In this document: positions 1 through 64,000 of the stretch, piece by piece
How the letters are laid out: the number at the start of each line of letters is the position of its first letter
How positions within the stretch are numbered: position 1 is the first letter of the stretch
Assembly (NCBI RefSeq): GCF_000233715.2
Contig: NC_021184.1
Span: forward strand, 806,001-870,000
Reading direction: 5' to 3'
Origin: Desulfoscipio gibsoniae DSM 7213
Lineage (GTDB): Bacteria; Bacillota; Desulfotomaculia; Desulfotomaculales; Desulfallaceae
DNA: 64,000 nt
Notes under the pieces: generated by a model
The model's input: the letters and a program-made list of their open reading frames with translations, nothing else
What the model was told of the DNA's origin: nothing
Databases searched by the model: none
Program-made: the position numbers and the translations under genes

Positions 1-51
1 CTATACCCAGTTGACTTGTTGACTGTAATAAGCAGCAAGGGAAGCACGGGG

Positions 52-80
52 CGGTTCTCGCGGGGGAAGCAAGAGAACCG
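52..80. other. Inverted repeat near the window start
   Basis: Arms CGGTTCTC (52-59) and GAGAACCG (73-80) form an 8-bp stem around a purine-rich loop. The following bases are pyrimidine-rich but not a clean T-run, so it may be a weak terminator of a gene ending before the window or an mRNA hairpin. Confidence 0.35.
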
Positions 81-115
81 TACCCTTTGCTTTCCCAAGC
101 AGGTAACTTAAATAA

Positions 116-150
116 ATACGGGCGAACCATGTGGTTCGCCCGTATATTAT
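116..150. terminator. Bidirectional-looking intrinsic terminator
   Basis: A perfect 14-bp stem (116-129 with 132-145) has a two-base loop and AT-rich flanks on both sides. It lies just past the stop of the minus-strand gene ending at 164 and would also end transcription arriving from the left on the plus strand. Confidence 0.7.
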
Positions 151-163
151 AATTTTACTTAAT

Positions 164-385
164 TTAAACAATCTTTTTCTTTAGCTTAGGGTGCATCAAT
201 ACTTTTTCGGAAGCGTAATTTTCGCAAGGTATAGTGAAATTAGGTACCAAGCTCTCTACACCGTGGTTGTAAAGCTCCATTTCCATAGCGCGAGCAGTCT
301 TTATCATAGCGAGGACGTTGAAACATTCTATTCCATTTTTGTAGTGACAATTTTCGCAAGGAGCATTAATAATTCGTCTTGACAT
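164..385 (-). CDS. Small cysteine-rich protein of unknown function
   Basis: A basic protein of about 73 residues whose N-terminal half holds the pattern CENCHYKNGIEC (C-x2-C-x8-C), with one further Cys in FTIPCEN. This spacing suggests a small metal-binding or zinc-ribbon-like fold. No family is recognised. Three in-frame starts compete (GTG at 394, ATG at 391, ATG at 385). The ribosome binding site AAGAAGG at 401-395 is best spaced, at nine bases, for the ATG at 385, so that start is used. The gene stands alone, divergent from the DUF3842 gene across a 490-bp gap, and ends just before a strong stem-loop. That it is expressed is inferred from the ribosome binding site and terminator. Confidence 0.6.
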   Translation of the reverse strand: MSRRIINAPCENCHYKNGIECFNVLAMIKTARAMEMELYNHGVESLVPNFTIPCENYASEKVLMHPKLKKKIV

Positions 386-705
386 GAGCATCACCTTCTT
401 TTGACCATCAAATTTTGTCTGAGTAAATTATACTAGTGATGTTGTTTGTCTACAAGTTTTTTGTATACAAAATACAGATGTTTATATTTTTTGAATGTAT
501 TTTATATTCATCTTATATGCATTTTTTCATCGAAATAGTTAATATGACAGGGGATTGAGGACGGTCCGGTTTTGGCCGGTAGTAAACTGCCCAGCAGGTG
601 ATGGTGGCCAGACAGTACCAAGAATTAATGTCTAAGTCTTTTAAAAATTGTTTTACTTTTAACTAATAATGTGGTATTTTAATATAGATTAAATACTTGA
701 ATAAT

Positions 706-760
706 AACCATGGAGGTTATGCATCACAGGAAGTGAAGGCATTATCACATGGTTTTTTAT
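706..760 (+). promoter_or_regulatory. Leader hairpin family, copy 1 (upstream of the DUF3842 gene)
   Basis: Arm AACCATG (706-712) pairs with CATGGTT (748-754), and the T-run begins inside the 3' arm. The 5' arm continues as GAGGTT, matching the conserved GAAGGTT of the other copies with one change. It sits 120 bases before the DUF3842 start. The sequence looks like an intrinsic terminator with an unusually conserved 5' side, hence a candidate attenuator. The ligand or partner is unknown. Confidence 0.55.
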
Positions 761-878
761 TTTTTTGGCGGTTGTTTGGCGGTTATTAAGTCCCTATCAA
801 CTTAGCAGCGGTGAAATAAACAATCTTAGTACAATTTCTTAGTATGAACTCGATGTAATTTAACGTGAGGTATGTAAA

Positions 879-1313
879 ATGCTTAAAAATAAATTGTTTC
901 GCATTGCTGTTATTGATGGCCAGGGGGGCGGTATTGGATCGCAAATAGTGGAAAAATTGGCTATGGCGCTGCCCGCCGGCAAGGTAGAGATTATCGCTCT
1001 GGGTACCAATGCCCTTGCGGCAAGCCGCATGCTCAAAGGCGGAGCCAACGAAGCGGCCAGCGGCGAGAACGCTATTGTTTTCAACGCGCCGCGAGTTGAT
1101 TTGTTTGCCGGTACAGTGGGCATGATTATGCCCTTCGGTTTTGGCGGGGAAATGACCACAGCTGCTGCTGAAGCAGTGGCCCTGTCTCCGGCCCCCAAAT
1201 ATGTTTTACATTTGAACCGGACCGGGGTGGAGCTGGTAGGCAGCATAAATGAGCCTCTTCCGCATCTGGTGGATATGCTGGTGCAAAAAGTGCGCGAGTA
1301 TTTGGAGCTGTAA
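879..1313 (+). CDS. DUF3842 family protein
   Basis: 144 residues. The N-terminus reads IAVIDGQGGGIGSQIVEKL, a glycine-rich turn after a first beta strand, as in nucleotide-binding Rossmann-like folds and characteristic of the DUF3842 family found in anaerobic Firmicutes. The length is typical for the family. No enzymatic activity is established for it, so none is assigned. The start ATG at 879 is preceded by GTGAGGT at suitable spacing. The gene is monocistronic between two copies of the leader hairpin described here (one upstream, one downstream before the HPP gene). If that hairpin is a regulatory RNA, DUF3842 belongs to the same regulon as the ABC transporter and CooC-like genes at 40-54 kb; this link is inference. 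Confidence 0.8.
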   Translation: MLKNKLFRIAVIDGQGGGIGSQIVEKLAMALPAGKVEIIALGTNALAASRMLKGGANEAASGENAIVFNAPRVDLFAGTVGMIMPFGFGGEMTTAAAEAVALSPAPKYVLHLNRTGVELVGSINEPLPHLVDMLVQKVREYLEL

Positions 1314-1394
1314 TCATTTAGATGCTGTAATTAAGCAAGCTGGAAGATGAATAATATATACGATAAAAATGCCGCACTTGAAACAGTTGAAGAT

Positions 1395-1601
1395 GCCATG
1401 AAGGTATTGTATCTGCGAAAAGCAGATGAGCGCTTTCATGGCTTTTAATTTTTGGCAAAGGCTTTACCTTGGCAGGAGCCTTTGACCTCCTTAACATATT
1501 TCCACCGCTGGATTTGACGTGCGCCATCGGTGGAAGACACTCCTTTCGATGGGTGAATGGGGACGGCCAATCTGAGCTATCCCATTCACCTTTCTTTTTT
1601 T
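1395..1601 (+). ncRNA. Candidate structured leader RNA A (hairpin copy 2 plus terminator)
   Basis: Three modules in series. First is the family hairpin, GCCATGAA (1395-1402) with TTTCATGGC (1434-1442) and an inner stem ATCTGC/GCAGAT. Second is a linker AAAGGCTTTACCTTGGCA, closed by AGCCTTT and followed by GACCTC, then a stem TTCCACCG (1499-1506)/CGGTGGAA. Third is an intrinsic terminator, GGTGAATGGG (1552-1561)/CCCATTCACC (1581-1590), and a long T-run. The same order, with matching conserved blocks, recurs at 40423-40625. It ends 160 bases before the HPP-family gene. The two-copy conservation plus terminator suggests a riboswitch or protein-binding attenuator; no known class was recognised. 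Confidence 0.55.
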
Positions 1602-1761
1602 ATATGTATTTCTTGCTTTCCTGCATGTTACCAGGCGACAGGCCATTGCAGTGTGATACTTATCACAGCGGTTTTGTGCGGTGTATGACAGCAATTGCTG
1701 CCATATTTAGTTATGATCAGCTTAATAAGGCTTCTCTCGCCTGTATAGGCGGGAGTTCCCA

Positions 1762-2373
1762 ATGCTGGTTGTAATAGATTTATTTTCGGGGGTGATAAGG
1801 TTTATGCGGGATATCGTTAAGCAGGATGGCCGGGTAGCTCAGTCTGATGTTGAAGGAAAACTTTTTACTTATCTGTGTAAAATGAAAGGCGGCAAGTGTG
1901 CAAGCTTGCCTAAAATGTCCTTGTCCGGTTTGTTGTGTACTGCGCTGGGCAGTTTTGTGGGGATAGGGTTAGTGGCTGCATTATCGGATATTTACAAATT
2001 ATCGCTTCTGCTGCCTTCTTTTGGGGCCTCAGCCGTACTATTATACGCTGCCTGCCACGTGCCTATGGCCCAGCCCAGAAATGTCATCGGCGGTCATCTA
2101 ATATCGGCATTTATGGGCGTGCTGGTCTATCAAATGTTTGGCGATGCCTGGTGGACCATTGCTCTGGGGGTGACGTTGGCCATTATGGCCATGACGGTAA
2201 CATATACACTGCACCCGCCCGGAGGAGCTACCGCTTTCCTGGCTGTCTATACCGGGCAGGATTTTGGATTTATTATGTCCCCCGTTGGGGTTGGCGCCCT
2301 TTGTTTAATATGCATTGCCTTGCTGGTGAATAACTTGTCCGGTGAGCGAAAATACCCGGATTATTGGTACTAA
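1762..2373 (+). CDS. HPP family integral membrane protein
   Basis: 203 residues with about five hydrophobic segments after a soluble N-terminal stretch. The signature TLHPPGGATAF in the C-terminal third carries the His-Pro-Pro triad that names the HPP family. KMKGGKCASLP before the first membrane segment also fits the family. Some HPP members have been linked to nitrite transport; the substrate here cannot be read from the sequence. ATG at 1762 has GGGAG six bases upstream; a second in-frame ATG at 1804 follows GGGGGTGATAAGG, so the start is uncertain by 14 codons. It lies downstream of the structured leader RNA A and its terminator, which implies premature-termination control of this single gene. 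Confidence 0.8.
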   Translation: MLVVIDLFSGVIRFMRDIVKQDGRVAQSDVEGKLFTYLCKMKGGKCASLPKMSLSGLLCTALGSFVGIGLVAALSDIYKLSLLLPSFGASAVLLYAACHVPMAQPRNVIGGHLISAFMGVLVYQMFGDAWWTIALGVTLAIMAMTVTYTLHPPGGATAFLAVYTGQDFGFIMSPVGVGALCLICIALLVNNLSGERKYPDYWY

Positions 2374-2489
2374 TAAAACATAACATATTAATAACCAGGT
2401 TGTACTACATACCTTACTGGATGATGTTACAAAATGGTCCTGCAGGGATCCTACTGGTTGGAAATTTAATATAAAGGGGTGTTAATGTT

Positions 2490-2807
2490 ATGGAAATAAT
2501 TAAAATGGGCGAGCTGCCTACTTTTAAAAACCCGAAGGGTATAACCGTGAGAAAACTTTTGGATATGGATGGTCTGGTGTTAATGAATTTGCTTTTTAAA
2601 CCGGGTGAAATGTTGGAAATGCATACCACTCCCCAAAATGTAGTCTTTTATGTGGTAAACGGTGAGGGAACGGTTATGATTGGAGATGAAGAATCCCGGG
2701 TAAAAAAAGATGAGCTTGTTTATAGCCCTAAAGGAATCCCGCATGGACTAAAAGCTGCCGAAGACCAAGAATTTCACGTATTGGTGTGGAAACTGCCCAC
2801 TGCATAA
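2490..2807 (+). CDS. Small cupin-domain protein
   Basis: 105 residues, one cupin_2 beta barrel. Cupin motif 1 is represented by PGEMLEMHTTPQNVVFYVVNGEG; its metal-ligand pattern is incomplete, with one His plus Gln rather than HxH. Motif 2 is YSPKGIPHGLKA, with the conserved His. Such stand-alone cupins bind metals or small ligands; a specific function cannot be assigned. ATG at 2490 follows AAAGGGGTG. It is a separate transcription unit, ending in a clear terminator at 2838. Confidence 0.8.
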   Translation: MEIIKMGELPTFKNPKGITVRKLLDMDGLVLMNLLFKPGEMLEMHTTPQNVVFYVVNGEGTVMIGDEESRVKKDELVYSPKGIPHGLKAAEDQEFHVLVWKLPTA

Positions 2808-2837
2808 AGCTTGCCAACCGCAGTACCTCAGAATAGC

Positions 2838-2874
2838 CGCGCTAATCTGGTAACCAGATTGCGCGGTTTTCCTT
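2838..2874 (+). terminator. Intrinsic terminator after the cupin gene
   Basis: Stem 2838-2851 with 2855-2867: CCGCGC and AATCTGG pair with CCAGATT and GCGCGG around one mismatch, three-base loop, followed by TTTTCCTT. Confidence 0.8.
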
Positions 2875-2894
2875 GCTTAGCAGACAGAGGGGGC

Positions 2895-2923
2895 GACAGG
2901 GGGACGTTTCATTTGTCTTATTT
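2895..2923 (+). repeat. Dispersed repeat, copy 1
   Basis: A 28-bp segment beginning GACAGGGGGACGTTTC and ending TTGTCTTATT matches 54422-54449 at 25 of 28 positions. Its ends GACA and TGTC are complementary, as in the termini of small REP- or MITE-like elements. The surrounding 2875-3070 stretch holds no gene. Confidence 0.5.
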
Positions 2924-3077
2924 CGATATGCTAATCACTCGAACTGTCTAATTGTTGATAGGCGACTTGCATGCCACTGGATTCGTTATCTTTGACTGCA
3001 GCTCTCGCACGGTCTGTTCCCCTTGGGGTAGTTTTGGGAACCGTAAAGGCCAGGCCCAAAACTGCTAAAGAAAGTAA

Positions 3078-3503
3078 TTAAGAAAATTTTTTAAAGATAT
3101 TCATAAACTCGTTTAACGATTCCTTGATGTCCCTGCCTTCTCCCAGGTCGTTTTTGATATGGTCGGCCAGGTGGCAACCCAGCATGGTAATGCCCACCCG
3201 GTTGACGGCGGCTTTGATGGCGGCCAGTTGAATGACGATATCGCCGCAGCTGCGGTAGTCCTGTACCATCTTCTGCACGCCCCGTACCTGTCCTTCGATT
3301 TTTTTCAGCCTGCTGAGTACTTCCTTTATGGTGGCTGGGTCTCTTTCTAATACCATGCTATGGTCAGTTTCAGCCGGCCAAGTTCCATTGGCAGCCGTTT
3401 CCCCGTCATAACCCCCCTGGTTAAGCTGTTCCTGCTCACTTTGGTTATTGTGATACTGGTCTATGCCGGTTCTTTTATGTGCATAGTTCTGTTTTTCTTT
3501 CAT
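3078..3503 (-). CDS. CsoR/RcnR/CstR-family (DUF156) transcriptional repressor
   Basis: 141 residues. The C-terminal 90 carry the all-helical DUF156 fold: RLKKIEGQVRGVQKMVQ, then YRSCGDIVIQLAAIKAAVNRVG, then LGCHLADHI. The conserved first-site Cys is present (RSC). The second-helix site reads G-C-H-L-A-D-H, where copper CsoR proteins usually have x-x-H-x-x-x-C, so the ligand set is shifted and copper is not assured. Persulfide-sensing CstR-like or other-metal sensing is possible. An N-terminal extension of about 49 residues, rich in Gln, Asn and His, is unusual; an internal Met before VLERDP could start the core alone. ATG at 3503 has GGAGAGGT in front. It is divergent from the TusA-Hdr cluster, and CsoR-like operators lie between, so it probably represses that cluster (inference). 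Confidence 0.8.
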   Translation of the reverse strand: MKEKQNYAHKRTGIDQYHNNQSEQEQLNQGGYDGETAANGTWPAETDHSMVLERDPATIKEVLSRLKKIEGQVRGVQKMVQDYRSCGDIVIQLAAIKAAVNRVGITMLGCHLADHIKNDLGEGRDIKESLNEFMNIFKKFS

Positions 3504-3648
3504 GTCTACCTCTCCGTTAATCAGAGTATTAAAGTAAATTGTTTCTATCGCTACAGCAATTTAATGGTTAGCGAAGCAAAATAAATAACATTACGCTGTA
3601 GCGCTATGATTGTGTGATGAGTACCTAAAGACCTCCTGCGCTTATTTT

Positions 3649-3682
3649 AAATACATACCCTTACCCCGCAGGGTATGTATTT
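3649..3682. promoter_or_regulatory. CsoR-type operator candidate 1
   Basis: A perfect inverted repeat: AAATACATACCC (3649-3660) and GGGTATGTATTT (3671-3682), separated by a C-rich ten-base centre. The ATACCC/GGGTAT core matches the operators known for CsoR-like repressors. It lies upstream of the minus-strand CsoR-type gene, so autoregulation is likely. Confidence 0.6.
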
Positions 3683-3781
3683 ATATTATATCCAATATTT
3701 TAACTCTGTTCAATGCTAAGACTGATTAATTCGTATAATATTGGTCTTGACGGATACTCAAATATGTAGTAGTTTAATAAT

Positions 3782-3802
3782 ATACCCATGGGGGTAGGGG
3801 TA
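3782..3802. promoter_or_regulatory. CsoR-type operator candidate 2
   Basis: ATACCCATGGGGGTAGGGGT closely resembles the Bacillus copZA CsoR site (ATACCC-TACGGGGGTAT pattern, from memory). It is closer to the TusA gene, consistent with control of the plus-strand sulfur/Hdr cluster. A short run of three TATAGT hexamers follows at about 3892-3912. Confidence 0.55.
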
Positions 3803-3998
3803 CACATAAGTCGGAGCAAGCCGAATTCCAGCAGGGGCACAGCCCGGTAATTACAGCCCGGACAAAGCTACAGTTATAATGCCACCAATGTTTATAGTTA
3901 TAGTTATAGTTGTAGCATGAGTAGCTTCGATTTGATACCCTGGTACAGTATCTGATCTTCCAGAATTTAACGATAATTAATTAAGGAGGCAATGCCCG

Positions 3999-4253
3999 AT
4001 GACACCTGAAGAACTGAAAAACATGCAATCCGACAAGGTGGTGGATGCTAGAGGAACTTCCTGTCCCGGACCGATTCTGGCGGCTAAAAAGTCCATTGTG
4101 GAAGTGCAAGTGGGCCAGGTTATGGAAGTACTGGCCTCGGACGCTGGAACCAAGAAAGACCTGCCGGCCTGGTGCAAAAAAACAGGGCATGAATTCCTCG
4201 GCATGTGCGAAGACGCCGGCGATATTAAACTATTTATCAAAAGGACGAAATAA
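3999..4253 (+). CDS. tusA: TusA/SirA-like sulfur carrier protein
   Basis: 84 residues, the usual TusA size. VVDARGTSCPGPILAAKK holds the CPxP active site (C-P-G-P), whose Cys carries persulfide sulfur in TusA proteins. Two more Cys occur in the second half (AWCKKTG, GMCEDA), which is not general in TusA. A strong AAGGAGG precedes ATG 3999. It is the first gene of the cluster that continues with the MvhD-like, HdrA, HdrC, HdrB and DsrE-like genes. TusA-DsrE-Hdr associations are known from sulfur-oxidising and sulfate-reducing organisms, where they move sulfane sulfur to or from redox enzymes; that role here is inference. Confidence 0.85.
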   Translation: MTPEELKNMQSDKVVDARGTSCPGPILAAKKSIVEVQVGQVMEVLASDAGTKKDLPAWCKKTGHEFLGMCEDAGDIKLFIKRTK

Positions 4254-4255
4254 AT

Positions 4256-4699
4256 ATGGCCGGGACAACCAAAGAAGGCAAGGATTTTGCACCAAAAATC
4301 CTTGCCTTTTCCACAAACAATATCTCCGACCCGGGGATTGACCTGGCGGGTAGCTCCCATATGCACTATCCCCCCGGCGTAATGGTGGTTAGCATGCCCT
4401 GCACCAGCGGAATTAAGCCCGGTTGGATTTTGCACGCGGTGGAAAAAGGTTTTGACGGTATTTTCATTGCCGCCGACGGTGAAGAATGCGCCTACCTGCC
4501 GGACTGCTCGGAAAGGGCTTCGAGTATTGTCAAGAATGCCCAGGAGTTACTCAAAAAAAGCGGTTATGAACCCGAGCGGATCAAAATGTCGGCTATTTGT
4601 TCAGTATGCGCTGAGCCGTTTACCAATCAAATTAAAACATTTTATCAGACTATTCAAAAACTAGGACCAGCCAGGAAGGGATCAAACTATGAACTATGA
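4256..4699 (+). CDS. MvhD/FlpD-like hydrogenase iron-sulfur subunit
   Basis: 147 residues. MPCTSGIKPGWILHAVEKG then FDGIFIAADGEECAYLPDC, and GYEPERIKMSAICSVCAEP, follow the MvhD (delta subunit) pattern, with paired Cys for an iron-sulfur centre. MvhD/FlpD proteins pass electrons between an electron donor and HdrA. The start ATG 4256 lies two bases after the TusA stop, so the two are probably translationally coupled. Its C-terminus overlaps the next gene by 11 bases. It probably links an NAD(P)H- or hydrogen-side donor to the HdrA proteins encoded next to it. Confidence 0.8.
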   Translation: MAGTTKEGKDFAPKILAFSTNNISDPGIDLAGSSHMHYPPGVMVVSMPCTSGIKPGWILHAVEKGFDGIFIAADGEECAYLPDCSERASSIVKNAQELLKKSGYEPERIKMSAICSVCAEPFTNQIKTFYQTIQKLGPARKGSNYEL

Positions 4700-7541
4700 T
4701 ATTGTCGTTATCGGCAGTGGCATCGGGGGCATGGAATCGGCCCTGAAGCTGGGCGACATGGGTTATAAGGTGCTGGTGGTGGAAAAGGAACCCAGTGTGG
4801 GCGGTAAAATGATTCTGCTCAGTAAGGTGTTCCCCACGTTGGACTGCGCCAGCTGTATTTCTACCCCCAAAATGGCGGCCACCACGCATCATCCAAATAT
4901 TGACGTATTGGTATATTCGGAAGTCGAACGAATAAAGCGGGATAAGGAGGGCACGTTCAGGGTGCAGGTGCGCCGGAAGCCTACCTTTGTGAACCAGACT
5001 CTGTGCACGGGCTGCCGCCAGTGTGAAATGAACTGCAACGTAGCGGTGCCTGACCAGTACAACTTTGACATGGTGGCCCGGCGGGCGGCTTATATCGCTT
5101 TCCCCCAGGCCGTGCCCAAAAAGGCGGTTATTGAGCGGGCGGGCAGCTCACCGTGTTCGTATACTTGTCCGGCGGGTATCAAGGCTCACGGTTATGTGGC
5201 CCTGACCCGGGGCGGCAAGTATCAAGAGGCTTTTGAGCTGATTCTGGAAACAACTCCGGTGGTTGGCAGCCTGGGCCGGGCGTGCTACGCGCCCTGCGAA
5301 GCGCAGTGCACCCGGAGCGACATCGAGGGCTCGCTGCCCATCAGAAAGATTAAGCGTTTTATAGCGGATACTTATTATAAAGAACATCCCGTTAGCCAGG
5401 GGCATCTTAGCCAGGAGCAATCTGGTGTCCAGCCTGGCTCTGCCCCGGAATATAACGGCAAAAAAGTAGCCATTGTGGGCTCCGGCCCTGCGGGCCTTAC
5501 CGCGGCGCTGCACCTGGCCCGGCGGGGTTATCAGGTTAAGATACTGGAAGCGGCGTCCCGGCCGGGGGGCATGCTGCGGTTGGCAATACCGGCTTACCGG
5601 CTGCCCAAGGATGTAGTGGACCGGGATATTCAAAACGTTACCGCCCTGGGGGTGGAGATTGAAACCGGGGTTAAGGTGCAAAACCTTGATGACTTAAAAA
5701 AACAAGGCTTTGATGCCATATTTATGGCCACCGGTACTCCGGGCTCCAGAAGGCTCCAGCTGGAAGGAGAGGATTTGCCCGGCGTGGTGGCTGCGCTGGA
5801 TTTCCTTAGGGAGGTGAACCTGAGCGAAGTTAATTGGGGCGGAATCAACCTGCGGGAAGCCAATTCGGTTGGAGCCAAGCAGGGTGAAAATAAACCGGGC
5901 CAAGTCAACTTGCGAGAGAATCCGGCCGGTGCTGTATCTCTCCAGGGTAAAACCGTAGTAGTGGTGGGCGGCGGCAATGTAGCCATCGATTCGGCACGGG
6001 TGGCCGTTAGGCTGGGTGCACAAAAGGTGATTGTGCAGTACCGGCGCAGCCGGGCTGAAATGCCCGCCCACGACTGGGAAATTGAAGCTGCCGAAAAGGA
6101 AGGTATCGAGTTTCGGTACCTCAGTGCCCCGCAAAAATTTATCGGCCCCAATGGCTATCTGGCCGAAATTGAGTGCATTCAAATGGAGCTCAGCCAGCCC
6201 GGCGCAGGGGGCCGGAAAAAACCGGTGCCGGTAAAGGGCTCCGAACACCGGCTGCCCGCGGACCTGGTGATTACCGCCGTGGGACTGGTACCGGATACCG
6301 AATGCTGGGCGGATAGCCTGAAATTGCAACCCAACGGCACCATTGCTGTTGATCCGGAAACGCTGCAAACATCAACGCCATATGTATTTGCGGGCGGGGA
6401 TGTGGTGACCGGGCCTTCCATGATTGTGGATGCGGTGGGCCAGGGCAGGCGGGCCGCCTTTTTCATCGATCGTTTTCTAAACGGCCAGGATATGCAGGGG
6501 GTGGATTATGATTACCGTTTGCCTGCTATAGATAAACAGCAAGTGCTTGACCGGCAGCAAAGTTACCGTGTGCTGGCCCCGGTGGCCGGGCGGGAAACGC
6601 AGCCATTGCAGTCCGGGCAGGTCAGTGGCTTTGCCGAGGTTGAACGACCCCTCACCGAAGAAGAAGCCCGCTACAGCGCGGGCCGCTGCCTGGATTGCGG
6701 CGTATGCTCCGAGTGCCACCAGTGTATATCGGTATGCCCGGCAGGGGCTATCGATATGTCCATGAAGGAAGAGCATATTGAGGTGGAAGCGAAATCAGTT
6801 ATCGTGTCCACCGGCTTTAAACTGTTCGATGCCGCTCTCAAACCCCAGTATGGCTACGGGCAGTATAAAAATGTGATCAGCGGCATGCAAATGGACAGAT
6901 TGCTGGCTCCTACCCGGCCATATAACACCGTACTGCGGCCCTATGACGGTAAGGTGCCCGACAACATTGCCTATGTGCTGTGCACCGGCTCCCGGGATTG
7001 CACGGTGGATAACCCGCTGTGCTCCAGGGTGTGCTGCATGTACTCGGTGAAGCAAAACCAGCTGATTATGGGGGCGCTGCCTCTGGCGGATGTGACGGTT
7101 TACTACATCGACGTCCGAGCCTTCAGCAAGGGATACGAGGAATTTTACCAGCAGGCCGGCGCTATGGGAGCCAACTTTGTTAAAGGCCGTGTGGGCCGTA
7201 TTGAGGAAAAGGAAGATGGCAATCTGGTGCTTTTCTATGAAGATATCGACAATGGCGGTCAGCTGCGCCAGGCGGAACACGATTTAGTGGTGCTGTCGGT
7301 GGGATTGCTGCCTAATACCGAGACCTTGCAACTGTTTACCGGGGAGCAGCTTGAGAGCGATGAATTCTTCTATGTTAAAGAGGTTAATGAAGATATCAAT
7401 CCAGGCCAAACCAGTATTCAAGGCGTATTTGTAGCCGGGACCGCGTCCGGCGCCAGGGACATCCCCGATTCCATACTGCATGCCGGCGCGGCGGCGGCCC
7501 AGGCCGCAGCTTACGTGGAAAGGACAAGGATGAGCAAATGA
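4689..7541 (+). CDS. HdrA-like protein with an inserted GltD/NfnB-type flavoprotein module
   Basis: 950 residues, a fusion. Residues 1-150 are HdrA/QmoA-like: IVVIGSGIGGMESALKLG (FAD), CASCISTPKMA, and CTGCRQCEMNC. Residues about 155-225 switch to the GltD N-terminal Fe-S pattern (CSYTCPAGIKAHGYV, CYAPCEAQC). Next come two nucleotide-binding motifs, VAIVGSGPAGLTAALHLA (near 259) and VVVVGGGNVAIDSAR, and the FAD-binding YVFAGGDVVTGPSMIVDA. From about residue 666 HdrA resumes with CLDCGVCSECHQCISVCPAG and a Cys-rich CSRVCCMYS block. A low-complexity linker with repeated VNLRE-like units (residues about 376-415) interrupts the GltD part just before its second Rossmann motif. GltD/NfnB modules use NAD(P)H, so this protein probably couples pyridine nucleotide to Hdr chemistry, plausibly by flavin bifurcation. 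It overlaps both neighbours, indicating one operon. Confidence 0.85.
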   Translation: MNYDIVVIGSGIGGMESALKLGDMGYKVLVVEKEPSVGGKMILLSKVFPTLDCASCISTPKMAATTHHPNIDVLVYSEVERIKRDKEGTFRVQVRRKPTFVNQTLCTGCRQCEMNCNVAVPDQYNFDMVARRAAYIAFPQAVPKKAVIERAGSSPCSYTCPAGIKAHGYVALTRGGKYQEAFELILETTPVVGSLGRACYAPCEAQCTRSDIEGSLPIRKIKRFIADTYYKEHPVSQGHLSQEQSGVQPGSAPEYNGKKVAIVGSGPAGLTAALHLARRGYQVKILEAASRPGGMLRLAIPAYRLPKDVVDRDIQNVTALGVEIETGVKVQNLDDLKKQGFDAIFMATGTPGSRRLQLEGEDLPGVVAALDFLREVNLSEVNWGGINLREANSVGAKQGENKPGQVNLRENPAGAVSLQGKTVVVVGGGNVAIDSARVAVRLGAQKVIVQYRRSRAEMPAHDWEIEAAEKEGIEFRYLSAPQKFIGPNGYLAEIECIQMELSQPGAGGRKKPVPVKGSEHRLPADLVITAVGLVPDTECWADSLKLQPNGTIAVDPETLQTSTPYVFAGGDVVTGPSMIVDAVGQGRRAAFFIDRFLNGQDMQGVDYDYRLPAIDKQQVLDRQQSYRVLAPVAGRETQPLQSGQVSGFAEVERPLTEEEARYSAGRCLDCGVCSECHQCISVCPAGAIDMSMKEEHIEVEAKSVIVSTGFKLFDAALKPQYGYGQYKNVISGMQMDRLLAPTRPYNTVLRPYDGKVPDNIAYVLCTGSRDCTVDNPLCSRVCCMYSVKQNQLIMGALPLADVTVYYIDVRAFSKGYEEFYQQAGAMGANFVKGRVGRIEEKEDGNLVLFYEDIDNGGQLRQAEHDLVVLSVGLLPNTETLQLFTGEQLESDEFFYVKEVNEDINPGQTSIQGVFVAGTASGARDIPDSILHAGAAAAQAAAYVERTRMSK

Positions 7542-9268
7542 GTGACCGTAGAATAGGCGTTTATATTTGTCACTGCGGCGGAAATATCTCCGATTACGTG
7601 GACGTGGAAAAGGTACGGCAGGCTGTGCAGAGCGAGCCGGGTGTGGTGGTAGCTAAAACCGCCATGTTCACCTGTTCCGACGCCACCCAGCAGGAGATGG
7701 TGCAGGATATTCAAGAGCAGCAGCTTGATGGGCTGGTGGTGGCGTCCTGTTCCCCCAAGCTGCACTTGTTCACCTTCCGGGAAGTGGCCAAACGGGCGGG
7801 TTTAAACCCTTACCAGTACACCCAGGTTAATGTACGGGAGCAGTGTTCCTGGACTCATACCGATGACTACGCCGGGGCCACGGCCAAAGCCATCCGCCTG
7901 GTGCGGGGCGGCATTGCCCGGACGCGGTTAACCGAACCTCTGCAGCCTATTAAAATTGACACCGTACCCAAGGTGCTGGTGGTGGGTGCGGGTATAGCCG
8001 GTATGCGGGCAGCCGTGGGTCTGTCGGACCTGGGCCTGGCAGTGCTGTTGATTGAGCGGGAACCTGTGGTTGGTGGTTGGGTGGCAGGTTTGGGTAATAT
8101 GTACCCCCATGGTAAAAACGGGCGTAAACTAATTGCCCAGCTGACTGAAGAAATAAAGCAAAGAAAGAATATCACCCTGTTCACCGGTGCCGAGCTGGTG
8201 GGAAAATCGGGCAGCATTGGCAACTTTAACGTGAAAATTCGGGTGGGTGGTAAAGGCGGCCAAAGTCAGGAAGACATAACCACCCAAGTAGGTTCCATTA
8301 TCGTGGCCGCGGGCTTCGACAATTACCAGCCTGCGGCAGGCGAATACGGCTACGGTATTGACGGGGTGCTCACCCTGGCGGAGTACAAGGAGTTGCTGGA
8401 TGGTGCTGCAGGCAAGTTATCTTACCACGGGCGTGAAATCAAAGACATGGTATATGTTTACTGCGTGGGCAGCCGGCAGCAGTCCGGGGAACACCCCAAC
8501 CGCTACTGCTCCCGTTATTGCTGCAACGCGGCGGTGCATGCTTCCATTGAGTCCGCCGGTAAAAATCCCGGTCTGCACCAGTACCACCTATTCAGGGATA
8601 TGCGTACTTACGGCAAGTTTGAGTTGCTGTACAGCCAGGCTAGGGAAAAGGGTGCCGTGTTCCTGCGGTTTGACCACCAGGAGCCCCCGACGGTGGAAAA
8701 GGGGGCGCACGGTAAGCTAACGGTTAAGGTCAAGGATTTATTGACCTACGGGGAGCAAATCGAGATTCCTGCCGATGTGGTGGTACTGGTGACGGGCATG
8801 GTACCCCGCAGCAACGCTAATCTGGTGGATGTGCTCAAGCTGCCCCTGGGGCAGGATAAATTTTTCAATGAAATACACCCCAAGCTGCGCCCGGTGGAAA
8901 CCGTGGTGGACGGCGTGTTTATTTGCGGCACCTGTCAGGGACCCAAGAATTCCTCGGAAAGCGTGGCCTCGGCCCTGTCGGCGGTGACCCAGAGTGCCTC
9001 TATTTTAAAGAAGGGCTTTGTGGAATTGGAGCCCCTGATTGCTGCGGTAAATCCCGATGTCTGCCAGTGGTGCGACGGGTGTGCTGATGCCTGCCCCTAT
9101 TCGGCCATTGAGCAGGTGCAGTATCAGGGCCGGGCAGTGGCAAAGGTGAACGAAGCGGTTTGTAAAGGCTGTGGCGGCTGCGCGCCGCTGTGCCCGAACG
9201 GGGCTATTAATCTCAAAGGCTATACGGATGAACAAATGAAATCCATGATCGATGCCTTTTTAACCTGA
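7538..9268 (+). CDS. hdrA: Heterodisulfide reductase subunit A (HdrA)
   Basis: 576 residues, close to standard HdrA. The N-terminal GVYICHCGGNISDYVD is the HdrA/QmoA opening. VLVVGAGIAGMRAAVGLSDLG near residue 147 binds FAD, and CVGSRQQSGEHPNRYCSRYCC is the central Cys block. The C-terminus carries two ferredoxin-type clusters, CQWCDGCADACP and CKGCGGCAPLCP. HdrA is the flavin hub that splits electrons between ferredoxin and HdrBC-bound disulfide or thiol chemistry. ATG 7538 overlaps the stop of the preceding fusion protein by four bases (ATGA), so they are coupled. Two HdrA-type proteins in tandem are also seen in QmoAB-like arrangements. Confidence 0.9.
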   Translation: MSDRRIGVYICHCGGNISDYVDVEKVRQAVQSEPGVVVAKTAMFTCSDATQQEMVQDIQEQQLDGLVVASCSPKLHLFTFREVAKRAGLNPYQYTQVNVREQCSWTHTDDYAGATAKAIRLVRGGIARTRLTEPLQPIKIDTVPKVLVVGAGIAGMRAAVGLSDLGLAVLLIEREPVVGGWVAGLGNMYPHGKNGRKLIAQLTEEIKQRKNITLFTGAELVGKSGSIGNFNVKIRVGGKGGQSQEDITTQVGSIIVAAGFDNYQPAAGEYGYGIDGVLTLAEYKELLDGAAGKLSYHGREIKDMVYVYCVGSRQQSGEHPNRYCSRYCCNAAVHASIESAGKNPGLHQYHLFRDMRTYGKFELLYSQAREKGAVFLRFDHQEPPTVEKGAHGKLTVKVKDLLTYGEQIEIPADVVVLVTGMVPRSNANLVDVLKLPLGQDKFFNEIHPKLRPVETVVDGVFICGTCQGPKNSSESVASALSAVTQSASILKKGFVELEPLIAAVNPDVCQWCDGCADACPYSAIEQVQYQGRAVAKVNEAVCKGCGGCAPLCPNGAINLKGYTDEQMKSMIDAFLT

Positions 9269-9273
9269 CTAAC

Positions 9274-9317
9274 TTGGCGTAAGTCTCCCACTTCTATAAA
9301 TGGGAGTACAACGCCAA
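9274..9317. other. Hairpin 1 in the hdrA - winged-helix gap
   Basis: TTGGCGT (9274-9280) pairs with ACGCCAA (9311-9317), and inside it CTCCCA pairs with TGGGAG. There is no T-run on either strand, so it is probably an mRNA-processing or stability hairpin, or part of a small mobile-element remnant together with the next hairpin. Confidence 0.5.
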
Positions 9318-9343
9318 CTAAGTCATGCATTTTGCAGTTCTAA

Positions 9344-9375
9344 AATTCAGGGGGAGTTGAATCTCCCCCTGAATT
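9344..9375. other. Hairpin 2 in the hdrA - winged-helix gap
   Basis: A perfect 13-bp stem, AATTCAGGGGGAG (9344-9356) with CTCCCCCTGAATT (9363-9375), six-base loop, no T-run. It lies 30 bases before the next start codon and could set differential expression of the downstream hdrCB genes. Confidence 0.5.
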
Positions 9376-9405
9376 AAGAACTTGCTTCAAAGGAGATTAT
9401 TTAAT

Positions 9406-9648
9406 ATGCAGGGTGCAGTGAGAGATTTACGGGAAGTTATTCGGGAAGAGATGTTCATGCGGGATAGAATACTGAAAATACTGCAAGACGGTCCTAAAAC
9501 GGTACCCGAAATCGCCGGAGCTCTGGGTTGTCCTTCCCATGAGGTAATGTACTGGGTGATGGGCATGCGCAAATACGGGCACGTGGCGGAAACAGAGGAA
9601 GAAGACGGCTTTTTTAAATACAAGGCTGTAACAGGGGAGGGAAATTAA
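9406..9648 (+). CDS. Small winged-helix protein in the Hdr cluster
   Basis: 80 residues from ATG 9406, which has AAAGGAG at eight bases; this is preferred over an in-frame start 24 bases earlier that would precede the binding site. MRDRILKILQDGPKTVPEIAGALGCPSHEVMYWVMGMRKYGHVAE is a helix-turn-helix plus wing, as in ArsR/LexA-like small domains. No metal-binding Cys motif is present. It is directly followed by hdrC (one-base junction). Its fixed place between HdrA and HdrC suggests either a DNA-binding regulator of the cluster or an adapter using the fold for protein contact. The exact role is unknown. Confidence 0.75.
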   Translation: MQGAVRDLREVIREEMFMRDRILKILQDGPKTVPEIAGALGCPSHEVMYWVMGMRKYGHVAETEEEDGFFKYKAVTGEGN

Positions 9649-9951
9649 ATGGCCCGGGTTAATCCCGAATTTGCCGGCGCGGTTAAGCAATCCGAGGCAT
9701 TTAACGCCTCGGCCTGTATGAACTGTGGTGTGTGCAGCGCTGTATGTCACATGGGTATTGAGCTGCTGCCCAGAAAACTGTTCAGGTATGTTTTGCTGGG
9801 TATTGAAGACAAGGTGTTGGCCAATGTGGAAACGATTTATTCCTGCCTGTTATGTAAAATGTGCGAGGTAAACTGCCCCGCTTCGGTGCATATTGCGGAG
9901 AATGTGCGGTTTTTGAGAAATTACATTAATAAAAAAGTCTATCAACTTTAA
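9649..9951 (+). CDS. hdrC: Heterodisulfide reductase subunit C (HdrC-like)
   Basis: 100 residues. Two ferredoxin-like motifs, CMNCGVCSAVCHMG and CLLCKMCEVNCPA, give two [4Fe-4S] clusters in the HdrC arrangement (C-x2-C-x2-C-x3-C twice). It is shorter than methanogen HdrC (about 180), but this compact form is common in bacterial Hdr-like operons. The ATG is immediately downstream of the winged-helix stop, with GGGAGGG in front. It transfers electrons between HdrA and HdrB. Confidence 0.88.
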   Translation: MARVNPEFAGAVKQSEAFNASACMNCGVCSAVCHMGIELLPRKLFRYVLLGIEDKVLANVETIYSCLLCKMCEVNCPASVHIAENVRFLRNYINKKVYQL

Positions 9952-9964
9952 GGAGAGTAAAGCC

Positions 9965-10921
9965 ATGCCGTTGCCAACTGGCGATACCATAGGAATTTTA
10001 GCGGATAATTTAGCCTTAAGGCAATCCGTACTGCCCATATCCGCCAAAAGCGCAACCAGGTGGGCCGCTGGCCTGGAACTGCCCCGGGGCGGTAAAACCG
10101 TGCTGTACACGGGGATGACGTACCAGCTGATCCCCTACATTGCCGCTATGAACAAAGCCCAGGAGGGTATTGAGGATTCTTTCTTAGTTAATTTTATCGG
10201 GCTGGGCCGGCGGATTAACAAATTAATTAATGTTTCCGGCTTGATGGCCAGGCCTTCCAAAAGCATGCAGCAGGTCTACAACCAGATACTGGTTAATATT
10301 GTCCGGCTGCTCAAGCAGGCGGGGGTTCAATTCGGCTATTTGTATGAAGACGAATTGTATTCCGGGGCGCTTATTTATGACCTGGGTATGGATCATGTAT
10401 TAAAGGAACACGCTCAAAAGGTATACGCGACTTTTAAAAAATACGGGGTAAAAAAAATAATCACCGTCGACCCCCATACCACTAACATGCTGCGCTCGGT
10501 TTACCCCACCATGATTAACGGTTACGATTTAACAGTGCAAAGCTACATGGAGGTACTTGTGGAGCGTAATCTGGAGCCTCGAAATAAACTGGATACGGAT
10601 GTGGTGATGCACGATTCCTGCGTGTATGCCCGGTATGAAAATGTATTAAACGAGCAGCGTACTTTGATGGCCAGGGCCGGGGTAACTATCAAAGAACCGG
10701 CCAATTCGGGCAAATTCACCATGTGCTGCGGTGGCCCTGCGGAGTCTTTGTTTCCCAAAAAAGCCAGGGCCCAGGCGCAAAAAAGGGTGGAGCAATTCAA
10801 AGAAGTGGCTTCGAATGCGGTAACCATGTGCCCCATATGCTATGTAAACCTGCAAAAGGCGGCCGGAGGAGCGGTGCAGTTAGAGGACATTTCGGGCTAC
10901 CTGGTACGCGCTTATTGTTAG
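9965..10921 (+). CDS. hdrB: HdrB-like CCG-domain protein with a degenerate first domain
   Basis: 318 residues. The second half has a complete CCG domain: HDSCVYAR, then CCGGPAESLFP, then MCPICYVNL, which in HdrB binds a non-cubane [4Fe-4S] cluster and reduces the disulfide. In the first half the expected Cys-containing motif is replaced by VLYTGMTYQL, with no Cys, so only one catalytic-type cluster is likely. This is closer to HdrD/GlpC-type single-site proteins than to canonical HdrB. ATG 9965 follows AAGGAG. The disulfide substrate in bacteria is unknown; with TusA and DsrE nearby, a protein persulfide or trisulfide is plausible (inference). Confidence 0.85.
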   Translation: MPLPTGDTIGILADNLALRQSVLPISAKSATRWAAGLELPRGGKTVLYTGMTYQLIPYIAAMNKAQEGIEDSFLVNFIGLGRRINKLINVSGLMARPSKSMQQVYNQILVNIVRLLKQAGVQFGYLYEDELYSGALIYDLGMDHVLKEHAQKVYATFKKYGVKKIITVDPHTTNMLRSVYPTMINGYDLTVQSYMEVLVERNLEPRNKLDTDVVMHDSCVYARYENVLNEQRTLMARAGVTIKEPANSGKFTMCCGGPAESLFPKKARAQAQKRVEQFKEVASNAVTMCPICYVNLQKAAGGAVQLEDISGYLVRAYC

Positions 10922-11110
10922 CACTACAGCCGGTGCGGGTGTTGAAAGTTGAAAATTTGCAGCTGAGAGTTGATTTAAAAGTTTGAGAGATGAGAATTGA
11001 AATTTGAAAGTCTGGATTTAAAATAAAAACGATCGTTTGGGAAATAACGCTCACAGTGACCAACTGTTTGGGGTTCCGACATTATTCAGTATATAAAGGG
11101 GTGAACGGTT

Positions 11111-11587
11111 CTGGATACTACTAAAAAAACCATCATTGTCTTCAGCGGCGATTTGGATAAAGTGATGGCGGCCTTTATTATCGCCAACGGGGCTGCAGCC
11201 ATGGGCGACGACGTGACCATGTTCTTTACCTTCTGGGGGCTGAATGCTTTGCGCAAGCCTGAAAACATCAAGGTAAAGAAAAGCTTTTTACAGGGGATGT
11301 TCGGAAAAATGATGCCCCGGGGTGCCGACAAACTGGGTATTTCCAAAATGAATTTCGGCGGCATGGGGGCGGCGATGATGAAAACCGTGATGAAGCAGCA
11401 AAACGTCACCACCCTGCCCGAATTGATACAGACCGCCAAAGAGCAGGATATTAAAATGATTGCTTGCACCATGTCCATGGATGTGATGGGCATTAGGGAA
11501 GAGGAGCTGATTGACGGGCTGGAGTTCGCCGGTGTGGCTACCTACCTGGGGGAGGCCGACGAGGCCAATGTGAATTTATTTATCTAA
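11111..11587 (+). CDS. DsrE/DsrF-like family protein (DsrE2 type) with a CTG start
   Basis: 158 residues. KKTIIVFSGDLDKVMAAFIIANGAAAMGDDVTMFFTFWGL is the DsrE fold's first strand and helix. Further on are MKMIACTMSMDVMG, with the active-site-type Cys, and a C-terminal EANVNLFI typical of DsrE2/peroxiredoxin-like proteins. The first in-frame ATG/GTG/TTG (TTG 11153) would delete the first beta strand. In the upstream open frame only CTG 11111 is available, seven bases after AAGGGGTGA, and a TGA at 11102 closes the frame. CTG initiation is therefore proposed. It follows hdrB after 190 bp of AT-rich, degenerate repeats of GTTGAAA. It is likely a sulfur-relay partner of TusA. Confidence 0.82.
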   Translation: MDTTKKTIIVFSGDLDKVMAAFIIANGAAAMGDDVTMFFTFWGLNALRKPENIKVKKSFLQGMFGKMMPRGADKLGISKMNFGGMGAAMMKTVMKQQNVTTLPELIQTAKEQDIKMIACTMSMDVMGIREEELIDGLEFAGVATYLGEADEANVNLFI

Positions 11588-11673
11588 TGAGCACTGCTTG
11601 GGCGGCGGTGGTACAATAAATAATACGTATAATCAGCCGCCATAAGGTTGAACAGGTAAAGGAGCAGTGTATT

Positions 11674-12372
11674 ATGGAGATAACTAAAACTAAACTCGCT
11701 GGTATGATTGATCACACTTTGCTTAAACCTACGGCTACCCGTGGGGACATTATTAAACTATGTGGCGAGGCCAGGGAATACAATTTTGCCGCTGTGTGTT
11801 TCAACCCCTACTGGGTGCCTCTGGCTGCCGGACAACTGGCGGGCTCGGGTGTGGCGGTGTGTACCGTGATAGGGTTTCCCCTGGGTGCCACCTCCACCGC
11901 CGCCAAGGCCGGCGAGGCCGCCCATGCTGTTCAAAACGGTGCCCTGGAAGTTGATATGGTTATTAATATCGGCGTTCTTATGGAACGCCATACAGAAATT
12001 GTGCTGGAGGATATCCGGGCGGTGGTGGAAGCGTCGCGGTCGCAAAACCCTGCATCCATCACCAAGGTAATTATAGAAACCTGTTATTTGAGCCGGGAGC
12101 AAAAAATATTGGCTTGCCAGCTGGCCGCCCGGGCCGGGGCACAGTTTGTCAAAACCAGCACCGGTTTTGGCCCGGGGGGCGCTGCGGTGGAGGATGTGGC
12201 ACTGATGCGGGCTGCTGTGGGGCCTGAGATGGGCGTCAAGGCTTCCGGGGGAATAAAAACAGCAGAGCAGGCCCTGGCCATGATCAAAGCGGGGGCCAGC
12301 CGGATAGGAGCCAGCGCCGGGGTGGATATAATGCAGGAATTGAAGGAATCCGCTTGCTCTTTCGCGAAGTGA
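11674..12372 (+). CDS. deoC: Deoxyribose-phosphate aldolase
   Basis: 232 residues, normal length. It starts [12 protein letters not shown] (family signature), then [43 protein letters not shown] with the Schiff-base Lys, and VKASGGIKT with the second catalytic Lys. It converts 2-deoxyribose-5-phosphate to glyceraldehyde-3-phosphate and acetaldehyde. ATG 11674 follows AAAGGAG. It is separate from the sulfur genes in function; it is co-oriented with the following HAD-YbaK gene, four bases apart. Confidence 0.95.
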
Positions 12373-12375
12373 TTT

Positions 12376-13596
12376 TTGAAAAAAATGTCGCAAAGGATGT
12401 GTTTAAAATTGTTGCAGGCGGCTCTGTTTGACCTGGATGGAACTCTACTGCAGGTACATACCCAAGATTTTATGAAGGAATATATTAAGGAGATAGCCCG
12501 TGCCGCGGCGCCGGTGGTTGACCCGGGCCGGTTTTCCAAGGCTCTTTGGGACAGCACCGGTGCTATGTTGGCCAATCGCGATGCGGCACTTACCAATGCT
12601 GAGGTTTTCTGGAACGATTTCCGTTCGCGTATGGCCGACTGCCACGAGGCCCTGGAGCCGCGGCTGAATGATTTTTACGCTAATGAATTCAAAAAGTTGG
12701 CCAGGGCCGTCGATACCTCTCCCCTGGCCCGGCAGGTAGTGCAGGCGGCTCTGGACCGGGGGTTGCGCATTGTACTGGCTACCAACCCGCTGTTTCCCCG
12801 CTCGGCTATTTTTGATCGCATGGCCTGGGCCGGGGTGGCTGATTTACCCTGGGAACTGGTAACCAGCTATGAAGATATGCACCACTGCAAGCCATACCCC
12901 GAGTATTTCCTGGAAATAGCCGTCCGGCTGGACTTGTCGCCCGGGGATTGTCTGATGGTGGGCAACGATGTTCCCAAGGACATGGCCGCAGCTGCTGTTG
13001 GTATGCAAACCTATCTGGTTACTGATTACCTGGTTAACCCTGATCAGGTTGATTACCGGGCGCTGGTCGACTGGTACGGCATGCTGGACGACCTGTGCCG
13101 CTGGTTTACTGATGGCGGCTGGGAGCAAGCCGTCTATGATAGCTTGGCGGTAGCCCGGGTGCGCCGGTATGTAAAGGAATTTGATGCCGGCCTTGCACCG
13201 CTGGTATTTAGTGAAGCCACCAGCACGGTGGAGGAGGCGGCCCGCGCTCTTGGTGTGGAACCCGGCATGATTGCCAAGACACTGTTATTCCGGGCTGGTG
13301 ATCAATACGGACTTTTTGTCGTAGCGGGGGATGTCCGGGTAAGTACTAAAAAAGTTAAAGCCCTGTTGGGCGGCAAGCCCAGGATGGCTACCCCGGAGGA
13401 GGTAGAGGAAATCACTGGCTACCGGGTGGGCGGGGTATGCCCCTTTGCCCTGGCCACAGATGTGCCGATTTATCTGGATGCGTCCATGCAGCGGTTTGAT
13501 GTGATTTACCCGGCTGCAGGCACCGCCCATTCCGCGCTGCCCATTACTTTTGAAAAATTAAAGGATATCACCCTGGGCACGGTGGTGGAATGTTGA
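12376..13596 (+). CDS. HAD hydrolase fused to a YbaK/ProX-type aminoacyl-tRNA deacylase domain
   Basis: 406 residues, two domains. Residues about 12-235 are a HAD phosphatase: FDLDGTLL (nucleophile Asp), LATNPLFPRSA (motif II), CKPYPEYF (Lys motif III), GNDVPKDMAAA (motif IV). Residues about 255-406 are YbaK-like: VFSEATSTVEEAARALGV, IAKTLLFRAG, VSTKKVKALLGGKPRMATPEEV, TGYRVGGVCPFAL, and the C-terminal GTAHSALPI. YbaK proteins hydrolyse mischarged aminoacyl-tRNAs. The fusion of a phosphatase with such an editing domain is unusual. The TTG at 12376 with GAAGTGA upstream and an internal TTG at 12409 behind AAAGGA are both possible starts. Probably cotranscribed with deoC. Confidence 0.85.
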   Translation: MKKMSQRMCLKLLQAALFDLDGTLLQVHTQDFMKEYIKEIARAAAPVVDPGRFSKALWDSTGAMLANRDAALTNAEVFWNDFRSRMADCHEALEPRLNDFYANEFKKLARAVDTSPLARQVVQAALDRGLRIVLATNPLFPRSAIFDRMAWAGVADLPWELVTSYEDMHHCKPYPEYFLEIAVRLDLSPGDCLMVGNDVPKDMAAAAVGMQTYLVTDYLVNPDQVDYRALVDWYGMLDDLCRWFTDGGWEQAVYDSLAVARVRRYVKEFDAGLAPLVFSEATSTVEEAARALGVEPGMIAKTLLFRAGDQYGLFVVAGDVRVSTKKVKALLGGKPRMATPEEVEEITGYRVGGVCPFALATDVPIYLDASMQRFDVIYPAAGTAHSALPITFEKLKDITLGTVVEC

Positions 13597-13895
13597 TTAT
13601 AAATAATAAAGTTAAAGTTAATGCGCTTAATGTTTTATATTGCTATATGATAATATATTGGAGCTAATTTTTAGTGTAAAATTGAAATAACTAAATTTTT
13701 ACAGCTAATTTAATATTGAATACGAATATGAATAGGGCAAACTAATTGGTGCCGGGGATTTATTTTTAGATTACTGACAGCTTAAAGCAGTTTTTGTGAA
13801 TATGAGCTGGGCGCCGGCGTGGCACCGCGTCCATATTAAGAAGGACAAAATTTGATTTTCCGGTTATTCTAATCTGATTGGGGGCATTTTGCCAG
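13597..13895. other. AT-rich intergenic region upstream of copA
   Basis: About 300 bases with no open frame. It is strongly AT-rich apart from a short GC-rich palindromic patch, GCGCCGGCGTGGCACCGCG-like, at about 13811-13828. No CsoR-type ATACCC site is seen here. It presumably contains the copA promoter. Confidence 0.5.
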
Positions 13896-16319
13896 ATGAG
13901 CAGCAAGAAAATAACCTTAAAAATAAACGGTATGGAGTGTGCGGCCTGCGCGGCCAGGATTGAGCGCCAGCTGAAAAAAACAGACGGGGTGGACGACGCC
14001 GCGGTTAATCTGGCTGCCGAAAAGGCTACCGTGCATTACGACCCGGAACGGGTGGGTGTCGACCAGCTGGTGCACACCATAGCAGACCTTGGTTTTCGGG
14101 TGCCCACCGAACGGGTGGATTTAAAGATCAGCGGCATGTCCTGCGCGGCCTGCTCGGCCCGGGTGGAAAGGACTCTGGGGGGGCTTCCCGGAGTGCTCCG
14201 GGCCAACGTCAACCTGGCCATGGAACGGGCGGCCGTGGAATACAATCCGGCCCAGCTCAGCCTGGCGGATATAAAAAAGGCCGTGGCCGACGCGGGATAC
14301 CGTGCTGAGGACGGTGACAAGCGTTTTGACGGGGACAGGGAAAAGCTGGAGCGGGAACGGGAAACCCGCCGCCAGCTGATGCTGCTGGTGATGTCCGCGG
14401 TGCTGTCGCTGCCCCTGCTCAGCATGATGTTCGGAGAGTTGCTTAACATTCACCTGCCCCAGATTTTACACAGCAAAGTGTTTCAATTCGCCCTGGCTAC
14501 GCCCGTGCAGTTTATCGCGGGTTACCAGTTTTACCGGGGCGCTTACAAATCTTTAAAACACGGCAGTGCCAATATGGATGTACTGGTGGCCATGGGCACT
14601 TCCGCCGCGTATTTTTACAGTGTGGGCACCACTTTCTTTTTCCCGGGCCATGTTTATTATGAAACCGGTGCTATAATCATCACCCTGATACTGCTGGGCC
14701 GGCTATTGGAGTCGGCCGCCAAAGGGCGTACTTCCGAGGCCATTAAAAAGCTGATGGGGCTTGCGGCCCGCACGGCCCGGGTGGTGCGGGACGGGCAGGA
14801 AATCGATATTCCCGTGGAGGACGTGCAGGTGGGCGATGTGGTGCTGGTGCGCCCCGGGGAAAAAATACCCGTGGACGGTGTTATCCGGGAAGGTGCGTCG
14901 TCCGTAGATGAATCCATGCTTACCGGCGAGAGTATTCCGGTGGACAAGCACGAAGGCGACGAGGTTATCGGCGGCACCATCAACAAGCACGGAGTTTTTA
15001 AGTTCGCGGCCACCAGGGTGGGCTCGGACACCGCCCTGGCCCAAATTATTAAAATTGTGGAAGAGGCCCAGGGTTCCAAGGCACCCATTCAGCGGCTGGC
15101 CGACGTTATTTCGGCGTATTTTGTGCCCGTGGTGGTGGGCATTGCCACGGTCACCTTTCTGGCCTGGTACTTTATCGTTGATCCCGGCAACCTGGCCCGG
15201 GCATTGATCAGCTTTATAGCTGTGCTGGTCATTGCCTGCCCCTGCGCTTTAGGTTTGGCCACGCCCACTTCAATTATGGTAGGCACCGGTCGGGGCGCTG
15301 AAAACGGCATTTTAATCAAGGGCGGTGAGCACCTGGAAAAGGCCCACGCCATCAACACGGTGGTACTGGACAAAACCGGCACCATTACCCGGGGTGAGCC
15401 TTCTCTTACCGACGTTATTTTAGCCGGGGACGCGTTTTCCGAAAATGAACTGCTGCAGCTGGTGGCATCGGCGGAAAGTGCCTCCGAACACCCCCTGGGG
15501 GAAGCCATTGTGCGAGGAGCTAAAGAGCGGGGTCTGACCCTGGTTGAACCGCAAAGTTTTGAGGCTATACCCGGTCACGGTATTACCGCTGTGGTCAGCG
15601 GGCGGGCGCTGTTGATAGGGAATCGCAGGTTAATGGCTGAACACCGGGTGGATACAGGTGTTTTAGATAAGCAAGTGGACGAACTGGAAGGGAGCGGCAA
15701 AACAGCCATGCTGGTGGCCGTGGACGGCCGGGCCGCCGGGATGGTGGCTGTGGCCGACACCGTCAAGGAGCATTCCGCAGAGGCCATCCGGGTTTTGCAG
15801 GATATGGGCGTGCAAACCATAATGATCACCGGCGACAACCGGCGTACCGCCGAGGCAATTGCCCGCCAGGTGGGCATTGCGCCCGAAAACGTGCTGGCCG
15901 AGGTACTGCCCCGGGACAAGGCCCGGCAGGTAAGTTTGCTTAAAGAGCAGGGCCGGGTAGTGGGAATGGTGGGGGACGGCATTAATGACGCCCCGGCCCT
16001 GGCCACCGCCGATGTGGGCTTTGCCATCGGCACGGGCACCGACGTGGCAATGGAGGCGGCGGACATAACATTGATGCGGGGTGACCTGCGGGACGTAGCC
16101 GCCAGCATCAGCCTGAGCCGCGGCACAATGCGCAATATCAAGCAAAACCTTTTCTGGGCGCTGGTATACAACTCCCTGGGCATACCGGTAGCCGCCTCCG
16201 GCTTTCTATCACCTGTGCTGGCCGGGGCCGCCATGGCCTTCAGCTCGGTGTCGGTGGTAACCAACGCGCTGCGGTTAAAACGTTTCGATCCTTACCGGGA
16301 ATTTCGGGCGGGCAAATAG
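13896..16319 (+). CDS. copA: Copper-exporting P1B-type ATPase
   Basis: 807 residues from ATG 13896; an in-frame TTG at 13878 is less likely. Two N-terminal heavy-metal domains with GMECAAC (near residue 12) and GMSCAAC (near 78). The membrane CPC motif is in [15 protein letters not shown] (C448/C450). The phosphorylation site is DKTGT (D492); [10 protein letters not shown] and [11 protein letters not shown] give the nucleotide-binding and hinge parts. [10 protein letters not shown] and [15 protein letters not shown] are the late membrane segments typical of Cu(I) pumps. It exports Cu(I) from the cytoplasm. It lies 10 kb from the CsoR-type gene rather than beside it, which weakens the idea that that repressor is a copper sensor. 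Confidence 0.95.
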
Positions 16320-16368
16320 GATAGGTACCGCTCGGTTCCGGGCCCTGCCCCGCCCCACGTTTTAACAT

Positions 16369-16695
16369 TTATTCTTTGTCATCGATGGGAAATATAAAAT
16401 GCAGCCAGTTTTGTCTCCCATGCAGTACCCTGGCAATTACAATACTATCCTCTAATACTCTATAAAATATACTGTACGGAGTTACTACAATACGCCTGTA
16501 CCCATATTGTGCGCCAGGTGCGTCTTCTTCAGGGATAACCGGCCCCATTTCAGGAAAATCCTTCAGCTTCTTTATACCTTTATATATACGTACTCGTAAT
16601 TTTTCTGCTGCCTGTTTATTATCTTGGGAGATATAAGTGAAAATGCTATCAATATCGTAATAAGCCATTTCAGATAGTACAATTTTTTTACTCAC
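16369..16695 (-). CDS. RelE/ParE-family toxin
   Basis: 108 residues. IVLSEMAYYDIDSIFTYISQDNKQAAEKLRVRIYKGIKKLKDFPEMG is the ParE helical hairpin; YRRIVVTPYSIFYRVLEDSIVIARVLHGRQNW is the closing sheet. ParE toxins target gyrase and RelE toxins cleave mRNA; the target here cannot be told. Its start overlaps the antitoxin stop by eight bases, the usual antitoxin-toxin order. Just downstream is the end of copA on the other strand. Confidence 0.88.
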   Translation of the reverse strand: MSKKIVLSEMAYYDIDSIFTYISQDNKQAAEKLRVRIYKGIKKLKDFPEMGPVIPEEDAPGAQYGYRRIVVTPYSIFYRVLEDSIVIARVLHGRQNWLHFIFPIDDKE

Positions 16696-16978
16696 TGTCT
16701 ATCCTCTTTTTTATTGCTGTAAAGGTTTCCTCAAAATCCCGCATAGGTGTCCCTGCAGCTATTTGACGGTCAACCTCAGACAACATTCGCCCCAACCGCT
16801 GTCGAGCCATCATCTTTTGAAAAGCTTCATGGCTCATTACCACCAAATCAGCTTCGCCGTTCTTGGTTACGACAACTGGAGCTTGGGTTTCGTGGCATAA
16901 CTTAGAAAAAGAATTATAATCATGACGGATTGCAGTTGAAGGCTTGATGTTAGTAATAATAAATTCTTGCCGGCTCAT
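16688..16978 (-). CDS. Phd/YefM-family antitoxin
   Basis: 96 residues from the ATG at 16978, which has AGAGGTGA upstream; longer readings begin before the binding site. IKPSTAIRHDYNSFSKLCHETQAPVVVTKNGEADLVVMSHEAF is the Phd/YefM DNA-binding fold, and the acidic C-terminal tail is the toxin-binding part. It probably autoregulates the pair. Confidence 0.87.
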   Translation of the reverse strand: MSRQEFIITNIKPSTAIRHDYNSFSKLCHETQAPVVVTKNGEADLVVMSHEAFQKMMARQRLGRMLSEVDRQIAAGTPMRDFEETFTAIKKRIDSE

Positions 16979-17198
16979 GAAATTCACCTCTTTAGCCATT
17001 ATTATGTCAATATTATAGCACTTGTTAATTAAATTCAACTGTGTTATCCGGAAGCGTTTGTAATACTGATATAGCATAAGGGCTTTTATTTCCATACATT
17101 GTAGCCCGCGGTGTCATAGAAAAAAGTAATAGTTTTTCGAATGAGATCATAAAATGTGGAAGGAAAATATATGAAAATGTAGAAATGAATAATATTAT

Positions 17199-17238
17199 CA
17201 CCAGGTGCAAACATAACTGACCTGGTGTTTTTGTTTTG
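17199..17238 (+). terminator. Intrinsic terminator upstream of cas6
   Basis: CACCAGGT (17199-17206) pairs with ACCTGGTG (17220-17227) and is followed by TTTTTGTTTTG. No plus-strand gene ends here, so it either insulates the cas operon from read-through or is what remains of a lost gene. Confidence 0.65.
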
Positions 17239-17371
17239 TCTGGGTACTTGATATAAGTGCTTTAGATGATTTTAATATAATTTCCGACCTATTATTTAGC
17301 AGTGACAAATAGTTGTCTTTATTATTTGTTAATATAGAAATACATAAAATATAGTATACAGGAGGCTCGTT

Positions 17372-18136
17372 TTGTACGCGTACATTAAGTTAAGGATGGA
17401 CCCGTCCTCGCCAGCCATACCAATTCACTACAATTATCTTATACAGTCGGCTGTTTATGCCGCGCTGCCGGAGGACATGGCTGTTCGTCTCCATGACGAT
17501 GGTTTTAAAAGTGGCAAGCGCAACTTTAAAATGTTTGCCTTTTCCCGGTTGCTGGGGAGATTTTCCTTAGACCGAACCGCAGGGACCATTACCTTTCCGG
17601 AAGGGGTATCTCTGGTAATTTCTTCACCGGATACGGGGTTTTTACTTGCGCTGATCAATAATCTGCTGACTAAAAGCACCGTCCGCCTGGGACAATCTTT
17701 ATTTTATGTAGAAGAAGTGCGTTTTGATGAGCAAAAGGCGGAGGCTGAGGTTTTGACCGTGCGCACTCTTTCACCGGTGGTGGTTTACAGCACTCTATTG
17801 CGACCCGAAGGAGGAAAATATACCTGCTACTACCAGCCGGGGGAAAGGGAGTTCGATAGGCTTATCACGACCAACCTGGCTAAAAAGTACGAGGCCTTCC
17901 ATGGCCTCCGGCCTCCGGAGGGGGAGATAAAGGTACAACCTCTGGACAGGCCCCGCCTACACGTAACTACGTATAAGGGCACCGTTGTAAAGGGCTACAC
18001 CTGTCGATTGAAGCTGAGCGGGCCGCGAGAACTGCTGCAGATGGCCCTGGACGCCGGCCTGGGAGGCAAAGGAAGCCAGGGGTATGGGTGTGTGGGGAAG
18101 ATCGAGAGGTTAAAAGCCGGGAAAACTAAACCTTAA
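17372..18136 (+). CDS. cas6: Cas6 CRISPR endoribonuclease (type I-B)
   Basis: 254 residues. The N-terminal ferredoxin-like half has RLHDDGFKSGKRNFKMFAFSRL; the C-terminal glycine-rich loop GLGGKGSQGYGCVGKIE is the Cas6 signature. It cleaves the CRISPR transcript inside each repeat to give crRNAs. TTG 17372 is the start, six bases after GGAGG. It is separated from cas8b by 600 bp that hold a degraded toxin-antitoxin pair on the other strand, so cas6 may have its own transcript. Confidence 0.93.
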   Translation: MYAYIKLRMDPSSPAIPIHYNYLIQSAVYAALPEDMAVRLHDDGFKSGKRNFKMFAFSRLLGRFSLDRTAGTITFPEGVSLVISSPDTGFLLALINNLLTKSTVRLGQSLFYVEEVRFDEQKAEAEVLTVRTLSPVVVYSTLLRPEGGKYTCYYQPGEREFDRLITTNLAKKYEAFHGLRPPEGEIKVQPLDRPRLHVTTYKGTVVKGYTCRLKLSGPRELLQMALDAGLGGKGSQGYGCVGKIERLKAGKTKP

Positions 18137-18196
18137 AGTGTGTCGCAAGATAAACGATCATCTACTAATCAATGTCCCCGGCTTTTTTAGCTTCGT

Positions 18197-18307
18197 CTAA
18201 AAAGTACCCCAGATCATATTGGCTATGCCGCCAATAGTCATATAAGGTATGCGTTCACGTTTCAAAAAAGTGTTTACCTGTCGAAGGCTATGTTCAAGGA
18301 CGTTCAT
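18197..18307 (-). pseudogene. Truncated nucleotidyltransferase (MNT/AbiEii-type toxin) remnant
   Basis: An ATG at 18307 opens a 36-residue frame ending FLKRERIPYMTIGGIANMIWGTF, then stop. IPYMTIGGIAN-WG is the opening of nucleotidyltransferase toxins of the AbiEii/DUF6036 kind, which are normally several times longer. After the stop, another frame gives FLDEAKKAGDID, which looks like a C-terminus. An internal deletion joining both ends is the simplest explanation. It overlaps the upstream 84-residue gene. Confidence 0.65.
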
Positions 18308-18548
18308 AAACTTCTCCTAAAAGGGCAAATGCTTGACGCATTTTTTGCAACCGCCAAACTTTTTCCTTAACTACTTTTTTCCGTAACCAATCGGAATTTT
18401 GGGTACTGGCCATTGCCCATGCATCACAATACCATTGGAATGTTTTTAATGGATCAATTTCTACCGGATTGCGGATCGAGGATTGCCAGACGTTATATAT
18501 TTTCCACTGGTTATTACGGCTGATAATCTGTTTGTTACTTTGGAGCAA
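18294..18548 (-). CDS. Small protein, likely partner (antitoxin) of the broken nucleotidyltransferase
   Basis: 84 residues, TTG start at 18548 with AAGGAGG at eight bases. The sequence is rich in Trp and basic residues (WKIYNVWQSSIRNPVEIDPLKTFQWYCDAW). It ends by overlapping the nucleotidyltransferase remnant, the gene order of nucleotidyltransferase toxin-antitoxin or abortive-infection pairs. No family motif is recognised; the assignment rests on position. It lies between cas6 and cas8b on the opposite strand. Confidence 0.55.
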   Translation of the reverse strand: MLQSNKQIISRNNQWKIYNVWQSSIRNPVEIDPLKTFQWYCDAWAMASTQNSDWLRKKVVKEKVWRLQKMRQAFALLGEVYERP

Positions 18549-18742
18549 GATTATAACCTCCTTTGTAGTTTCATTAATCCTTATAGGTAGACTATCAACA
18601 AAAACAAATGTTTCAATTCCTAAGCAGGTAAAAATATAACGTTTATCTTGACATTATTTTAATCCAAAACTATAATGTATGCAAATAATATATGTTAATA
18701 TCATCAAAAGCAAATTAATATGAATTATTGGGAGGTGAAAAA

Positions 18743-20512
18743 GTGATTACAGCGGTTCGGGAACTTGGCACGTTTGCCCTAAATAAATCAGGTAAAGATA
18801 GTCTATCTGCTTTGACCGAAGTTATAAACGCAGATAACTATCCTTATATGCTGGTAATTGAACTGGAAGAATATGAACCCTGTGAATTTATTTGTGTCAG
18901 TGTGGAAGATATGAATGCGGGGGGTGCTGGAAGATATATTTACCGCCAGGGTAGTTCAAGGGGTTCAAATTATTCCCCTACAGCTATAATTACTGATATT
19001 AAAAAAACATTGCCCATTAAAATAATTGGGTGGTTTAATTCGGTAAGTAAACAGAAACTGATGTTTTCCAAAGAAGAGCAAGGATATCTTAAAATAATTA
19101 AAAAATCTCTTGAAAAAAACCGAGCAAAAATTGAATCCGAAATCATGGAAAAATTACAAGACATTGGCAAGAACTGCGGACTAACGTTAAAAATTGGTGG
19201 CAAATACCTATCGGAGCTTGTTATTTTTAGAAAAGCTTTTACGCAATTGGTGTCTGCAAAGGAGGATAGTATATCTGCCCCGGATAAGCTATGCTCCCTC
19301 TGTGGCAAAAGAAAAATCAAGGTATCAGCCGGTGCTCCCGCGTATAAGTTTTATACTATTGACAAACCCGGGATGATTAGTGGGCATTTCATTGAGGAGA
19401 AAAGTTGGCGTAATTACCCGGTATGTCAGGAATGTTCAAGGGCGCTTGATGAGGGTAAAAGAATTACAGAACGGAATTTAAAATTTTCATTTTATGGGTT
19501 GTCTTATGCCCTTATCCCCAAATTCCTCTTCGGTAAACCTTCAGAGATAATATTAAAAATAATAACCGGTAACCGGATGGACAAAAATATCAAAATAAAA
19601 ACTGAAACCGGTCAGAAATTGGTCAAAACAGAAGACAGCATACTACATATACTGGCTCAAGAACAGGATAACTTAATGTATAATTTTCTTTTCAGTAAGA
19701 AAAGTAACAATGCCGAGAGGATTCTTTTATTGGTGGAGGATGTGCTGCCTTCACGTCTCCGGGCACTGTTTGCGGCCAAGGGTAAAGTGGATTCTGTATT
19801 TGTGGATGACCCTTTTCACCTGGGAAAAGTCCGCAATTTTTTTGCTAAATCTGACGAAGGTAAGCGTGATAACGATTTGGATAAATATTTTCTTGAGATA
19901 ATTGATAAGACTTTTAAAGGCTTACCGATATCTATACCTTTTTTGGCAACACATTTTATGCGGGAAATCAGGCGTGATTTTAACAACCAGGAGGGTGCTC
20001 TCTTTAAAGTTGGTAATGCTATTCAAACCGTTATGTTTTTTGTTGATTTGAGTATGCTTACACCAAAGGAGGTAATTATGGCGGAGACAATCTTTGATCC
20101 TGTTTTTAAAAAATATGAAGCACAATTGGACAACCGGGAAAAAAGGGGTATCTTTTTATTGGGCTCCCTGACTAAGATGCTGTTAAATATTCAATACACG
20201 ACCAGACACTCACAACCATTTTTGTCACAGTTAATGGGATTGAAAATGGACGAAAGAAGTATTAAAGGACTACTGCCCAAGGTAACAAACAAACTTCTTG
20301 AGTACAAAAGATTAGACCATAAAAAAGCCCAATTGGCTGAAGTAATATCACAATATTTTTTGGAATCATCTGCGAACTGGCGTTTATCAGTTGATGAACT
20401 GAACTACTATTTTGTGTGTGGGATGAACTTATACAAGGAAATCAATGTAGTTCTGTACGGTCAGGAAGAAGTGAAGGAAGAAGAGGAGGAGGTTGATGTC
20501 GATGTCGATTAG
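18743..20512 (+). CDS. cas8b: Type I-B Cascade large subunit Cas8b (Csh1/TM1802 type)
   Basis: 589 residues from GTG 18743, seven bases after GGAGG; a TTG start 15 bases earlier would include the binding site. The mid-protein zinc-finger pair, CSLCGKRK and CQECSRALDEGKR, is typical of Csh1. It forms the large subunit of the type I-B effector, recognising the PAM and target. A low-complexity acidic C-terminus (Glu then Val-Asp repeats) ends the protein. It overlaps cas7. Confidence 0.9.
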   Translation: MITAVRELGTFALNKSGKDSLSALTEVINADNYPYMLVIELEEYEPCEFICVSVEDMNAGGAGRYIYRQGSSRGSNYSPTAIITDIKKTLPIKIIGWFNSVSKQKLMFSKEEQGYLKIIKKSLEKNRAKIESEIMEKLQDIGKNCGLTLKIGGKYLSELVIFRKAFTQLVSAKEDSISAPDKLCSLCGKRKIKVSAGAPAYKFYTIDKPGMISGHFIEEKSWRNYPVCQECSRALDEGKRITERNLKFSFYGLSYALIPKFLFGKPSEIILKIITGNRMDKNIKIKTETGQKLVKTEDSILHILAQEQDNLMYNFLFSKKSNNAERILLLVEDVLPSRLRALFAAKGKVDSVFVDDPFHLGKVRNFFAKSDEGKRDNDLDKYFLEIIDKTFKGLPISIPFLATHFMREIRRDFNNQEGALFKVGNAIQTVMFFVDLSMLTPKEVIMAETIFDPVFKKYEAQLDNREKRGIFLLGSLTKMLLNIQYTTRHSQPFLSQLMGLKMDERSIKGLLPKVTNKLLEYKRLDHKKAQLAEVISQYFLESSANWRLSVDELNYYFVCGMNLYKEINVVLYGQEEVKEEEEEVDVDVD

Positions 20513-21458
20513 CAATCGTTCGGAGGTTTTATTTATCTATGACTGTACATTTTCTAATCCCAACGGGGATCCCCTTGATGCCAATAAGCCCAGAATAGAC
20601 GAAGAAACCGGCAGGAATATTGTAACTGATGTGCGGTTAAAAAGAACCGTTCGAGATTACTTTCATAACTTGAAAGGTGAGGAAATTTTTATCAGGGATA
20701 TTACTGATGATGATGATCACTTACAGGATGCCAAAATGAGGGCGGAGGATTTTCTAGCGGATAAAAAGGATAAGTCCAAGTTAAGTCTTAAAGAGATGCG
20801 GCAAGTAATCAGGCAAAATATTTTAACAAGTTGCATTGATGTACGGTTGTTCGGTGCTACCATTCCCATCGAGAAGAGCAGCAAAGAAAAGAGTTCCGTT
20901 ACCCTTACTGGACCGGTGCAATTTAAAATGGGACAATCTTTACACAGAGTTAAATTGCAGTTTATCAAAGGGACCGGAGCATTTGCATCCGGTAGTGAAA
21001 GAACGAAAAAAACTTTTAGGGAAGAGTATTTGCTGCCGTATTCCCTAATATGTTTTTATGGTGTTGTTAACGATTGTGCCGCTGAGCACACGGGGCTAAC
21101 CGATGATGATGTAAATAACTTAATGGACGCTCTCTGGAACGGAACCAAAAATCTCATTTCCCGATCCAAGGCGGGCCAGCAGCCCAGATTGTTAATCAGG
21201 GTGGCCTATAAAGAAAAATTTTATCATATCGGGGAGCTGGATAAATTAGTGGCTTTTCAATCCGATTTGAATGATGAAGAAATAAGGGATATCGAAGAAG
21301 GGTTTTTAGATTTCGGAAAATTAATTGGGATTCTTGCTGAGAACAAGGACAAAATTGATTATGTTGAATATGCCATGGACAAGCGTGTAAGGCCTAAACA
21401 AAAATTAAAAGAAATGTTATCTGAACATGGTTTGAACGTCCGGGAATTAATTTACTAG
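20502..21458 (+). CDS. cas7: Type I-B Cascade backbone protein Cas7 (Csh2)
   Basis: 318 residues from ATG 20502, chosen over ATG 20496 because GGAGG at 20488-20492 is nine bases away. FIYDCTFSNPNGDPLDANKPRIDEETG is the Csh2 opening. VRLFGATIPIEKSS and SLHRVKLQFIKGTGAFAS match the family core. It polymerises along the crRNA. It overlaps the end of cas8b by 11 bases and is followed by cas5 ten bases later. Confidence 0.93.
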   Translation: MSISNRSEVLFIYDCTFSNPNGDPLDANKPRIDEETGRNIVTDVRLKRTVRDYFHNLKGEEIFIRDITDDDDHLQDAKMRAEDFLADKKDKSKLSLKEMRQVIRQNILTSCIDVRLFGATIPIEKSSKEKSSVTLTGPVQFKMGQSLHRVKLQFIKGTGAFASGSERTKKTFREEYLLPYSLICFYGVVNDCAAEHTGLTDDDVNNLMDALWNGTKNLISRSKAGQQPRLLIRVAYKEKFYHIGELDKLVAFQSDLNDEEIRDIEEGFLDFGKLIGILAENKDKIDYVEYAMDKRVRPKQKLKEMLSEHGLNVRELIY

Positions 21459-21468
21459 GGTGATGCTA

Positions 21469-22197
21469 ATGAAAAAGAAGGTGCTCATCTTCGATCTATA
21501 CGGGGACTATGCTCACTTTAGGAAATATTATACAACAACATCCCCTTTAACTTTTTCCATAATACCTCCGGTTACGCTGATGGGGGTACTCGGCGCCATA
21601 CTCGGATTATCTAATCAAGATAACCTATATCTAAAAACATTGAACGAAGCCGGGACCAAAGTAGGCATACAGTTAATGAAGCCGGTTAAGAAATTTCGCA
21701 TGGGCATGAATTTAATTAACACCAAGAACGATTACTGGGTGCCCAGACACAGAAATGAAGGTGCCAGAACACAAATAAAATATGAATTTCTAAAGGATGT
21801 GGCTTATCGTATTTATGTTTCCATGGATAATGAAGAATTGTTAAATCAATTGGAGTACAATGTTAGCAGACATAAATGCGTTTATACGATTAGCCTTGGG
21901 TTAAGCGAGCTGTTGGCTGATTTTTCCTTTGTTGACATGCAGGATTTTAATTGGCGGGAAAATGATGGTAAGTTTATTGATATTGTTACGGCAGTACCAA
22001 TGAACGACGTTTTGCAGGGTGGTATTGACATTTCTCCGGGTGAAAGATACCTGAAAGAGAATATGCCAATTAAAATGGATTCAAACAGAGAGGTTACCCA
22101 GTACAGTGAGATGTTGACGGAAACCATGGGAAACCATATCAAACTGAAAATAAATGGATTCTGGGAAAGCCATGGTTTAAATATTAATTTGCTGTAA
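21469..22197 (+). CDS. cas5: Type I-B Cas5 (Cas5h/b)
   Basis: 242 residues from ATG 21469. LIFDLYGDYAHFRKYYTTTSPLTFSIIPPVTLMGVLGAILGL is the N-terminal Cas5 sheet with the glycine-rich turn. It binds the 5' handle of the crRNA. Earlier in-frame GTG and ATG (21460, 21463) are too close to the AGGG binding site. Confidence 0.93.
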   Translation: MKKKVLIFDLYGDYAHFRKYYTTTSPLTFSIIPPVTLMGVLGAILGLSNQDNLYLKTLNEAGTKVGIQLMKPVKKFRMGMNLINTKNDYWVPRHRNEGARTQIKYEFLKDVAYRIYVSMDNEELLNQLEYNVSRHKCVYTISLGLSELLADFSFVDMQDFNWRENDGKFIDIVTAVPMNDVLQGGIDISPGERYLKENMPIKMDSNREVTQYSEMLTETMGNHIKLKINGFWESHGLNINLL

Positions 22198-22274
22198 TAG
22201 ATTTGCCCCCGGCTTTACAGACCGGGGGTATCTTTTATCTATCAATAAATCTCATAAGATAGGGAGGTTTTGAG

Positions 22275-24698
22275 CTGTCTACCACACTTTTAAGCCACCC
22301 TGACCAAGATTTAAGTGCTCATCTACTTGGAGTCAGCAGATGGACACAAATGCTCAGTGCCGGTCGTGAAGTAAAATTCTGGGACGCCGGTGTTTTAAAT
22401 GATATTTTAAAGATTTTATCTTTTGCTCATGATTTTGGAAAAGCTACGCCATATTTTCAAAAATACATTGAGAATCCGTATAAACAGAAAAGTGGCCCCC
22501 TGGCCAGACATTCACTTCTGTCCGCCGTAGTTGGTTATAGATTGGCCAAATATTATTTTGAGGGTTACCGGGATGCACAAAAATTAAGCTTGTTTGTTTA
22601 CGTGGCTATTAAAAGGCATCATGGTAATTTGCACAGTATTGAAGATGAATTCCTTACTTTTAGTGACCAGGATCAAGACTTACTTTTAAAACAGGTTAGA
22701 TCCATTGACTTTTCAATGCTGGAAGAAACTTGGAAACCTCTCGTTATACAGTTGCCCCCCGGCTTATCCAAGATATTACCCTTTACCTGTGAAAAACTAG
22801 AAATTTGGATCAAGGATATGCAAGAGGAGCTAAATCAAATTAGTTTATGGTGGTTGTTAAATGAAGATAAAAATCAGTCTTTTCTTGGAGACAAAAATGA
22901 GCCTCAGGCTGAGTATAGTCTTGATAATTATTTCAAATTCTTATATATTTATTCCCTTTTATTGGATGCCGACAAAAGCCAGGTGGGGATAAGGGAATAC
23001 CACAGGAATAACGTTGAGATATCCTTGAATTTGGTAGATGAATATAAGAAGCATAATCAATGGGACAGTACCGGACTTAACGATTTTAGAAATATGGCCT
23101 ATGAAGAAATATCCGATAATTTATCCTTGGCGGATCAGGGTAATTTGTTTAAGATCACCCTGCCCACGGGTATGGGGAAAACATTGGCCGCATATAATTT
23201 TGCCTTCAGGTTAAGGGATAAAAGGCTTAAGAATAGGGGCATTCCCCCTAGAATTATTTATGCTTTACCATTTTTAAGCGTTATTGATCAGAATTACAAT
23301 GTTTTATCCGATATCATGGAATTACAAGGATTGACCGGGCACAATATTCTTATAAAACATCACCATTTAGCTGATCCCGTTTATACAATGGGAAAGGGTG
23401 AAGATGAAATAACATATTCACCCAACGCTTCAAAGCTGCTAATTGAAGGATGGGCTTCGGAAGTGGTTGTTACTACTTTCGTCCAGTTGTTTGAGACCTT
23501 AATTGGATGGAGAAATAGTTGTTTGAGACGTTTTCATAATCTGGCCCATTCCATTATAGTTCTTGATGAAATTCAGGCTTTGCCGGTTTCTTACTGGCAA
23601 TTGGCACAGCATGTTTTGGAGTACATGATCAACAACATGAATGTGGATATTATATTGGTTACCGCAACTCAGCCCAAGATATTTACGGGTGATATGAACC
23701 CCTTCGAACTTGTTAATGCTGAGCAATATTTTGGGAACATGGATAGAATTGCAATGAAAGTGGATTTATTCCCCAGGACCGTGAGCGAATTTGCAGATTC
23801 AATTAAAGACGAATTACAGGGGCAGGAAAGAAAAAGCTTTTTATTTATATTTAATACCATTGCATCGGCTAAAGAGTTTTACCAACTCTTAGTGAAAATG
23901 GTGGATGAGCCGGTGGCGTTTCTATCCACAGGTGTGGTGATGAAGGATAGAAGCCTTAGAATAAAAGATATTAAGGATAAGAAATACCGTTTTGCCGTCA
24001 GTACCCAGTTGGTGGAGGCGGGTGTGGATATAGATTTCGACGTGGTTTATAGGGACTTTGCCCCTATGGATTCAATAAACCAGGCTGCCGGACGCTGTAA
24101 CCGAAATGGCCTGGGTGAACGTCGCGGGGTTGTAAATATAATTTACCTTGTTCGGGAAAACAAAAAAAGATCATATGCCGGTTTGATATACAACAATACC
24201 TCCCTTGATATAACCAAAAGGATATTAAAGGACAAAGGTATGATTTCTGAAAGTGAGCTTTTAGATTTAATAGATTTATATTTCCAACATGCCAAGGATT
24301 TGGGTAGGGCCAGTGAGTCCTTTCATTTGTTGGAGGCTTTGCAAAATCTAAGATTTAATTCAGGGGATAATCCAGATGCAGGGGTGAACGATTTTAGACT
24401 AATTAAACAGCGAGGTAATCGGGTTAATATTTTTGTAGAATTGGATCGGGAGGCGGAAGAAGTATGGTTGGAATATGAAGATATCGTTCAGCACTGTGAA
24501 GATTTTTATCAACGGCAGGAAAGGTTTGAAACAATTAAAAAGGATTTTTATCAATATGTAATCTCTGTTACTGTTAACGAAGGGATGTTTTTGCCCCCTG
24601 AGTTTAACAATTTTTGCTATGTTAGTAAGTTTCAGCTCAAAAGTTATTATGATAAAAACCTTGGTTTTGATACTTCTAACTATGAAAATATTTTTTAG
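22275..24698 (+). CDS. cas3: Cas3 HD nuclease-helicase with a CTG start
   Basis: 807 residues if started at CTG 22275, seven bases after GGGAGG. The first ATG in frame (22350) lies past residues TLLSHPDQDLSAHLLGV, which are part of the HD domain (first conserved His region), and the frame is closed by TAG at 22260, leaving CTG as the only plausible start. Motifs: AHDFGKA (H52-D53), KRHHGN, LPTGMGKT (296-303, Walker A), VLDEIQALP (Walker B, near 430), LVTATQP, and QAAGRCNRNG (motif VI). It unwinds and degrades the target strand during interference. Confidence 0.92.
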   Translation: MSTTLLSHPDQDLSAHLLGVSRWTQMLSAGREVKFWDAGVLNDILKILSFAHDFGKATPYFQKYIENPYKQKSGPLARHSLLSAVVGYRLAKYYFEGYRDAQKLSLFVYVAIKRHHGNLHSIEDEFLTFSDQDQDLLLKQVRSIDFSMLEETWKPLVIQLPPGLSKILPFTCEKLEIWIKDMQEELNQISLWWLLNEDKNQSFLGDKNEPQAEYSLDNYFKFLYIYSLLLDADKSQVGIREYHRNNVEISLNLVDEYKKHNQWDSTGLNDFRNMAYEEISDNLSLADQGNLFKITLPTGMGKTLAAYNFAFRLRDKRLKNRGIPPRIIYALPFLSVIDQNYNVLSDIMELQGLTGHNILIKHHHLADPVYTMGKGEDEITYSPNASKLLIEGWASEVVVTTFVQLFETLIGWRNSCLRRFHNLAHSIIVLDEIQALPVSYWQLAQHVLEYMINNMNVDIILVTATQPKIFTGDMNPFELVNAEQYFGNMDRIAMKVDLFPRTVSEFADSIKDELQGQERKSFLFIFNTIASAKEFYQLLVKMVDEPVAFLSTGVVMKDRSLRIKDIKDKKYRFAVSTQLVEAGVDIDFDVVYRDFAPMDSINQAAGRCNRNGLGERRGVVNIIYLVRENKKRSYAGLIYNNTSLDITKRILKDKGMISESELLDLIDLYFQHAKDLGRASESFHLLEALQNLRFNSGDNPDAGVNDFRLIKQRGNRVNIFVELDREAEEVWLEYEDIVQHCEDFYQRQERFETIKKDFYQYVISVTVNEGMFLPPEFNNFCYVSKFQLKSYYDKNLGFDTSNYENIF

Positions 24699-24923
24699 CC
24701 ATTTAACAAGTAGGTTTTTGTTTGTAAATACCTGGCTGGATTGAGTTTAAAATATGCCGGCTGCCGGGCTTAGTATAAAACACGACCTTCCCATGGCCGG
24801 CGCTATTATATACATTACGGCAATAATGCTCTTAACTGCCAGGTGGTTGCAAGTGATAAGCATTTTATGAGTTTAGGAGACGTCATCTTTATATGACACA
24901 ATATCATAGGAGGTAGGTTTTTT

Positions 24924-25430
24924 GTGAATGCCAGGGAAATCAATGTTAGTGGCACCCTGGTGTGGTATTACTATATCTGCCCCAGGGAAGTCTGGCTAAT
25001 TGGCCATCAGATTACCGCCGACCAGGATGATGCAAATGTGTCCCTGGGACGGTTTATTCAGGATTATACATATCCACGTGAGCGTAAAGAACTGGCGGTT
25101 GGCCAAAGTAAAATGGATGTTTTTCGTGTCACGGATGAGGGTTTGGTTATCGGAGAGGTCAAGAAAAGCTCCAAGTTCAAAAGTAGTGCCCGCATGCAGT
25201 TGGCTTTTTATTTAAGCGAGTTAAAGCAACGTGGTATAGAGGCCCGGGGAGAACTGCGTTTTCCCAAAGAAAAACGCAAAGAAGAAGTAATGTTGAACGA
25301 GCAAACTGAACGGGAGTTGGACAAGGTATGCCGGGAAATCCTACGTATTCTTTACCTTCCCGCCCCACCGGAGCCTAAAAAGATAAGTTTTTGCAGAAAG
25401 TGCGCTTATGCAGAATTCTGCTGGTCGTGA
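24924..25430 (+). CDS. cas4: Cas4 nuclease
   Basis: 168 residues from GTG 24924 with AGGAGG ten bases upstream. The first cluster Cys is in YYYICPREVWL; the last three are in SFCRKCAYAEFCWS. The RecB-type core includes VIGEVKKSSKF. It trims and selects prespacers by PAM together with Cas1-Cas2. There is a 225-bp gap before it, larger than elsewhere in the operon, so an internal promoter for the adaptation genes is possible. Confidence 0.93.
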   Translation: MNAREINVSGTLVWYYYICPREVWLIGHQITADQDDANVSLGRFIQDYTYPRERKELAVGQSKMDVFRVTDEGLVIGEVKKSSKFKSSARMQLAFYLSELKQRGIEARGELRFPKEKRKEEVMLNEQTERELDKVCREILRILYLPAPPEPKKISFCRKCAYAEFCWS

Positions 25431-25501
25431 GCGGACAGTCGCAGGCATTTGGATTGCTTTAATATGGAACAGTTAATTGAATCTATTGGGAAGTGTTATT
25501 A

Positions 25502-26494
25502 ATGAAGAAAACTCTATATGTTTTTTCCAGTGGCGAACTCTCGCGCAAGGATAATACCCTGTTTTTTGAAACAGAAGAAGGTCGGCGTTTCATCCCGGTG
25601 GAAGACACCGGGGAAATTATGATTTTCGGAGAGCTAACCGTCAATAAGAAACTGTTGGAGTTCTTATCTATAAAAGAGATTGTGCTGCATTTTTTTAATT
25701 ATCATGGCTATTACATGGGTTCATTTTACCCGCGCGAACATCTAAATTCCGGATTTATGACATTAAGGCAAGCTGAGCACTACCTGGATGAGGAAAGGCG
25801 TCTAATCATAGCAAAGGAGTTTGTGCGTGGCGCGGCCAGGAACATCCGCCAAGTATTGAAATACTACCATGGCCGGGAAAAGGATGTGGCGCGTCAATTA
25901 AATGCGATTGAGAATTTAATTGCGCCCATAGATGAATGCAAGGATATATCAACACTGATGGCCTTGGAGGGGAATATCCGCGACCATTATTATCATGCTT
26001 TTGATGAAATAGTGGGCAACCCGGACTTTATCTTCCAAGAGCGCACCAGGCGCCCACCTAAAAATTATTTAAACACACTGATTAGTTTTGGGAATTCTCT
26101 AATGTATACTATTTGCCTCAGTGAAATATACAAGACACATCTGGATCCCCGCATCGGTTACTTGCACTCCACCAATTTTCGCCGTTTTACCCTGAACCTT
26201 GACTTAGCTGAAATATTTAAACCGATAATAGTGGACAGGTTAATCTTTTCCCTGCTCGGGAAGAAGATGATTACTAAGGAAAGTTTTGACCGGGTTACAG
26301 AAGGGATCATGATGAAAGAAAAGGCCAGAAAATGCTTTGTAGAAAACCTGGACGAAAAATTAAAAACTACCATTAAACACAGGGATATTGGGCGTCCGGT
26401 TTCTTACCGCAGGTTAATTCGGCTGGAATTGTACAAGATGGAAAAACATTTGATGGGGGAAAAAGAATATCAGGCTTTTGTAGCCAGGTGGTAG
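25502..26494 (+). CDS. cas1: Cas1 integrase
   Basis: 330 residues, start ATG 25502. Catalytic regions: ALEGNIRDHYYHAF (Glu), RIGYLHSTNFRRFTLNLDLAEIFKPIIVDRLIFSLL (His and Asp). It integrates new spacers at the leader end with Cas2. It is followed closely by cas2. Confidence 0.95.
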   Translation: MKKTLYVFSSGELSRKDNTLFFETEEGRRFIPVEDTGEIMIFGELTVNKKLLEFLSIKEIVLHFFNYHGYYMGSFYPREHLNSGFMTLRQAEHYLDEERRLIIAKEFVRGAARNIRQVLKYYHGREKDVARQLNAIENLIAPIDECKDISTLMALEGNIRDHYYHAFDEIVGNPDFIFQERTRRPPKNYLNTLISFGNSLMYTICLSEIYKTHLDPRIGYLHSTNFRRFTLNLDLAEIFKPIIVDRLIFSLLGKKMITKESFDRVTEGIMMKEKARKCFVENLDEKLKTTIKHRDIGRPVSYRRLIRLELYKMEKHLMGEKEYQAFVARW

Positions 26495-26522
26495 AATATA
26501 ATTAAAGGTTGGTGAAATTACA

Positions 26523-26786
26523 CTGTTCGTTATTCTGGTTTATGATGTTGGGCAAAAGAGAGTGGCTAAAGTATTGAAAAAATGCCGACAGTACCTTAAC
26601 TGGGTTCAGAATGCCGTACTGGAAGGTGAGGTTTCAGACGCCAATCTAAAAAAGTTAAAAATGGAGTTGGAGCGAATTATTCACAAAGACGAAGACTCGG
26701 TCATATTTTACTCTTTGCGTACAACGAAATACTCTTCCCGAGAGATTATGGGTTTAAAAAAAGGAGGAGATGAAAATATAATCTAG
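26523..26786 (+). CDS. cas2: Cas2 with a CTG start
   Basis: 87 residues when read from CTG 26523 (L)FVILVYDVGQKRVAKVLKKCRQYLNWVQNAVLEGE. FVILVYDV is the obligatory first beta strand of Cas2 with its metal-site Asp; the first GTG at 26562 would delete it. GGTGA lies seven bases before the CTG, and a TAA at 26499 closes the frame. An ATT at 26517 is a less likely alternative. It pairs with Cas1 for spacer integration. It is the last protein gene before the CRISPR leader. Confidence 0.93.
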   Translation: MFVILVYDVGQKRVAKVLKKCRQYLNWVQNAVLEGEVSDANLKKLKMELERIIHKDEDSVIFYSLRTTKYSSREIMGLKKGGDENII

Positions 26787-26965
26787 AACAAGGGATAAAG
26801 TAGGAAAATCTTTGTCGTCGGTCTCCGATAGCGTATAAATGCTAGGGGATCGACGACACTTTGTAATTGAAAAAAACTTGTGGTATAAGGTTCCCGGGAA
26901 TATTATCACCACAACCCCCAATGTGCTCTTAATTTAGAAGCCTTATTTTTGTGGAAACACGACGG
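26787..26965 (+). promoter_or_regulatory. CRISPR leader
   Basis: 179 AT-rich bases between cas2 and the first repeat. They contain an inverted repeat, GTCGTCG (26814-26820) and CGACGAC (26851-26857), of the kind found in type I leaders. The position and the repeat orientation (ending GAAAC) place transcription and spacer acquisition at this end. Confidence 0.8.
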
Positions 26966-28392
26966 GTTTTTAGACTACCTATGAGGAATTGAAACTGTTG
27001 TTGGGCGCGGGATTCCATTTGCCCGAAATATCGTTTTTAGACTACCTATGAGGAATTGAAACCCGCCGAGGCCAATTCATCTAAACCGGTCCCGCCGAGT
27101 TTTTAGACTACCTATGAGGAATTGAAACACACATCTGGCAAGGACACAGATTCTGGCTTTAGCAGTTTTTAGACTACCTATGAGGAATTGAAACCCGCCG
27201 AGGCCAATTCATCTAAACCGGTCCCGCCGAGTTTTTAGACTACCTATGAGGAATTGAAACACACATCTGGCAAGGACACAGATTCTGGCTTCAGCAGTTT
27301 TTAGACTACCTATGAGGAATTGAAACCAAGCAACAATCGTCCAGAGAAACCACACTACTGAAAGTTTTTAGACTACCTATGAGGAATTGAAACTCTAATA
27401 TTCTATTCAGCACTGTGGCAAGCTCCCCCGTTTTTAGACTACCTATGAGGAATTGAAACTAGGTCCGGTATACCTTATCAGGCACAACTTCCCGCCGTTT
27501 TTAGACTACCTATGAGGAATTGAAACCTGGACAATCGTCACGCGCCTTGCGTTGACCTTTTCTGTTTTTAGACTACCTATGAGGAATTGAAACTGCGCTA
27601 TGACGGTCTCACTGCAACAGCAGACCACCTCGGTTTTTAGACTACCTATGAGGAATTGAAACTTTTTAATTCTATCTCTATCTTGAATTAAGCGTAGTTG
27701 TTTTTAGACTACCTATGAGGAATTGAAACTTTTTGGAGATGGAAACAGGCGTAATTTTGATCCGGGTTTTTAGACTACCTATGAGGAATTGAAACCTGTC
27801 CTATATGTGGAATTAGATTCACAGGGATCAACGTTTTTAGACTACCTATGAGGAATTGAAACTATCTCGCACCCGGGGCAATGTTTTAGCCAGCGGGGTT
27901 TTTAGACTACCTATGAGGAATTGAAACTTGCGCAGAAGTCGTATACCTCCTCTGTCCTAGCGCCAGTTTTTAGACTACCTATGAGGAATTGAAACTTAAT
28001 TCTTCTGCAATCATCAAATTTTACTTCTCGCGTTTTTAGACTACCTATGAGGAATTGAAACTCATTGTGCGGGTCATTTCCAAACCCCATTCCACGTGTT
28101 TTTAGACTACCTATGAGGAATTGAAACGCGTATCACCCACTAGGTGCTCACCTCTTTGTGTTCTGTTTTTAGACTACCTATGAGGAATTGAAACATGCCC
28201 TGTGCAAACATACTTACAAAGTTTGGACCCGTTTTTAGACTACCTATGAGGAATTGAAACCGCTCTCGGTTGATAACCTGTACCGCAAGTGGAAGGCGTT
28301 TTTAGACTACCTATGAGGAATTGAAACAGCTCCTTCATAACTCCGATTGTTGCCCCGGCCAGGTTTTTAGACTACCTATGAGGAATTGAAAC
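26966..28392 (+). CRISPR. Type I-B CRISPR array, 22 repeats, 21 spacers
   Basis: The 30-bp repeat begins GTTTTTAGACTACC and ends GAGGAATTGAAAC. By my count 22 copies are present, starting at 26966, 27033, 27099, 27165, 27231, 27297 and so on to 28363, with no mismatch noticed even in the last one. Spacers are mostly 35-39 bases. Spacer 4 (27195-27230) is identical to spacer 2 (27063-27098). Spacer 5 (27261-27296) differs from spacer 3 (27129-27164) by a single base, so two repeat-spacer units were duplicated in tandem near the leader. No spacer matches the rest of this window by eye. Confidence 0.98.
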
Positions 28393-28472
28393 TTTGTGTA
28401 ATGCATTTAAATAGTTGCTCATAAAACGTTTTATATTTTATATTAAAATTAAGGTTATGGAGGAAAAACACA

Positions 28473-29051
28473 ATGGGAATCGTCAAAAACATTCAGGGGG
28501 TGCTACAAGTGAAACGGTATGTAACCATTTTCTTGTTAGGAATGGTTCTATTTTATGGGGTAGGCTGTTCGAACACAACCAATAATTCTAACACGACAAC
28601 CAGCCAAATAGTTTCAAAAAAGTACATTGAGAATAAGGGTTACAAAATTGTTTCATACGATGGTATATTCGAAGAATATGTACTGACAAAAGAAAAGATT
28701 ACCCAAGAACCGTACATACAAGAGTGGGCAGTACAGAGCTTTGAACCCAAAAAATATCTTGAAAAGAAAATAACTGTTGAAAAGTTCACCGTTCAGAACC
28801 ACCCTTTAGATAAATGGATTCCGATAGGTGGTCTTAACAATGATATCCAATCAACAGGAAAAACTGCAATATATGTTTTTGTGGTAGATAACAAAGCTAT
28901 AGGCGGTTATTCCATACCAGCAGTTAAGGAAGGGAAAATTAAACTGGCAGACACAATGATCTGGTCTGTAGATGGCAAACATTTTTCTGAACTAAACCCT
29001 CATATTGATTCTGAACAGTGGAAAAAATCTTGGCAAGAAAAGTTTGAGTAA
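28473..29051 (+). CDS. Putative lipoprotein of unknown function
   Basis: 192 residues, GGAGG before ATG 28473. The N-terminus VKRYVTIFLLGMVLFYGVGCSNTT is a signal peptide with lipobox YGVGC, so the mature protein is likely anchored outside the cell. The translocation signal suggests that an internal GTG at 28509 (VKRYV) may be the true start. The body has no recognised motif. It stands directly after the CRISPR array in the same direction and before a 460-bp gene-free stretch. Confidence 0.75.
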   Translation: MGIVKNIQGVLQVKRYVTIFLLGMVLFYGVGCSNTTNNSNTTTSQIVSKKYIENKGYKIVSYDGIFEEYVLTKEKITQEPYIQEWAVQSFEPKKYLEKKITVEKFTVQNHPLDKWIPIGGLNNDIQSTGKTAIYVFVVDNKAIGGYSIPAVKEGKIKLADTMIWSVDGKHFSELNPHIDSEQWKKSWQEKFE

Positions 29052-29514
29052 TAAATAAGGTAACATCCCAAAACCGTTGTTACATATTATTAACATATAA
29101 CGACTGACAATCCAGTATAATTGAAAAATCGCATTATCCATAGAGTGTATAATATGGTACTTTACGCACCTAACCCATGAAATGACTGTTATGTTTTGAT
29201 TGTTAAGTGCAGCATCTATGATGTTTGAGCGAGCAGCAGACAATTTAATTACTGGTGATATGCTTGACATAATATAAGTTTCTTTCTCATGCATGCACCT
29301 TTCAATTTTTTCTAATTCGTAGTTTTACTTTATACTAATGGATAGATTAATCAAGGTTTATTCTTTTAAAGTCACAGCCAGTGTTCCAGGATATGTGGGT
29401 TAGAAAAAAGAACTTCTGTTGACCCTTGAACAAGTTTTAAGTAAGTACATGGTATTATAATTCATAATGGACATGTTTTTAAAAAAATGTTAAAATACCG
29501 TAAATTAAATAATA
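29052..29514. other. Gene-free stretch before the cobalamin riboswitch
   Basis: About 460 AT-rich bases. A 100-codon minus-strand frame crosses the lipoprotein end but shows no family features or convincing binding site. Nothing else is supported; the riboswitch promoter should lie near its right end. Confidence 0.5.
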
Positions 29515-29736
29515 GTTCAGGTTCCCCGGCTATGTCGGGGTGAAAAGGGAACCGGGTGTAAATCCCGGGCGGTCCGGCCACTGTAAGTGGGGAGCGGCTC
29601 CCAAAGTGCCACTGTACCGGCACTCAATGGTTTACTGATTACATAATAATCACACTATTTTTGTATATACCATTGGGTGCCAGATGGGAAGGCGGGAGAT
29701 TTGCTATGAGCCACAAGTCAGGAGACCTGCCTGAAC
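29515..29736 (+). promoter_or_regulatory. Cobalamin riboswitch
   Basis: Outer stem GTTCAG (29515-29520) with CTGAAC (29731-29736). Inside are GGTGAAAAGGGAACCGGGTG, AATCCCGGGCGGTCC, the B12-box-like GCCACTGTAAGTG, and GCCACAAGTCAGGAGACCTGCCTG near the 3' end, all hallmarks of the class I adenosylcobalamin element. It is followed by a terminator at 29814, then the DUF2162/MotA/DUF2149/CobN-like operon, so these genes are shut off when B12 is plentiful. Confidence 0.95.
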
Positions 29737-29813
29737 AAAACACGATAACCTCCCGCGGAGAGGGTTAGTGTGGTTGCCTTAACTAAACAGGTAAAGTAAC
29801 TTACTGGATAGAT

Positions 29814-29845
29814 AACCTTAGCTTATGGGAGCTAAGGTTTTTTTA
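29814..29845 (+). terminator. Riboswitch expression-platform terminator
   Basis: AACCTTAGCT (29814-29823) and AGCTAAGGTT (29830-29839), followed by TTTTT. The competing fold is a stem around AACCTC/GAGGGTT at about 29747-29766. Confidence 0.85.
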
Positions 29846-30087
29846 GTGTTTAATTAAATATTGTAACAGGTGTTACCGTTCGAGAAACGGTAGCTGAAAT
29901 TCGGTTCACTTATTTGCTGTTAAGGCATGGTAGCCCAAAAAAAAATACTTGGGGCCGTAAACCTAAAACCAGCAAACCGGGCCTGTTCAAACACACCGCT
30001 GATAAATTTGGGGGGTGATTGAACTATGGTTCGCTAGGGGGCCGAAAAATAACTCATAGTCCCCGGCTATATAGGGGACTTTTATAG
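29846..30087 (+). other. Unassigned leader segment with a second terminator-like hairpin
   Basis: 210 non-coding bases lie between the riboswitch terminator and a second stem-loop, AGTCCCC (30058-30064) with GGGGACT (30074-30080), followed by TTTTAT. The segment includes a small hairpin TACCGTT-CGAG-AACGGTA and an A9 run flanked by CCC and GGGG. No known RNA class was recognised. Confidence 0.45.
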
Positions 30088-30206
30088 TTTAACGGCTTTA
30101 ACAGGGTAATTCATTAATTTTTAAACTGATGGTGTTTGTGAGGATTTTTTTGATGCGCATTACGTGGGTTTAATGAATCTAGGGTTTGCGAAGGAAGGTG
30201 ACAAAT

Positions 30207-30950
30207 ATGTTATGGTTACAGGGCGGTTTATTGGTTGCTACTTTAATCCTGGGTATTAAAACAGGGCTGATTTTGGGGACATCCTGGCTGAACCGGTGGT
30301 GGCTGATAATGATTTCGGGCATTTTCGGCATTAGCCTGTACGGTTTGGTGCTGGCTTTTAGCGCTCACCAGCAAGTGCTGGTTATGTTTTTGGATCGCTA
30401 TACCTTTGTTGGTTCTTTACTGATGGCCGTACTTTTAATTTACCTTGGCTTACAACAAGGACCGGAGCAGGGGTGTTCTTCATTTAGGCAACCGGTTGAA
30501 AAAGCTCTAAAACTCGGATTCAGTCTTGGCCATTGGAAATTTATCCTTGGCTTTTTACCCTGCCCGCTATGTTTAGCTGCCCTGTCCTTTTCAATAATCT
30601 TAATCAGTCCCATGGTAGGCATGTCCTTGTCCGAACTTGGCCGGGTTATAGCCCTTCTCTTTTTAGCCCTGGTACTGGTTACTTCCGTAGCAATCAGGAA
30701 AATAGTTCAATTAGTTAAATTTAATCCTGCAACCATCTTTAACACCTTGTTACTATTTATCGGTATACTAACACTCACCTTTGCACTGACTGTCCCTAAT
30801 TTTGTACAATCTATGGCCATGCCCTTAGCCCCTTTGACCATAAGCTCACCTCATTTGGTGGCTTTGGTGCTGGTTGTGATGGCTGGCCTGGGGCTTTGGG
30901 GGTATATCCTGTACCAAATTAGTTACGTAAAGGATTGTGATAACCAGTGA
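30207..30950 (+). CDS. DUF2162-type putative transporter membrane protein
   Basis: 247 residues, about seven hydrophobic segments. The start ATG 30207 follows GAAGGTGA; an in-frame TTG 21 bases upstream precedes that site. LILGIKTGLILGTSWL in the first segment, and PCPLCLAALSFSIIL with two Cys in the middle, resemble DUF2162 proteins found next to MotA-TolQ, DUF2149 and CobN-like genes in methanogens and clostridia. With the cobalamin riboswitch upstream, it is probably part of a cobalt-acquisition complex. Transport itself is inferred. Confidence 0.7.
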   Translation: MLWLQGGLLVATLILGIKTGLILGTSWLNRWWLIMISGIFGISLYGLVLAFSAHQQVLVMFLDRYTFVGSLLMAVLLIYLGLQQGPEQGCSSFRQPVEKALKLGFSLGHWKFILGFLPCPLCLAALSFSIILISPMVGMSLSELGRVIALLFLALVLVTSVAIRKIVQLVKFNPATIFNTLLLFIGILTLTFALTVPNFVQSMAMPLAPLTISSPHLVALVLVVMAGLGLWGYILYQISYVKDCDNQ

Positions 30951-31636
30951 ACATTCCCGGTTCAGAATATTTAACTAAAATTTTACATGCTACTTCACAG
31001 AGCTTGTTAATCCCCGTTGTTTTAGGACTGCTATTATTTTTGGTAATTGCTTTCACGGAGTTGGGCACCTTTGTGGCAGAGGGCAAAAGGAGGAAAGCTA
31101 ACAAATCGGTAAATATGATGGAAGTCTTTCACAATGTGGGTAACATTGCACCCTGGCAGATGAAAAACCTGCAGCAGGTCATTGATAGCTGTTCATTGTT
31201 ACCCCGTCAAAAGAATCTGCTTACCGCCCTTTTAGCAAAAGTTAATCTTTCTACTGAAGTTAAGCAGCTAATTGCCCGGGATATTCTTGATCAGGAAGAA
31301 TTCCGGGCCAAAAAGGTGCTGGGCAAAACAGACTTGCTGGCCAAACTGGGGCCGGTAATAGGGCTTATGGGTACACTTATTCCCCTGGGGCCGGGCCTGG
31401 CCGCTCTTGGTCAAGGTGATGTGCGGGGGCTGTCTGAGGCGGTAATTATTGCCTTTGATACCACGGTGGCGGGCATTGCCGTCGGAGCCGTAGCTGCCCT
31501 GATCTCCAAGGTGCGGCGGCGCTGGTACGAGCAGGATCTGAGCAACATGGAATTGCTCTTGGAACTGGTGGTAGGAGGTGAAACACTTGCTGTCCAGGAA
31601 AATGAGGCGGGGCCGGCTGTCCGAAGAAGAAGTTGA
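30947..31636 (+). CDS. MotA/TolQ/ExbB proton-channel family protein
   Basis: 229 residues. A first membrane segment near residue 20-40; the conserved block GKTDLLAKLGPVIGLMGTLIPLGPGLAALGQGD and AFDTTVAGIAVGAVAALISKVRRRWYEQDLSNME are the TolQ/ExbB helices. It harvests proton-motive force for envelope work. GTG 30947 overlaps the DUF2162 stop by four bases. Its partner should be the downstream DUF2149 protein (TolR-like). Confidence 0.88.
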   Translation: MNIPGSEYLTKILHATSQSLLIPVVLGLLLFLVIAFTELGTFVAEGKRRKANKSVNMMEVFHNVGNIAPWQMKNLQQVIDSCSLLPRQKNLLTALLAKVNLSTEVKQLIARDILDQEEFRAKKVLGKTDLLAKLGPVIGLMGTLIPLGPGLAALGQGDVRGLSEAVIIAFDTTVAGIAVGAVAALISKVRRRWYEQDLSNMELLLELVVGGETLAVQENEAGPAVRRRS

Positions 31637-31934
31637 TCCCCTGGGCGGGTTGGGTAACCTGATTGATGTGATGCTGGTTTTTAGTTGCGGCTTGATGGTA
31701 GCCCTGGTGCTTTCCTGGAACCTGCAAAATATTATCTTTGCCAAGGTTAAGCCGGAGGAAAAACAGCGCTTAATGCAAAGCATACAAAAAGTAATTAATG
31801 TGGAGCGGGGCCAGGAGCTGGAGGAAGTGCCCCAAATACAACAAGGTGGGGGGGCCGGATACCAGGAGATGGGCACGGTGTATAGAGATCCGAAAAGCGG
31901 AAAGTTAATTATGATTGAAGATGGCAAAGAATAA
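31587..31934 (+). CDS. DUF2149 protein (TolR/ExbD-like)
   Basis: 115 residues from TTG 31587, eight bases after AGGAGG; GTG 31578 overlaps the binding site. Basic N-terminus, then GGLGNLIDVMLVFSCGLMVALVLSW, a single membrane helix with the Asp that ExbD/TolR use for proton coupling, and a periplasm-side tail. It overlaps the TolQ-like gene by 50 bases. Together they probably energise the CobN-like protein encoded next. Confidence 0.82.
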   Translation: MLSRKMRRGRLSEEEVDPLGGLGNLIDVMLVFSCGLMVALVLSWNLQNIIFAKVKPEEKQRLMQSIQKVINVERGQELEEVPQIQQGGGAGYQEMGTVYRDPKSGKLIMIEDGKE

Positions 31935-31953
31935 CGGAGGTGGCAAAGACTTA

Positions 31954-34900
31954 ATGTTCTCAAGGACATATAAATTACGCAAGACTGCAATCTCTATCTT
32001 TCTGGTATTATTGGCCCTTGTTGTTACTTTGCTAATTAAAGTGCCGGTGGCTACAGCGGATGAAAATGTCAGCACTAGGGTGGTTATGCTTATAGGCAGT
32101 GAGGGATTTTTAATGCCCTTGGTGGATGCTTATGACAAGTTGGGGAACTATCCTATTGATTTGAAATTATTTAGTTCTAATGACTTGGTCAATGAAAAAA
32201 AAGTTCAGCAATTTAATCAATCTTTACAAGATGCCGATGTTTTTTTGTTGGAGATGATCGGTGGCAACGGTATCCAAACGGTAGGACCGTTGCTGCAAGA
32301 CCTGCCTGAGGAATGGAAGGGTAAGGTGCTTTCTACTCGGAGCGGTTCTTTTCCGCAATATCCACAAATTGATGAGAGTCAGGATAGCTTTCTAGCCAAT
32401 TATTTTAAGTATGGCGGCGTGGAAAACATGCGGCGGCTGGTATTGCATCTGGCCTCTACGTACGGGCAAGTTACAACCGGAGAGCAATTGGACCCGATCA
32501 ATATGCCCGGCCGGTGCATCTATCACCCGGATGCTGAAGGATTAACTTTTAATGTGGACGGGCTGTACGGGACGGTATGTGATGCGGTTTATGAGGCCGG
32601 TAACGGGGCGACCCGGGGGTTGGTGGTAAATGAAGTCCACCGGGCGGTTTATGATAGTGTTTCAGCTTTCGTATACCAGCCGGATAATATGACCCGGACA
32701 CTGGCCCGGTTGACGGTAAACCAGGCCGTGTATGACCGGGGCGGGGATGCTCCGGTATTTGAGGCCGGGGATCTTTACCAAACAGTGGCTGGGGCTGTAT
32801 ACCAGGCCGGGCAGGGAGATGAAGGGTTACAGGACTTTTATAACACTGTGCGCCAATCTGTTAGCGAGGCGGTTTACCAGGACGGTGGTTCAGATGCCGG
32901 GTTGGCTATAGATATGGTGTACAGCGCACTTTACGACCAGGCTGCACGGGACTACCTGGGAGATGCCCAGGCTATGGTTTACCGGGCGGTATACGATGCC
33001 CTTGCCGGACCGGAGCTTCCCGGGTTTGACCCTGCTCATGTATACCAAAGTGTGCATGATGCCGTATACTTGCCCACCGGCGGGGGAGGCGGGATAGGAC
33101 TCCCGCCGGGTACTTTCGATACTTTAGGCGGTTATTTGGCATGGTATAAAGCCAGCGGGCATTTCAAAGAGGGGGCTCCATGGGTTGGTATCACTACCTA
33201 TGATAGTTTTTTTAAAAATAGTGATAGCGACATGTTTCTGGCTGTCCAAAGGGAACTGGAAGCCGGAGAAGCCAATGCACTCCTGGTTTTCAGCGACAGC
33301 AGCAACCGTAAAACGGCGTTCCAGGACTTTTTTATGCCCGACGGCAAAAGACAGGTAGACTTTCTTATTGCGGCGGTGGGGTTTAACTTTATCTACGGCC
33401 AGCCGGAAGAGGGTATCGAGTTATTTAAACAGTTAAATGTACCGGTTATGGCACCGGTTTACAGCAGCAATCTGAATGAATGGCAGAGCAACCCGGCCGG
33501 TATAAGCAGCGAGGTGGCCTGGCAGGTTGCCTATCCTGAGCTGGACGGGCGTATTGAACCGGTGTTCATGGGTGGCAGTACGGTAGTCAGTGTAGATGAA
33601 AGTACAGGAGCTACTATAATCAAAAAAGTGCCTCTTTCAGATCGAGTTGAACGCCTGGTAGGCCGGGCACTGGCCTGGGTCAACCTGCAGCAAAAGGATA
33701 ATACGGACAAAAAAATAGCTCTTGTTTATTATAACCATCACGGGGGCAAAGATGATATCGGTGCTTCCTACTTAAACAGCATTGCCAGCACAGCGGTTAT
33801 CTTACAGGCATTGCGGGATAACGGCTACCGGGTGGAAGGTGAACTCAATCCCCAGGCGGTAGAAGAAATGATTCGTCAGCGTGGAAGGAATGTCGGCAGC
33901 TGGGCGCCGGGGGAACTGGACACACTGGTGCAGGCGGGAGTTTTACTCCTGCCGGTAGAGAAATACCTGGAGTGGTACGCCACCTTGCCCGGGGAGCTGA
34001 AGGCGCAGGTGGAAAAGGAATGGGGTCCGCCCCCAGGCAATATTATGGTTTATGAAGGTAATCTGGTTATTCCCGGCGCTACGCTGGGCAACATTTTCCT
34101 GGGCCCGCAGCCCGTACGCGGGTGGGGGGATGATCCCTCAAAAATCGCCCATTCACCTGCTTTGCCTCCCCCACACCAGTATATAGCTTTTTATTTTTGG
34201 CTGCAAAAGGAATTCCAGGCCGACGCGGTGATCCACCTGGGCACCCACGGTACCTTGGAATGGTTGCCCGGACGGAGCGTGGGGCTGGGGGAAGCTGACT
34301 GGCCGGATGTATTAATGGGCGATCTGCCGGATATCTACCCTTACATCATGAACAATCCCGGCGAAGGAACCCAGGCCAAGCGGCGGGGGTATGCGGTGAC
34401 CATCGACCACCTGACGCCGCCCATGATCCAGCCCGGGCTCTATGGCGCACTGGACGAACTGCAGCAGCTGGTGCTGGATTACCAGTATGCGGTGAGTGGG
34501 GGCAATACAACCAGGGCAACCAACCTGCAGGAACAGATTATTGAAAAAATTAAGGCGAATAACCTTGATCAGGATCTGGGCCTTAATCTCGAAACGGCTG
34601 ATTTTGCTCAGGTGGCCTCCTTGCTCCATGATTATTTGGAAGAGCTGTCAACGGAGCTCATGCCCTACGGTCTGCATACCTTCGGCTTGCCGCCCCAGGG
34701 AGAAATGCTGGACCTGATGGTTAATTCCATCATTAATTACGATGTGGCGGCTAGAGAAGGAAGCAGGGAGGAAATCAGAGAACGCCTGCTTTTGACTACT
34801 AACGAAATAACTAATCTGCTACGGGCACTTTCCGGTGAATTTATCGAGCCCGGGTTGGGCCGGGACCCGGTGCGGGTACCCGATGCATTGCCTACGGGTA

Positions 34901-36693
34901 GAAACATTGTTTCCTTTGACCCGCGCATGGTGCCTGATGCGGCAGCATGGAAAACGGGCAAAGAGGCGGCTGATCAGCTTCTGGAAAAATTTTATGCGGA
35001 GCAAGGGCGTTATCCGGAAACGGTGGGCGTGGTCCTTTGGGCTATTGAGACCATGCGCACTCAGGGAGAATCCGTGGCTCTAATCCTTCGTTTAATCGGT
35101 ACCGAGCCGGTTTGGGATAAGAGCGGCCGGGTGAGTACGGTGAAGCTTACTCCCTTGGAAGAACTGGGGCGACCGAGGATTAACGTACTGGTGACCATTT
35201 CCGGCCTGTTCCGGGATACCTTTTCCCATACCGTGGGCGTGCTGGACGAAGCTTTCAGACAAGTTGCTTTATTGGAAGAGGATCCGGAAAACAACCTGGT
35301 GCGCAAGACCTATCTAACTTTGCGGGACAAGCTCCGGGAGCAGGGTCTGTCGGAACAAGAGGCAGACGATCTCGCGCAAGCCAGGATCTTTGGTGATGCT
35401 CCGGGAACCTACGGGACAGGCGTTTCAGAACTGGGTCAGGCCACCAGTGCCTGGGAAGACAGCCAGGATCTTGTGGACACTTACATGAACCGTATGTCCT
35501 ACGTCTATGGCAAGACTGCTTATGGTGTGCCGGCTCAGGATGCCTTCCGGGAAATCTTAAAGAGCGTGGATTTGGTTACCCAGGTGCGGGATTCCCTCTG
35601 GGGTGTGTTGGATAACGATGACGTGGCCCAGTACCTGGGGGGGCTGAAACTGGCGGCGGAAGCGGCCTCCGGTAATAAGGTGCAGTCATATATCGTCAAC
35701 ACACGCACCGGCAGTCCCCGGGTGCAGACTTTTAGTGAGTTTGTCGGCACGGAATTACGTAGCCGGCTGTTTAACCCCAAATGGATCGAAGGAATGCTCA
35801 AGGAAGGTTATGCCGGGTCCCGGGAGATCGGTAACCACGTGGCGAATATGTTCCTGGTGGATGCCACTCTGGAGGGCATCGATGACTGGGCCTGGCAGCA
35901 GATAGCCGAAACCTTTGTTTTTGACGAAAAGATAATGAGCCAGCTGGATCCTTTTGTGATGCAATCTATCATCGGTTGGAACCTGGAAGCGGCGCGACGG
36001 CAGATGTGGCAGGCCGATCAGGAAACGTTGAGCAAACTGGCTGATAATTACATTCAAACAGTTACTCAATATGGCGTGGTTTGTTGTCACCATACCTGCA
36101 GCAACATTGTATTTAACGAGTGGTTGGCCAGTTATGCTACAGTGGACAGTGAGGCCATGGACAAGTTCAAGGAAGTTTTTTATACATCAACTGACCAAAA
36201 GCTGAATATAGCCTCCAAGCAAAACCAGGATCAAGATCACCATGCGCCATCACCGCACAGTTCGTCTTCCCGCAAGGCTTCTCCTGAACCGGTGGAGCAG
36301 GTGGAACAACTACAAATGAATGTTGAAGAACCGGTGGAGCAGGTGGAACAACCGCAAATGGATATTGAAGAAGCCGAGCCGCAAAGTACGCCGTCACCCG
36401 GGGCCGCGGCAGCGCCAAGTCAAAGCCAACAATTGGCGCAGTTGTCTACACCGGTGGGAGACAAACCGGCCCAGCACAATACTCAGCAAAATATACGTAC
36501 AGAAACTCAACAATCTACGCAACAGGAAACCGCAAAGCCGGAACAGGGGCAAAAAAATGTCAAGGCATACGAAATTAAACAAGAATCAGCACATCAATCA
36601 AGTAGCACCGGCACTAAAGCTGTTTCCTTTATAGCTCTGCTGGCTGCCCTTGGACTGGTGGCCACCTTTTTCAAAGGATATATCAGTAAATAA
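31954..36693 (+). CDS. Membrane-anchored CobN-like protein with a repetitive insertion
   Basis: 1579 residues from ATG 31954. RTYKLRKTAISIFLVLLALVV is an N-terminal signal or anchor. CobN/BchH motifs: YFKYGGVENM, GRCIYHPDAEG, VGITTYDSFF, LVYYNHHGGKDDIGASYLN, HLGTHGTLEWLPGRSVGL, ETVGVVLWAIETMRTQGES, and FGDAPGTYGTGV. Between YHPD (near residue 190) and YLAWY (near 393) lies a stretch of about 175 residues with nine or ten imperfect A-V-Y-D/Q units, absent from ordinary CobN. The C-terminus has PVEQVEQ-type Gln/Glu/Pro repeats, then a membrane helix AVSFIALLAALGLVATFF. Soluble CobN inserts cobalt in aerobic B12 synthesis. This exported, doubly anchored form with TolQR-like partners under a B12 riboswitch more likely serves extracellular cobalt capture or uptake (inference). 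Confidence 0.88.
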   Translation: MFSRTYKLRKTAISIFLVLLALVVTLLIKVPVATADENVSTRVVMLIGSEGFLMPLVDAYDKLGNYPIDLKLFSSNDLVNEKKVQQFNQSLQDADVFLLEMIGGNGIQTVGPLLQDLPEEWKGKVLSTRSGSFPQYPQIDESQDSFLANYFKYGGVENMRRLVLHLASTYGQVTTGEQLDPINMPGRCIYHPDAEGLTFNVDGLYGTVCDAVYEAGNGATRGLVVNEVHRAVYDSVSAFVYQPDNMTRTLARLTVNQAVYDRGGDAPVFEAGDLYQTVAGAVYQAGQGDEGLQDFYNTVRQSVSEAVYQDGGSDAGLAIDMVYSALYDQAARDYLGDAQAMVYRAVYDALAGPELPGFDPAHVYQSVHDAVYLPTGGGGGIGLPPGTFDTLGGYLAWYKASGHFKEGAPWVGITTYDSFFKNSDSDMFLAVQRELEAGEANALLVFSDSSNRKTAFQDFFMPDGKRQVDFLIAAVGFNFIYGQPEEGIELFKQLNVPVMAPVYSSNLNEWQSNPAGISSEVAWQVAYPELDGRIEPVFMGGSTVVSVDESTGATIIKKVPLSDRVERLVGRALAWVNLQQKDNTDKKIALVYYNHHGGKDDIGASYLNSIASTAVILQALRDNGYRVEGELNPQAVEEMIRQRGRNVGSWAPGELDTLVQAGVLLLPVEKYLEWYATLPGELKAQVEKEWGPPPGNIMVYEGNLVIPGATLGNIFLGPQPVRGWGDDPSKIAHSPALPPPHQYIAFYFWLQKEFQADAVIHLGTHGTLEWLPGRSVGLGEADWPDVLMGDLPDIYPYIMNNPGEGTQAKRRGYAVTIDHLTPPMIQPGLYGALDELQQLVLDYQYAVSGGNTTRATNLQEQIIEKIKANNLDQDLGLNLETADFAQVASLLHDYLEELSTELMPYGLHTFGLPPQGEMLDLMVNSIINYDVAAREGSREEIRERLLLTTNEITNLLRALSGEFIEPGLGRDPVRVPDALPTGRNIVSFDPRMVPDAAAWKTGKEAADQLLEKFYAEQGRYPETVGVVLWAIETMRTQGESVALILRLIGTEPVWDKSGRVSTVKLTPLEELGRPRINVLVTISGLFRDTFSHTVGVLDEAFRQVALLEEDPENNLVRKTYLTLRDKLREQGLSEQEADDLAQARIFGDAPGTYGTGVSELGQATSAWEDSQDLVDTYMNRMSYVYGKTAYGVPAQDAFREILKSVDLVTQVRDSLWGVLDNDDVAQYLGGLKLAAEAASGNKVQSYIVNTRTGSPRVQTFSEFVGTELRSRLFNPKWIEGMLKEGYAGSREIGNHVANMFLVDATLEGIDDWAWQQIAETFVFDEKIMSQLDPFVMQSIIGWNLEAARRQMWQADQETLSKLADNYIQTVTQYGVVCCHHTCSNIVFNEWLASYATVDSEAMDKFKEVFYTSTDQKLNIASKQNQDQDHHAPSPHSSSSRKASPEPVEQVEQLQMNVEEPVEQVEQPQMDIEEAEPQSTPSPGAAAAPSQSQQLAQLSTPVGDKPAQHNTQQNIRTETQQSTQQETAKPEQGQKNVKAYEIKQESAHQSSSTGTKAVSFIALLAALGLVATFFKGYISK

Positions 36694-36749
36694 CGTAGGC
36701 CACTAAAAAAGTTAACCCTGCTCCTTACTCTGGAGATAAGTTTAGGGCT

Positions 36750-36773
36750 GGGAGTTGGAAAAAGGTTTTAATC
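36750..36773 (+). repeat. 24-bp direct repeat, left copy
   Basis: A 24-bp segment starting GGGAGTTGGAAAAAGG and ending TTTTAATC is exactly repeated at 40274-40297. The two copies bracket the IS256 and IS1634-type elements. Confidence 0.7.
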
Positions 36774-36805
36774 CTGACTTTGACAGCATAAGAGGGTAAA
36801 AATAG

Positions 36806-36840
36806 GCCGCAACCCATATAAATAAAGGGGTTGCGGCATT
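36806..36840 (+). terminator. Terminator-like hairpin after the CobN-like gene
   Basis: GCCGCAACCC pairs with GGGGTTGCGGC at 36806-36837. The natural downstream sequence is interrupted at TTCATATA by the IS256 insertion; beyond the element it continues TTTTC, so the original T-rich tail was split by the insertion. Confidence 0.6.
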
Positions 36841-36846
36841 CATATA

Positions 36847-38334
36847 GGGAGTGTAAATAATTCCGTGTAAATGGCTTGATCCCGCTATAAACTGGTTAAG
36901 CTAGTAATGGCTCTTTCCCGCTAGGAGGGTAAGGCTCTGCTGGAGAGCAACCTGAGCGCCTAACGGGGTTCTGCCGGGGATAGCAGAGGGGTAACCTGTT
37001 GCCCCTCATCCCTTACATTTATCCTTGAGGAGAACAAAAGCGTAAAACTCAATTTTTTTATATAGCCATCTCTGATTCTATCCTATCACCAAAGTATATG
37101 GCAAATTGGGAGATGCAATTTTTCCAATCTTTAACTGGCATAGTCCATTTTTTGGCTGCTTCAACGGTGGCCAGGTAAATAATTTTTTTCAGTGCATCGT
37201 CTGTTGGATAGGCAGTTTTAGTTTTGGTTACTTTCCGTAGTTGCCGGTGGTAACCCTCGATGATATTAGTAGTATAAATCATTTTACGGATTTCATATGG
37301 GTATTTAAAATAAGCTGTTAATTCAAGCCAATTCTTCTCCCAAGAACGAATTATAATGGGATGTCTTTTACCCCAGTTTTCTTTGAATATTTCAAAGGCT
37401 AACTCGGCCTCTTCCAGGGTTAACGCCTGGTATACTTGCTTAAGATCAGCCATCAGTTCCTTTTGTTCTTTGTATGGCACATACTTTAGGGAATTACGGA
37501 TTTGGTGAATGATACAAAGCTGAATTTCGGTTTTGGGGAAAACCGTGTTTATAGCCTCGGAAAACCCGGAAAGCCCGTCTTTACAGGCAATCAGGATGTC
37601 TTGCACTCCCCTGCTTTTGAGATCATTACATACGCCAAGCCAAAAGCTAGCACTTTCATTTTCCCCAATCCAGATGCCAAGTATTTCTTTTTGGCCAGCC
37701 ATATTTAGGGCCAACACACTATAGGCCGCCTTGTTTATTATCCGGTTATCTTTACGAACCTTGAAATGGATAGCATCAAGAAAAACAATAGGGTATATAC
37801 GGTCAAGTGTCCGGGACTGCCACTCTGCAATCATCGGTAGTATTTTGTCTGTTATCTTGCTGACCATGGTAGGGGATACGTCGATACCGTAGATATCCCT
37901 CATGTGGTCCTCAATATCACGTGTAGACATACCCTTGGCGTACATGGCTATAATTTGGTCTTCAAGCTGGTTGGATGTCTTTTCATATTTGCCGATAATC
38001 CTGGGTTCAAATTCACCATTACGATCCCGTGGGATTTCTACTTCTGTCTTGCCAAACTTAGTTTGGATAGTCTTCTTATTGTAACCGTTGCGACTGTTGC
38101 CAGTATTATTGCCTTCAATGCTGTGTTTTTTATACCCGAGGTGCTCTTCAATTTCAGCCTCGAATATCTGCTGCAAGGTGTCCTTGAATAGATTCTTGAG
38201 CATCTCATGTACGTCTTCTACGGTGCGGCAATCCTTTGCTAATTCCTTGATCGTTTTGTCTTGCATGGCTTGCATAAATGGTCATCTCCTTTATTGGTAG
38301 TTATAACCATTTACACTAAATTAATTACGTTCTC
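36847..38334. mobile_element. IS256-family insertion sequence with target-site duplication
   Basis: 1488 bp. Terminal inverted repeats of about 28 bp: left GGGAGTGTAAATAATTCC..., right (reverse) GAGAACGTAATTAATTT..., both ending GTGTAAATGG, about 21 of 28 matching. The 8-bp target duplication TTCATATA is present at 36839-36846 and 38335-38342, exact on both sides, showing a fairly recent insertion. The element contains one transposase gene and a 200-bp GC-rich non-coding part. Confidence 0.88.
37058..38275 (-). CDS. IS256-family transposase
   Basis: 405 residues, full length. The DDE residues sit in IYPIVFLDAIHFKVR, DILIACKDGLSGF and the C-terminal IIEGYHRQLRK. LCIIHQIRNSLKYV is the conserved C/H-x-x-H-x-x-R/N block of the family. 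ATG 38275 follows AAAGGAGATGA. No stop or frameshift interrupts it, so it is probably active. Confidence 0.95.
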   Translation of the reverse strand: MQAMQDKTIKELAKDCRTVEDVHEMLKNLFKDTLQQIFEAEIEEHLGYKKHSIEGNNTGNSRNGYNKKTIQTKFGKTEVEIPRDRNGEFEPRIIGKYEKTSNQLEDQIIAMYAKGMSTRDIEDHMRDIYGIDVSPTMVSKITDKILPMIAEWQSRTLDRIYPIVFLDAIHFKVRKDNRIINKAAYSVLALNMAGQKEILGIWIGENESASFWLGVCNDLKSRGVQDILIACKDGLSGFSEAINTVFPKTEIQLCIIHQIRNSLKYVPYKEQKELMADLKQVYQALTLEEAELAFEIFKENWGKRHPIIIRSWEKNWLELTAYFKYPYEIRKMIYTTNIIEGYHRQLRKVTKTKTAYPTDDALKKIIYLATVEAAKKWTMPVKDWKNCISQFAIYFGDRIESEMAI

Positions 38335-38367
38335 TTCATATATTTTCAGAAATATGTAGGGGATACT

Positions 38368-40104
38368 TCATTTTTTACTGTTAGCTAAAATATTTTTTAT
38401 ATCACTAAGTCTAAGTCTTTTTTTCGTAAAATCAATGCCGAGAGCGTTACCGATGGCATCGGAGATCTCGCTTCGGTAATCGAACATGTAGAGGTTATCC
38501 TGCTCATTGGAGCAGGCGATTCTGTTTAGGCACTCAACAATCCTTTCCGCCGAGAAACGCCGTTCCGTTTTCTTCTGAATAAGCCGTAAGATAATGAGAG
38601 CAATGAAACAGGTGAGGAAGTGCGCACCGATGCGGTCTTCCCGAGAGACGTATACCGGGCGCGCCTCAAGCGTACCCTTCGTGACCCTGAAGGTTTCCTC
38701 AATCTCCCACAGCCCACGGTATGTATCAATAATCTCCCCATCGGACATATGCAGTTCACTGGTGACGATTGCATAATAACCATCGTACATTTCCTCTTGC
38801 GCAAGTTTATCAGAATCAAAGTATGGACGTTGCTTACCTTCAAGGACTTCACCCGTCTCCTTATCGAATTCCAGATGTTTGACGTACTTGGCCGCGCCGT
38901 AGGTTATGGCTTTGTTATACTTCTTTGGATCCGCCACAAGATCCAATGCCTTTTTCACAACCTCTTTCCGCTCCGCCCTTGCTTTGTCCGCGTACTTCTT
39001 TGCCCAGAACACAACTTGCTTTTCATACACAGTCTTCTTTGCCGTCTTGCCACTTTTCATGGTTACATTAATGTCCCGCGCAATTCTCCTGCTCTTTATT
39101 TTGAATTCGGCATCCTCGCCGGCCGGCTTGCCGTCAGTTCCGACATAACCCTCGTTATCAAGCACATAATTTTTAAAAGCGTCCGTGCCGCCGCGGACAG
39201 AAAAACTAAACACATATCCATTACTGTTCTTTCCGCCGGTCAGGTAATAAATGTTGTCGCCTGTGATGATCCCCATGTCGGCGACCACCACGATCCTGCC
39301 TGTGCCGTAATTCTTCCTGACTTCGCCGATGACGGAGCGGAATGTTTCTTTATCCAGCTTGTTTCCGGGAAAAAGTTCATAATGCAGCGGAATTCCGTCT
39401 GCGTCCATCGCAAGTCCCATTTGGACGACCGGGTCGTGGCGATGCTCTTTCGACCTGCCGTATTTACGTAACTCATCCGCCTCGTCGACCTCAAAGTAGA
39501 AATTCGTGACATCATAGTAGATCGTCTTTGTGTTGCTCCCGTATTTCTCTGCGATCTGCCCGTGCAGATACCGTTGGAATTCCTTGGCGATCTTTGCAAA
39601 ATGCGAAAGGGCACGGTACACATCCGCAAGCGAAAAATTAAAGCGCTCAAAATAACGGCGCCGTTCTTCGAACGCCTTCTTCTTGGAACCGGGCGATAGT
39701 AGTCTGGAGACGACAAGCAACATCATGATGGAGTTAGTGTTAAACTTGAAACTTTCATTACGTGCTCGGTTATTGAAGAAGCGATGCAGTCCGAGTTCAT
39801 GGTAGATCTTTAAGATTGCGACATAACCAAAATTTTTCCTGTCATCAGCCCCTTGGACGAGCTGTTCATCCATGTTGATGGTCAGTGTCAGCTTTTTCTT
39901 TTTGTTTTCTTCCTCCGTCATCTTGCGGGCGACTTCTTTGAAATGAGCGATGGGATCGTCATATTCCTTTTCCAGCTCATCCAAGTAACCCAGGGACTTT
40001 ATGGTTCGATCAGTTGAAATATTGGTTACGGGGTTTCTGTATTTTTGGGCGATAACAAGATAGGTTCTGCCTGATTCTTTTCGATACGTTTTTTTGAGAT
40101 ACAT
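38368..40104 (-). CDS. IS1634-type (IS4-superfamily) transposase
   Basis: 578 residues from ATG 40104, behind GGGAGG; longer readings lack a binding site. TIYYDVTNFYFEVDEADELRKYGRSKEHRHDPVVQMGLAMDADGIPL has the first catalytic Asp; VVVADMGIITGDNIYYL the second; YRGLWEIEETFRVTKGTLEARPVYV the YREK-like motif with Glu. The ORF is intact. It lies directly beside the IS256 target duplication (25 bp away). Terminal repeats could not be fixed by eye. Confidence 0.9.
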   Translation of the reverse strand: MYLKKTYRKESGRTYLVIAQKYRNPVTNISTDRTIKSLGYLDELEKEYDDPIAHFKEVARKMTEEENKKKKLTLTINMDEQLVQGADDRKNFGYVAILKIYHELGLHRFFNNRARNESFKFNTNSIMMLLVVSRLLSPGSKKKAFEERRRYFERFNFSLADVYRALSHFAKIAKEFQRYLHGQIAEKYGSNTKTIYYDVTNFYFEVDEADELRKYGRSKEHRHDPVVQMGLAMDADGIPLHYELFPGNKLDKETFRSVIGEVRKNYGTGRIVVVADMGIITGDNIYYLTGGKNSNGYVFSFSVRGGTDAFKNYVLDNEGYVGTDGKPAGEDAEFKIKSRRIARDINVTMKSGKTAKKTVYEKQVVFWAKKYADKARAERKEVVKKALDLVADPKKYNKAITYGAAKYVKHLEFDKETGEVLEGKQRPYFDSDKLAQEEMYDGYYAIVTSELHMSDGEIIDTYRGLWEIEETFRVTKGTLEARPVYVSREDRIGAHFLTCFIALIILRLIQKKTERRFSAERIVECLNRIACSNEQDNLYMFDYRSEISDAIGNALGIDFTKKRLRLSDIKNILANSKK

Positions 40105-40206
40105 AACAAGAAACCTCCCATATCTGCATAGCCAGACCATGTCTCTATTATAACATATTGTGCCAAATTATGCCACATAAAAATGAATAAAATTTAAAAT
40201 AAAAAA

Positions 40207-40233
40207 ACCCTTGCGGCCTTATGTCGCAAGGGT
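40207..40233 (-). terminator. Terminator-like stem with T-run on the minus strand
   Basis: ACCCTTGCG pairs with CGCAAGGGT (40207-40233); on the minus strand TTTTTTTATTTT follows. No minus-strand gene feeds it, so it is perhaps part of the IS edge or an orphaned terminator. Confidence 0.55.
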
Positions 40234-40273
40234 GTTCGGGTTTTCTCTAGTTAACTAGGCTGTTAAACTAACG

Positions 40274-40297
40274 GGGAGTTGGAAAAAGGTTTTAATC
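40274..40297 (+). repeat. 24-bp direct repeat, right copy
   Basis: Identical over 24 bases to 36750-36773; see that entry. Confidence 0.7.
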
Positions 40298-40422
40298 ATA
40301 TAGACAATTCAGTAAAAGTATGTTAAATTTTAAATATACGCTATATGAAAATAGGATGGTGAGAATCATCTGTTGGTCCGCTGAAGGCGGATATATTTTG
40401 AATATTTTTTTTGAAAAATATT

Positions 40423-40625
40423 ATGCCATGAAGGTTTTTAACCTGCAGAAGCGGGGATTAACTTTCATGGCATTTTAATTTGGGTTAAAGGTTTAACCTT
40501 GGCATGCCTTTGACCTCGTTAAACAATTGTTCTACTACCGGGTTTGCACATGTACCGGTAGTATAATAGTTCCTTCTTTCAATCGGCGGATGGGGTTGGT
40601 AATCCTTAAACTAACTCTATCGCCG
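40423..40625 (+). ncRNA. Candidate structured leader RNA B (hairpin copy 3 plus terminator)
   Basis: A homologue of the RNA at 1395-1601. ATGCCATGAA (40423-40432) pairs with TTTCATGGCAT (40463-40473), then TTTTAATTT, AAAGGTTTAACCTTGGCATG with CCTTT closing, then GACCTC. A stem TACTACCGG (40533-40541)/CCGGTAGTA (40555-40563) follows. It ends with CGGCGGATGGGGTTGG pairing with CTAACTCTATCGCCG and a GGGTTTTT tail. The loop block ACCTTGGCA and GACCTC are conserved between the two RNAs while the stems vary. It leads into the transporter/methyltransferase region. Confidence 0.55.
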
Positions 40626-40653
40626 GGTTTTTCCCGCTGAATCTTAAGTAATA

Positions 40654-40709
40654 GCCATGAAGGTTAGAATTCCACAAGGAGTGGAGTTTTGAACTTCATG
40701 GTTTTTTTA
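40654..40709 (+). promoter_or_regulatory. Leader hairpin family, copy 4
   Basis: CCATGAAG (40655-40662) pairs with CTTCATGG (40694-40701), inner stem TTCCAC/GTGGAG, seven T's after. It lies in series after leader RNA B and 37 bases before the TTG start at 40746, giving two consecutive termination points for the same operon. Confidence 0.6.
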
Positions 40710-40745
40710 TTTCGTTAAGCATATTACATGAGAGGAGATGATGTA

Positions 40746-41078
40746 TTGAATAAGATGGAAATCATGCGGAAAATTGAGCAGGAAGAAATAGTTATCATTC
40801 AAGAAGAGGTTAAAGTAGATTTTGATAATCGTCAGCAATCGCCTATCGGTTTTCAGTGGCATAACCGGCATTATGAGGTTTTAGAAGTATTAACAATGAG
40901 TAAAGATTTATGTGAAAATTTAAACTATCTAGTATTAACAAATAAAGGAATTTTTAAGCTGATATTGGTGAAAGATAATAACCAATTAACTATTTCTAAA
41001 AGCAAGTGGGTATTAAATTTCCAAGTGATGGAAGATATCGCCTATCCAAATAAGAGGGTCAATGCAGTCATTCACTGA
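40746..41078 (+). CDS. Hypothetical protein, 110 residues
   Basis: TTG start at 40746, eight bases after AGAGGAG. Charged N-terminal helix MEIMRKIEQEEIVIIQEEV, then PIGFQWHNRHYEVLEVLTMSKD and YLVLTNKGIFKLILVKDNNQLTISKSKWVLNF, a small beta-rich fold with a W-H-x-R-x-Y pattern reminiscent of DUF6504-like proteins; that link is weak. No catalytic motif or signal peptide. It is the first gene after leader RNA B and hairpin copy 4, 65 bases before a binding-protein gene, so it may belong to that transporter operon. Confidence 0.65.
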   Translation: MNKMEIMRKIEQEEIVIIQEEVKVDFDNRQQSPIGFQWHNRHYEVLEVLTMSKDLCENLNYLVLTNKGIFKLILVKDNNQLTISKSKWVLNFQVMEDIAYPNKRVNAVIH

Positions 41079-41143
41079 AAACTATCAGGTCAATTTGCTT
41101 ATTACCATGTTTTAGGCTTAGGATGGAAAAGGAGGGAAAAAAT

Positions 41144-42706
41144 ATGCAAAGAAAGTACCTGTTGTTGCTACTATTGGGTTGTTTGTTATGTGTATTTATT
41201 GCGGCCGGTTGTGGCGGGGAGGACGATAATGACGCTGCTGCTGACCGGCAGGATACTTCCGGTCAGCAGCAATTGATTGTCGCTATATCAACTGATGTGT
41301 CTAATTGGGATTTGGATAAGTTTCCCGAAGGCGATAGCCGGTTTCCCTGGTCACAAATTTATGAAACTCTAGTGCGGCTGGATACAGATTTAAAAGAGCA
41401 ACCTGGTTTAGCTGTTTCCTGGGAGCCGTCCGAAGGGGGTAAGGTTTGGACATTTCACCTGCGTAAAGGGGTTAAGTTTAGCGATGGGTCACCGTTAAAT
41501 GCCGAAGCGGTAGTATATTCATACAGCTCGCGAGCTGATGTAGTTAAACGCAAAATGCTGCCGGTACAAAGCATTGAGCCGGTGGATGAATACACCGTAA
41601 AGTTTACATGTTCTCAGCCTACGCCGCTGCCTTCCTATTTTACCCACGTCGCCTGGCCTGTGATGAGCCTAATGAGCCTGGATGACGGAGGAGCTTTCAA
41701 GGGTCCGATAGGTACGGGGCCTTATAAATTAGATAAGCACCTGACTGATCAGGAAATTGTAATGGTTCGTAACGAGCATTACTGGGGGGAGCCGGGCACG
41801 CTGGATAAGATTATATTTAAAGTGATTCCCGATGCTTCCGCCCGGTCAATGGCCTTGCAATCCGGTCAGGTGGATATGGCATTAAAAATTAACGAGTTTG
41901 ATATAGAAAATTTGGAATCGCAAGCTGGAATTAATATTTACAAAAAACCTTCTACTTTTACTGATTTTTTGCAGTTTAATACTGAAAAATCTCCCTTTGA
42001 CGATGTTAATGTGCGGCGGGCTGTGTCTTATACCGTAGACAGTGAAAAAATCGTGCAACAGATGTTGGCCGGTATTGGCGTTCCTGCCAAGGGCAGGCCC
42101 ATTTCGCCGGTGATGCAGTTTAGTAAATCCGATTTGAAAATTGAGCCGGATATACAAAGGGCCAGGGATTTATTAGCTGCGGCGGGCTGGAAAGATACGG
42201 ATGGGGACGGCATACTGGAAAATGGCGGGCAACCCTTGCAAGTTTCCATGCTGCTGGCTCCCTGGAGTCCCAGACAAAAAATAGAAGCGGAAGCCATCCA
42301 AGGCCAATTAAAGGAAGTTGGTATTGATTTAAAGCTAACGGTTATGGAAACCGGTGCCCTTACCGCAGCGGAAAAAGCAGGCGAATTTGATATATTGCTG
42401 CGTTCCGGTTACTACACCTGGGGTAGCTACCCGCATCATTTTAAAATTCACACCACCAACCATATGTATGGACACTGGGATAACAGTGAATATGACCGCC
42501 TGGTGGCACAGGCTGAAGCTGCTCTGGGTGAAAATGAAAAAAAAGAACTGTATAAAAAACTGCAGCAAATAATTATCGATCAGTTACCTGCATTGTATAC
42601 CATTCACGAAGAAAAGGTGGTCGCCACCCGGGATTGGGTAAAAAATTATCAAATCACATCTGAGGATCCCTGGCTTAATCTAGCCGGGGTAAAGGTGGAA
42701 AAATAA
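41144..42706 (+). CDS. ABC transporter substrate-binding lipoprotein (family 5, nickel/peptide type)
   Basis: 520 residues from ATG 41144, behind GGAGGG. Signal peptide LLLLLLGCLLCVFIAAGC with lipobox. Family-5 motifs: WTFHLRKGVKFSDGSPLNAEAV, GTGPYKLDKH, and DVNVRRAVSYTVD. The family binds oligopeptides, nickel or metal-chelates; the ligand cannot be decided from the sequence. It is followed by a methyltransferase, two permeases and two ATPases, a complete Nik/Opp-like importer. The nickel idea rests on the CooC-like gene further down and on the shared leader hairpins. Confidence 0.9.
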   Translation: MQRKYLLLLLLGCLLCVFIAAGCGGEDDNDAAADRQDTSGQQQLIVAISTDVSNWDLDKFPEGDSRFPWSQIYETLVRLDTDLKEQPGLAVSWEPSEGGKVWTFHLRKGVKFSDGSPLNAEAVVYSYSSRADVVKRKMLPVQSIEPVDEYTVKFTCSQPTPLPSYFTHVAWPVMSLMSLDDGGAFKGPIGTGPYKLDKHLTDQEIVMVRNEHYWGEPGTLDKIIFKVIPDASARSMALQSGQVDMALKINEFDIENLESQAGINIYKKPSTFTDFLQFNTEKSPFDDVNVRRAVSYTVDSEKIVQQMLAGIGVPAKGRPISPVMQFSKSDLKIEPDIQRARDLLAAAGWKDTDGDGILENGGQPLQVSMLLAPWSPRQKIEAEAIQGQLKEVGIDLKLTVMETGALTAAEKAGEFDILLRSGYYTWGSYPHHFKIHTTNHMYGHWDNSEYDRLVAQAEAALGENEKKELYKKLQQIIIDQLPALYTIHEEKVVATRDWVKNYQITSEDPWLNLAGVKVEK

Positions 42707-42724
42707 GATACGGAGGGATGAGGC

Positions 42725-43327
42725 GTGGATACCCACAGGGAATGGTTTAATAAAAAGGCTGAAACGTGGGACAATGTTGTCCTTGAGGCTGAGAGGTGCC
42801 ACCGTTTATTTGATTTAATTACGGTACTGGACATACAAAGGGACAGCCGGGTTTTGGATGTGGCTAGCGGAACCGGTATCTTGATACCCTGGCTTTTAGA
42901 GATTGTGGGTACGGGGGGAAAGGTGGTTGCCGTTGATTTTGCAGAAAAAATGATTGATGTTGCCAGGGGTAAGTATGGTGATACGGGAGTTGATTTACTG
43001 GTTGCCGATGTGCAGCAGCTACCTTTTGAGGATAATAGTTTTGATGAGGTAATATGCAATTCCGCGTTTCCTCACTTTGCCGGCAAGCTCGATGCTATGC
43101 GGGAAATGTCCCGGGTGCTCAAAAGCGGCGGCAGGTTGACTATATGCCACCCTGCACCCAGGGAAGAACTGAATAATTTTCATCGCTGTTTAGGTGGTGT
43201 CGTTGGTAACGACATGCTGCCGTCTGAGAGTGAAATGCGGCAGATGGCTGTAAAAGCGGGTTTAGATAGTGTTTTCATAAAGGATGGTCCCGCAACTTAT
43301 TTGTTTACGTGTCGTAAAGTTAGATAG
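42725..43327 (+). CDS. Class I SAM-dependent methyltransferase (transporter-linked, no. 1)
   Basis: 200 residues, GTG start behind GGAGGGATGAGG. Motif I VLDVASGTGILIPWL; acidic end of strand 2 VVAVDFAEKMIDVA; motif LPFEDNSFDEVICNSAFPHF; and MSRVLKSGGRLTI. This is the Methyltransf_11 type. It sits between the binding protein and the permease genes, in the middle of the transporter operon. The substrate is unknown; methylation of an imported or secreted metal chelator is a possibility (inference). Confidence 0.87.
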   Translation: MDTHREWFNKKAETWDNVVLEAERCHRLFDLITVLDIQRDSRVLDVASGTGILIPWLLEIVGTGGKVVAVDFAEKMIDVARGKYGDTGVDLLVADVQQLPFEDNSFDEVICNSAFPHFAGKLDAMREMSRVLKSGGRLTICHPAPREELNNFHRCLGGVVGNDMLPSESEMRQMAVKAGLDSVFIKDGPATYLFTCRKVR

Positions 43328-43432
43328 AGCGGCATTGATAGTGCCTATATGTTTTATTTATTGGATATTGTTTGTAGTATATACAAAATTGTCTTGTTTC
43401 TTGGATGTCTTATTTAATTGGAGTTTATAAAT

Positions 43433-44386
43433 ATGAGTTATTACCTCGTTAAACGCTTGCTTTATCTTGTACCCGTTATGCTGGGTGTATCGATTATCAC
43501 TTTTGGATTGGTCAGCCTGGCACCCGGAGATCCGGCGGAAATAATCATGCAGTCCGGGGGAACGGAGGTAACCAGGGAAGCTGTGGAGGCAATGCGGGAG
43601 GAACTGGGTTTAAATGATCCGGTACATATCCGTTATTTCCACTGGCTAAATGACGTGCTTCACTTGGATCTGGGGGAGTCCTATCGTACCGGCAGGCCGG
43701 TGGCTGAGGAAATCTTCTGCCGTTTTCCGGCCACTCTGGAACTGAGCCTGGCGGCGGTACTATTTATGCTGTTGGTGGCTCTGCCCTCGGGTATTCTGGC
43801 CGCGTTGCACCGCCATGCCTTTGTGGATCATATCAGCCGGATCTGGGCGCTGGTAGGTGCATCCGTGCCCGATTTCTGGCTTGGTTTGTTGTTGATTTAT
43901 TATTTCTCCGTGAAGCTGGGTATTTTCCCCGTGATGGGCCGCGAGGGAGTGAAGCACCTGGTGCTGCCGGCGGTAACCCTGGGGTTTGGTTTGGCGGCCA
44001 TGTATGCCCGTCTGCTGCGGGCCAGCATGCTGGAGGTTCTGGAACAGGATTATATAAAGGTGGCCAGAGCCAGAGGATTAAAAGAAAAACTAATAATCGG
44101 CCGGCATGCTTTTAAAAACGCTCTTTTGCCGGTGGTGACCGCTCTGGGTATGAGGTTGGGACACCTTCTGGGCGGGGCGGTGATCGTAGAAACTGTGTTT
44201 GCCTGGCCTGGGGTGGGCAGATTATTGGTGGATGCTATTTTTAACCGGGATTACCCGGTAATTCAAGGCTATGCGCTGACCATGGCTGTTGTGTTTGTAT
44301 TTATCAACTTGCTGGTTGACATATCTTACTTTTACCTTGATCCGCGCATTCGCCTGGGAAGGGGTAATAATGTATTTCGGTCATGA
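43433..44386 (+). CDS. ABC transporter permease, NikB/DppB type
   Basis: 317 residues from ATG 43433 (GGAG upstream). About six membrane helices; N-terminal YYLVKRLLYLVPVMLGVSIITFGLVSLAPGDPAEIIMQSGG is the DppB opening. The EAA loop is KVARARGLKEKLIIGRHAFKNALLPVV. It forms half of the importer channel. Confidence 0.93.
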   Translation: MSYYLVKRLLYLVPVMLGVSIITFGLVSLAPGDPAEIIMQSGGTEVTREAVEAMREELGLNDPVHIRYFHWLNDVLHLDLGESYRTGRPVAEEIFCRFPATLELSLAAVLFMLLVALPSGILAALHRHAFVDHISRIWALVGASVPDFWLGLLLIYYFSVKLGIFPVMGREGVKHLVLPAVTLGFGLAAMYARLLRASMLEVLEQDYIKVARARGLKEKLIIGRHAFKNALLPVVTALGMRLGHLLGGAVIVETVFAWPGVGRLLVDAIFNRDYPVIQGYALTMAVVFVFINLLVDISYFYLDPRIRLGRGNNVFRS

Positions 44387-44472
44387 TATTGAGCTGTTAA
44401 TGCTTTCATATGGTAGCTTTGCATGATTATATAATGAAACTTGGCTGCTAATGTGTTGAGAGGAATTGGTAT

Positions 44473-45384
44473 TTGGTGCGGACGAGGGCTGAGGGGATAA
44501 AAAAGGCTGTGCCGAGAACGCTGACCGGGGGGAAGCGGGAAGGAATTTTATCCGCGGTCATGGGCCGGTTGGTTCGGGATAAATTAGCGCTTGTGGGGTT
44601 GGGAGTAATCGTTGCTGTTGCTGCTCTGGGGTTGTTTGCGCCTTTTCTGGTGCCTCACGACCCGGTGCAAGTGGATCTGGGGCAAAAACTAATCAGGCCT
44701 TGTGCGGAATACCCACTGGGCACGGACCATTTGGGACGCTGTATTTTCTCCCGGGTGATTTACGGTACGCGGGTTTCCCTTTCTACCGCTGTGCTTATTT
44801 TAACGGTAATTATTTTTATCAGCGTGCCCGTGGGTACCGTTTCAGGCTATGTTGGAGGAAAGCTGGACAATATGGTCATGCGGTTCATAGACATACTGTT
44901 GGCTTTTCCCGGACTGGTGTTGGCCTTGGTGATAGCGGGTATGCTGGGCCCGGGGCTGATTAACGTAATGATCGCTCTAAGTGCTGTCTGGTGGGTAGAT
45001 TATGCCAGAATCATCCGTAGTATGGTCCTTTCAGTAAAGGAAAAGGAATTTGTTGCCGCCGCCAGAGCCTCCGGTGCCACCCACAGCCAAATTATTTACC
45101 GCCATGTATTGCCCAACATAATATCACCGGTCATTGTGCTGGCTACACTGGATATGGGCAAGCTGATTCTGACCATTTCCGGTCTTTCCTTTCTGGGTTT
45201 GGGGGCGCAGCCGCCTACTCCGGAATGGGGGGCCATGCTCAATGACGGCAGGCCTTATATGCAGGTGGCCCCACATTTGATGCTTTTCCCCGGGCTGGCA
45301 ATCATGCTGCTGGTACTGGCTTTTAACTTGCTCGGTGACGGATTGCGCGACGCTTTTGACCCCAGGGGGGATAATCGCGGGTAA
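44473..45384 (+). CDS. ABC transporter permease, NikC/DppC type
   Basis: 303 residues, TTG start with AGAGGAA upstream. PHDPVQVDLGQKLIRPCAEYPLGTDHLGRCIFSRVIYGTRVSL is the DppC/NikC extracellular signature. EAA loop FVAAARASGATHSQIIYRHVLPNI. It pairs with the preceding permease. Confidence 0.93.
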   Translation: MVRTRAEGIKKAVPRTLTGGKREGILSAVMGRLVRDKLALVGLGVIVAVAALGLFAPFLVPHDPVQVDLGQKLIRPCAEYPLGTDHLGRCIFSRVIYGTRVSLSTAVLILTVIIFISVPVGTVSGYVGGKLDNMVMRFIDILLAFPGLVLALVIAGMLGPGLINVMIALSAVWWVDYARIIRSMVLSVKEKEFVAAARASGATHSQIIYRHVLPNIISPVIVLATLDMGKLILTISGLSFLGLGAQPPTPEWGAMLNDGRPYMQVAPHLMLFPGLAIMLLVLAFNLLGDGLRDAFDPRGDNRG

Positions 45385-45446
45385 CCATATTTGCGGCAAG
45401 TATGCCGCCGGGGTGCAAACAACATCAATAGGCGGGTGGTGAAAGA

Positions 45447-46454
45447 ATGTCTTGTAGTTCTGTGTTGAGCGTAAGTAATTTACATACGTATTTTTATACC
45501 CGGCAGGGAGCGGTTAAGGCTGTAAACGGTATCAGTTTTGATTTAAAAACAGGTCGGACTTTGGCGATCGTTGGAGAGAGCGGTTCGGGTAAAACTGTAA
45601 CCGCGCTTTCAATCTTCGGTTTAATTGACCCGCCCGGTAAAATTGTCCGCGGGGATATTTGTCTGGACGGGTGCAATTTGCTAAACCTGTCCCAAACCGA
45701 ACTGCGCCGGATACGCGGCAAAAAAATGACTATGGTTTTCCAGGATCCCATGACCTCGTTGAACCCGGTTTTAACTATTGGGACCCAGTTTATTGAGACC
45801 TTGAGCTGCCACGCAAGCATAACCGGGGCGGAGGTTAAAAGGCAAGCGAGGGAAATGTTGAAAAAAATCGGATTGCCGCAGCCCGAAAAAATAATGAAGA
45901 GGTACCCGTTTCAGTTAAGCGGTGGTCAGCGGCAGCGGGTGATGATCGCTATGGCCCTGGCCATGCGCCCCAGACTGCTGGTTGCTGATGAGCCCACCAC
46001 TGCTCTGGATGTTACCGTTCAGGCGCAAATACTTTATGAAATGCGCCAGTTGATCAAGGATTGCCGGGCCGGTGTTTTATTGATTACCCACGACCTGGGA
46101 GTGGTGGCTGAAATGGCTGACGAGGTGGCGGTGATGTATGCCGGATCTATAGTTGAGTATGGGAATGTTTATGATGTTTTTGACAATCCCCTGCACCCTT
46201 ATACAAGGGCTTTGCTTAAATCAGTTCCTCGTCCGGGAGTGATGGGTGAAGAATTGACAACTGTTCAGGGGCAGCCGCCAAGTCTTATTAATATGCCCGG
46301 GAGGTGTGCTTTCCTGCCCCGCTGCGAGCAAAAAACTTGGGGGTGCCGGGACGGCGTTCCTTTGTTGAAGGAAGTTGAACCGGGCCATGCGGTGGCCTGC
46401 CACCGGGCAGCGGCGGGTAAACCCGGAAAGGTGAAATTGCGTGAGCTTGCTTGA
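45447..46454 (+). CDS. ABC transporter ATPase, NikD/DppD type
   Basis: 335 residues. Walker A GESGSGKTVTAL, signature LSGGQRQRVMIAMALAMRPRLLVADEPTTALD, switch His in LLITHDLGVV. The C-terminal oligopeptide-ABC extension has CAFLPRCEQKTWGC, Cys residues that bind an Fe-S cluster in the Dpp/Opp family. It overlaps the next ATPase by 14 bases. Confidence 0.95.
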   Translation: MSCSSVLSVSNLHTYFYTRQGAVKAVNGISFDLKTGRTLAIVGESGSGKTVTALSIFGLIDPPGKIVRGDICLDGCNLLNLSQTELRRIRGKKMTMVFQDPMTSLNPVLTIGTQFIETLSCHASITGAEVKRQAREMLKKIGLPQPEKIMKRYPFQLSGGQRQRVMIAMALAMRPRLLVADEPTTALDVTVQAQILYEMRQLIKDCRAGVLLITHDLGVVAEMADEVAVMYAGSIVEYGNVYDVFDNPLHPYTRALLKSVPRPGVMGEELTTVQGQPPSLINMPGRCAFLPRCEQKTWGCRDGVPLLKEVEPGHAVACHRAAAGKPGKVKLRELA

Positions 46455-47409
46455 TGTGCAAGGCTTGATAAAGTATCACCGCTTAAGTAGTGGGGTTTTT
46501 TCAGCCCGCAGTGAAAAAATCCATGCGGTGGACGGCGTTTCTTTAATTGTTGAAAAGGGGGAAACCCTTGGCCTGGTTGGTGAGAGTGGCTGTGGTAAAA
46601 GCACTTTGGCCCGGCTGATATTAAGATTGGAAAACCATGACGGCGGCAGGATTATATTTGATGGACAAGATATTACCGGCCTGGCAGGGAAAAGGTTGCG
46701 TTGCATAAGGCGCCGGATGCAGATGATTTTTCAAGATACCTATGCTTCTCTTAACCCCCGGATGACCGTTGGTGCTATCGTTGGTGAGCCTCTGGCCAAT
46801 TACCGGGTGGGAACGCGGCGGGAGCAAAAAGAAAAGGTGCGGCAATTGTTGCAAACCGTTGGCTTAAGCCACGAACATGCCGCGCGTTATCCCCATGAAT
46901 TCAGCGGCGGCCAGCGCCAGCGTATTGGCATTGCCAGGGCGCTGGCCTTACAGCCCGACCTTGTGGTCTGTGATGAACCTGTTTCCAATCTGGATGTATC
47001 TGTTCGGGCCCAAATTGTAAATTTGTTAATGCAATTAAAAAAACAGTTAGGCCTTGCCTATTTATTTATTTCCCATGATCTGACAATAGTCAGCTATATC
47101 AGTGACCGGGTGGCGATAATGTACTTGGGGAAAATCGTAGAGATGTTGCCCGGCGGCGATTTGGCTGTAAAGGCCAGGCATCCCTATACTCGGGCACTAC
47201 TGGCGGCGGTACCGGTACATCACCCGCGGTTAAGGGGCGACAAGGAACTGCTGGTGGAAGGTGAACCTCCCGATCCGGTGAGCCCGCCGGCAGGCTGCCG
47301 CTTCCATCCTCGCTGTCCCCGGGCGCAGGAAAAATGCCGGGTGTCGGAGCCACTTCTGGAACCCATCGGCGCGGGGCACCAGGTAGCCTGTCATTTGGCG
47401 GGGGCTTAG
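46441..47409 (+). CDS. ABC transporter ATPase, NikE/DppF type
   Basis: 322 residues, GTG start inside the end of the previous gene behind GGAAAGGTG. Walker A GESGCGKSTLAR, signature FSGGQRQRIGIARALALQPDLVVCDEPVSNLD, C-terminal CRFHPRCPRAQEKC. It completes the five-component importer. Confidence 0.95.
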   Translation: MSLLDVQGLIKYHRLSSGVFSARSEKIHAVDGVSLIVEKGETLGLVGESGCGKSTLARLILRLENHDGGRIIFDGQDITGLAGKRLRCIRRRMQMIFQDTYASLNPRMTVGAIVGEPLANYRVGTRREQKEKVRQLLQTVGLSHEHAARYPHEFSGGQRQRIGIARALALQPDLVVCDEPVSNLDVSVRAQIVNLLMQLKKQLGLAYLFISHDLTIVSYISDRVAIMYLGKIVEMLPGGDLAVKARHPYTRALLAAVPVHHPRLRGDKELLVEGEPPDPVSPPAGCRFHPRCPRAQEKCRVSEPLLEPIGAGHQVACHLAGA

Positions 47410-47566
47410 CGTTGGTTTTAGATTTATATGCGCATTTCCAGAGAGGCTTGGCTTAAATTGATAGCAAGCCTTATGCCAAGGCCATTCAAGATAAATTCTT
47501 AAATAGTGCTATAAGCTAAGTAGTTCATGTTTTTGAAAAACAAATTTATATTTTGGGGGCATTCAA

Positions 47567-48481
47567 TTGCGAAAGCAAAATCAGTATGAGAAAGTCAGTG
47601 GCCGGCTTTTAGAGCCGGTATTTTGGGAAAAAGCCTGGAATGAGTCGCGTCAAGATTCTTTGCAAGCCCGGCGGCGGGAAAAAACATCTTCTCTTGATTA
47701 CTGGAACCGTATATCCGGGCAATTTGCACGCCGGGCCGGGCAACAAAATACGGCCAGGCGGGTGGAACGGGTGTTGGCCTGGCTGGATCAGCACGGGGTG
47801 TTACAGCAGGGGATGGAGGTTTTGGATATCGGTGCCGGAGCGGGTGTGTTTACCATTCCTTTGGCCCGCAGGGGGGCAAAGGTGACTGCCCTGGAACCGG
47901 CTCCGGCCATGCTGGCTGTGTTACAGGAAAGGATTAAGTTTGAAGGACTGACTAATATTCGTTTTATTGAGAGGGAGTGGGAAACAATTGATCCGGTTGC
48001 GAACGGTATATCAGGTAAGTTCGATCTAGTTTTTGCCTCGCTTACCCCCGGGGTGAGGGATGTGGATACCTTGATAAAGATGACTGATTGCTCTCGCGGC
48101 TGGTGTTTTCTGTGCAGTTTTGCGGGTCATCGTTTTACTCCGGCCCGGGAGGAGTTATGGCGATTGGTATTCGGCGAGAAAATGCCCCTGCCGGCATCCG
48201 ATATTTTTTTCCCTCTGAACTATCTGTATACATCGGGTTATAGCCCTTCCTTCCAGGTATGGGCGGACGAATGGGATGAGGAGTTGTTGATAGAAGAAGC
48301 GGTATCAGGATTATATGATTTTCTTAGGGTTTACACGGAAATTACCCCGGAGGTTGAAAGTATGGTTAGAGGTTATGTGGAGCAACGGTCGGTAAATGGA
48401 ACTTTTGTAGAAACAACCAGGGTGCGTTTGGGTATGCTTTTATGGCGAAAGTTTGAGCAATGGCCGACTTATTGTGAATAG
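47567..48481 (+). CDS. Class I SAM-dependent methyltransferase (transporter-linked, no. 2)
   Basis: 304 residues, TTG start seven bases after GGGGG. The N-terminal 80 residues are Arg/Gln-rich (QLEKAW-SRQDSLQARRREKTSSLDYWNRIS-like segment), then motif I VLDIGAGAGVFTIPLARRGAKVTALEPAPAML and FDLVFASLTPGVRD. The C-terminal half is longer than in methyltransferase no. 1 and differs from it, so it is not a simple duplicate. It lies between the second ATPase and another binding-protein gene. Its substrate is unknown. Confidence 0.85.
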   Translation: MRKQNQYEKVSGRLLEPVFWEKAWNESRQDSLQARRREKTSSLDYWNRISGQFARRAGQQNTARRVERVLAWLDQHGVLQQGMEVLDIGAGAGVFTIPLARRGAKVTALEPAPAMLAVLQERIKFEGLTNIRFIEREWETIDPVANGISGKFDLVFASLTPGVRDVDTLIKMTDCSRGWCFLCSFAGHRFTPAREELWRLVFGEKMPLPASDIFFPLNYLYTSGYSPSFQVWADEWDEELLIEEAVSGLYDFLRVYTEITPEVESMVRGYVEQRSVNGTFVETTRVRLGMLLWRKFEQWPTYCE

Positions 48482-48605
48482 TTATTGCTTGATTGAATGC
48501 CTGATATGATGATGCAAACATGTTGGCATAACGATGATCAACACGGGGTAGCGCTTAAAAAGGCTACTTGTTATATATTAAATTATCTTAAAAGGGGGGA
48601 TTAAT

Positions 48606-50144
48606 TTGGGTTATAAAAAAATAATTTATTTAATGTTATTAATTGTCCTGACTGGCTTACTTGGCGGTTGTGGCACCGGTGACCGGGGGCAAGCCGACGG
48701 GCATGAATTGGTAATCGGTATCGGGCGGGACTTTTATAACGGTGCCGAGAGCAGTAATTTTGTTCACGGCAGCACTTGCGTTTGGGAAAGCCTTACTTAT
48801 CTCGATGAAAATTTGGAGCCCACACTGCAACTGGCCGAAAGACTGGTTTCCGATACAACGGCATCGGTGTGGACGGTTTACCTGCGCCAGGGTGTCAAGT
48901 TTCACGATGGTACACCGCTTGATGCTGACGCGGTGGTGAAGAGTATTAAACGATTAAAAGAACATGTCGAATTTGATGAATATGGAACCTTTGTCAATCT
49001 GGAAAAAGTTGAATCTGTGGGCGAGCGGGAAATAAAATGTACCTTTAACAAGCCTGAACCGGCCTTTCCGGCTAAAGTAGCCTACCACGGCTGCCCCATT
49101 TTCAGCCTGCAAAGCTTTGATGACGATGGCAAAATAACCTTTCCCCACGGTACGGGGCCGTTTAAGTTTGCCGAATATAAAAACGGTGAAGCTTTGGTAG
49201 TGACGCGTAACGATGAATACTGGGGTGACAAACCTAAGCTGGACAGGGTAATCTTTAAAATTATCCCCGATCCATCTACCCGTCTGGCCGCGCTGCAGGC
49301 AGGCGAAATACAGGCCGTGGCTGATGTGGGTGGCATACTGCCGGAACAGGTCCCGGTAATTGAGGGGGACGACGAACTAAATTTGTTTTCGTGCCCGGTA
49401 ACGACAACCCACTACCTGCTTTTTAACAATCAAAAGCCGCCCTTTTACGATGCACGTCTGCGCCAAGCGGTGAGCCTGTCGCTGGATCGTCGGCAGCTGG
49501 TTAGGGAAGTGCTTAACGGTTATGGTGAACCTGCGGATACCATCTTTACTCCGCAGGCCAGAGCGTGGACGGTCGGGGGTTTATGGACAATAGATAAGAA
49601 CAAGGCCCAAGAACTGGTTGCACAGGTTAATGCGAATACGCAGCGTCAAGTGGTCTTTGTAGTTAATTCAGCCCTGGCCAACCGCTGGCCGTACAAGCCA
49701 ATTGCGGAAATACTGCAATCGGATCTCAAAACTTTCGGCTTTGAGGTGGAACTTAAGATGTTGGAAATGGGCGCCTGGAAAGAGGCGGTAGAAAAAGGTG
49801 AATATGACCTTACTTTAACACCGTATACATTGATGACCGGTGATCCGGACTTCTTCTTTGACAGTTTGATTCACTCCAAAGGGCTGATGAACATGCAGCG
49901 GGGTATTGGTTACAGCAGTTTGGAGGCAGACAGGTTGGTGGAGGTGGCCGCTGCCGAGCGGGAACCGGCTAAAAGGCAGCAATACTATAGCGAGCTGCAG
50001 CAGTTGGTTGCGCAGGATATGCCGCTATGTCCGGTCTATCATGATGTGTGCCTGTATGCAACCGCAAAAAATGTTCATAATTTAAAGCTTGATCCATTTT
50101 TTAAGCCGGAACTGGATAAAGCCTGGATTGAAAAAAGTAATTAG
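48606..50144 (+). CDS. ABC transporter substrate-binding lipoprotein, second copy (family 5)
   Basis: 512 residues, TTG start behind AAAAGGGGGG. Lipoprotein signal LMLLIVLTGLLGGCGTGD. WTVYLRQGVKFHDGTPLDADAV, GTGPFKFAEYKNG and DARLRQAVSLSLDRRQLV are family-5 motifs, nickel-binding-like. With the first copy at 41144 it gives two binding proteins for one permease/ATPase set, perhaps with different chelates. It differs clearly in sequence from the first. Confidence 0.9.
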   Translation: MGYKKIIYLMLLIVLTGLLGGCGTGDRGQADGHELVIGIGRDFYNGAESSNFVHGSTCVWESLTYLDENLEPTLQLAERLVSDTTASVWTVYLRQGVKFHDGTPLDADAVVKSIKRLKEHVEFDEYGTFVNLEKVESVGEREIKCTFNKPEPAFPAKVAYHGCPIFSLQSFDDDGKITFPHGTGPFKFAEYKNGEALVVTRNDEYWGDKPKLDRVIFKIIPDPSTRLAALQAGEIQAVADVGGILPEQVPVIEGDDELNLFSCPVTTTHYLLFNNQKPPFYDARLRQAVSLSLDRRQLVREVLNGYGEPADTIFTPQARAWTVGGLWTIDKNKAQELVAQVNANTQRQVVFVVNSALANRWPYKPIAEILQSDLKTFGFEVELKMLEMGAWKEAVEKGEYDLTLTPYTLMTGDPDFFFDSLIHSKGLMNMQRGIGYSSLEADRLVEVAAAEREPAKRQQYYSELQQLVAQDMPLCPVYHDVCLYATAKNVHNLKLDPFFKPELDKAWIEKSN

Positions 50145-50177
50145 AATTTATAACTGTTAACTTGTTTTGTATCAGTA

Positions 50178-50552
50178 ATGTATATTGCAGTCCAGTCAAA
50201 TAATCTGTTCAATACGATTGTGTGGGAGATAAGAATACCACGTGTATTGGTGGCAGTGGCGGTGGGTATGGCCCTTGCAACCGCCGGTGCGGTATATCAG
50301 GGAACATTCAGGAACCCGCTGGTGGAGCCATTCGTTTTGGGAGTATCCGCCGGTGCGGCATTTGGCGCGGCATTGGCCATTGTGTTTCCGGGATATCTAC
50401 CTGTTCAATTGTCAGCCTTTGTTTTTGGCATGATTAGCGTTACAGGCACTTATTCGCTGGCCAGAATTAGAGGACAAACCCCCCTGGCAACATTGATCCT
50501 GGCCGGCATAATCATGGCAGATAAGACTGGAGGTGCTTATCCTGATGTCTAA
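50178..50552 (+). pseudogene. FecCD-family permease fragment
   Basis: 124 residues. VWEIRIPRVLVAVAVGMALATAGAVYQGTFRNPLVEPFVLGVSAGAAFGAALAI is the highly conserved core of BtuC/FecD-type permeases, whose full length is about 330 residues. The N-terminal membrane segment and the whole C-terminal half are missing; after ATLILAGIIM the frame runs out into an unrelated tail that overlaps the next gene. A remnant of an iron-siderophore, haem or cobalamin importer. Confidence 0.8.
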
Positions 50553-51354
50553 TGTAGAACAATATCTTAGAAGGTTGGAGCTATCACAATCTTTGCGGGA
50601 ACCCGTCATTAGAACTGCAATAGAATCATTACGGCTTCCTGTAGGAAGTTTCGGTTTGGATGTAGGCTGCGGAATTGGTTTATATACGTTATTGTTGGCG
50701 GAAGCGGTGGGGTCTGCCGGACACGTAATAGGTCTTGATATAACAAAAGAGTTCCTGGCCAAGGCACGCTCTTTATCATCGAAGTCCAATATAGGTAATA
50801 GAATTTCATTCAAGGAAGGTGACGCGTGTAAACTTCCGTTTGATGAAAACACTTTTGACTGGGCCGGCAGCATGGATTTTGCCGGTTACGCTCCTTTGGA
50901 CCCGGTACTTTTATTGAAGGAAATGGGACGGGTCGTAAAACCGGAAGGACGGGTGTTTCTTTTGATATGGTCTTCTCAAAAGCTGCTTTCAGGGTTTCCT
51001 ATGCTGGAGGCCAGGTTAAATGCGACCTCTTCAGGAATTGCTCCGTTTACCACGGCAATGAACCCCGAGTCTCATATGATGCGCGGGTTAGGGTGGTTTC
51101 GCCGGGCGGGCTTAATGGAACCGGAGGCTCGGACTTTCGTGAGGGATGTCTGCCCTCCCTTAGGTCCTGAAATTAGAACCGCATTGACCGATCTTTTTCA
51201 AATGCGTTGGGAAGAAGTTGATTCAGAAGTTTCGCCTGAAGATTGGGCGGAATATCAGCGTTTGTGTAGTCCGGATTTACCGGATTTTATACTGAATGTT
51301 CCTGATTATTACGCATTTTTCACATATACTTTATTTTGCGGCAGAGTTGTTTAA
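50545..51354 (+). CDS. Class I SAM-dependent methyltransferase (no. 3)
   Basis: 269 residues from ATG 50545, with GGAGG 11 bases upstream; GTG 50533 lies on the binding site. Motif I FGLDVGCGIGLYTLLLAEAV, then HVIGLDITKEFLAKA, LPFDENTFDWAGSMDFAGY, and KEMGRVVKPEGRVFLLIWSS. It follows the FecCD fragment, with which it may once have formed an operon: methyltransferases next to FecCD importers are seen in metal-chelate gene sets. The substrate is unknown. Confidence 0.85.
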   Translation: MSNVEQYLRRLELSQSLREPVIRTAIESLRLPVGSFGLDVGCGIGLYTLLLAEAVGSAGHVIGLDITKEFLAKARSLSSKSNIGNRISFKEGDACKLPFDENTFDWAGSMDFAGYAPLDPVLLLKEMGRVVKPEGRVFLLIWSSQKLLSGFPMLEARLNATSSGIAPFTTAMNPESHMMRGLGWFRRAGLMEPEARTFVRDVCPPLGPEIRTALTDLFQMRWEEVDSEVSPEDWAEYQRLCSPDLPDFILNVPDYYAFFTYTLFCGRVV

Positions 51355-51557
51355 ATCAAACCGAACGAAGGATGATGTCAAAATTTAGGTTAGTACGGTC
51401 ACTTTATATATTGTCACAACCACGTTCATTCTTACAGTTTACAATCTTGGCTACATAATTTGGGGCAGCGGAATTTGTTCTATTTTTATACTAAGTTGAC
51501 AATAGCATGTTTTTGATATACAATTGTATTACAAAACATACTAGGGAGGTCTTTCAT

Positions 51558-51827
51558 GTGGCACGGAGTAGCTTGATCCAAATCAGAGTTGATGACGCTC
51601 TCAAAAAGGACGCAGAAGCGCTTTTTAACGATTTGGGGCTTGATATGCCTACTGCTATCCGTCTTTTTTTGAAGCAGTCTTTACTTCATAATGGAATACC
51701 GTTTGCTATTGTCCGAACAGATGATTTTTATAATGACTATAACCTGCAAGTTCTGAAAAAATCCATACAGCAACTTGAGCATGGCAAAGGAACAACTCAC
51801 GAACTGATTGAGGCGGGCGATGAATAA
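51558..51827 (+). CDS. RelB/DinJ-family antitoxin
   Basis: 89 residues from GTG 51558, eight bases after GGGAGG. SSLIQIRVDDALKKDAEALFNDLGLDMPTAIRLFLKQSLLHNGIPF is the DinJ ribbon-helix-helix domain; the tail is acidic. It overlaps a truncated YoeB-like toxin, so the antitoxin survives without a full partner. A degraded duplicate of its 3' part is at 60413. Confidence 0.88.
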   Translation: MARSSLIQIRVDDALKKDAEALFNDLGLDMPTAIRLFLKQSLLHNGIPFAIVRTDDFYNDYNLQVLKKSIQQLEHGKGTTHELIEAGDE

Positions 51828-51933
51828 GGTTTGGTCAGATGAAGCGTGGGAAGATTACCTCTATTGGCAGATGCAGGATAAAAAGACTTTAAAGCGGATA
51901 AACCTGCTTATACAGGATATTGACCGAGTATGA
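51820..51933 (+). pseudogene. Truncated YoeB/RelE-type toxin
   Basis: 37 residues, MNKVWSDEAWEDYLYWQ and KTLKRINLLIQDIDRV, then stop. YoeB proteins start this way but extend to about 85 residues with catalytic Glu, Arg and His, all lost here. The ATG overlaps the antitoxin stop by eight bases. A 20-bp perfect inverted repeat begins seven bases after the stop, exactly where the homology ends. Confidence 0.8.
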
Positions 51934-51939
51934 AAAAGA

Positions 51940-51993
51940 GAAGTGTATAAAAAAAGCACCTTCCGGGAGGTAAGTGCTTTTTTTATACACTTC
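51940..51993. terminator. Perfect 20-bp inverted repeat / terminator
   Basis: GAAGTGTATAAAAAAAGCAC (51940-51959) and its exact complement at 51974-51993, 14-base loop. The run of T's lies inside the 3' arm, so it can act as a terminator on both strands. It may be a small insertion that truncated the toxin gene. Confidence 0.65.
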
Positions 51994-52216
51994 TTTAGCA
52001 TCAAAAGTAGGAAATCAGAATTAACAGTAGAATATGGATCAAAATCAGCAGGTGTTTGCTATTACTTTCATTTACACCGGTAGCGAATGTATATTTAACG
52101 AGCAGAGTGATTTAAAAGGATTAAAAAATATGGACAATTTTGTGAACGTATGTTAAACTGTTAAAAAATATAGCGCATAAAGTTTTAAAACAATTTAATT
52201 ATAATAATAATATTAG

Positions 52217-52268
52217 GCCACGAAGGTTTTCCCAACCACAAGGTTGGAAAATGCCTGCGTGGCTTTTT
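52217..52268 (+). promoter_or_regulatory. Leader hairpin family, copy 5 (upstream of the CooC-like gene)
   Basis: GCCACG (52217-52222) pairs with CGTGGC (52258-52263), where most other copies have CCATG/CATGG: a compensatory T-A to C-G change that supports the stem. The 5' arm keeps GAAGGTTTT; inner stem CCAACC/GGTTGG. Five T's follow, and the binding site of the next gene begins eight bases later. Confidence 0.6.
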
Positions 52269-52289
52269 AATTGCGAAGGAGGATATAAA

Positions 52290-53072
52290 ATGCCTAAACT
52301 AATTGTTTGCGGCCGGGGAGGATGTGGCAAAAGTACCTTGGTGACCCTTTTAGCGAAAGCATTAGGTGAACGGGAACGGGTATTGGTGGTGGATACCGAC
52401 GAATCTAATCTCGGACTATGTAAAATGCTTGGTCAAGAACCGCCGGAAATGAGTTTGATGGTTTCTCTGGGAGGTAAGCCGGTGGTACGGGAAAAACTTC
52501 TGGCCTCTATGAGTCAGGAAAATGGTGAAAAAGTGGGCTTTTTTAGGGAAGATTTATCCTTGGAGGATTTACCCCCTGCATGTGTTAGCTGGGACGGGTC
52601 GGTGGGTAATTTACGCATTGGTAAAATTGAGCACAGTATGGAAGGCTGCGCCTGTCCCATGGGCTCAATTACCCGGTCATTACTAAAAGAGCTTAAAGTA
52701 AATAAAAACGATTGGGTTATAGCAGATACTGAAGCAGGTATAGAACATTTTGGGCGTGGTGTACTGGAAGGTGTGGACGCAATATTAATGGTTGTGGACC
52801 CTTCATATGAGTCCATATTACTGGCTGAAAAAGCCAAGGGATTGGCCGAAGAGGCTCATAAGAAATTTTTTGTTGTTCTGAACAAAGTGGACGAGGCTAC
52901 GGAACCTACTTTGCGGCAGGAGTTGACCGACAGGAAAATTGAGGTTGGCGGCGTTATAAACCATTCTTTAGATATTAGCCGGGCTAATCTTGTTGGAAAC
53001 ACATTGGATGTTAATATGCAGCGGGAAAGTGTGGATGAATTAGTTGATAAAATAATCGGGCTGTGTAGATAA
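52290..53072 (+). CDS. cooC: CooC-like P-loop ATPase (nickel insertion for CODH)
   Basis: 260 residues from ATG 52290, behind AAGGAGG. LIVCGRGGCGKSTLVTLLAKAL is the deviant Walker A of MinD/CooC ATPases; VVDTDESNLGL, VIADTEAGIEHFGRG and VVLNKVDEA follow. MEGCACPMGSITR holds the C-x-C motif that binds nickel or zinc between CooC monomers. CooC loads Ni into the carbon monoxide dehydrogenase C-cluster. No CODH gene is in the window. It has its own promoter region and hairpin copy 5. Confidence 0.88.
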   Translation: MPKLIVCGRGGCGKSTLVTLLAKALGERERVLVVDTDESNLGLCKMLGQEPPEMSLMVSLGGKPVVREKLLASMSQENGEKVGFFREDLSLEDLPPACVSWDGSVGNLRIGKIEHSMEGCACPMGSITRSLLKELKVNKNDWVIADTEAGIEHFGRGVLEGVDAILMVVDPSYESILLAEKAKGLAEEAHKKFFVVLNKVDEATEPTLRQELTDRKIEVGGVINHSLDISRANLVGNTLDVNMQRESVDELVDKIIGLCR

Positions 53073-53271
53073 ATTTAAAACATTGTCGGCTTACGGTTAA
53101 TTAACAAAAATAATAGATACTACAGCGAAAAATATAGATAAACGTAACATAGGGACGATTCTATGATTATTGTAGCGCAATAATGATCTTGCTTAAAATA
53201 AGGCAACGGAACCACCACATGACGTGGCGGAATAAGTAATCTTTTGCTGTAGTAGTAGCTTACCCGGTTTG

Positions 53272-53320
53272 AACCATGAAGGTTTACGCTCCTTGGAAAG
53301 GGGGTCCTTCATGGTTTTTT
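53272..53320 (+). promoter_or_regulatory. Leader hairpin family, copy 6
   Basis: AACCATGAAGG (53272-53282) pairs with CCTTCATGGTT (53306-53316), inner stem CTCC/GGGG region, six T's. 43 bases before the start of the third binding-protein gene. It is the longest outer stem of the family (11 bp). Confidence 0.6.
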
Positions 53321-53362
53321 GCGTTCTCGTAATATTAAATCAATGATAGAGGAGGCGGCCGA

Positions 53363-54391
53363 ATGAACAAAAAACATTTTCTATTCACATTATTACTGGT
53401 GATGTGTTTGAGCTTGCTTTTGTTTGGCTGCGGAACAGATCAAGCACAGAATAGCCAAACTGACGGTAATGACGAAAATAAAGAGCAGAACCAGGTGGAT
53501 GTGATTCGCCTGGAGGGAGGGGATTGGGGTTATCCGAGCCCTTACGCCCATTATTCCAGGGGGCCGGGCAGTTTTAAAATGGCCCTTATATTTGACGGGC
53601 TGTTGGAGAGGGATGAAAATGGGCTTATTCCCTGGCTGGCCGAAAAATATGAAATCATAGACAATGGCAAGCAATATCTTTTTACTATCCGGGACGGTGT
53701 CAAATGGCACGACGGTAAACCGTTTACTGCCGAGGATGTACAATTTAGCTTTGAATATGCAAAGAAATATCCCACGGTACGGTCTGATTTTGCCGGTGAT
53801 GATATTGAAAAAGTGGAGGTTGTGGGAAATAACCAAGTGCTGGTAACCGTTGCGGAGCGCAATGCCGCTATGCTCTATAACCTGGGTAATGCACGCATGA
53901 TCCCCAAACACATTTGGGAAAACGTGGACAATCCCAAGGAGTTTACTGCGCCGGAAGCGGTAATCGGTACCGGTCCCTACCGCCTGACGGATTATAACAA
54001 GGAACACGGCACTTACCATTTTGAGGCCTTCGGAGATTTCTGGGGACCCCGGCAGAGGGTTAAAGCTATTGAATTCATTCCGGTCAGTGAACCAATTCTG
54101 GCCTTTGAAAAGGGGGAAATAGATCAAACCGGCATCAGCTCGGACGTGCTCCCCCGTTTCCAAAACCGGCCGGAATATAAAATAGTACAAAGCCCGGGGT
54201 TCTGGGGGTACCGGTTGTTATTCAATATGGGTGATAATCCTGTTTTAAGGCAAAAGGAACTCAGGCAAGCTATTGCTTATGCCATTGACGCCCGGGAATT
54301 GGTTGATAAAGTGGAACGCGGGGCTGCTGTTCCTGGTAGTGCGGGGGTATTACCTCCGGATCACGTCAAGCCAATAAAGCCGTTGATATGA
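53363..54391 (+). pseudogene. Substrate-binding lipoprotein (family 5), truncated at the C-terminus
   Basis: 342 residues from ATG 53363 (GAGGAGGCGG upstream). Signal LFTLLLVMCLSLLLFGCGTD with lipobox. YLFTIRDGVKWHDGKPFTAEDVQFSFEYA, GTGPYRLTDYNKEHG and LRQAIAYAIDARELV are family motifs, but about 170 residues of the second lobe are missing after AVPGSAGVLPPDHV. The end coincides with a dispersed repeat (54422) and a group II intron fragment, so insertion and deletion probably broke it. It may still be made but is unlikely to bind ligand. Confidence 0.8.
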
Positions 54392-54421
54392 CTTTGTAGA
54401 TTAATTAGCAGTTTAAAAGGT

Positions 54422-54449
54422 GACAGAGGGACGTTTCGCTTGTCTTATT
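54422..54449 (+). repeat. Dispersed repeat, copy 2
   Basis: 25 of 28 bases match 2895-2922. It lies just beyond the premature stop of the third binding-protein gene. Confidence 0.5.
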
Positions 54450-54540
54450 GAACAGCTCTTTATATTATATTCTTTCCTAATTCTTATCACTCGTGCTAAC
54501 TGTATTATATTTGTTCCTTTCTGCTGATATAATTCAACCC

Positions 54541-54690
54541 GTAGGCAAGGGCGTCACTGGTAACGGTGGGGTCTGAAGGAAGCCGAAGGGGGAACTTGGA
54601 ACATAGCGCAAGCGAACCGGTGATGGCCTATCAGGTGGGTAACCTTGCAAGTTGTGGGAAAGCCCGAAAACTGGAAATAAAACAGATTGC
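54541..54690 (+). mobile_element. Group II intron fragment (domain I-like)
   Basis: GGTAACGGTGGGGTCTGAAG then GAAGCCGAAGG, GCGCAAGCGAACCGG and GGTAACCTTGCAAG resemble the 5' part (domain I) of bacterial group II introns. The reverse transcriptase gene and the catalytic domain V region are absent. About 150 bp remain, in debris between a broken binding-protein gene and a broken chemoreceptor gene. Confidence 0.5.
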
Positions 54691-54746
54691 TATGTTGGTC
54701 ATGGTTTTTTTGCCTGATAATAGCCTGTACTATAAGGAGTTTGAAC

Positions 54747-54776
54747 ACTTGTCCGGGAGCAAGTGTTTTATTTTTA
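54747..54776 (+). terminator. Intrinsic terminator
   Basis: AACACTTG and CAAGTGTT arms with an eight-base loop, followed by TTATTTTTAT. Confidence 0.75.
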
Positions 54777-54790
54777 TGTTTAAATGTATC

Positions 54791-54850
54791 TTGACTATAT
54801 GGTTAACAAGAAATATAATGATAATCATTATCATTATCATTATCATTATT
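54791..54850 (+). promoter_or_regulatory. SigA promoter overlapped by a near-perfect Fur box
   Basis: TTGACT (54791-54796), 17-base spacer, TATAAT (54814-54819). From 54814 the sequence TATAATGATAATCATTATC matches the classical 19-bp Fur consensus at 18 positions, and extra CATTAT hexamers extend it to about 54850. An iron-repressed promoter by all appearances. Confidence 0.8.
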
Positions 54851-54878
54851 ACGATTTTGGTAATGTGAGGAGGATATC

Positions 54879-55037
54879 ATGAAAAGGCCCCTGTGCTGTA
54901 TTAAGAAAGGCATGACCGTTTGTATCCCATTGCAGACCAAATCAAATTGCTGGCTCTTAATGCATCCATCGAGGCGGCCAGGGCCGGAGATGCCGGGCGG
55001 GGATTTGCGGTGGTGGCTCGGGAAGTCGGCAAATTAG
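54879..55037 (+). pseudogene. Iron-regulated start region fused to foreign sequence
   Basis: GAGGAGG and ATG 54879 follow the Fur-controlled promoter. The frame begins [16 protein letters not shown], then continues in the wrong frame through chemoreceptor sequence to a stop at 55037. The opening is compatible with a FeoA-like or other small iron gene that was cut off by a deletion; only about 16 residues remain, so identity is uncertain. Confidence 0.5.
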
Positions 55038-55465
55038 CGGTAAAAAGTAAAAAAACTGTTGAGGATATTTCCGTTACCCTCAGGCAGGTAAGAACTAACG
55101 CCTCTGCGGTTATGGAGAGTATGTCCCGGGGTGCTGAAGGCGTTCAAAACGGTATGGGTTTAATTGCCGAGGTTAACCAGTTTTGCCGTGCAATCGAGGA
55201 ACATATGGCGGCCAGTGTGGTTGCTGTTGAAAAGGCCGGTTCCGGTGCCGGTGCACTGGATTTGGGGATAGGAGGGGTGCAGTCCGTTGCCCGGGAGGTT
55301 AACCAGGTGGTAGGTAAACTATCCGATAGCAGTGGTAATACCACAGACACTTTAAAAGCTCAATCGGAATCGGTACAGCAATTGTTAAATAACCTGCAGA
55401 GGTTGCGAGGAATGGCGGGGAGAGATTTTTATGGCGCAAACGGGTTGGACAAATATTGCTTTTGA
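54920..55465 (+). pseudogene. Methyl-accepting chemotaxis protein fragment
   Basis: About 180 residues. [47 protein letters not shown] is the conserved hairpin tip and returning helix of a chemoreceptor. The sensing domain, membrane part and descending helix are absent; the sequence starts abruptly after the Fur-regulated start and ends in an unrelated tail ([11 protein letters not shown]). A deletion joined it to the iron-regulated promoter. Confidence 0.8.
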
Positions 55466-55859
55466 TAGGGTAAATAAAAAAAAATCAAAACGCCGGACAG
55501 TTAATTGCAAATGCGGTACAAGGCCGGCAAATGACGAAGGCTGTCGTAATTGTAAACAGTGCATGAAAAAAATATTGATTATTGGCGGAATAACCAAATT
55601 TAAACATCTATATGCGGATTTGATTGAAAACTGCGGTCATAAGTGCATATATTTAGATGGTTATTTGAGGAAAGGTGATAAACCATTGGAGAAAAAGATT
55701 ATCAAATGTGACATGGTTTTTTGCCCGGTAGACTGTAACAGCCATAATGCCTGTGCCAGCGCCAAGAAATTATGCAGAAAACACGGCAAGCCTATTAAGA
55801 TTTTGACATCATCCAGTGTTACTAATATGGCTAAGGCCATAAAAAGTATAAACTTGTAG
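55431..55859 (+). CDS. DUF2325 domain protein
   Basis: 142 residues from ATG 55431; an internal ATG at 55563 (MKKILIIGG) would give the bare domain of 98 residues. [31 protein letters not shown], then [45 protein letters not shown] is a full DUF2325 domain with its CPVDC-x-SH-x-A motif. The first 44 residues are basic with a CKCG-x-C-x2-C pattern. Function unknown; Cys-rich and possibly metal- or redox-related. Confidence 0.82.
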
Positions 55860-55949
55860 CTTATAGATAATAAACCCTAAGAGAATATTTAGTTGAATAA
55901 TCAAATTTATATTTTCTGCTGTAGCTTTTATTTTGAAAGGAGGAGTTAC

Positions 55950-56006
55950 ATGACGGGGGAACTGGTCAATAAAAATGAGGAAAATACTCAGTATGATAGT
56001 AAGTAA
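55950..56006 (+). CDS. 18-residue mini-ORF behind a strong binding site
   Basis: AAAGGAGGAG then ATG 55950, reading MTGELVNKNEENTQYDSK and stop. The ideal ribosome binding site is the only support. It may be the surviving 5' end of a lost gene or a leader peptide; nothing follows in frame. Confidence 0.3.
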   Translation: MTGELVNKNEENTQYDSK

Positions 56007-56138
56007 ATCACCCAGCGGCATGGCAAACTTAATCTATATAATTTGGAAGAGTGGAACGGAAGAAGCTTGCCGACAAAATTCCTTGTAGCATATGCCGCAG
56101 ATAGCATCACCTGTGTTGCTTAATACGGCATAACAATG

Positions 56139-56193
56139 AAAAGCGGACAGAGGGTGTTCGTAGAAATATAAAAATCCGGCTGTCTGCTTTTTA
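56139..56193. terminator. Terminator after the PIN/AbrB module
   Basis: AAGCGGACAG (56141-56150) and CTGTCTGCTT (56180-56189), nine of ten paired, T-run to 56192 on the plus strand. Located at the end of the minus-strand PIN gene. Confidence 0.6.
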
Positions 56194-56589
56194 TTGCTCT
56201 GTTTCAATCCATTCCAAGTATTGGGCCGCAGTCATTACACGTGGACGTTCCATATTAAGCTTTAAAAAGTGTTTATCTCCACTGATGATAATGTCCACAT
56301 CTGCAACGATAGCAGCATTTAGAATCGGTTGATCCTTTGGATCACTTATCAGCTTTTGAGGGTACTCTGGGGCTGGCACCAAATCATAGGCAAGCTCGGC
56401 AAGGAAAACCTCCACATCGGCTAATGCGTAAGGCGCTTTGCGTCCTAACACATCCCGTAACTCGAAGATGTTGCGGTCGCAGAGTACCAACTCGTGATAC
56501 CGCGCGGCGTGAAGCAGAGTAGCGGCAGGCTTTGAATGAGGCCAGAGCAATGCTGATATAAGGATGTTGGTATCGGCCAGCACTTTCAT
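56191..56589 (-). CDS. PIN-domain toxin
   Basis: 132 residues. MKVLADTNILISALLWP has the first active-site Asp; LCDRNIFELRDVLGRK a Glu/Asp helix; SDPKDQPILNAAIVADVDIIISGDKHFL the remaining acidic residues. PIN toxins are metal-dependent ribonucleases. It overlaps the antitoxin stop by four bases. Confidence 0.9.
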   Translation of the reverse strand: MKVLADTNILISALLWPHSKPAATLLHAARYHELVLCDRNIFELRDVLGRKAPYALADVEVFLAELAYDLVPAPEYPQKLISDPKDQPILNAAIVADVDIIISGDKHFLKLNMERPRVMTAAQYLEWIETEQ

Positions 56590-56849
56590 TGCTTTGAATC
56601 CTTTCCGTAGCGTACCTCGTCAACGAGAGCCTGCACTTCATCTTGATTTTTGATGCCGATTGCCTCCGCTACATCCTTAAAAGCTTTTTGAGCTTTTAGA
56701 ATTGCCGTAGCCGAAGCATTGTTGATGACAATTTCACCGTTTTCACGCTCAATAAAGAGTATTTTATCTCCCTCCTTGAGCATAAGCTTGCGGCGTATTT
56801 CGACCGGAACGGTGATTTGACCGTTTGCGGATACTTTTGCAAGGTTCAT
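56586..56849 (-). CDS. AbrB/MazE-family antitoxin
   Basis: 87 residues from ATG 56849, behind AGGAGTGA. NLAKVSANGQITVPVEIRRKLMLKEGDKILFIERENGEIVINN is the swapped-hairpin AbrB DNA-binding fold; the helical tail should wrap the PIN toxin. Forms an antitoxin-toxin operon with it. Confidence 0.9.
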   Translation of the reverse strand: MNLAKVSANGQITVPVEIRRKLMLKEGDKILFIERENGEIVINNASATAILKAQKAFKDVAEAIGIKNQDEVQALVDEVRYGKDSKQ

Positions 56850-57136
56850 CAATATCACTCCTAAGTCTTGAAATCTCAAGAATACTTTATATATAGTATA
56901 CACCATGGAGGTCAATTTATAAACAAAAGGCTACACTTCATATATCATGCTAAAATTTACTTCATTTCTAAAGAAGACAGGGATAAAAATGGAGAATCAA
57001 TATCAATTTCAATGCTTAAGAGGTATCAATGTGAAAGAAAAAGCTGATACCGGGCTTGGAAAAACTGGCAGAAGTGAGGTGAATGTAATCAAAAAATCTA
57101 ACTGTTGAGCCTTCCATCTGCCTGCTAAAGAAGGAC

Positions 57137-57361
57137 TTATAATGACTTCCAAAACTCTTCTTCTGTTATTTTTAGCTGATGCCTTAGTATCTTCTTCCAT
57201 AAGTTACCGGGGATTTCTTTGCTGACGGCATGGCTTACCCTGGTACGTAAAACATCCCCGTTAGCCAAAACTTTTTCATAGTACCAGTGGTCTATATCCC
57301 TTATCAATATCCACCCCGTTTTATCGCAATACTTTTTCAGGTGACCAAATTTTGGGGGCAT
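57137..57361 (-). CDS. HicA-like toxin
   Basis: 74 residues. FGHLKKYCDKTGWILIRDIDHWYYEKVLANGDVLRTRVSHAVSKEIPGNLWKKILRHQLKITEEEFWK matches the HicA-type dsRNA-binding mRNA interferase subfamily with the DH-x-YY motif and conserved His in VSH. It overlaps the preceding antitoxin-like gene by 41 bases. Confidence 0.8.
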   Translation of the reverse strand: MPPKFGHLKKYCDKTGWILIRDIDHWYYEKVLANGDVLRTRVSHAVSKEIPGNLWKKILRHQLKITEEEFWKSL

Positions 57362-57575
57362 ATTTAAATCTCCAGAAGTGATTTAATTTCCTGGTATTGT
57401 CACAAAGCCAAACCCTCAATATATAAGGAAAATGACCCTTTCGGTTTGGGGCGTTTAAAAACAGACTCATATTGTCCCGGTAATCCTCTGCGTATGTTTT
57501 TAGTTCCCTAATAAGCTCTTCAATTGCCTCATCCAAGGTAGGCCCATTTACAGCAATATCAATTTGGTCCAGCAC
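57321..57575 (-). CDS. Antitoxin-like partner of the HicA-type toxin, probably N-terminally truncated
   Basis: 84 residues. VNGPTLDEAIEELIRELKTYAEDYRDNMSLFLNAPNRKGHFPYILRVWLC resembles the C-terminal part of antitoxins found next to this HicA subfamily. The usual N-terminal Phd- or HicB-like part is missing, and no ribosome binding site precedes the GTG at 57575. The last 25 residues may be out-of-frame run-through. The module may therefore be decaying. Confidence 0.6.
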   Translation of the reverse strand: MLDQIDIAVNGPTLDEAIEELIRELKTYAEDYRDNMSLFLNAPNRKGHFPYILRVWLCDNTRKLNHFWRFKYAPKIWSPEKVLR

Positions 57576-57808
57576 TATGTTTTTTGTTAAATCTTAACTT
57601 CTATATAATAAACCCCAAACTTGCTTTTTCTCCGCCTGTTAGTACCTTTCATGATGCCCGTCTCCCGATACCGGGGTTTATCCTGACCGCGACTTTTCCC
57701 CCGCCCCAATAAAAAGCGAAACCTTGCGTCGTTTGCAAGCGTCTACATGATAGCAGTTTCAAAACAATATTACGCCGACTACTTATCTCCGAGGTATACC
57801 TGCAATTT

Positions 57809-58108
57809 ATGATGCAAACCTGGCCGAGAATCTTTACCGATCCAGCCGCAGCAGTGCAGTGGTTGGATGAAACTTACTTCAAACTAAGCAGTCCAATGGC
57901 CCGGGAAAACCTTGTTTATGCCGTTGGTGAGGTTGCTAAGTTAAACGGGGCCATCCACCCGGCCGTCACCGTTTGGCTTTGGCGAGTCCAGGAACAGGAA
58001 CCAGACCCGGATTACTGCTTTGACCAGCTTATTACTATTTACGAACTGGGAGAAGCAAAAGCGTTGGAGGAGATAGACGGCCTCTATTCCGGTATTACTT
58101 CCCCATGA
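57809..58108 (+). CDS. Hypothetical protein, HEAT-repeat-like, part 1
   Basis: 99 residues. Helical, with PAAAVQWLDETYFKLSSPMARENLVYAVGEVAKL and a Trp-rich WLWRVQEQEPDPDYCFDQL. The pattern suggests HEAT- or ARM-like helical repeats. Start ATG 57809 has only a distant GAGG. It ends overlapping the next ORF by four bases (ATGA). Confidence 0.5.
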   Translation: MMQTWPRIFTDPAAAVQWLDETYFKLSSPMARENLVYAVGEVAKLNGAIHPAVTVWLWRVQEQEPDPDYCFDQLITIYELGEAKALEEIDGLYSGITSP

Positions 58109-58296
58109 GAAGAGTGGAATTGATCCGCAGCATTGCCGGTCTTACCCGCCGGCAGACGAAAGAAGCCCAGGACGGTTTGATCGAATGGCTGTGGAAAATA
58201 GCCGAAACCGATACGTCGGCATATTGCCGTCAGGAATGTCTTTCCGCCCTGTATACGGATTTGGGCCAGGAAAAGACACTGGAACAGTTTGTATAA
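58105..58296 (+). CDS. Hypothetical protein, HEAT-repeat-like, part 2
   Basis: 63 residues. VELIRSIAGLTRRQTKEAQDGLIEWLWKIAETDTSAYCRQECLSALYTDLGQE repeats the same helical theme and again a W-L-W motif, so the two ORFs may be pieces of one gene split by a frameshift, or two coupled small genes. No function can be assigned. Confidence 0.5.
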   Translation: MRRVELIRSIAGLTRRQTKEAQDGLIEWLWKIAETDTSAYCRQECLSALYTDLGQEKTLEQFV

Positions 58297-58450
58297 TATA
58301 TGAAGATATAGTTATTTAATTATTGTCAAGCTTTCTGCTTTAGACATCGTCATAATATACATATTTTTCTGGTGTGAAGAAGTTCCCTATCTTTTAAGAG
58401 AAACCCTGTCCTTCATGCGTAGTAAATATATGAAAGGGATTTGAAAGGGG

Positions 58451-59005
58451 GTGGAGGCTTTGGAATATTCGCAGGCTGAACTGGTTCGGGGTATAAGAAA
58501 CAAGGATTCAGCCGCCTATGAGTACATGATATGTAAGTATACAAAGACGGTTTTCTGTCTTGCTTACAATATTTTGTCTGAGTCTCATAGCAAGGAAGAT
58601 ATTGAGGAATGTGTTGCCGATGTTTTTCTTGATGCATGGATAAAGATCGCCGAGTTCGATGAAGAGAAGGCAAACTTTAGAACCTGGCTGTTGATTCTGA
58701 CTAAGTATAAGGCGCTAACATACAGACGCAAAAAACGCCTGAGCAATATTCTGGATATCGAGGATGCTGATATAAAGAACGACGTCAATTTGGAAAAGCT
58801 GGTATTACTGAGACAGGATCAGGAACAAGTAATAAAAATAATTAATTCCTTTCAAAAGATTGATCGGGAGATATTTGTGAGAAGGTTTTTTCTGGGCGAA
58901 AAGATTAGCGATCTGGCTAAAGCCTTCAATTTGTCCCGTGCAGCCGTAGACAACAGGCTGCTGCGGGGAAGAAAAATCATAAAGGAGGGTTTGCAGTATG
59001 AATGA
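58451..59005 (+). CDS. ECF-type RNA polymerase sigma factor
   Basis: 184 residues, GTG 58451 with AAAGGGG close upstream. Region 2: AAYEYMICKYTKTVFCLAYNILS and DIEECVADVFLDAWIKIAEFDEEKANFRTWLLILTKYKAL. Region 4: REIFVRRFFLGEKISDLAKAFNLSRAAVDNRLLRGRKIIK. It directs RNA polymerase to a small regulon in response to a signal passed by the anti-sigma factor, whose gene overlaps by eight bases. Confidence 0.92.
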   Translation: MEALEYSQAELVRGIRNKDSAAYEYMICKYTKTVFCLAYNILSESHSKEDIEECVADVFLDAWIKIAEFDEEKANFRTWLLILTKYKALTYRRKKRLSNILDIEDADIKNDVNLEKLVLLRQDQEQVIKIINSFQKIDREIFVRRFFLGEKISDLAKAFNLSRAAVDNRLLRGRKIIKEGLQYE

Positions 59006-60341
59006 AGACAAAATGCTCACGATACTTAACAATCTTGATGATGATTTAATAGAGAAGGAGATTGACAATCTTATGGACGGAGTTGAATGCAATATGGAAT
59101 CAATAAACAAAAAAGCACATAAGAAACTTGACAAGTATAATAGGAAGATCAAATTCAGAAAACAACTGCCCTATGTTGCGGCAATTTGTGCATGCTTTAT
59201 CTGCATCAATACGGTATATGCAGATGACATATCAGAAGCGGTAAAGAGATTTTTTAACAAAACCCCGGTATATTCAACCATGGTAGACGGAAGCGCCTAT
59301 TATCTGAAGGACAGCCTGGTACTGGATGACAATATGGTGATCGACAGCTTCATGGTTTCGGAAGGCAGAATGGACATGAAATTCACCTCAAAGCTTGGTA
59401 TCAGTATTCTAAAGGATACGAGAATTATACCTAAGGATAATCCGAACACTCAATATGTCATGGGGGGCTATTCCGAGGATAACGGCAAATATACTTTCAG
59501 CTTCATGAACGGGAAAGAAGACAACTACAACATTAAGCCATTCAAATCTTTTGATCTGATAGTCGGCAATAAAACATATTCCATCTCTCTAGATCAGGCG
59601 AAGAGCCTGGATGAAACACAGAAGCTTTTTGCCAGTGAAGCAACATCCAACCAAATCGGCCTGGTTGATGTCGGTGCGAACAGCCTGGAAAAAGACGGCA
59701 AGCAGGCTATTCAGCTGATTGCTTCTTTCAAAAACAAGGATATGAAGCTCAGTAAATTTGGCCGGCCGGTGGATTCAACGGTCAAAACTACCTTTGAGAA
59801 TCTGGGTGAGGACGGCATTGTAAGTACGGGAACCGGTTTAAGGACGGAAGATATTTATGTAACAGATGAAAGCGGAACTAAATATAAGCTGGAAGTTCCG
59901 GCTGATTCAAATGCTTTTCCTGTAACTACCTTTGTGACAGACGCAGCAATAGACAACAAGCTTACACTGAAGCTGCCTGCTCTAATTGCAAGCTATCAAA
60001 AGAAAGTTGATAGTTTAAAAATTATCATTCCGAAAGAGGGCGAGGAAATTCTCAACCGTGACGTGGATATGTTTGCTCAGAAGGCGGTGGCCAAGAGCAT
60101 TAAACGGCTATCTCCAACCTCGGCCCAGCTTGTATTCCAATTAAACACAGGAAATGAGAAATATGTCGGCATCAAGTCTTTCCATATAGATAGCAAAAAT
60201 ATTCTAAAGGCTTCTTCAGAATTTAGCGGCGACACAGCTGTTATGATTCTTGAGTTCAATAAGGATGTCGATGAGATCAATCTGGATATATCCTGGCCGA
60301 AGTTTGTTATGAACGGTAACTGGACGATAAATATGAAATAA
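58998..60341 (+). CDS. Membrane anti-sigma factor with DUF4179-type extracellular domain
   Basis: 447 residues. Cytoplasmic N-terminus to about residue 55 (contains CNMESINKKAHKKLDKYNRK), one membrane helix LPYVAAICACFICINTVYA, then a large outside domain (AVKRFFNKTPVYSTMVDGSAY..., FDLIVGNKTYSISL) as in DUF4179 proteins. It probably holds the ECF sigma factor inactive until an envelope cue. The ATG overlaps the sigma gene. Confidence 0.85.
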   Translation: MNEDKMLTILNNLDDDLIEKEIDNLMDGVECNMESINKKAHKKLDKYNRKIKFRKQLPYVAAICACFICINTVYADDISEAVKRFFNKTPVYSTMVDGSAYYLKDSLVLDDNMVIDSFMVSEGRMDMKFTSKLGISILKDTRIIPKDNPNTQYVMGGYSEDNGKYTFSFMNGKEDNYNIKPFKSFDLIVGNKTYSISLDQAKSLDETQKLFASEATSNQIGLVDVGANSLEKDGKQAIQLIASFKNKDMKLSKFGRPVDSTVKTTFENLGEDGIVSTGTGLRTEDIYVTDESGTKYKLEVPADSNAFPVTTFVTDAAIDNKLTLKLPALIASYQKKVDSLKIIIPKEGEEILNRDVDMFAQKAVAKSIKRLSPTSAQLVFQLNTGNEKYVGIKSFHIDSKNILKASSEFSGDTAVMILEFNKDVDEINLDISWPKFVMNGNWTINMK

Positions 60342-60368
60342 ATACGGAATAGCTTCCATATTTTGCAT

Positions 60369-60411
60369 AACCTTCAAACGGATGTGTAATAAGAGCATTT
60401 GTTTGAAGGTT
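60369..60411 (+). terminator. Terminator-like hairpin after the anti-sigma gene
   Basis: AACCTTCAAAC (60369-60379) pairs perfectly with GTTTGAAGGTT (60401-60411). The tail is TGTTTGC, a weak T-run, and it merges with the RelB gene fragment. Confidence 0.6.
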
Positions 60412-60412
60412 T

Positions 60413-60472
60413 GTTTGCTATTGTCCGATCAGATGATTTTTAGATTTTTATAATGACTATAACCTGCAAGTT
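60413..60472 (+). pseudogene. Fragment of a RelB/DinJ antitoxin gene
   Basis: About 60 bases match 51701-51752 of the intact antitoxin gene (GTTTGCTATTGTCCG, CAGATGATTTTT, ATAATGACTATAACCTGCAA) with one substitution and an 8-base tandem duplication (AGATTTTT) that shifts the frame. A small, recent-looking duplicate remnant 8.7 kb away. Confidence 0.75.
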
Positions 60473-60606
60473 ATCCCCTTGTGAAGCACCCGGCTGATAT
60501 GAACACCATTACTGATACCGGAAAAGTCGGCTGTGTTTGTAAACGCTTCCTCCATTCCCAGGACTGTCAGGCTGTCGTTCAGATTCTTGATTCCGTCCCC
60601 TGTCAT

Positions 60607-60649
60607 AAAGAAGCGCCGCAAGCTCCATAGGAGGTTGCGGCACTTCTTT
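60607..60649. terminator. Terminator after the SLH protein gene
   Basis: AAAGAAG and GCCGCAA arms pair with TTGCGGC and CTTCTTT around an inner CTCC/GGAG. It lies ten bases past the minus-strand stop at 60659. Confidence 0.75.
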
Positions 60650-60658
60650 GCTTTTCAT

Positions 60659-62911
60659 TTACCACGTGCCATTTTTGTTTCTCATTTTAGGTGCCGAGTT
60701 TATTGCCACTGCCGCCAGTTCCTCCCAGGTGACACTGTCCGAGGGCTTAAAGAGTCCTGTTTCATCGCCCCGCATGATGCCCAGTCCCTGGGCCAGGCCT
60801 ATATAGTTCCGGTCGGTTGCGGAAAGTGAAGCGATGTCCTTATATGAAGAAGCGATGTTGTTGTTTATTTTCGCAATTTCGGCGTAGCCCATGGCGTTCA
60901 CCATCCAGCGGGCCAGGGTCAACCTGGTGACCGGCTGCTCAGGGTTGAAATTCCCGCCCTTGTCATATATACCCATTATAGCTCCGGCCTGGATTGCATT
61001 AAAATCGGGATCTTCAAGGTTTACGTCCCGGAATTGTTGCTCTCTTTTTTCGTTGTAGTCGTAATAATTGCCCATGGTGGCTGTTATCAGCCTGGCCACG
61101 TCCCTCTTTTTGACGGCGCCTGTGGGGCTGAATTGCTCCGGAGACGGCAGAATGCCGCTACCTGCCACTATTTCAAGATACTGGGCAGCCCAGCTCTGTT
61201 TATAGTCATAACCGTTTCCGGAGGTTTTGTTGACCGGCTGGCCGTCGTTGGTAACAGGTTTTCCGGTCAGCGCGTCAATGGCGCTAAATCCGTCGTTATC
61301 AGGGCGGTAGACCAGTATAGCCTGGCTACCCGGTTTTTCTCCCTCCCGGGGGATGAAATAGTTCACTTGCAGGGATGAGAGTTCCAGCCATTTGCTGGCC
61401 GCCTCCTCCGGGGCGATTACATTTTGAACTGCCGGGAAGGAAACCTTGTGCCATTCGCAGTGATAGTCTCTGATTTTGCCGTCACTGCTTATCCCTATAT
61501 GTATGCCGTCCTGGGGAAAGGGAATGCCGTTAACAACTCTGTAGAAATGAAAACTATAGCCTTGCTCGTGACCCATTGGGTACATGTCCACCTGATTTTT
61601 CTCCGGGGCCAGGTATGGGCTGTATTCCGGGGCTACATTTTTAATAAATGCGTCAGCCTTGGCCAGCGCTTCTTCCCGGGAGATTTTTGGAGAGCCTGTC
61701 TCAGCCTGCATTTCCGGACCGTATTCGTAATAATTCACCACCCGGCCGGTGGTTTGGTCAATACCTACTTGTGAACCGGGATAGTGTCTGCTGCTGCCTT
61801 TTTGAGCAATCTCGAAACTCCAAAATTCCTGATTCCCAAAGGGACCGCCCACGCTGGAGCCGCCTCCCCCCATCTCCACTTCTCCTTCGATTCCCAGAGA
61901 GCGGAAAAATCTTTCTGCTGTACTCCTGGCTTTTTCCACCGTGATCCTTTGCCCGGGGGAATCCGGGGGGTTGTTAACACCGCTAATCTTCGGAATGTCT
62001 TCAAACAGTCTGATATCTTTTATGTTCTTTTCCTTGCCTTGATTATCTACGGCCTTGCCGTTAGTGGCATTAAACATCAGTTCCCGGGTATTGAGCTGAT
62101 ATATAAGCTTGGCTTCCGGAGACTTACCGGCGTAATTGCGGTAGGGCACCTGGTATATCAATGCCATACCCAGTTCGTTAGTGGCCTTTTCAGTAAGCGC
62201 CTTGGCCGGAACCGGTGTTCCTATAGCGGGCAGCTTAACCTCGGGCTGCCAGTTCATGTTGAAGCTGACAACCTTGCCCGAAAGGGCGTCCACGGAAACA
62301 CGTATGCCGTCATAGTCGACTTTAATTCCGTTTTCCACTCGTGCCCAATAGAAGCGGTGTACTATATCTAAGTTGGGGAGGGGGTAATAGTGTTCTGTAG
62401 GGCTTTTCTGCAGTTGCATGCTTTTAAAACGTTCGGGCTGTAGCTTTTGGACAAATTGTTCAGCAATCTTTTGAGCCTCCTGCTTTTGGATGATCCCCTT
62501 TGTTTCCGCGGGCGTGTTATTGCGCCAGCTCATATTCAATATTTCGCCGGTATCGGCATCCAGGGAGACAGAATAGCCCGCCGGCATGCCCGGCCCGTGG
62601 TACATTCTTTCATAATAATGTATCCGCCATATATTTCTGTCCTGATAGGGTTCGAAATCCAGTTGCATATCGGGCTTGCTTTCCCCGATTATTTCCGGGA
62701 AGACGCTTTTGATAATCTTTAATGCTTCGTCTTCAGAAATTCTTGGCGAATCCTTTTTTTCCTCTGAAGTGGGCGGCAGTTTTATCGCTTCTGTAACAGT
62801 TACCTCTTTGATTACAATTTGTGAAGCTGTCTGTTCCGCCGCTGCTGCGGTGGACATTAATAAAGAACCGAATAATAAGACCACTGAAAAACAGAGTGCT
62901 TTTCTTCTCAT
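60659..62911 (-). CDS. Secreted YcdB/YcdC-repeat protein with C-terminal SLH domains
   Basis: 750 residues. Signal peptide MRRKALCFSVVLLFGSLLMSTAAAA. Two or more YcdB/PepSY-like repeats: EDEALKIIKSVFPEIIGESKPDMQL, YSVSLDADTGEILNMSW, VSVDALSGKVVSFNMNW, and SREEALAKADAFIKNVAPEYSPYL. Two S-layer homology units close the protein: QFRDVNLEDPDFNAIQAGAIMGIYDKGGNFNPEQPVTRLTLARWMV and YKDIASLSATDRNYIGLAQGLGIMRGDETGLFKPSDSVTWEELA. It should be anchored to the cell-wall polymer through SLH. The YcdB part may restrain a protease or bind peptides; the actual role is unknown. Confidence 0.9.
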   Translation of the reverse strand: MRRKALCFSVVLLFGSLLMSTAAAAEQTASQIVIKEVTVTEAIKLPPTSEEKKDSPRISEDEALKIIKSVFPEIIGESKPDMQLDFEPYQDRNIWRIHYYERMYHGPGMPAGYSVSLDADTGEILNMSWRNNTPAETKGIIQKQEAQKIAEQFVQKLQPERFKSMQLQKSPTEHYYPLPNLDIVHRFYWARVENGIKVDYDGIRVSVDALSGKVVSFNMNWQPEVKLPAIGTPVPAKALTEKATNELGMALIYQVPYRNYAGKSPEAKLIYQLNTRELMFNATNGKAVDNQGKEKNIKDIRLFEDIPKISGVNNPPDSPGQRITVEKARSTAERFFRSLGIEGEVEMGGGGSSVGGPFGNQEFWSFEIAQKGSSRHYPGSQVGIDQTTGRVVNYYEYGPEMQAETGSPKISREEALAKADAFIKNVAPEYSPYLAPEKNQVDMYPMGHEQGYSFHFYRVVNGIPFPQDGIHIGISSDGKIRDYHCEWHKVSFPAVQNVIAPEEAASKWLELSSLQVNYFIPREGEKPGSQAILVYRPDNDGFSAIDALTGKPVTNDGQPVNKTSGNGYDYKQSWAAQYLEIVAGSGILPSPEQFSPTGAVKKRDVARLITATMGNYYDYNEKREQQFRDVNLEDPDFNAIQAGAIMGIYDKGGNFNPEQPVTRLTLARWMVNAMGYAEIAKINNNIASSYKDIASLSATDRNYIGLAQGLGIMRGDETGLFKPSDSVTWEELAAVAINSAPKMRNKNGTW

Positions 62912-62929
62912 TTTCTCCTCCTTCTAAGG

Positions 62930-63004
62930 TATGGGGACACACCTTCTTAGCTTGGGTAGATCCCTTACTTTTGAATAAATGCACGAAGGAATGTCCCCAA
63001 TTGG
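62930..63004. repeat. 75-bp tandem repeat, unit A
   Basis: Begins TATGGGGACACACC and ends TGTCCCCAATTG. The ends GGGGACA and TGTCCCC are complementary, so the unit itself can fold into a long hairpin. Unit B follows two bases later. Both lie in the leader of the SLH protein gene (minus strand). Confidence 0.75.
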
Positions 63005-63006
63005 TG

Positions 63007-63079
63007 TATGGGGACACACCTTCTTAGCTTGGATAGATCCCTTGCTTCAATACAAATTCACGAGGGAATTTCCCAATTG
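63007..63079. repeat. 75-bp tandem repeat, unit B
   Basis: About 85% identical to unit A by eye (TATGGGGACACACC, CTTCTTAGCTTGG, TAGATCCCTT, CAATTG shared). Its 3' arm has decayed to TTTCCC, so the terminal pairing is weaker than in unit A. Confidence 0.75.
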
Positions 63080-63269
63080 AGTCTTAATTGGTTCAACCAT
63101 GGGTATTGTCTCCTGCTGAATCATTCACCTCCGTTCCGTGTGTGGGCATAAATACTCATATTAATAAGACGTAGAAGATATGATTTTTGTTGCACGTTCA
63201 TAACAAAAATTTCATATTTTGCCATTACGGTGTTACCTGGGCATAACATGAAAATTCACCGTCTTTTAT

Positions 63270-63356
63270 TTATAGCACAGTCACGTATTTTTCCGGATCG
63301 CCGTTGGCGTCGAAGCTTACTTTGCCGGACAGGGTGGGGAAATCTTCAATATTCAT
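63270..63356 (-). pseudogene. C-terminal fragment of a LivK-type amino-acid binding protein
   Basis: A 28-codon frame reads EDFPTLSGKVSFDANGDPE then KYVTVL and stop, the typical C-terminal stretch of branched-chain amino-acid (LivK/periplasmic binding type 1) proteins (GxxGxxxFDxNGDPxK). Nothing upstream continues the gene in this frame, although short matching-looking pieces in other frames suggest decay. Confidence 0.6.
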
Positions 63357-63572
63357 CTTCCAAATCGAAATCATTCTGTAGCAATGCCCTCTATAACCTT
63401 TGGGTGTATTCGGCTTTCAGGCGTTCACCCTTGCCTTCAAAAGCCGCCGCCTCGTCAATCACCTATTATAAACCGGCTGGCCCCGTGGCTTATCCGCACC
63501 TCAAGATGAAATGCTTTATTACCGGGAATAGACTCTTGAATTAAACCACCTGTTTGTTTTATTTTCAAAAGA

Positions 63573-63585
63573 TTTGATTGTCAAA
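63573..63585. promoter_or_regulatory. FabT/MarR-type operator candidate 1
   Basis: TTTGATTGTCAAA is a palindrome of the FabT-box type (TTTGA-N3-TCAAA). It lies 83 bases before the MarR-family start codon. Confidence 0.5.
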
Positions 63586-63607
63586 CTAATTTGCATGTGC
63601 TATCATA

Positions 63608-63627
63608 ATAGTTGAAATTCAAACTAT
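63608..63627. promoter_or_regulatory. FabT/MarR-type operator candidate 2
   Basis: ATAGTTGAAATTCAAACTAT, an imperfect 20-bp palindrome with the same TTGA/TCAA halves, 40 bases before the MarR-family start codon. Two such sites in one short promoter suggest autoregulation. Confidence 0.5.
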
Positions 63628-63667
63628 AATAAATTCTTACTATATAATAATCAAAGGAGGTGTGATC

Positions 63668-64000
63668 ATGAAATTCGTTGAAGAAATGACCGATGAACTG
63701 TTACATTTTTATAACGGCTTTGCTTCCTGGGAAAGCTCGGTAATCCGCAGCAGCGATCTGTCGGTCTCCGAGGCCCACGCCATTGAAGTGCTGGGACAGT
63801 ACGGAAAAATGAACATGAAGAGTCTGGCTCAAAAATTAGGTGTAACTACTGGAACCACCACGGTAACGGTGGACAGACTGGAGAAAAAGGACTATGCCAG
63901 GCGGGAATCAAGCAGGGAAGACAGACGGGTCAACCTGATTGTTTTGACGGACAAGGGCATGAAAGCATTTGAGGAACATCACCAATACCATCTCTGTTTG
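63668..64000 (+). CDS. MarR-family transcriptional regulator (cut by window end)
   Basis: 111 codons are visible and the frame is still open at the last base. AAAGGAGGTG precedes ATG 63668. HAIEVLGQYGKMNMKSLAQKLGVTTGTTTVTVDRLEKKDYARRESSREDRRVNLIVLTDKGMKAFEEH is a winged-helix MarR domain. The TTTGA-N-TCAAA sites upstream resemble FabT boxes, so it may control fatty-acid synthesis genes lying beyond the window (inference). Confidence 0.9.
   Translation, partial: MKFVEEMTDELLHFYNGFASWESSVIRSSDLSVSEAHAIEVLGQYGKMNMKSLAQKLGVTTGTTTVTVDRLEKKDYARRESSREDRRVNLIVLTDKGMKAFEEHHQYHLCL

Follow-up and report, generated by a model that had tools for sequence, protein, structure and literature searches.

The stretch of DNA analysed here (the window) comprises 64,000 nt of Desulfoscipio gibsoniae DSM 7213 (NC_021184.1, positions 806,001-870,000, forward strand) and carries two related leader RNAs, designated RNA A and RNA B. 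RNA A precedes the gene of a TM_HPP membrane protein, and RNA B stands at the head of a Nik-type ABC operon in which both NikB and NikC exceed the curated cut-offs. In both RNAs a hairpin, a U-rich tract, a ACCTTGGCA stem, GACCTC, a variable stem and an intrinsic terminator follow in the same order, which is the two-copy architecture described in an earlier note on this DNA; the regions given there (1395-1601 and 40423-40625) were right and needed only small extensions (1393-1601 and 40423-40632). The leader is a composite of two separable modules, termed HP1 and E2, and not the single 200-nt element of the earlier note, because each module occurs without the other. The features are given below with the scores of two covariance models, R2 for HP1 (built from 63 copies) and R3 for E2.

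706..762, + strand: lone HP1 hairpin 5' of the DUF3842 gene (R2, 51.5 bits, E 2.4e-8)
879..1313, + strand: DUF3842 gene, a recurrent HP1 target (PF12953, E 3e-46)
1393..1453, + strand: HP1 of RNA A, hairpin AUGCCAUGAAGGU...CUUUCAUGGC with U-rich tail (stem 1395-1442; R2 1394-1451, 55.4 bits; fold)
1453..1549, + strand: E2 of RNA A, with Pa loop ACCUUGGCAG, linker GACCUCCUUAAC, Pb loop UUUGACGUG and tail CUCCUUUCGA (R3, 95.7 bits, E 7e-18)
1551..1601, + strand: intrinsic terminator of RNA A (stem 1551-1590, U-tract 1591-1601; dG -24 kcal/mol; tail TTTTTTTAT)
1762..2373, + strand: TM_HPP membrane protein gene, 3' of RNA A (PF04982, E 1e-53)
40423..40482, + strand: HP1 of RNA B with U-rich tail (stem 40423-40473; R2 40424-40480, 62 bits, E 7e-11)
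40483..40580, + strand: E2 of RNA B, with Pa, linker, Pb and tail (R3, 73.9 bits, E 6e-13)
40583..40632, + strand: intrinsic terminator of RNA B (dG -22 kcal/mol; tail TTTTT)
40653..40711, + strand: second HP1 hairpin of the RNA B leader, directly 5' of the first gene (R2, 47 bits, E 3e-7)
40746..47409, + strand: genes 3' of RNA B (NF045470 and TIGR02790 over curated cut-off; Pfam)
52216..52272, + strand: HP1 hairpin in a CCACG...CGTGG version, before a CbiA/MinD-like gene (PF01656) (R2, 48.3 bits, E 1.5e-7)
53272..53324, + strand: HP1 hairpin before a NikA-like SBP_bac_5 gene (PF00496) (R2, 45.1 bits, E 8e-7)

The start codon of the TM_HPP gene is likely the ATG at 1804, which follows GGGGGTGATAAGG. 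Downstream of RNA B lie genes for an FmdE-fusion remnant, a NikA-like solute-binding protein (SBP), a methyltransferase, NikB, NikC and two OppD/F-type ATPases. The first of them (40746-41078) is a shortened counterpart of the FmdE fusion protein of a Desulfallas relative (L003, 2838-3787): its product matches that protein at the N and C termini and lacks the entire FmdE domain, apparently in frame.

Several further observations were made in the window. At 53363-54713, the NikA-like SBP gene ends after 342 aa; a group II intron (RF02001, 54554-54713) starts approximately 160 nt further on, so the gene may be intron-disrupted. At 50178-50552 the transporter island includes a piece of a FecCD-type permease, 124 aa against a profile length of 311 and probably a remnant. 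A CRISPR array with CRISPR-DR2 repeats occupies 26966-28392 on the minus strand, and the Rfam scan placed a cobalamin riboswitch just past it, at 29502-29748. Apart from HP1 and E2 there is a third conserved hairpin motif, GGATGGTAAGAATCATC, in most cases with a GGxCCGC..GCGGxC hairpin behind it. It occupies 40351-40397 of the window and was found 57-100 nt 5' of HP1 in several relatives (L043 at 1849 and 3883, L044 at 4005, L045 at 2691, L048 at 7791, L068 at 780 and L182 at 3528); its core, GGTGAGAATC, bears a slight likeness to part of the cobalamin riboswitch.

Structure and conservation of the two modules

When folding was compared with 200 dinucleotide shuffles, both halves of RNA A and of RNA B beat all of them (z -4.0, -4.2, -5.9 and -4.3), and the pattern CCATGAAGGT..TTCATGG of the first hairpin, present four times in the window, did not occur in 100 shuffles. 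The E2 parts of the two RNAs are 63% identical, with four pairs changed on both sides and pairing kept, which bears out the claim that the stems differ in sequence and still pair.

HP1 is a terminator-like hairpin that is also found alone, very often, with the consensus [GA]CCAYGRAGGU - inner stem, GAAG-like loop - CUUUCRUGG[CU] - U-rich tract, in which sequence conservation is strong on the 5' arm and freer on the 3' arm. Exact-pattern searches returned one real relative among genome contigs, the Desulfallas locus L003, and none among viral contigs; a match in a Nitrospirota contig (L004) falls inside a coding region and was discarded as chance, and a plasmid similarity search with RNA A as query gave no match. 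Covariance models, the means of search proposed in the earlier note, reached much further and revealed both modules in relatives with strong covariation. R1, a model of the first 97 nt made from four sequences (two of them from Desulfallas sp. Bu1-1), had matches at E <= 0.1 in 40 of 113 genomes from the order. With R2, HP1 was found in 70/113 genomes of the order at E <= 1e-3 (maximum 20 copies in one genome) and in 87/398 genomes of a phylum sample at E <= 1e-4, with up to 13 copies each in family f46. The D. gibsoniae genome itself has eight strong HP1 copies: six lie in the window and two, at 935-936 kb, precede FmdE-type genes. R3 gave three E2 copies in this genome: RNA A, RNA B and 3,939,147-3,939,241 on the minus strand. 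The count of two copies was thus too low, by four HP1 hairpins in the window and by a third E2 at 3.939 Mb.

In an alignment of 99 distinct new HP1 sequences, fitted to the model, the outer stem was 93.5% paired (38-53% in slid whole-structure controls), and the column pair 6/72 was C-G in 62, U-A in 33 and U-G in 4 sequences, with zero mismatches. The same swap appeared in a MAFFT alignment of the 63 seeds (U-A 32, C-G 26, U-G 5). G-U pairs are frequent (52 and 33 sequences in two columns), a point in favour of RNA and against a DNA palindrome. Tandem HP1 pairs were seen in single leaders (L055 2849-2904 and 7203-7321, L200 308-428, L179 2565-2842) and suggest dose or double control.

E2 consists of two hairpins with conserved loops of the CUUGGCA and UUGACAU types. 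Pa reads GGUUAAAGGCUU-(ACCUUGGCAG)-GGUCUUUAACC and is joined by the linker UCCUUAA to Pb, UUCUGCUACCGG-(GUUUGACAUGUA)-CCGGUAGUAGAA, after which come the tail CUCCUUUCGA and the intrinsic terminator. R3 found copies in 21/113 genomes of the order, and its matches in the wider phylum sample were confined to genomes of this same order. Across 35 distinct copies 87.8% of cells were paired vs. 37-52% in slid controls, 20 of 23 pairs were changed on both sides, and the covariation score was 0.532 vs. 0.204 +/- 0.013 in shuffles. The terminator that the earlier note saw at the end of both RNAs is a general companion of the module: a strong terminator lies directly 3' of E2 in 28/31 copies and mostly starts within approximately 13 nt of the core end.

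The stem of this terminator is alike across distant families (GGyrTAyGGGG...CCCCrTAyrCC, with a GGTCA-like loop), beyond what a terminator needs. In family-9 genomes HP1 comes first and E2 follows 70-90 nt later. E2 copies with no HP1 directly 5' were found at five loci (L240, L241, L243, L258 and L259), where they precede CbiM (L243, L258) and FmdE (L240). The third E2 of D. gibsoniae (C1:3939147-3939241, minus strand; L073, 5148-5242) is an orphan: it has a terminator and no intact HP1, no intact gene follows within approximately 600 nt, and its surroundings look degenerate.

Two candidate features were rejected. A complementarity of ACCUUGGCA to the HP1 5' arm (UGCCA..AAGGU), attractive in RNA A, RNA B and L003, is not general, since some E2 copies have no HP1 and the UG is missing from f5 copies. 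A sigma-70-like TTGGCA-17-TAACAT match was judged to be chance, its -10 part not being conserved.

Genes downstream of HP1 and E2

The genes 3' of 146 HP1 copies were mainly FmdE (17), SBP_bac_5 (15, all matching NikA models), DUF3842 (14), CbiM (13), methyltransferases (11), ABC_tran ATPases (10), ZnuA (8) and Peripla_BP_2 (6), followed by BPD permeases (5), DUF4198 (4) and CbiA (4); CobN-like and TrmO-like proteins were noticed by eye. A genome has only about one or two genes each for FmdE, CbiM and DUF3842, so their counts amount to a strong enrichment. In the reverse direction, of the 30 CbiM genes with the highest scores 15 had a same-strand HP1 just upstream, no more than 231 nt from where the domain begins; HP1 was likewise present upstream of 8/30 FmdE genes (within approximately 310 nt) and of at least 19 DUF3842 genes among the matches listed (within 290 nt). 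DUF3842 was found in 69/70 genomes with HP1 and in 20/43 without it (p 3e-11, uncorrected for phylogeny).

For 113 intergenic HP1 copies, with gene calls taken as uncurated ORFs of >= 100 aa, the next gene was on the same strand in 100 (median distance 92 nt) and the upstream gene was divergent in 32, so HP1 is not simply the terminator of the preceding gene.

The common theme of the target genes is nickel/cobalt uptake; some targets (HPP, TrmO-like proteins, methyltransferases and DUF3842) have no proven link to these metals. The position 5' of an HPP gene, by which the earlier note defined the leader, is true for RNA A and is one of many contexts.

Known RNA classes and the proposed mode of control

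Both modules combine a covariation-backed secondary structure with a 5'-leader placement before a coherent gene set, as structured cis-regulatory RNAs do, and E2 has in addition the adjacent expression platform of a riboswitch, the intrinsic terminator. From the structure, conservation, covariation, terminator linkage and gene association presented above we infer a signal, a direction of control and a switching step. In our preferred reading (probability about 0.6) RNA A and RNA B are composite leaders for Ni/Co acquisition with two stacked transcription attenuators, HP1 and then the E2-terminator unit, which probably switch metal uptake on or off because they stand before Ni/Co-uptake genes and end in terminators.

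When metal is plentiful (Ni/Co or a metal-loaded sensor), the E2 fold would keep the linker segments (ACCUCC and CUCCUUUCGA) to itself, the terminator would form and the uptake genes would be off; when metal is scarce, the freed pyrimidine segments would capture the terminator's G-rich 5' arm by base pairing, which would let transcription proceed. In E2 transcripts truncated ahead of the terminator's 3' arm, its G-rich 5' arm is often paired with the ACCUC linker or with the CUCC tail, and these segments would then act as the antiterminator strands. No statistically supported conserved antiterminator emerged: in two tests, linker-terminator and CUCC-terminator pairing within leaders was no stronger than in permuted leaders, so the antiterminator step stays hypothetical. 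Most minimum-energy folds of the full-length leader contain Pa, Pb and the terminator side by side. The proposal of riboswitch paralogues is supported in part: paralogous structured leaders with compensatory changes, terminators and coherent genes are borne out, the single 200-nt element is not, and riboswitch function stays a possibility.

HP1 would give the regulon as a whole a further point of control, with a trans-acting factor probably reading its conserved 5' arm. No upstream competitor or alternative structure was visible for HP1, so its regulation needs an additional factor, and together with the conservation of the 5' arm this makes a trans-acting factor the simplest reading. Extended to both modules, this idea becomes the most serious rival of the preferred reading, namely that HP1 and E2 are not aptamers and that they are the sites of a metal-responsive RNA-binding protein which, much like HutP, PyrR or ANTAR proteins, blocks or promotes terminators. 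The simplicity of HP1, with no obvious pocket, its conserved 5' and freer 3' arm and its up to 20 copies per genome would all suit such a site, and DUF3842 is nearly always present alongside HP1 and itself encoded behind an HP1. However, DUF3842 has no known RNA-binding role, its presence tracks phylogeny and extends to genomes without HP1, and no candidate RNA-binding protein was identified; we place the odds of a protein-bound attenuator slightly short of even. The targets of HutP, PyrR, LicT/BglG and ANTAR proteins are likewise short conserved hairpins at or before terminators across a regulon, with motifs that we take to differ from HP1 and E2 (profile comparison was with Rfam), and no known regulator was identified here.

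More tentatively, and with the balance of probability tilting against it, E2 could be a new riboswitch class for Ni2+/Co2+ (or a Ni/Co chelate), the import-side counterpart of the NiCo riboswitch, with HP1 as a minimal terminator-embedded element that carries one RNA-level signal to a metal regulon of up to about 20 transcripts, the stacked pair forming a two-input attenuator. The NiCo (czcD) riboswitch (RF02683) has a four-way junction, unlike the two-hairpin structure of E2; it too is a cis-regulatory leader tied to bacterial Ni/Co homeostasis, and it gave no covariance match to RNA A (E <= 10) or to the loci of relatives. It controls exporters and is turned on at high metal (PMC7266159), whereas the HP1/E2 targets are mainly importers. 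Guanidine-II (mini-ykkC) RNAs likewise have two adjacent stem-loops with conserved loops, but differ from E2 in loop sequences and gene context and gave no Rfam match.

That HP1 and the E2 terminator are plain constitutive terminators, merely insulating operons from upstream transcription, we consider improbable. They do consist of a hairpin and a U-tract, and no switch is demonstrated, but the conserved loops, linkers and HP1 5' arm far exceed what a terminator needs, the copies are specific to certain gene families, and the 32 HP1 copies with a divergent upstream gene have no adjacent same-strand transcript to insulate.

It is very improbable that the elements belong, as divergent members, to one of the known riboswitch classes (NiCo, cobalamin, Moco or other). 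The earlier note had held that the known classes it could test by motif do not fit, and no Rfam 15 family reached its gathering threshold: the RNA A region (600-1800) had no match even at E <= 10, the RNA B region (40250-40760) only scattered low scores far below the threshold, and seven loci around E2/HP1 copies of relatives none at E <= 0.5; two simple hairpins are also far from the NiCo four-way junction. The cobalamin riboswitch often works via a terminator, its targets overlap those found here, and the window contains a true one. Nevertheless, its covariance model (RF00174) matched neither HP1 nor E2, and it was absent from 20 CbiM loci scanned, several of them with HP1 just upstream. Cobalamin riboswitches precede cobalt transporter genes and are predicted for some NikABCDE operons in Firmicutes/clostridia (PMC2667541).

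A mobile or dispersed repeat with no regulatory role (MITE, REP-like, or DNA-uptake sequence pairs doubling as terminators, as such sequences form terminator hairpins elsewhere), the refutation named in the earlier note, would account for several palindromic copies per genome and for the orphan E2 at 3.939 Mb, yet it is hardly credible, as copy number stays at or below about 20 per genome and the copies cluster strongly before Ni/Co genes, with that orphan as an exception, the many G-U pairs of the covarying stems would leave a DNA palindrome mismatched, 100/113 copies share the strand of the next gene, and the architecture is common to several families of the order.

HP1/E2 leaders occur before nickel/cobalt-uptake genes in many anaerobic Firmicutes, organisms that rely heavily on Ni and Co enzymes such as CO dehydrogenase, hydrogenases and corrinoid proteins. 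No description of HP1 or E2 was found in the open-licence literature, and the pair apparently constitutes an undescribed family of composite leader RNAs. The HP1-bearing uptake genes are, where scanned, without a recognised RNA regulator, for which regulon-wide RNA control would offer an explanation. A testable consensus would also give functional hooks for DUF3842, FmdE, DUF4198 and TM_HPP as metal-acquisition genes, and HP1/E2 may add a new class to the metal-sensing RNAs.

Follow-up and report, generated by a model that had tools for sequence, protein, structure and literature searches.

CobN-like proteins that are exported occur widely, and for most of them no role has been assigned. The window analysed here, a stretch of 64,000 nucleotides from Desulfoscipio gibsoniae DSM 7213, contains a gene for such a protein in which a long block of Ala-Val-Tyr (AVY) repeats interrupts the chelatase-like chain. 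Two questions arise from this locus: to which class of chelatase-like proteins the gene product belongs, and what the repeat block may contribute to it.

Class, predicted location and putative substrate of the protein

The gene (31915..36693; all features described here lie on the forward strand) comprises 1592 codons and matches Pfam PF02514 with 1128 bits. The ATG at 31954 is the likely true start, because the orthologue of Desulfotruncus arcticus opens only at the matching codon and a GGAGG lies at 31936. Residues 25–43 (31987..32043; hydropathy 2.85) form a predicted N-terminal membrane or signal segment followed by ATA-DE, and a predicted membrane helix (KAVSFIALLAALGLVATFF; 36622..36678; hydropathy 2.09) lies at the C-terminus. 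Hydrophobic segments at both ends were found in all 13 main-clade members tested (the window protein and 12 relatives), whereas six cytosolic CobN paralogues used as a control had none. The original prediction had described these segments and proposed that the repeat region faces outward; the segments support this orientation as a prediction, and the protein would accordingly be external. The Gln/Glu/Pro repeat tail was likewise confirmed, part of it being encoded by a 42-bp tandem repeat (36286..36372; TRF score 146).

Of the earlier description as an exported CobN-like protein, the predicted export was retained, but a more accurate class is the BtuS/HmuS type, here preceded by a cobalamin riboswitch. 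The protein is of this type and is not a biosynthetic CobN. The CobN equivalog cut-offs of NCBIfam were not reached (727.8 versus 822 bits for TIGR02257, with the PRK models far below). Neck and body are homologous to CobN and ChlH (7c6o, 9uk9, 4zhj) over approximately 1000 residues; however, those proteins reside in the cytosol, depend on an AAA+ partner and have no insert, and the window protein differs from them in its membrane segments. BtuS proteins are described as exported CobN-like proteins in PMC6460266, following Rodionov 2003. The window protein shares with them the PF02514 body, the membrane anchors, ExbB/DUF2149-type neighbours and the cobalamin riboswitch found in some members, whereas the members known from Bacteroides are found together with TonB-dependent receptors, unlike the window locus. 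A CCHHTC motif (residues 1390–1395; 36082..36099), invariant in the aligned BtuS proteins and in further orthologues, is a possible metal site.

HmuS (PDB 9d26, PMC12583661) resembles the window protein in architecture, membrane anchors, ExbB/ExbD-like operon partners, Gly-80 and the Gln-299 region. In the profile alignment with HmuS, the M-I-G motif (Met114, Gly116) of the head domain (32059..32520) lies beside the Met-79/Gly-80 position, with Ile115 in place of the heme ligand Met-79 and the invariant Met114 one residue earlier. In the neck domain (33133..33650), Tyr494-Gly495, invariant in the family, stands at the place of HmuS His254-Gly-Arg, the heme ligand His-254 being replaced by Tyr494. 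The active-site His-1209 of HmuS (LSLDHxxEFMGG) corresponds to an Asp in VLDNDDVAQYLGG; this motif is nearer to that of CobN, which has the same Asp-Asp at this place. The Met-rich insertion of HmuS domain IV is absent, as residues 925–965 comprise 41 residues with 2 Met. The case for heme as substrate, by analogy with HmuS, suffers on two counts: neither diagnostic His residue is retained, and the riboswitch is one for cobalamin. Since His-254, His-1209 and the Met-rich insertion are all missing and the operon has a cobalamin riboswitch, a corrinoid/cobalt role is favoured, and a corrinoid or a cobalt/nickel tetrapyrrole would be a likelier substrate than heme. This raises the question of whether corrinoids are handled or de-metallated extracellularly.

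Other additions were observed among the relatives. The G269 BtuS orthologue (L082, 1688 aa) has three N-terminal Big_2 domains, which are typical of surface proteins and represent another lineage-specific outer module. A divergent BtuS-like protein of G018 (L071:7248-12680, 1811 aa) contains a VYATG/AVYGSG-like repeat preceding the head domain.

A cobalamin-riboswitch operon with an ExbB-type channel

The operon has the gene order DUF2162-ExbB-DUF2149-btuS behind a cobalamin riboswitch aptamer (29502..29748; Rfam RF00174, 120.3 bits). An intrinsic-terminator-like stem-loop (29814..29839; an 11-pair stem, then TTTTT) is likely the expression platform of the riboswitch. The genes upstream of btuS encode a DUF2162 predicted transporter (30186..30950; Pfam PF09930), an HmuU-like MotA/TolQ/ExbB proton channel protein (30947..31636; Pfam PF01618) and a DUF2149 protein (31578..31934; Pfam PF09919) whose alignment reveals an ExbD-like transmembrane segment with an invariant Asp (NLIDVMLVF). 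Because DUF2149 gave no sequence match to solved ExbD, its likeness to ExbD rests on this motif and on the description of Bacteroides HmuV as ExbD-like (PMC10100974). We read DUF2162 and DUF2149 as the counterparts of HmuT and HmuV, respectively, in the Bacteroides hmu operons.

A cobalamin riboswitch precedes the operon in 14 of the 15 loci that include the upstream region (the window and 13 of 14 others). The one exception, G018, for which none was found in 18 kb, is also the most divergent. The window's genome contains only nine cobalamin riboswitches in 4.86 Mb, and a chance placement at this operon is therefore not credible. Hmu-like operons with cobalamin riboswitches have been noted in Bacteroides (PMC10100974). 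HmuS itself belongs to a six-gene operon with the HmuY hemophore and the HmuR receptor; the window locus has neither, with the riboswitch instead, and no hmuY-like gene lies between the riboswitch and btuS. A search for the Plug domain of TonB receptors in the window's genome gave no match, while the controls were positive, so an outer-membrane receptor of this kind cannot be what the ExbB pair serves. The window protein represents a TonB-receptor-free, B12-regulated version of this protein type, and the locus raises the question of which process an ExbB-type proton channel would power when TonB receptors are absent. The operon contains no AAA+ partner (CobS/CobT); CbiM and CobS genes are located near it in two loci. 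In the UBA4795 operon, a second ExbB/DUF2149 pair was observed upstream of the riboswitch (L065:11231-12203).

The AVY-repeat insert: units, predicted fold and history

The insert (32557..33087; residues 215–391) adds approximately 177 residues between YHPD (residues 203–206; 32521) and YLAWY (residues 407–411; 33133), which are separated by 200 residues. The original prediction of a repeat region at this site was borne out by comparison with a relative that is ~90% identical and has an empty site. It had also held that ordinary class I chelatases continue directly here, and indeed the alignments with the ChlH and HmuS profiles pass through the site with a short linker only, as do close relatives without the insert. 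None of the canonical chelatases aligned carried the insert, and no model placed it in the canonical fold.

AVY occurs seven times in the insert against 0.29 expected, with none of 20,000 shuffles reaching this count, and V..[AS]V[YS] nine times against 0.06 expected, in composition-preserving shuffles of the insert's own letters only. Neither motif was found in the remainder of the protein. The repeat is organized in eight helical units at a spacing of 19–25 residues, rather than the nine or ten first proposed, and two units have a doubled AVY-like motif. TRF at score 30 detected no tandem repeat in the DNA of the insert, which speaks against a recent DNA-level tandem duplication and indicates an old repeat that has been maintained at the protein level.

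AlphaFold models of the isolated insert from seven sequences predict eight helices with a mean pLDDT of 78 and a pTM of 0.79, in agreement with the helical nature anticipated earlier. The units had also been called amphipathic, which applies to four of the eight helices, those with a significant hydrophobic moment, but not to the other four. A longer model (residues 45–733) gave almost the same helix borders; its overall confidence was low (pTM 0.39), too poor to position the insert on the chelatase body.

No known sequence family or solved homologue of the insert was found. Foldseek returned no match to the insert model below E 0.001, and no Pfam repeat family reached its curated cut-off, the best of the weak matches, to YqzH (0.0054) and Rpf1_C (0.0094), occurring in single members. 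In the VIA comparison, the top rows were designed helical-repeat proteins over 78–91 residues at Z 5–7 (at most 6.8), values that, according to the tool, may reflect just a common arrangement and not kinship. The closest resemblance, to O43_dn18, DHR7 and DHR54, is weak and implies no homology. As neither tool gave a clear fold match, the solenoid of the original prediction is no more than a candidate form, and the binding surface that it also proposed would be a putative one. Photocobilin, a B12 and bilin protein, was listed at Z 5.2, which we treated as noise.

Besides the window, nine other genomes of the phylum carry this insert at the identical site of the orthologous protein, eight as a whole domain and one as a fragment; because the counts are drawn from samples, this distribution is a lower bound. 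The bearers are G012 (Desulfotruncus arcticus), G055, G080, G083 (Desulfofundulus thermobenzoicus), G008, G089, G019, G270 (a Thermanaeromonas MAG) and, for the fragment, G087. In the Thermanaeromonas MAG btuS is split across frames and in G087 only a 193-aa piece was seen (L041, L072), owing to decay or assembly error. A pattern scan of 84,980 species genomes found six relatives, every one of them this protein, and the order and phylum-sample searches gave the insert only in this protein, plus weak matches (E ~0.006) in two unrelated proteins. The check proposed at the outset, whether the insert recurs in other CobN-like or surface proteins, thus located it in BtuS of at least nine other genomes, and on the basis of these searches we rejected the idea of a module common to other surface proteins. 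The window's genome has a single copy. In the literature consulted, no BtuS protein is described with an AVY-repeat domain.

The insert is missing from nine BtuS orthologues (G017, G072, G073, G114, G186, G228, G269, G340 and G011). Among these, G011 is ~90% identical to the window protein elsewhere and lacks the insert cleanly and in frame. In a maximum-likelihood tree built without the insert columns, insert-less lineages branch first and G162 next, and the full-length forms follow in a single group to which G011 also belongs; the branch joining G162 has a support of 94/96, just under the tool's star. A monophyly of insert bearers that excludes G011 was rejected (p-AU 5.7e-29). The simplest reading is one gain of the insert followed by a clean in-frame loss in G011. 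G162 contains a one-helix form (SVERAVYENVYEDVYEDVYQG), a pure Tyr-every-four helix, and G234 has a similar form; on the simplest reading, the insert grew stepwise from one helix to eight. Since there are orthologues that have this operon and riboswitch but not the insert, and G011 lost it cleanly, the insert is dispensable for the core function.

Such a history of repeat growth from a short precursor and clean loss would suit a domain that does little by itself, either as a spacer or as a repeat expansion under weak constraint, and selection on the insert is indeed looser than elsewhere in the protein. For the measurable pairs, omega was 0.23–0.45 in the insert and 0.05–0.20 in head, neck and body, and it was 2–4 times higher in the insert than in its flanks. 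By the Nei-Gojobori method, dN/dS of the insert was 0.41 in the comparison with Desulfotruncus and 0.23 in that with G055, versus 0.09–0.17 for head, neck and body in the same pairs. These values are still well below 1, and the insert is under purifying selection. Moreover, although insert identity is only ~40% across proteins, the length is kept, at 198–207 residues from landmark to landmark in the eight intact proteins measured, and ~40 columns, counting those of the flanks, show no variation in an alignment of 8 sequences. We therefore regard a mere spacer as unlikely.

The conserved residues bear on another explanation, in which Tyr/His stripes at i, i+4 and i+8 would themselves be the binding site for metal or tetrapyrrole, with the domain acting as a store or like a hemophore. 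Tyr 218, 226, 336, 340, 360, 377 and 385 are invariant in the eight aligned sequences, and the one-helix form with Tyr at every fourth position fits the same scheme. However, the His positions vary (242 is H/Y, 381 is H/Y/F and 375 is variable), which led us to reject His-based metal binding by the insert; the [YH]xxxY pattern is no more frequent than expected by chance (p 0.056), and the Tyr/Val pattern is also consistent with helix packing. Direct binding by these stripes is thus very unlikely.

Possible roles at the head–neck hinge

Helical-repeat arrays commonly bind proteins. The AVY domain could accordingly be a docking arm without substrate contact, its partner being, for example, the ExbB/DUF2149 pair, another BtuS molecule or a solute-binding protein that serves an ABC importer. 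The invariant Tyr/Val/Ala stripes could pack between helices, and several loci have genes for Nik/Opp-type ABC transporters in the neighbourhood of the operon. On the other hand, the core operon does not differ between genomes that have the insert and those that do not, so no obvious partner accompanies it, and no ABC gene clearly co-varied with the insert in the loci read. These points make a docking arm somewhat doubtful, yet worth keeping in consideration.

We tentatively prefer, by analogy, to view the AVY domain as a lineage-specific helical arm or lid at the head–neck hinge that would help to hold the substrate. The model for this role is a suggestion made for the unrelated Met-rich insertion of HmuS, which is disordered, has a putative role (PMC12583661) and sits in domain IV, a different place from that of the AVY insert. 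The proposed mechanism would start with cobamide scarcity, under which the riboswitch would allow BtuS to be made along with the ExbB/DUF2149 proton-channel pair and the DUF2162 predicted transporter. The N- and C-terminal helices would anchor the chelatase body to the cytoplasmic membrane, on its outer side, and the body, as in HmuS, may take up a tetrapyrrole between head and neck. The eight-helix domain in the head–neck linker could then serve as a mobile arm or lid that helps to catch and hold this substrate. That it would reach the head–neck site is suggested by its position in the chain, as the longer model does not predict its placement on the body.

A bolder extension, which we consider improbable, is that in these bacteria, the window's genome showing no TonB-dependent receptor, the ExbB/DUF2149 pair would act directly on the exported chelatase-like protein as its motor, in place of the cytosolic AAA+ motor that serves CobN/ChlH, with the AVY domain as the hinge element that couples corrinoid binding or release to the proton-channel pair.

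The stages of this hinge domain (none, one helix, eight helices and lost again) survive in living species, and its effect can therefore be tested with natural pairs.

Several further features were observed in the window. Within 17372-28392, a CRISPR array with 22 listed repeats (26966-28392) lies downstream of cas-like genes. On the other side of the operon, two transposase-like genes (37058-40140) separate it from a Nik/Opp-type SBP_bac_5/ABC transporter cluster (41123-51354), in or beside which three SAM-methyltransferase genes are located; similar ABC genes occur near btuS in several other loci. Finally, in the interval 53363-54713, an ORF for a solute-binding protein ends early, at 342 aa, and is possibly interrupted, with a group II intron D1-D4 match (54554-54713) just downstream.
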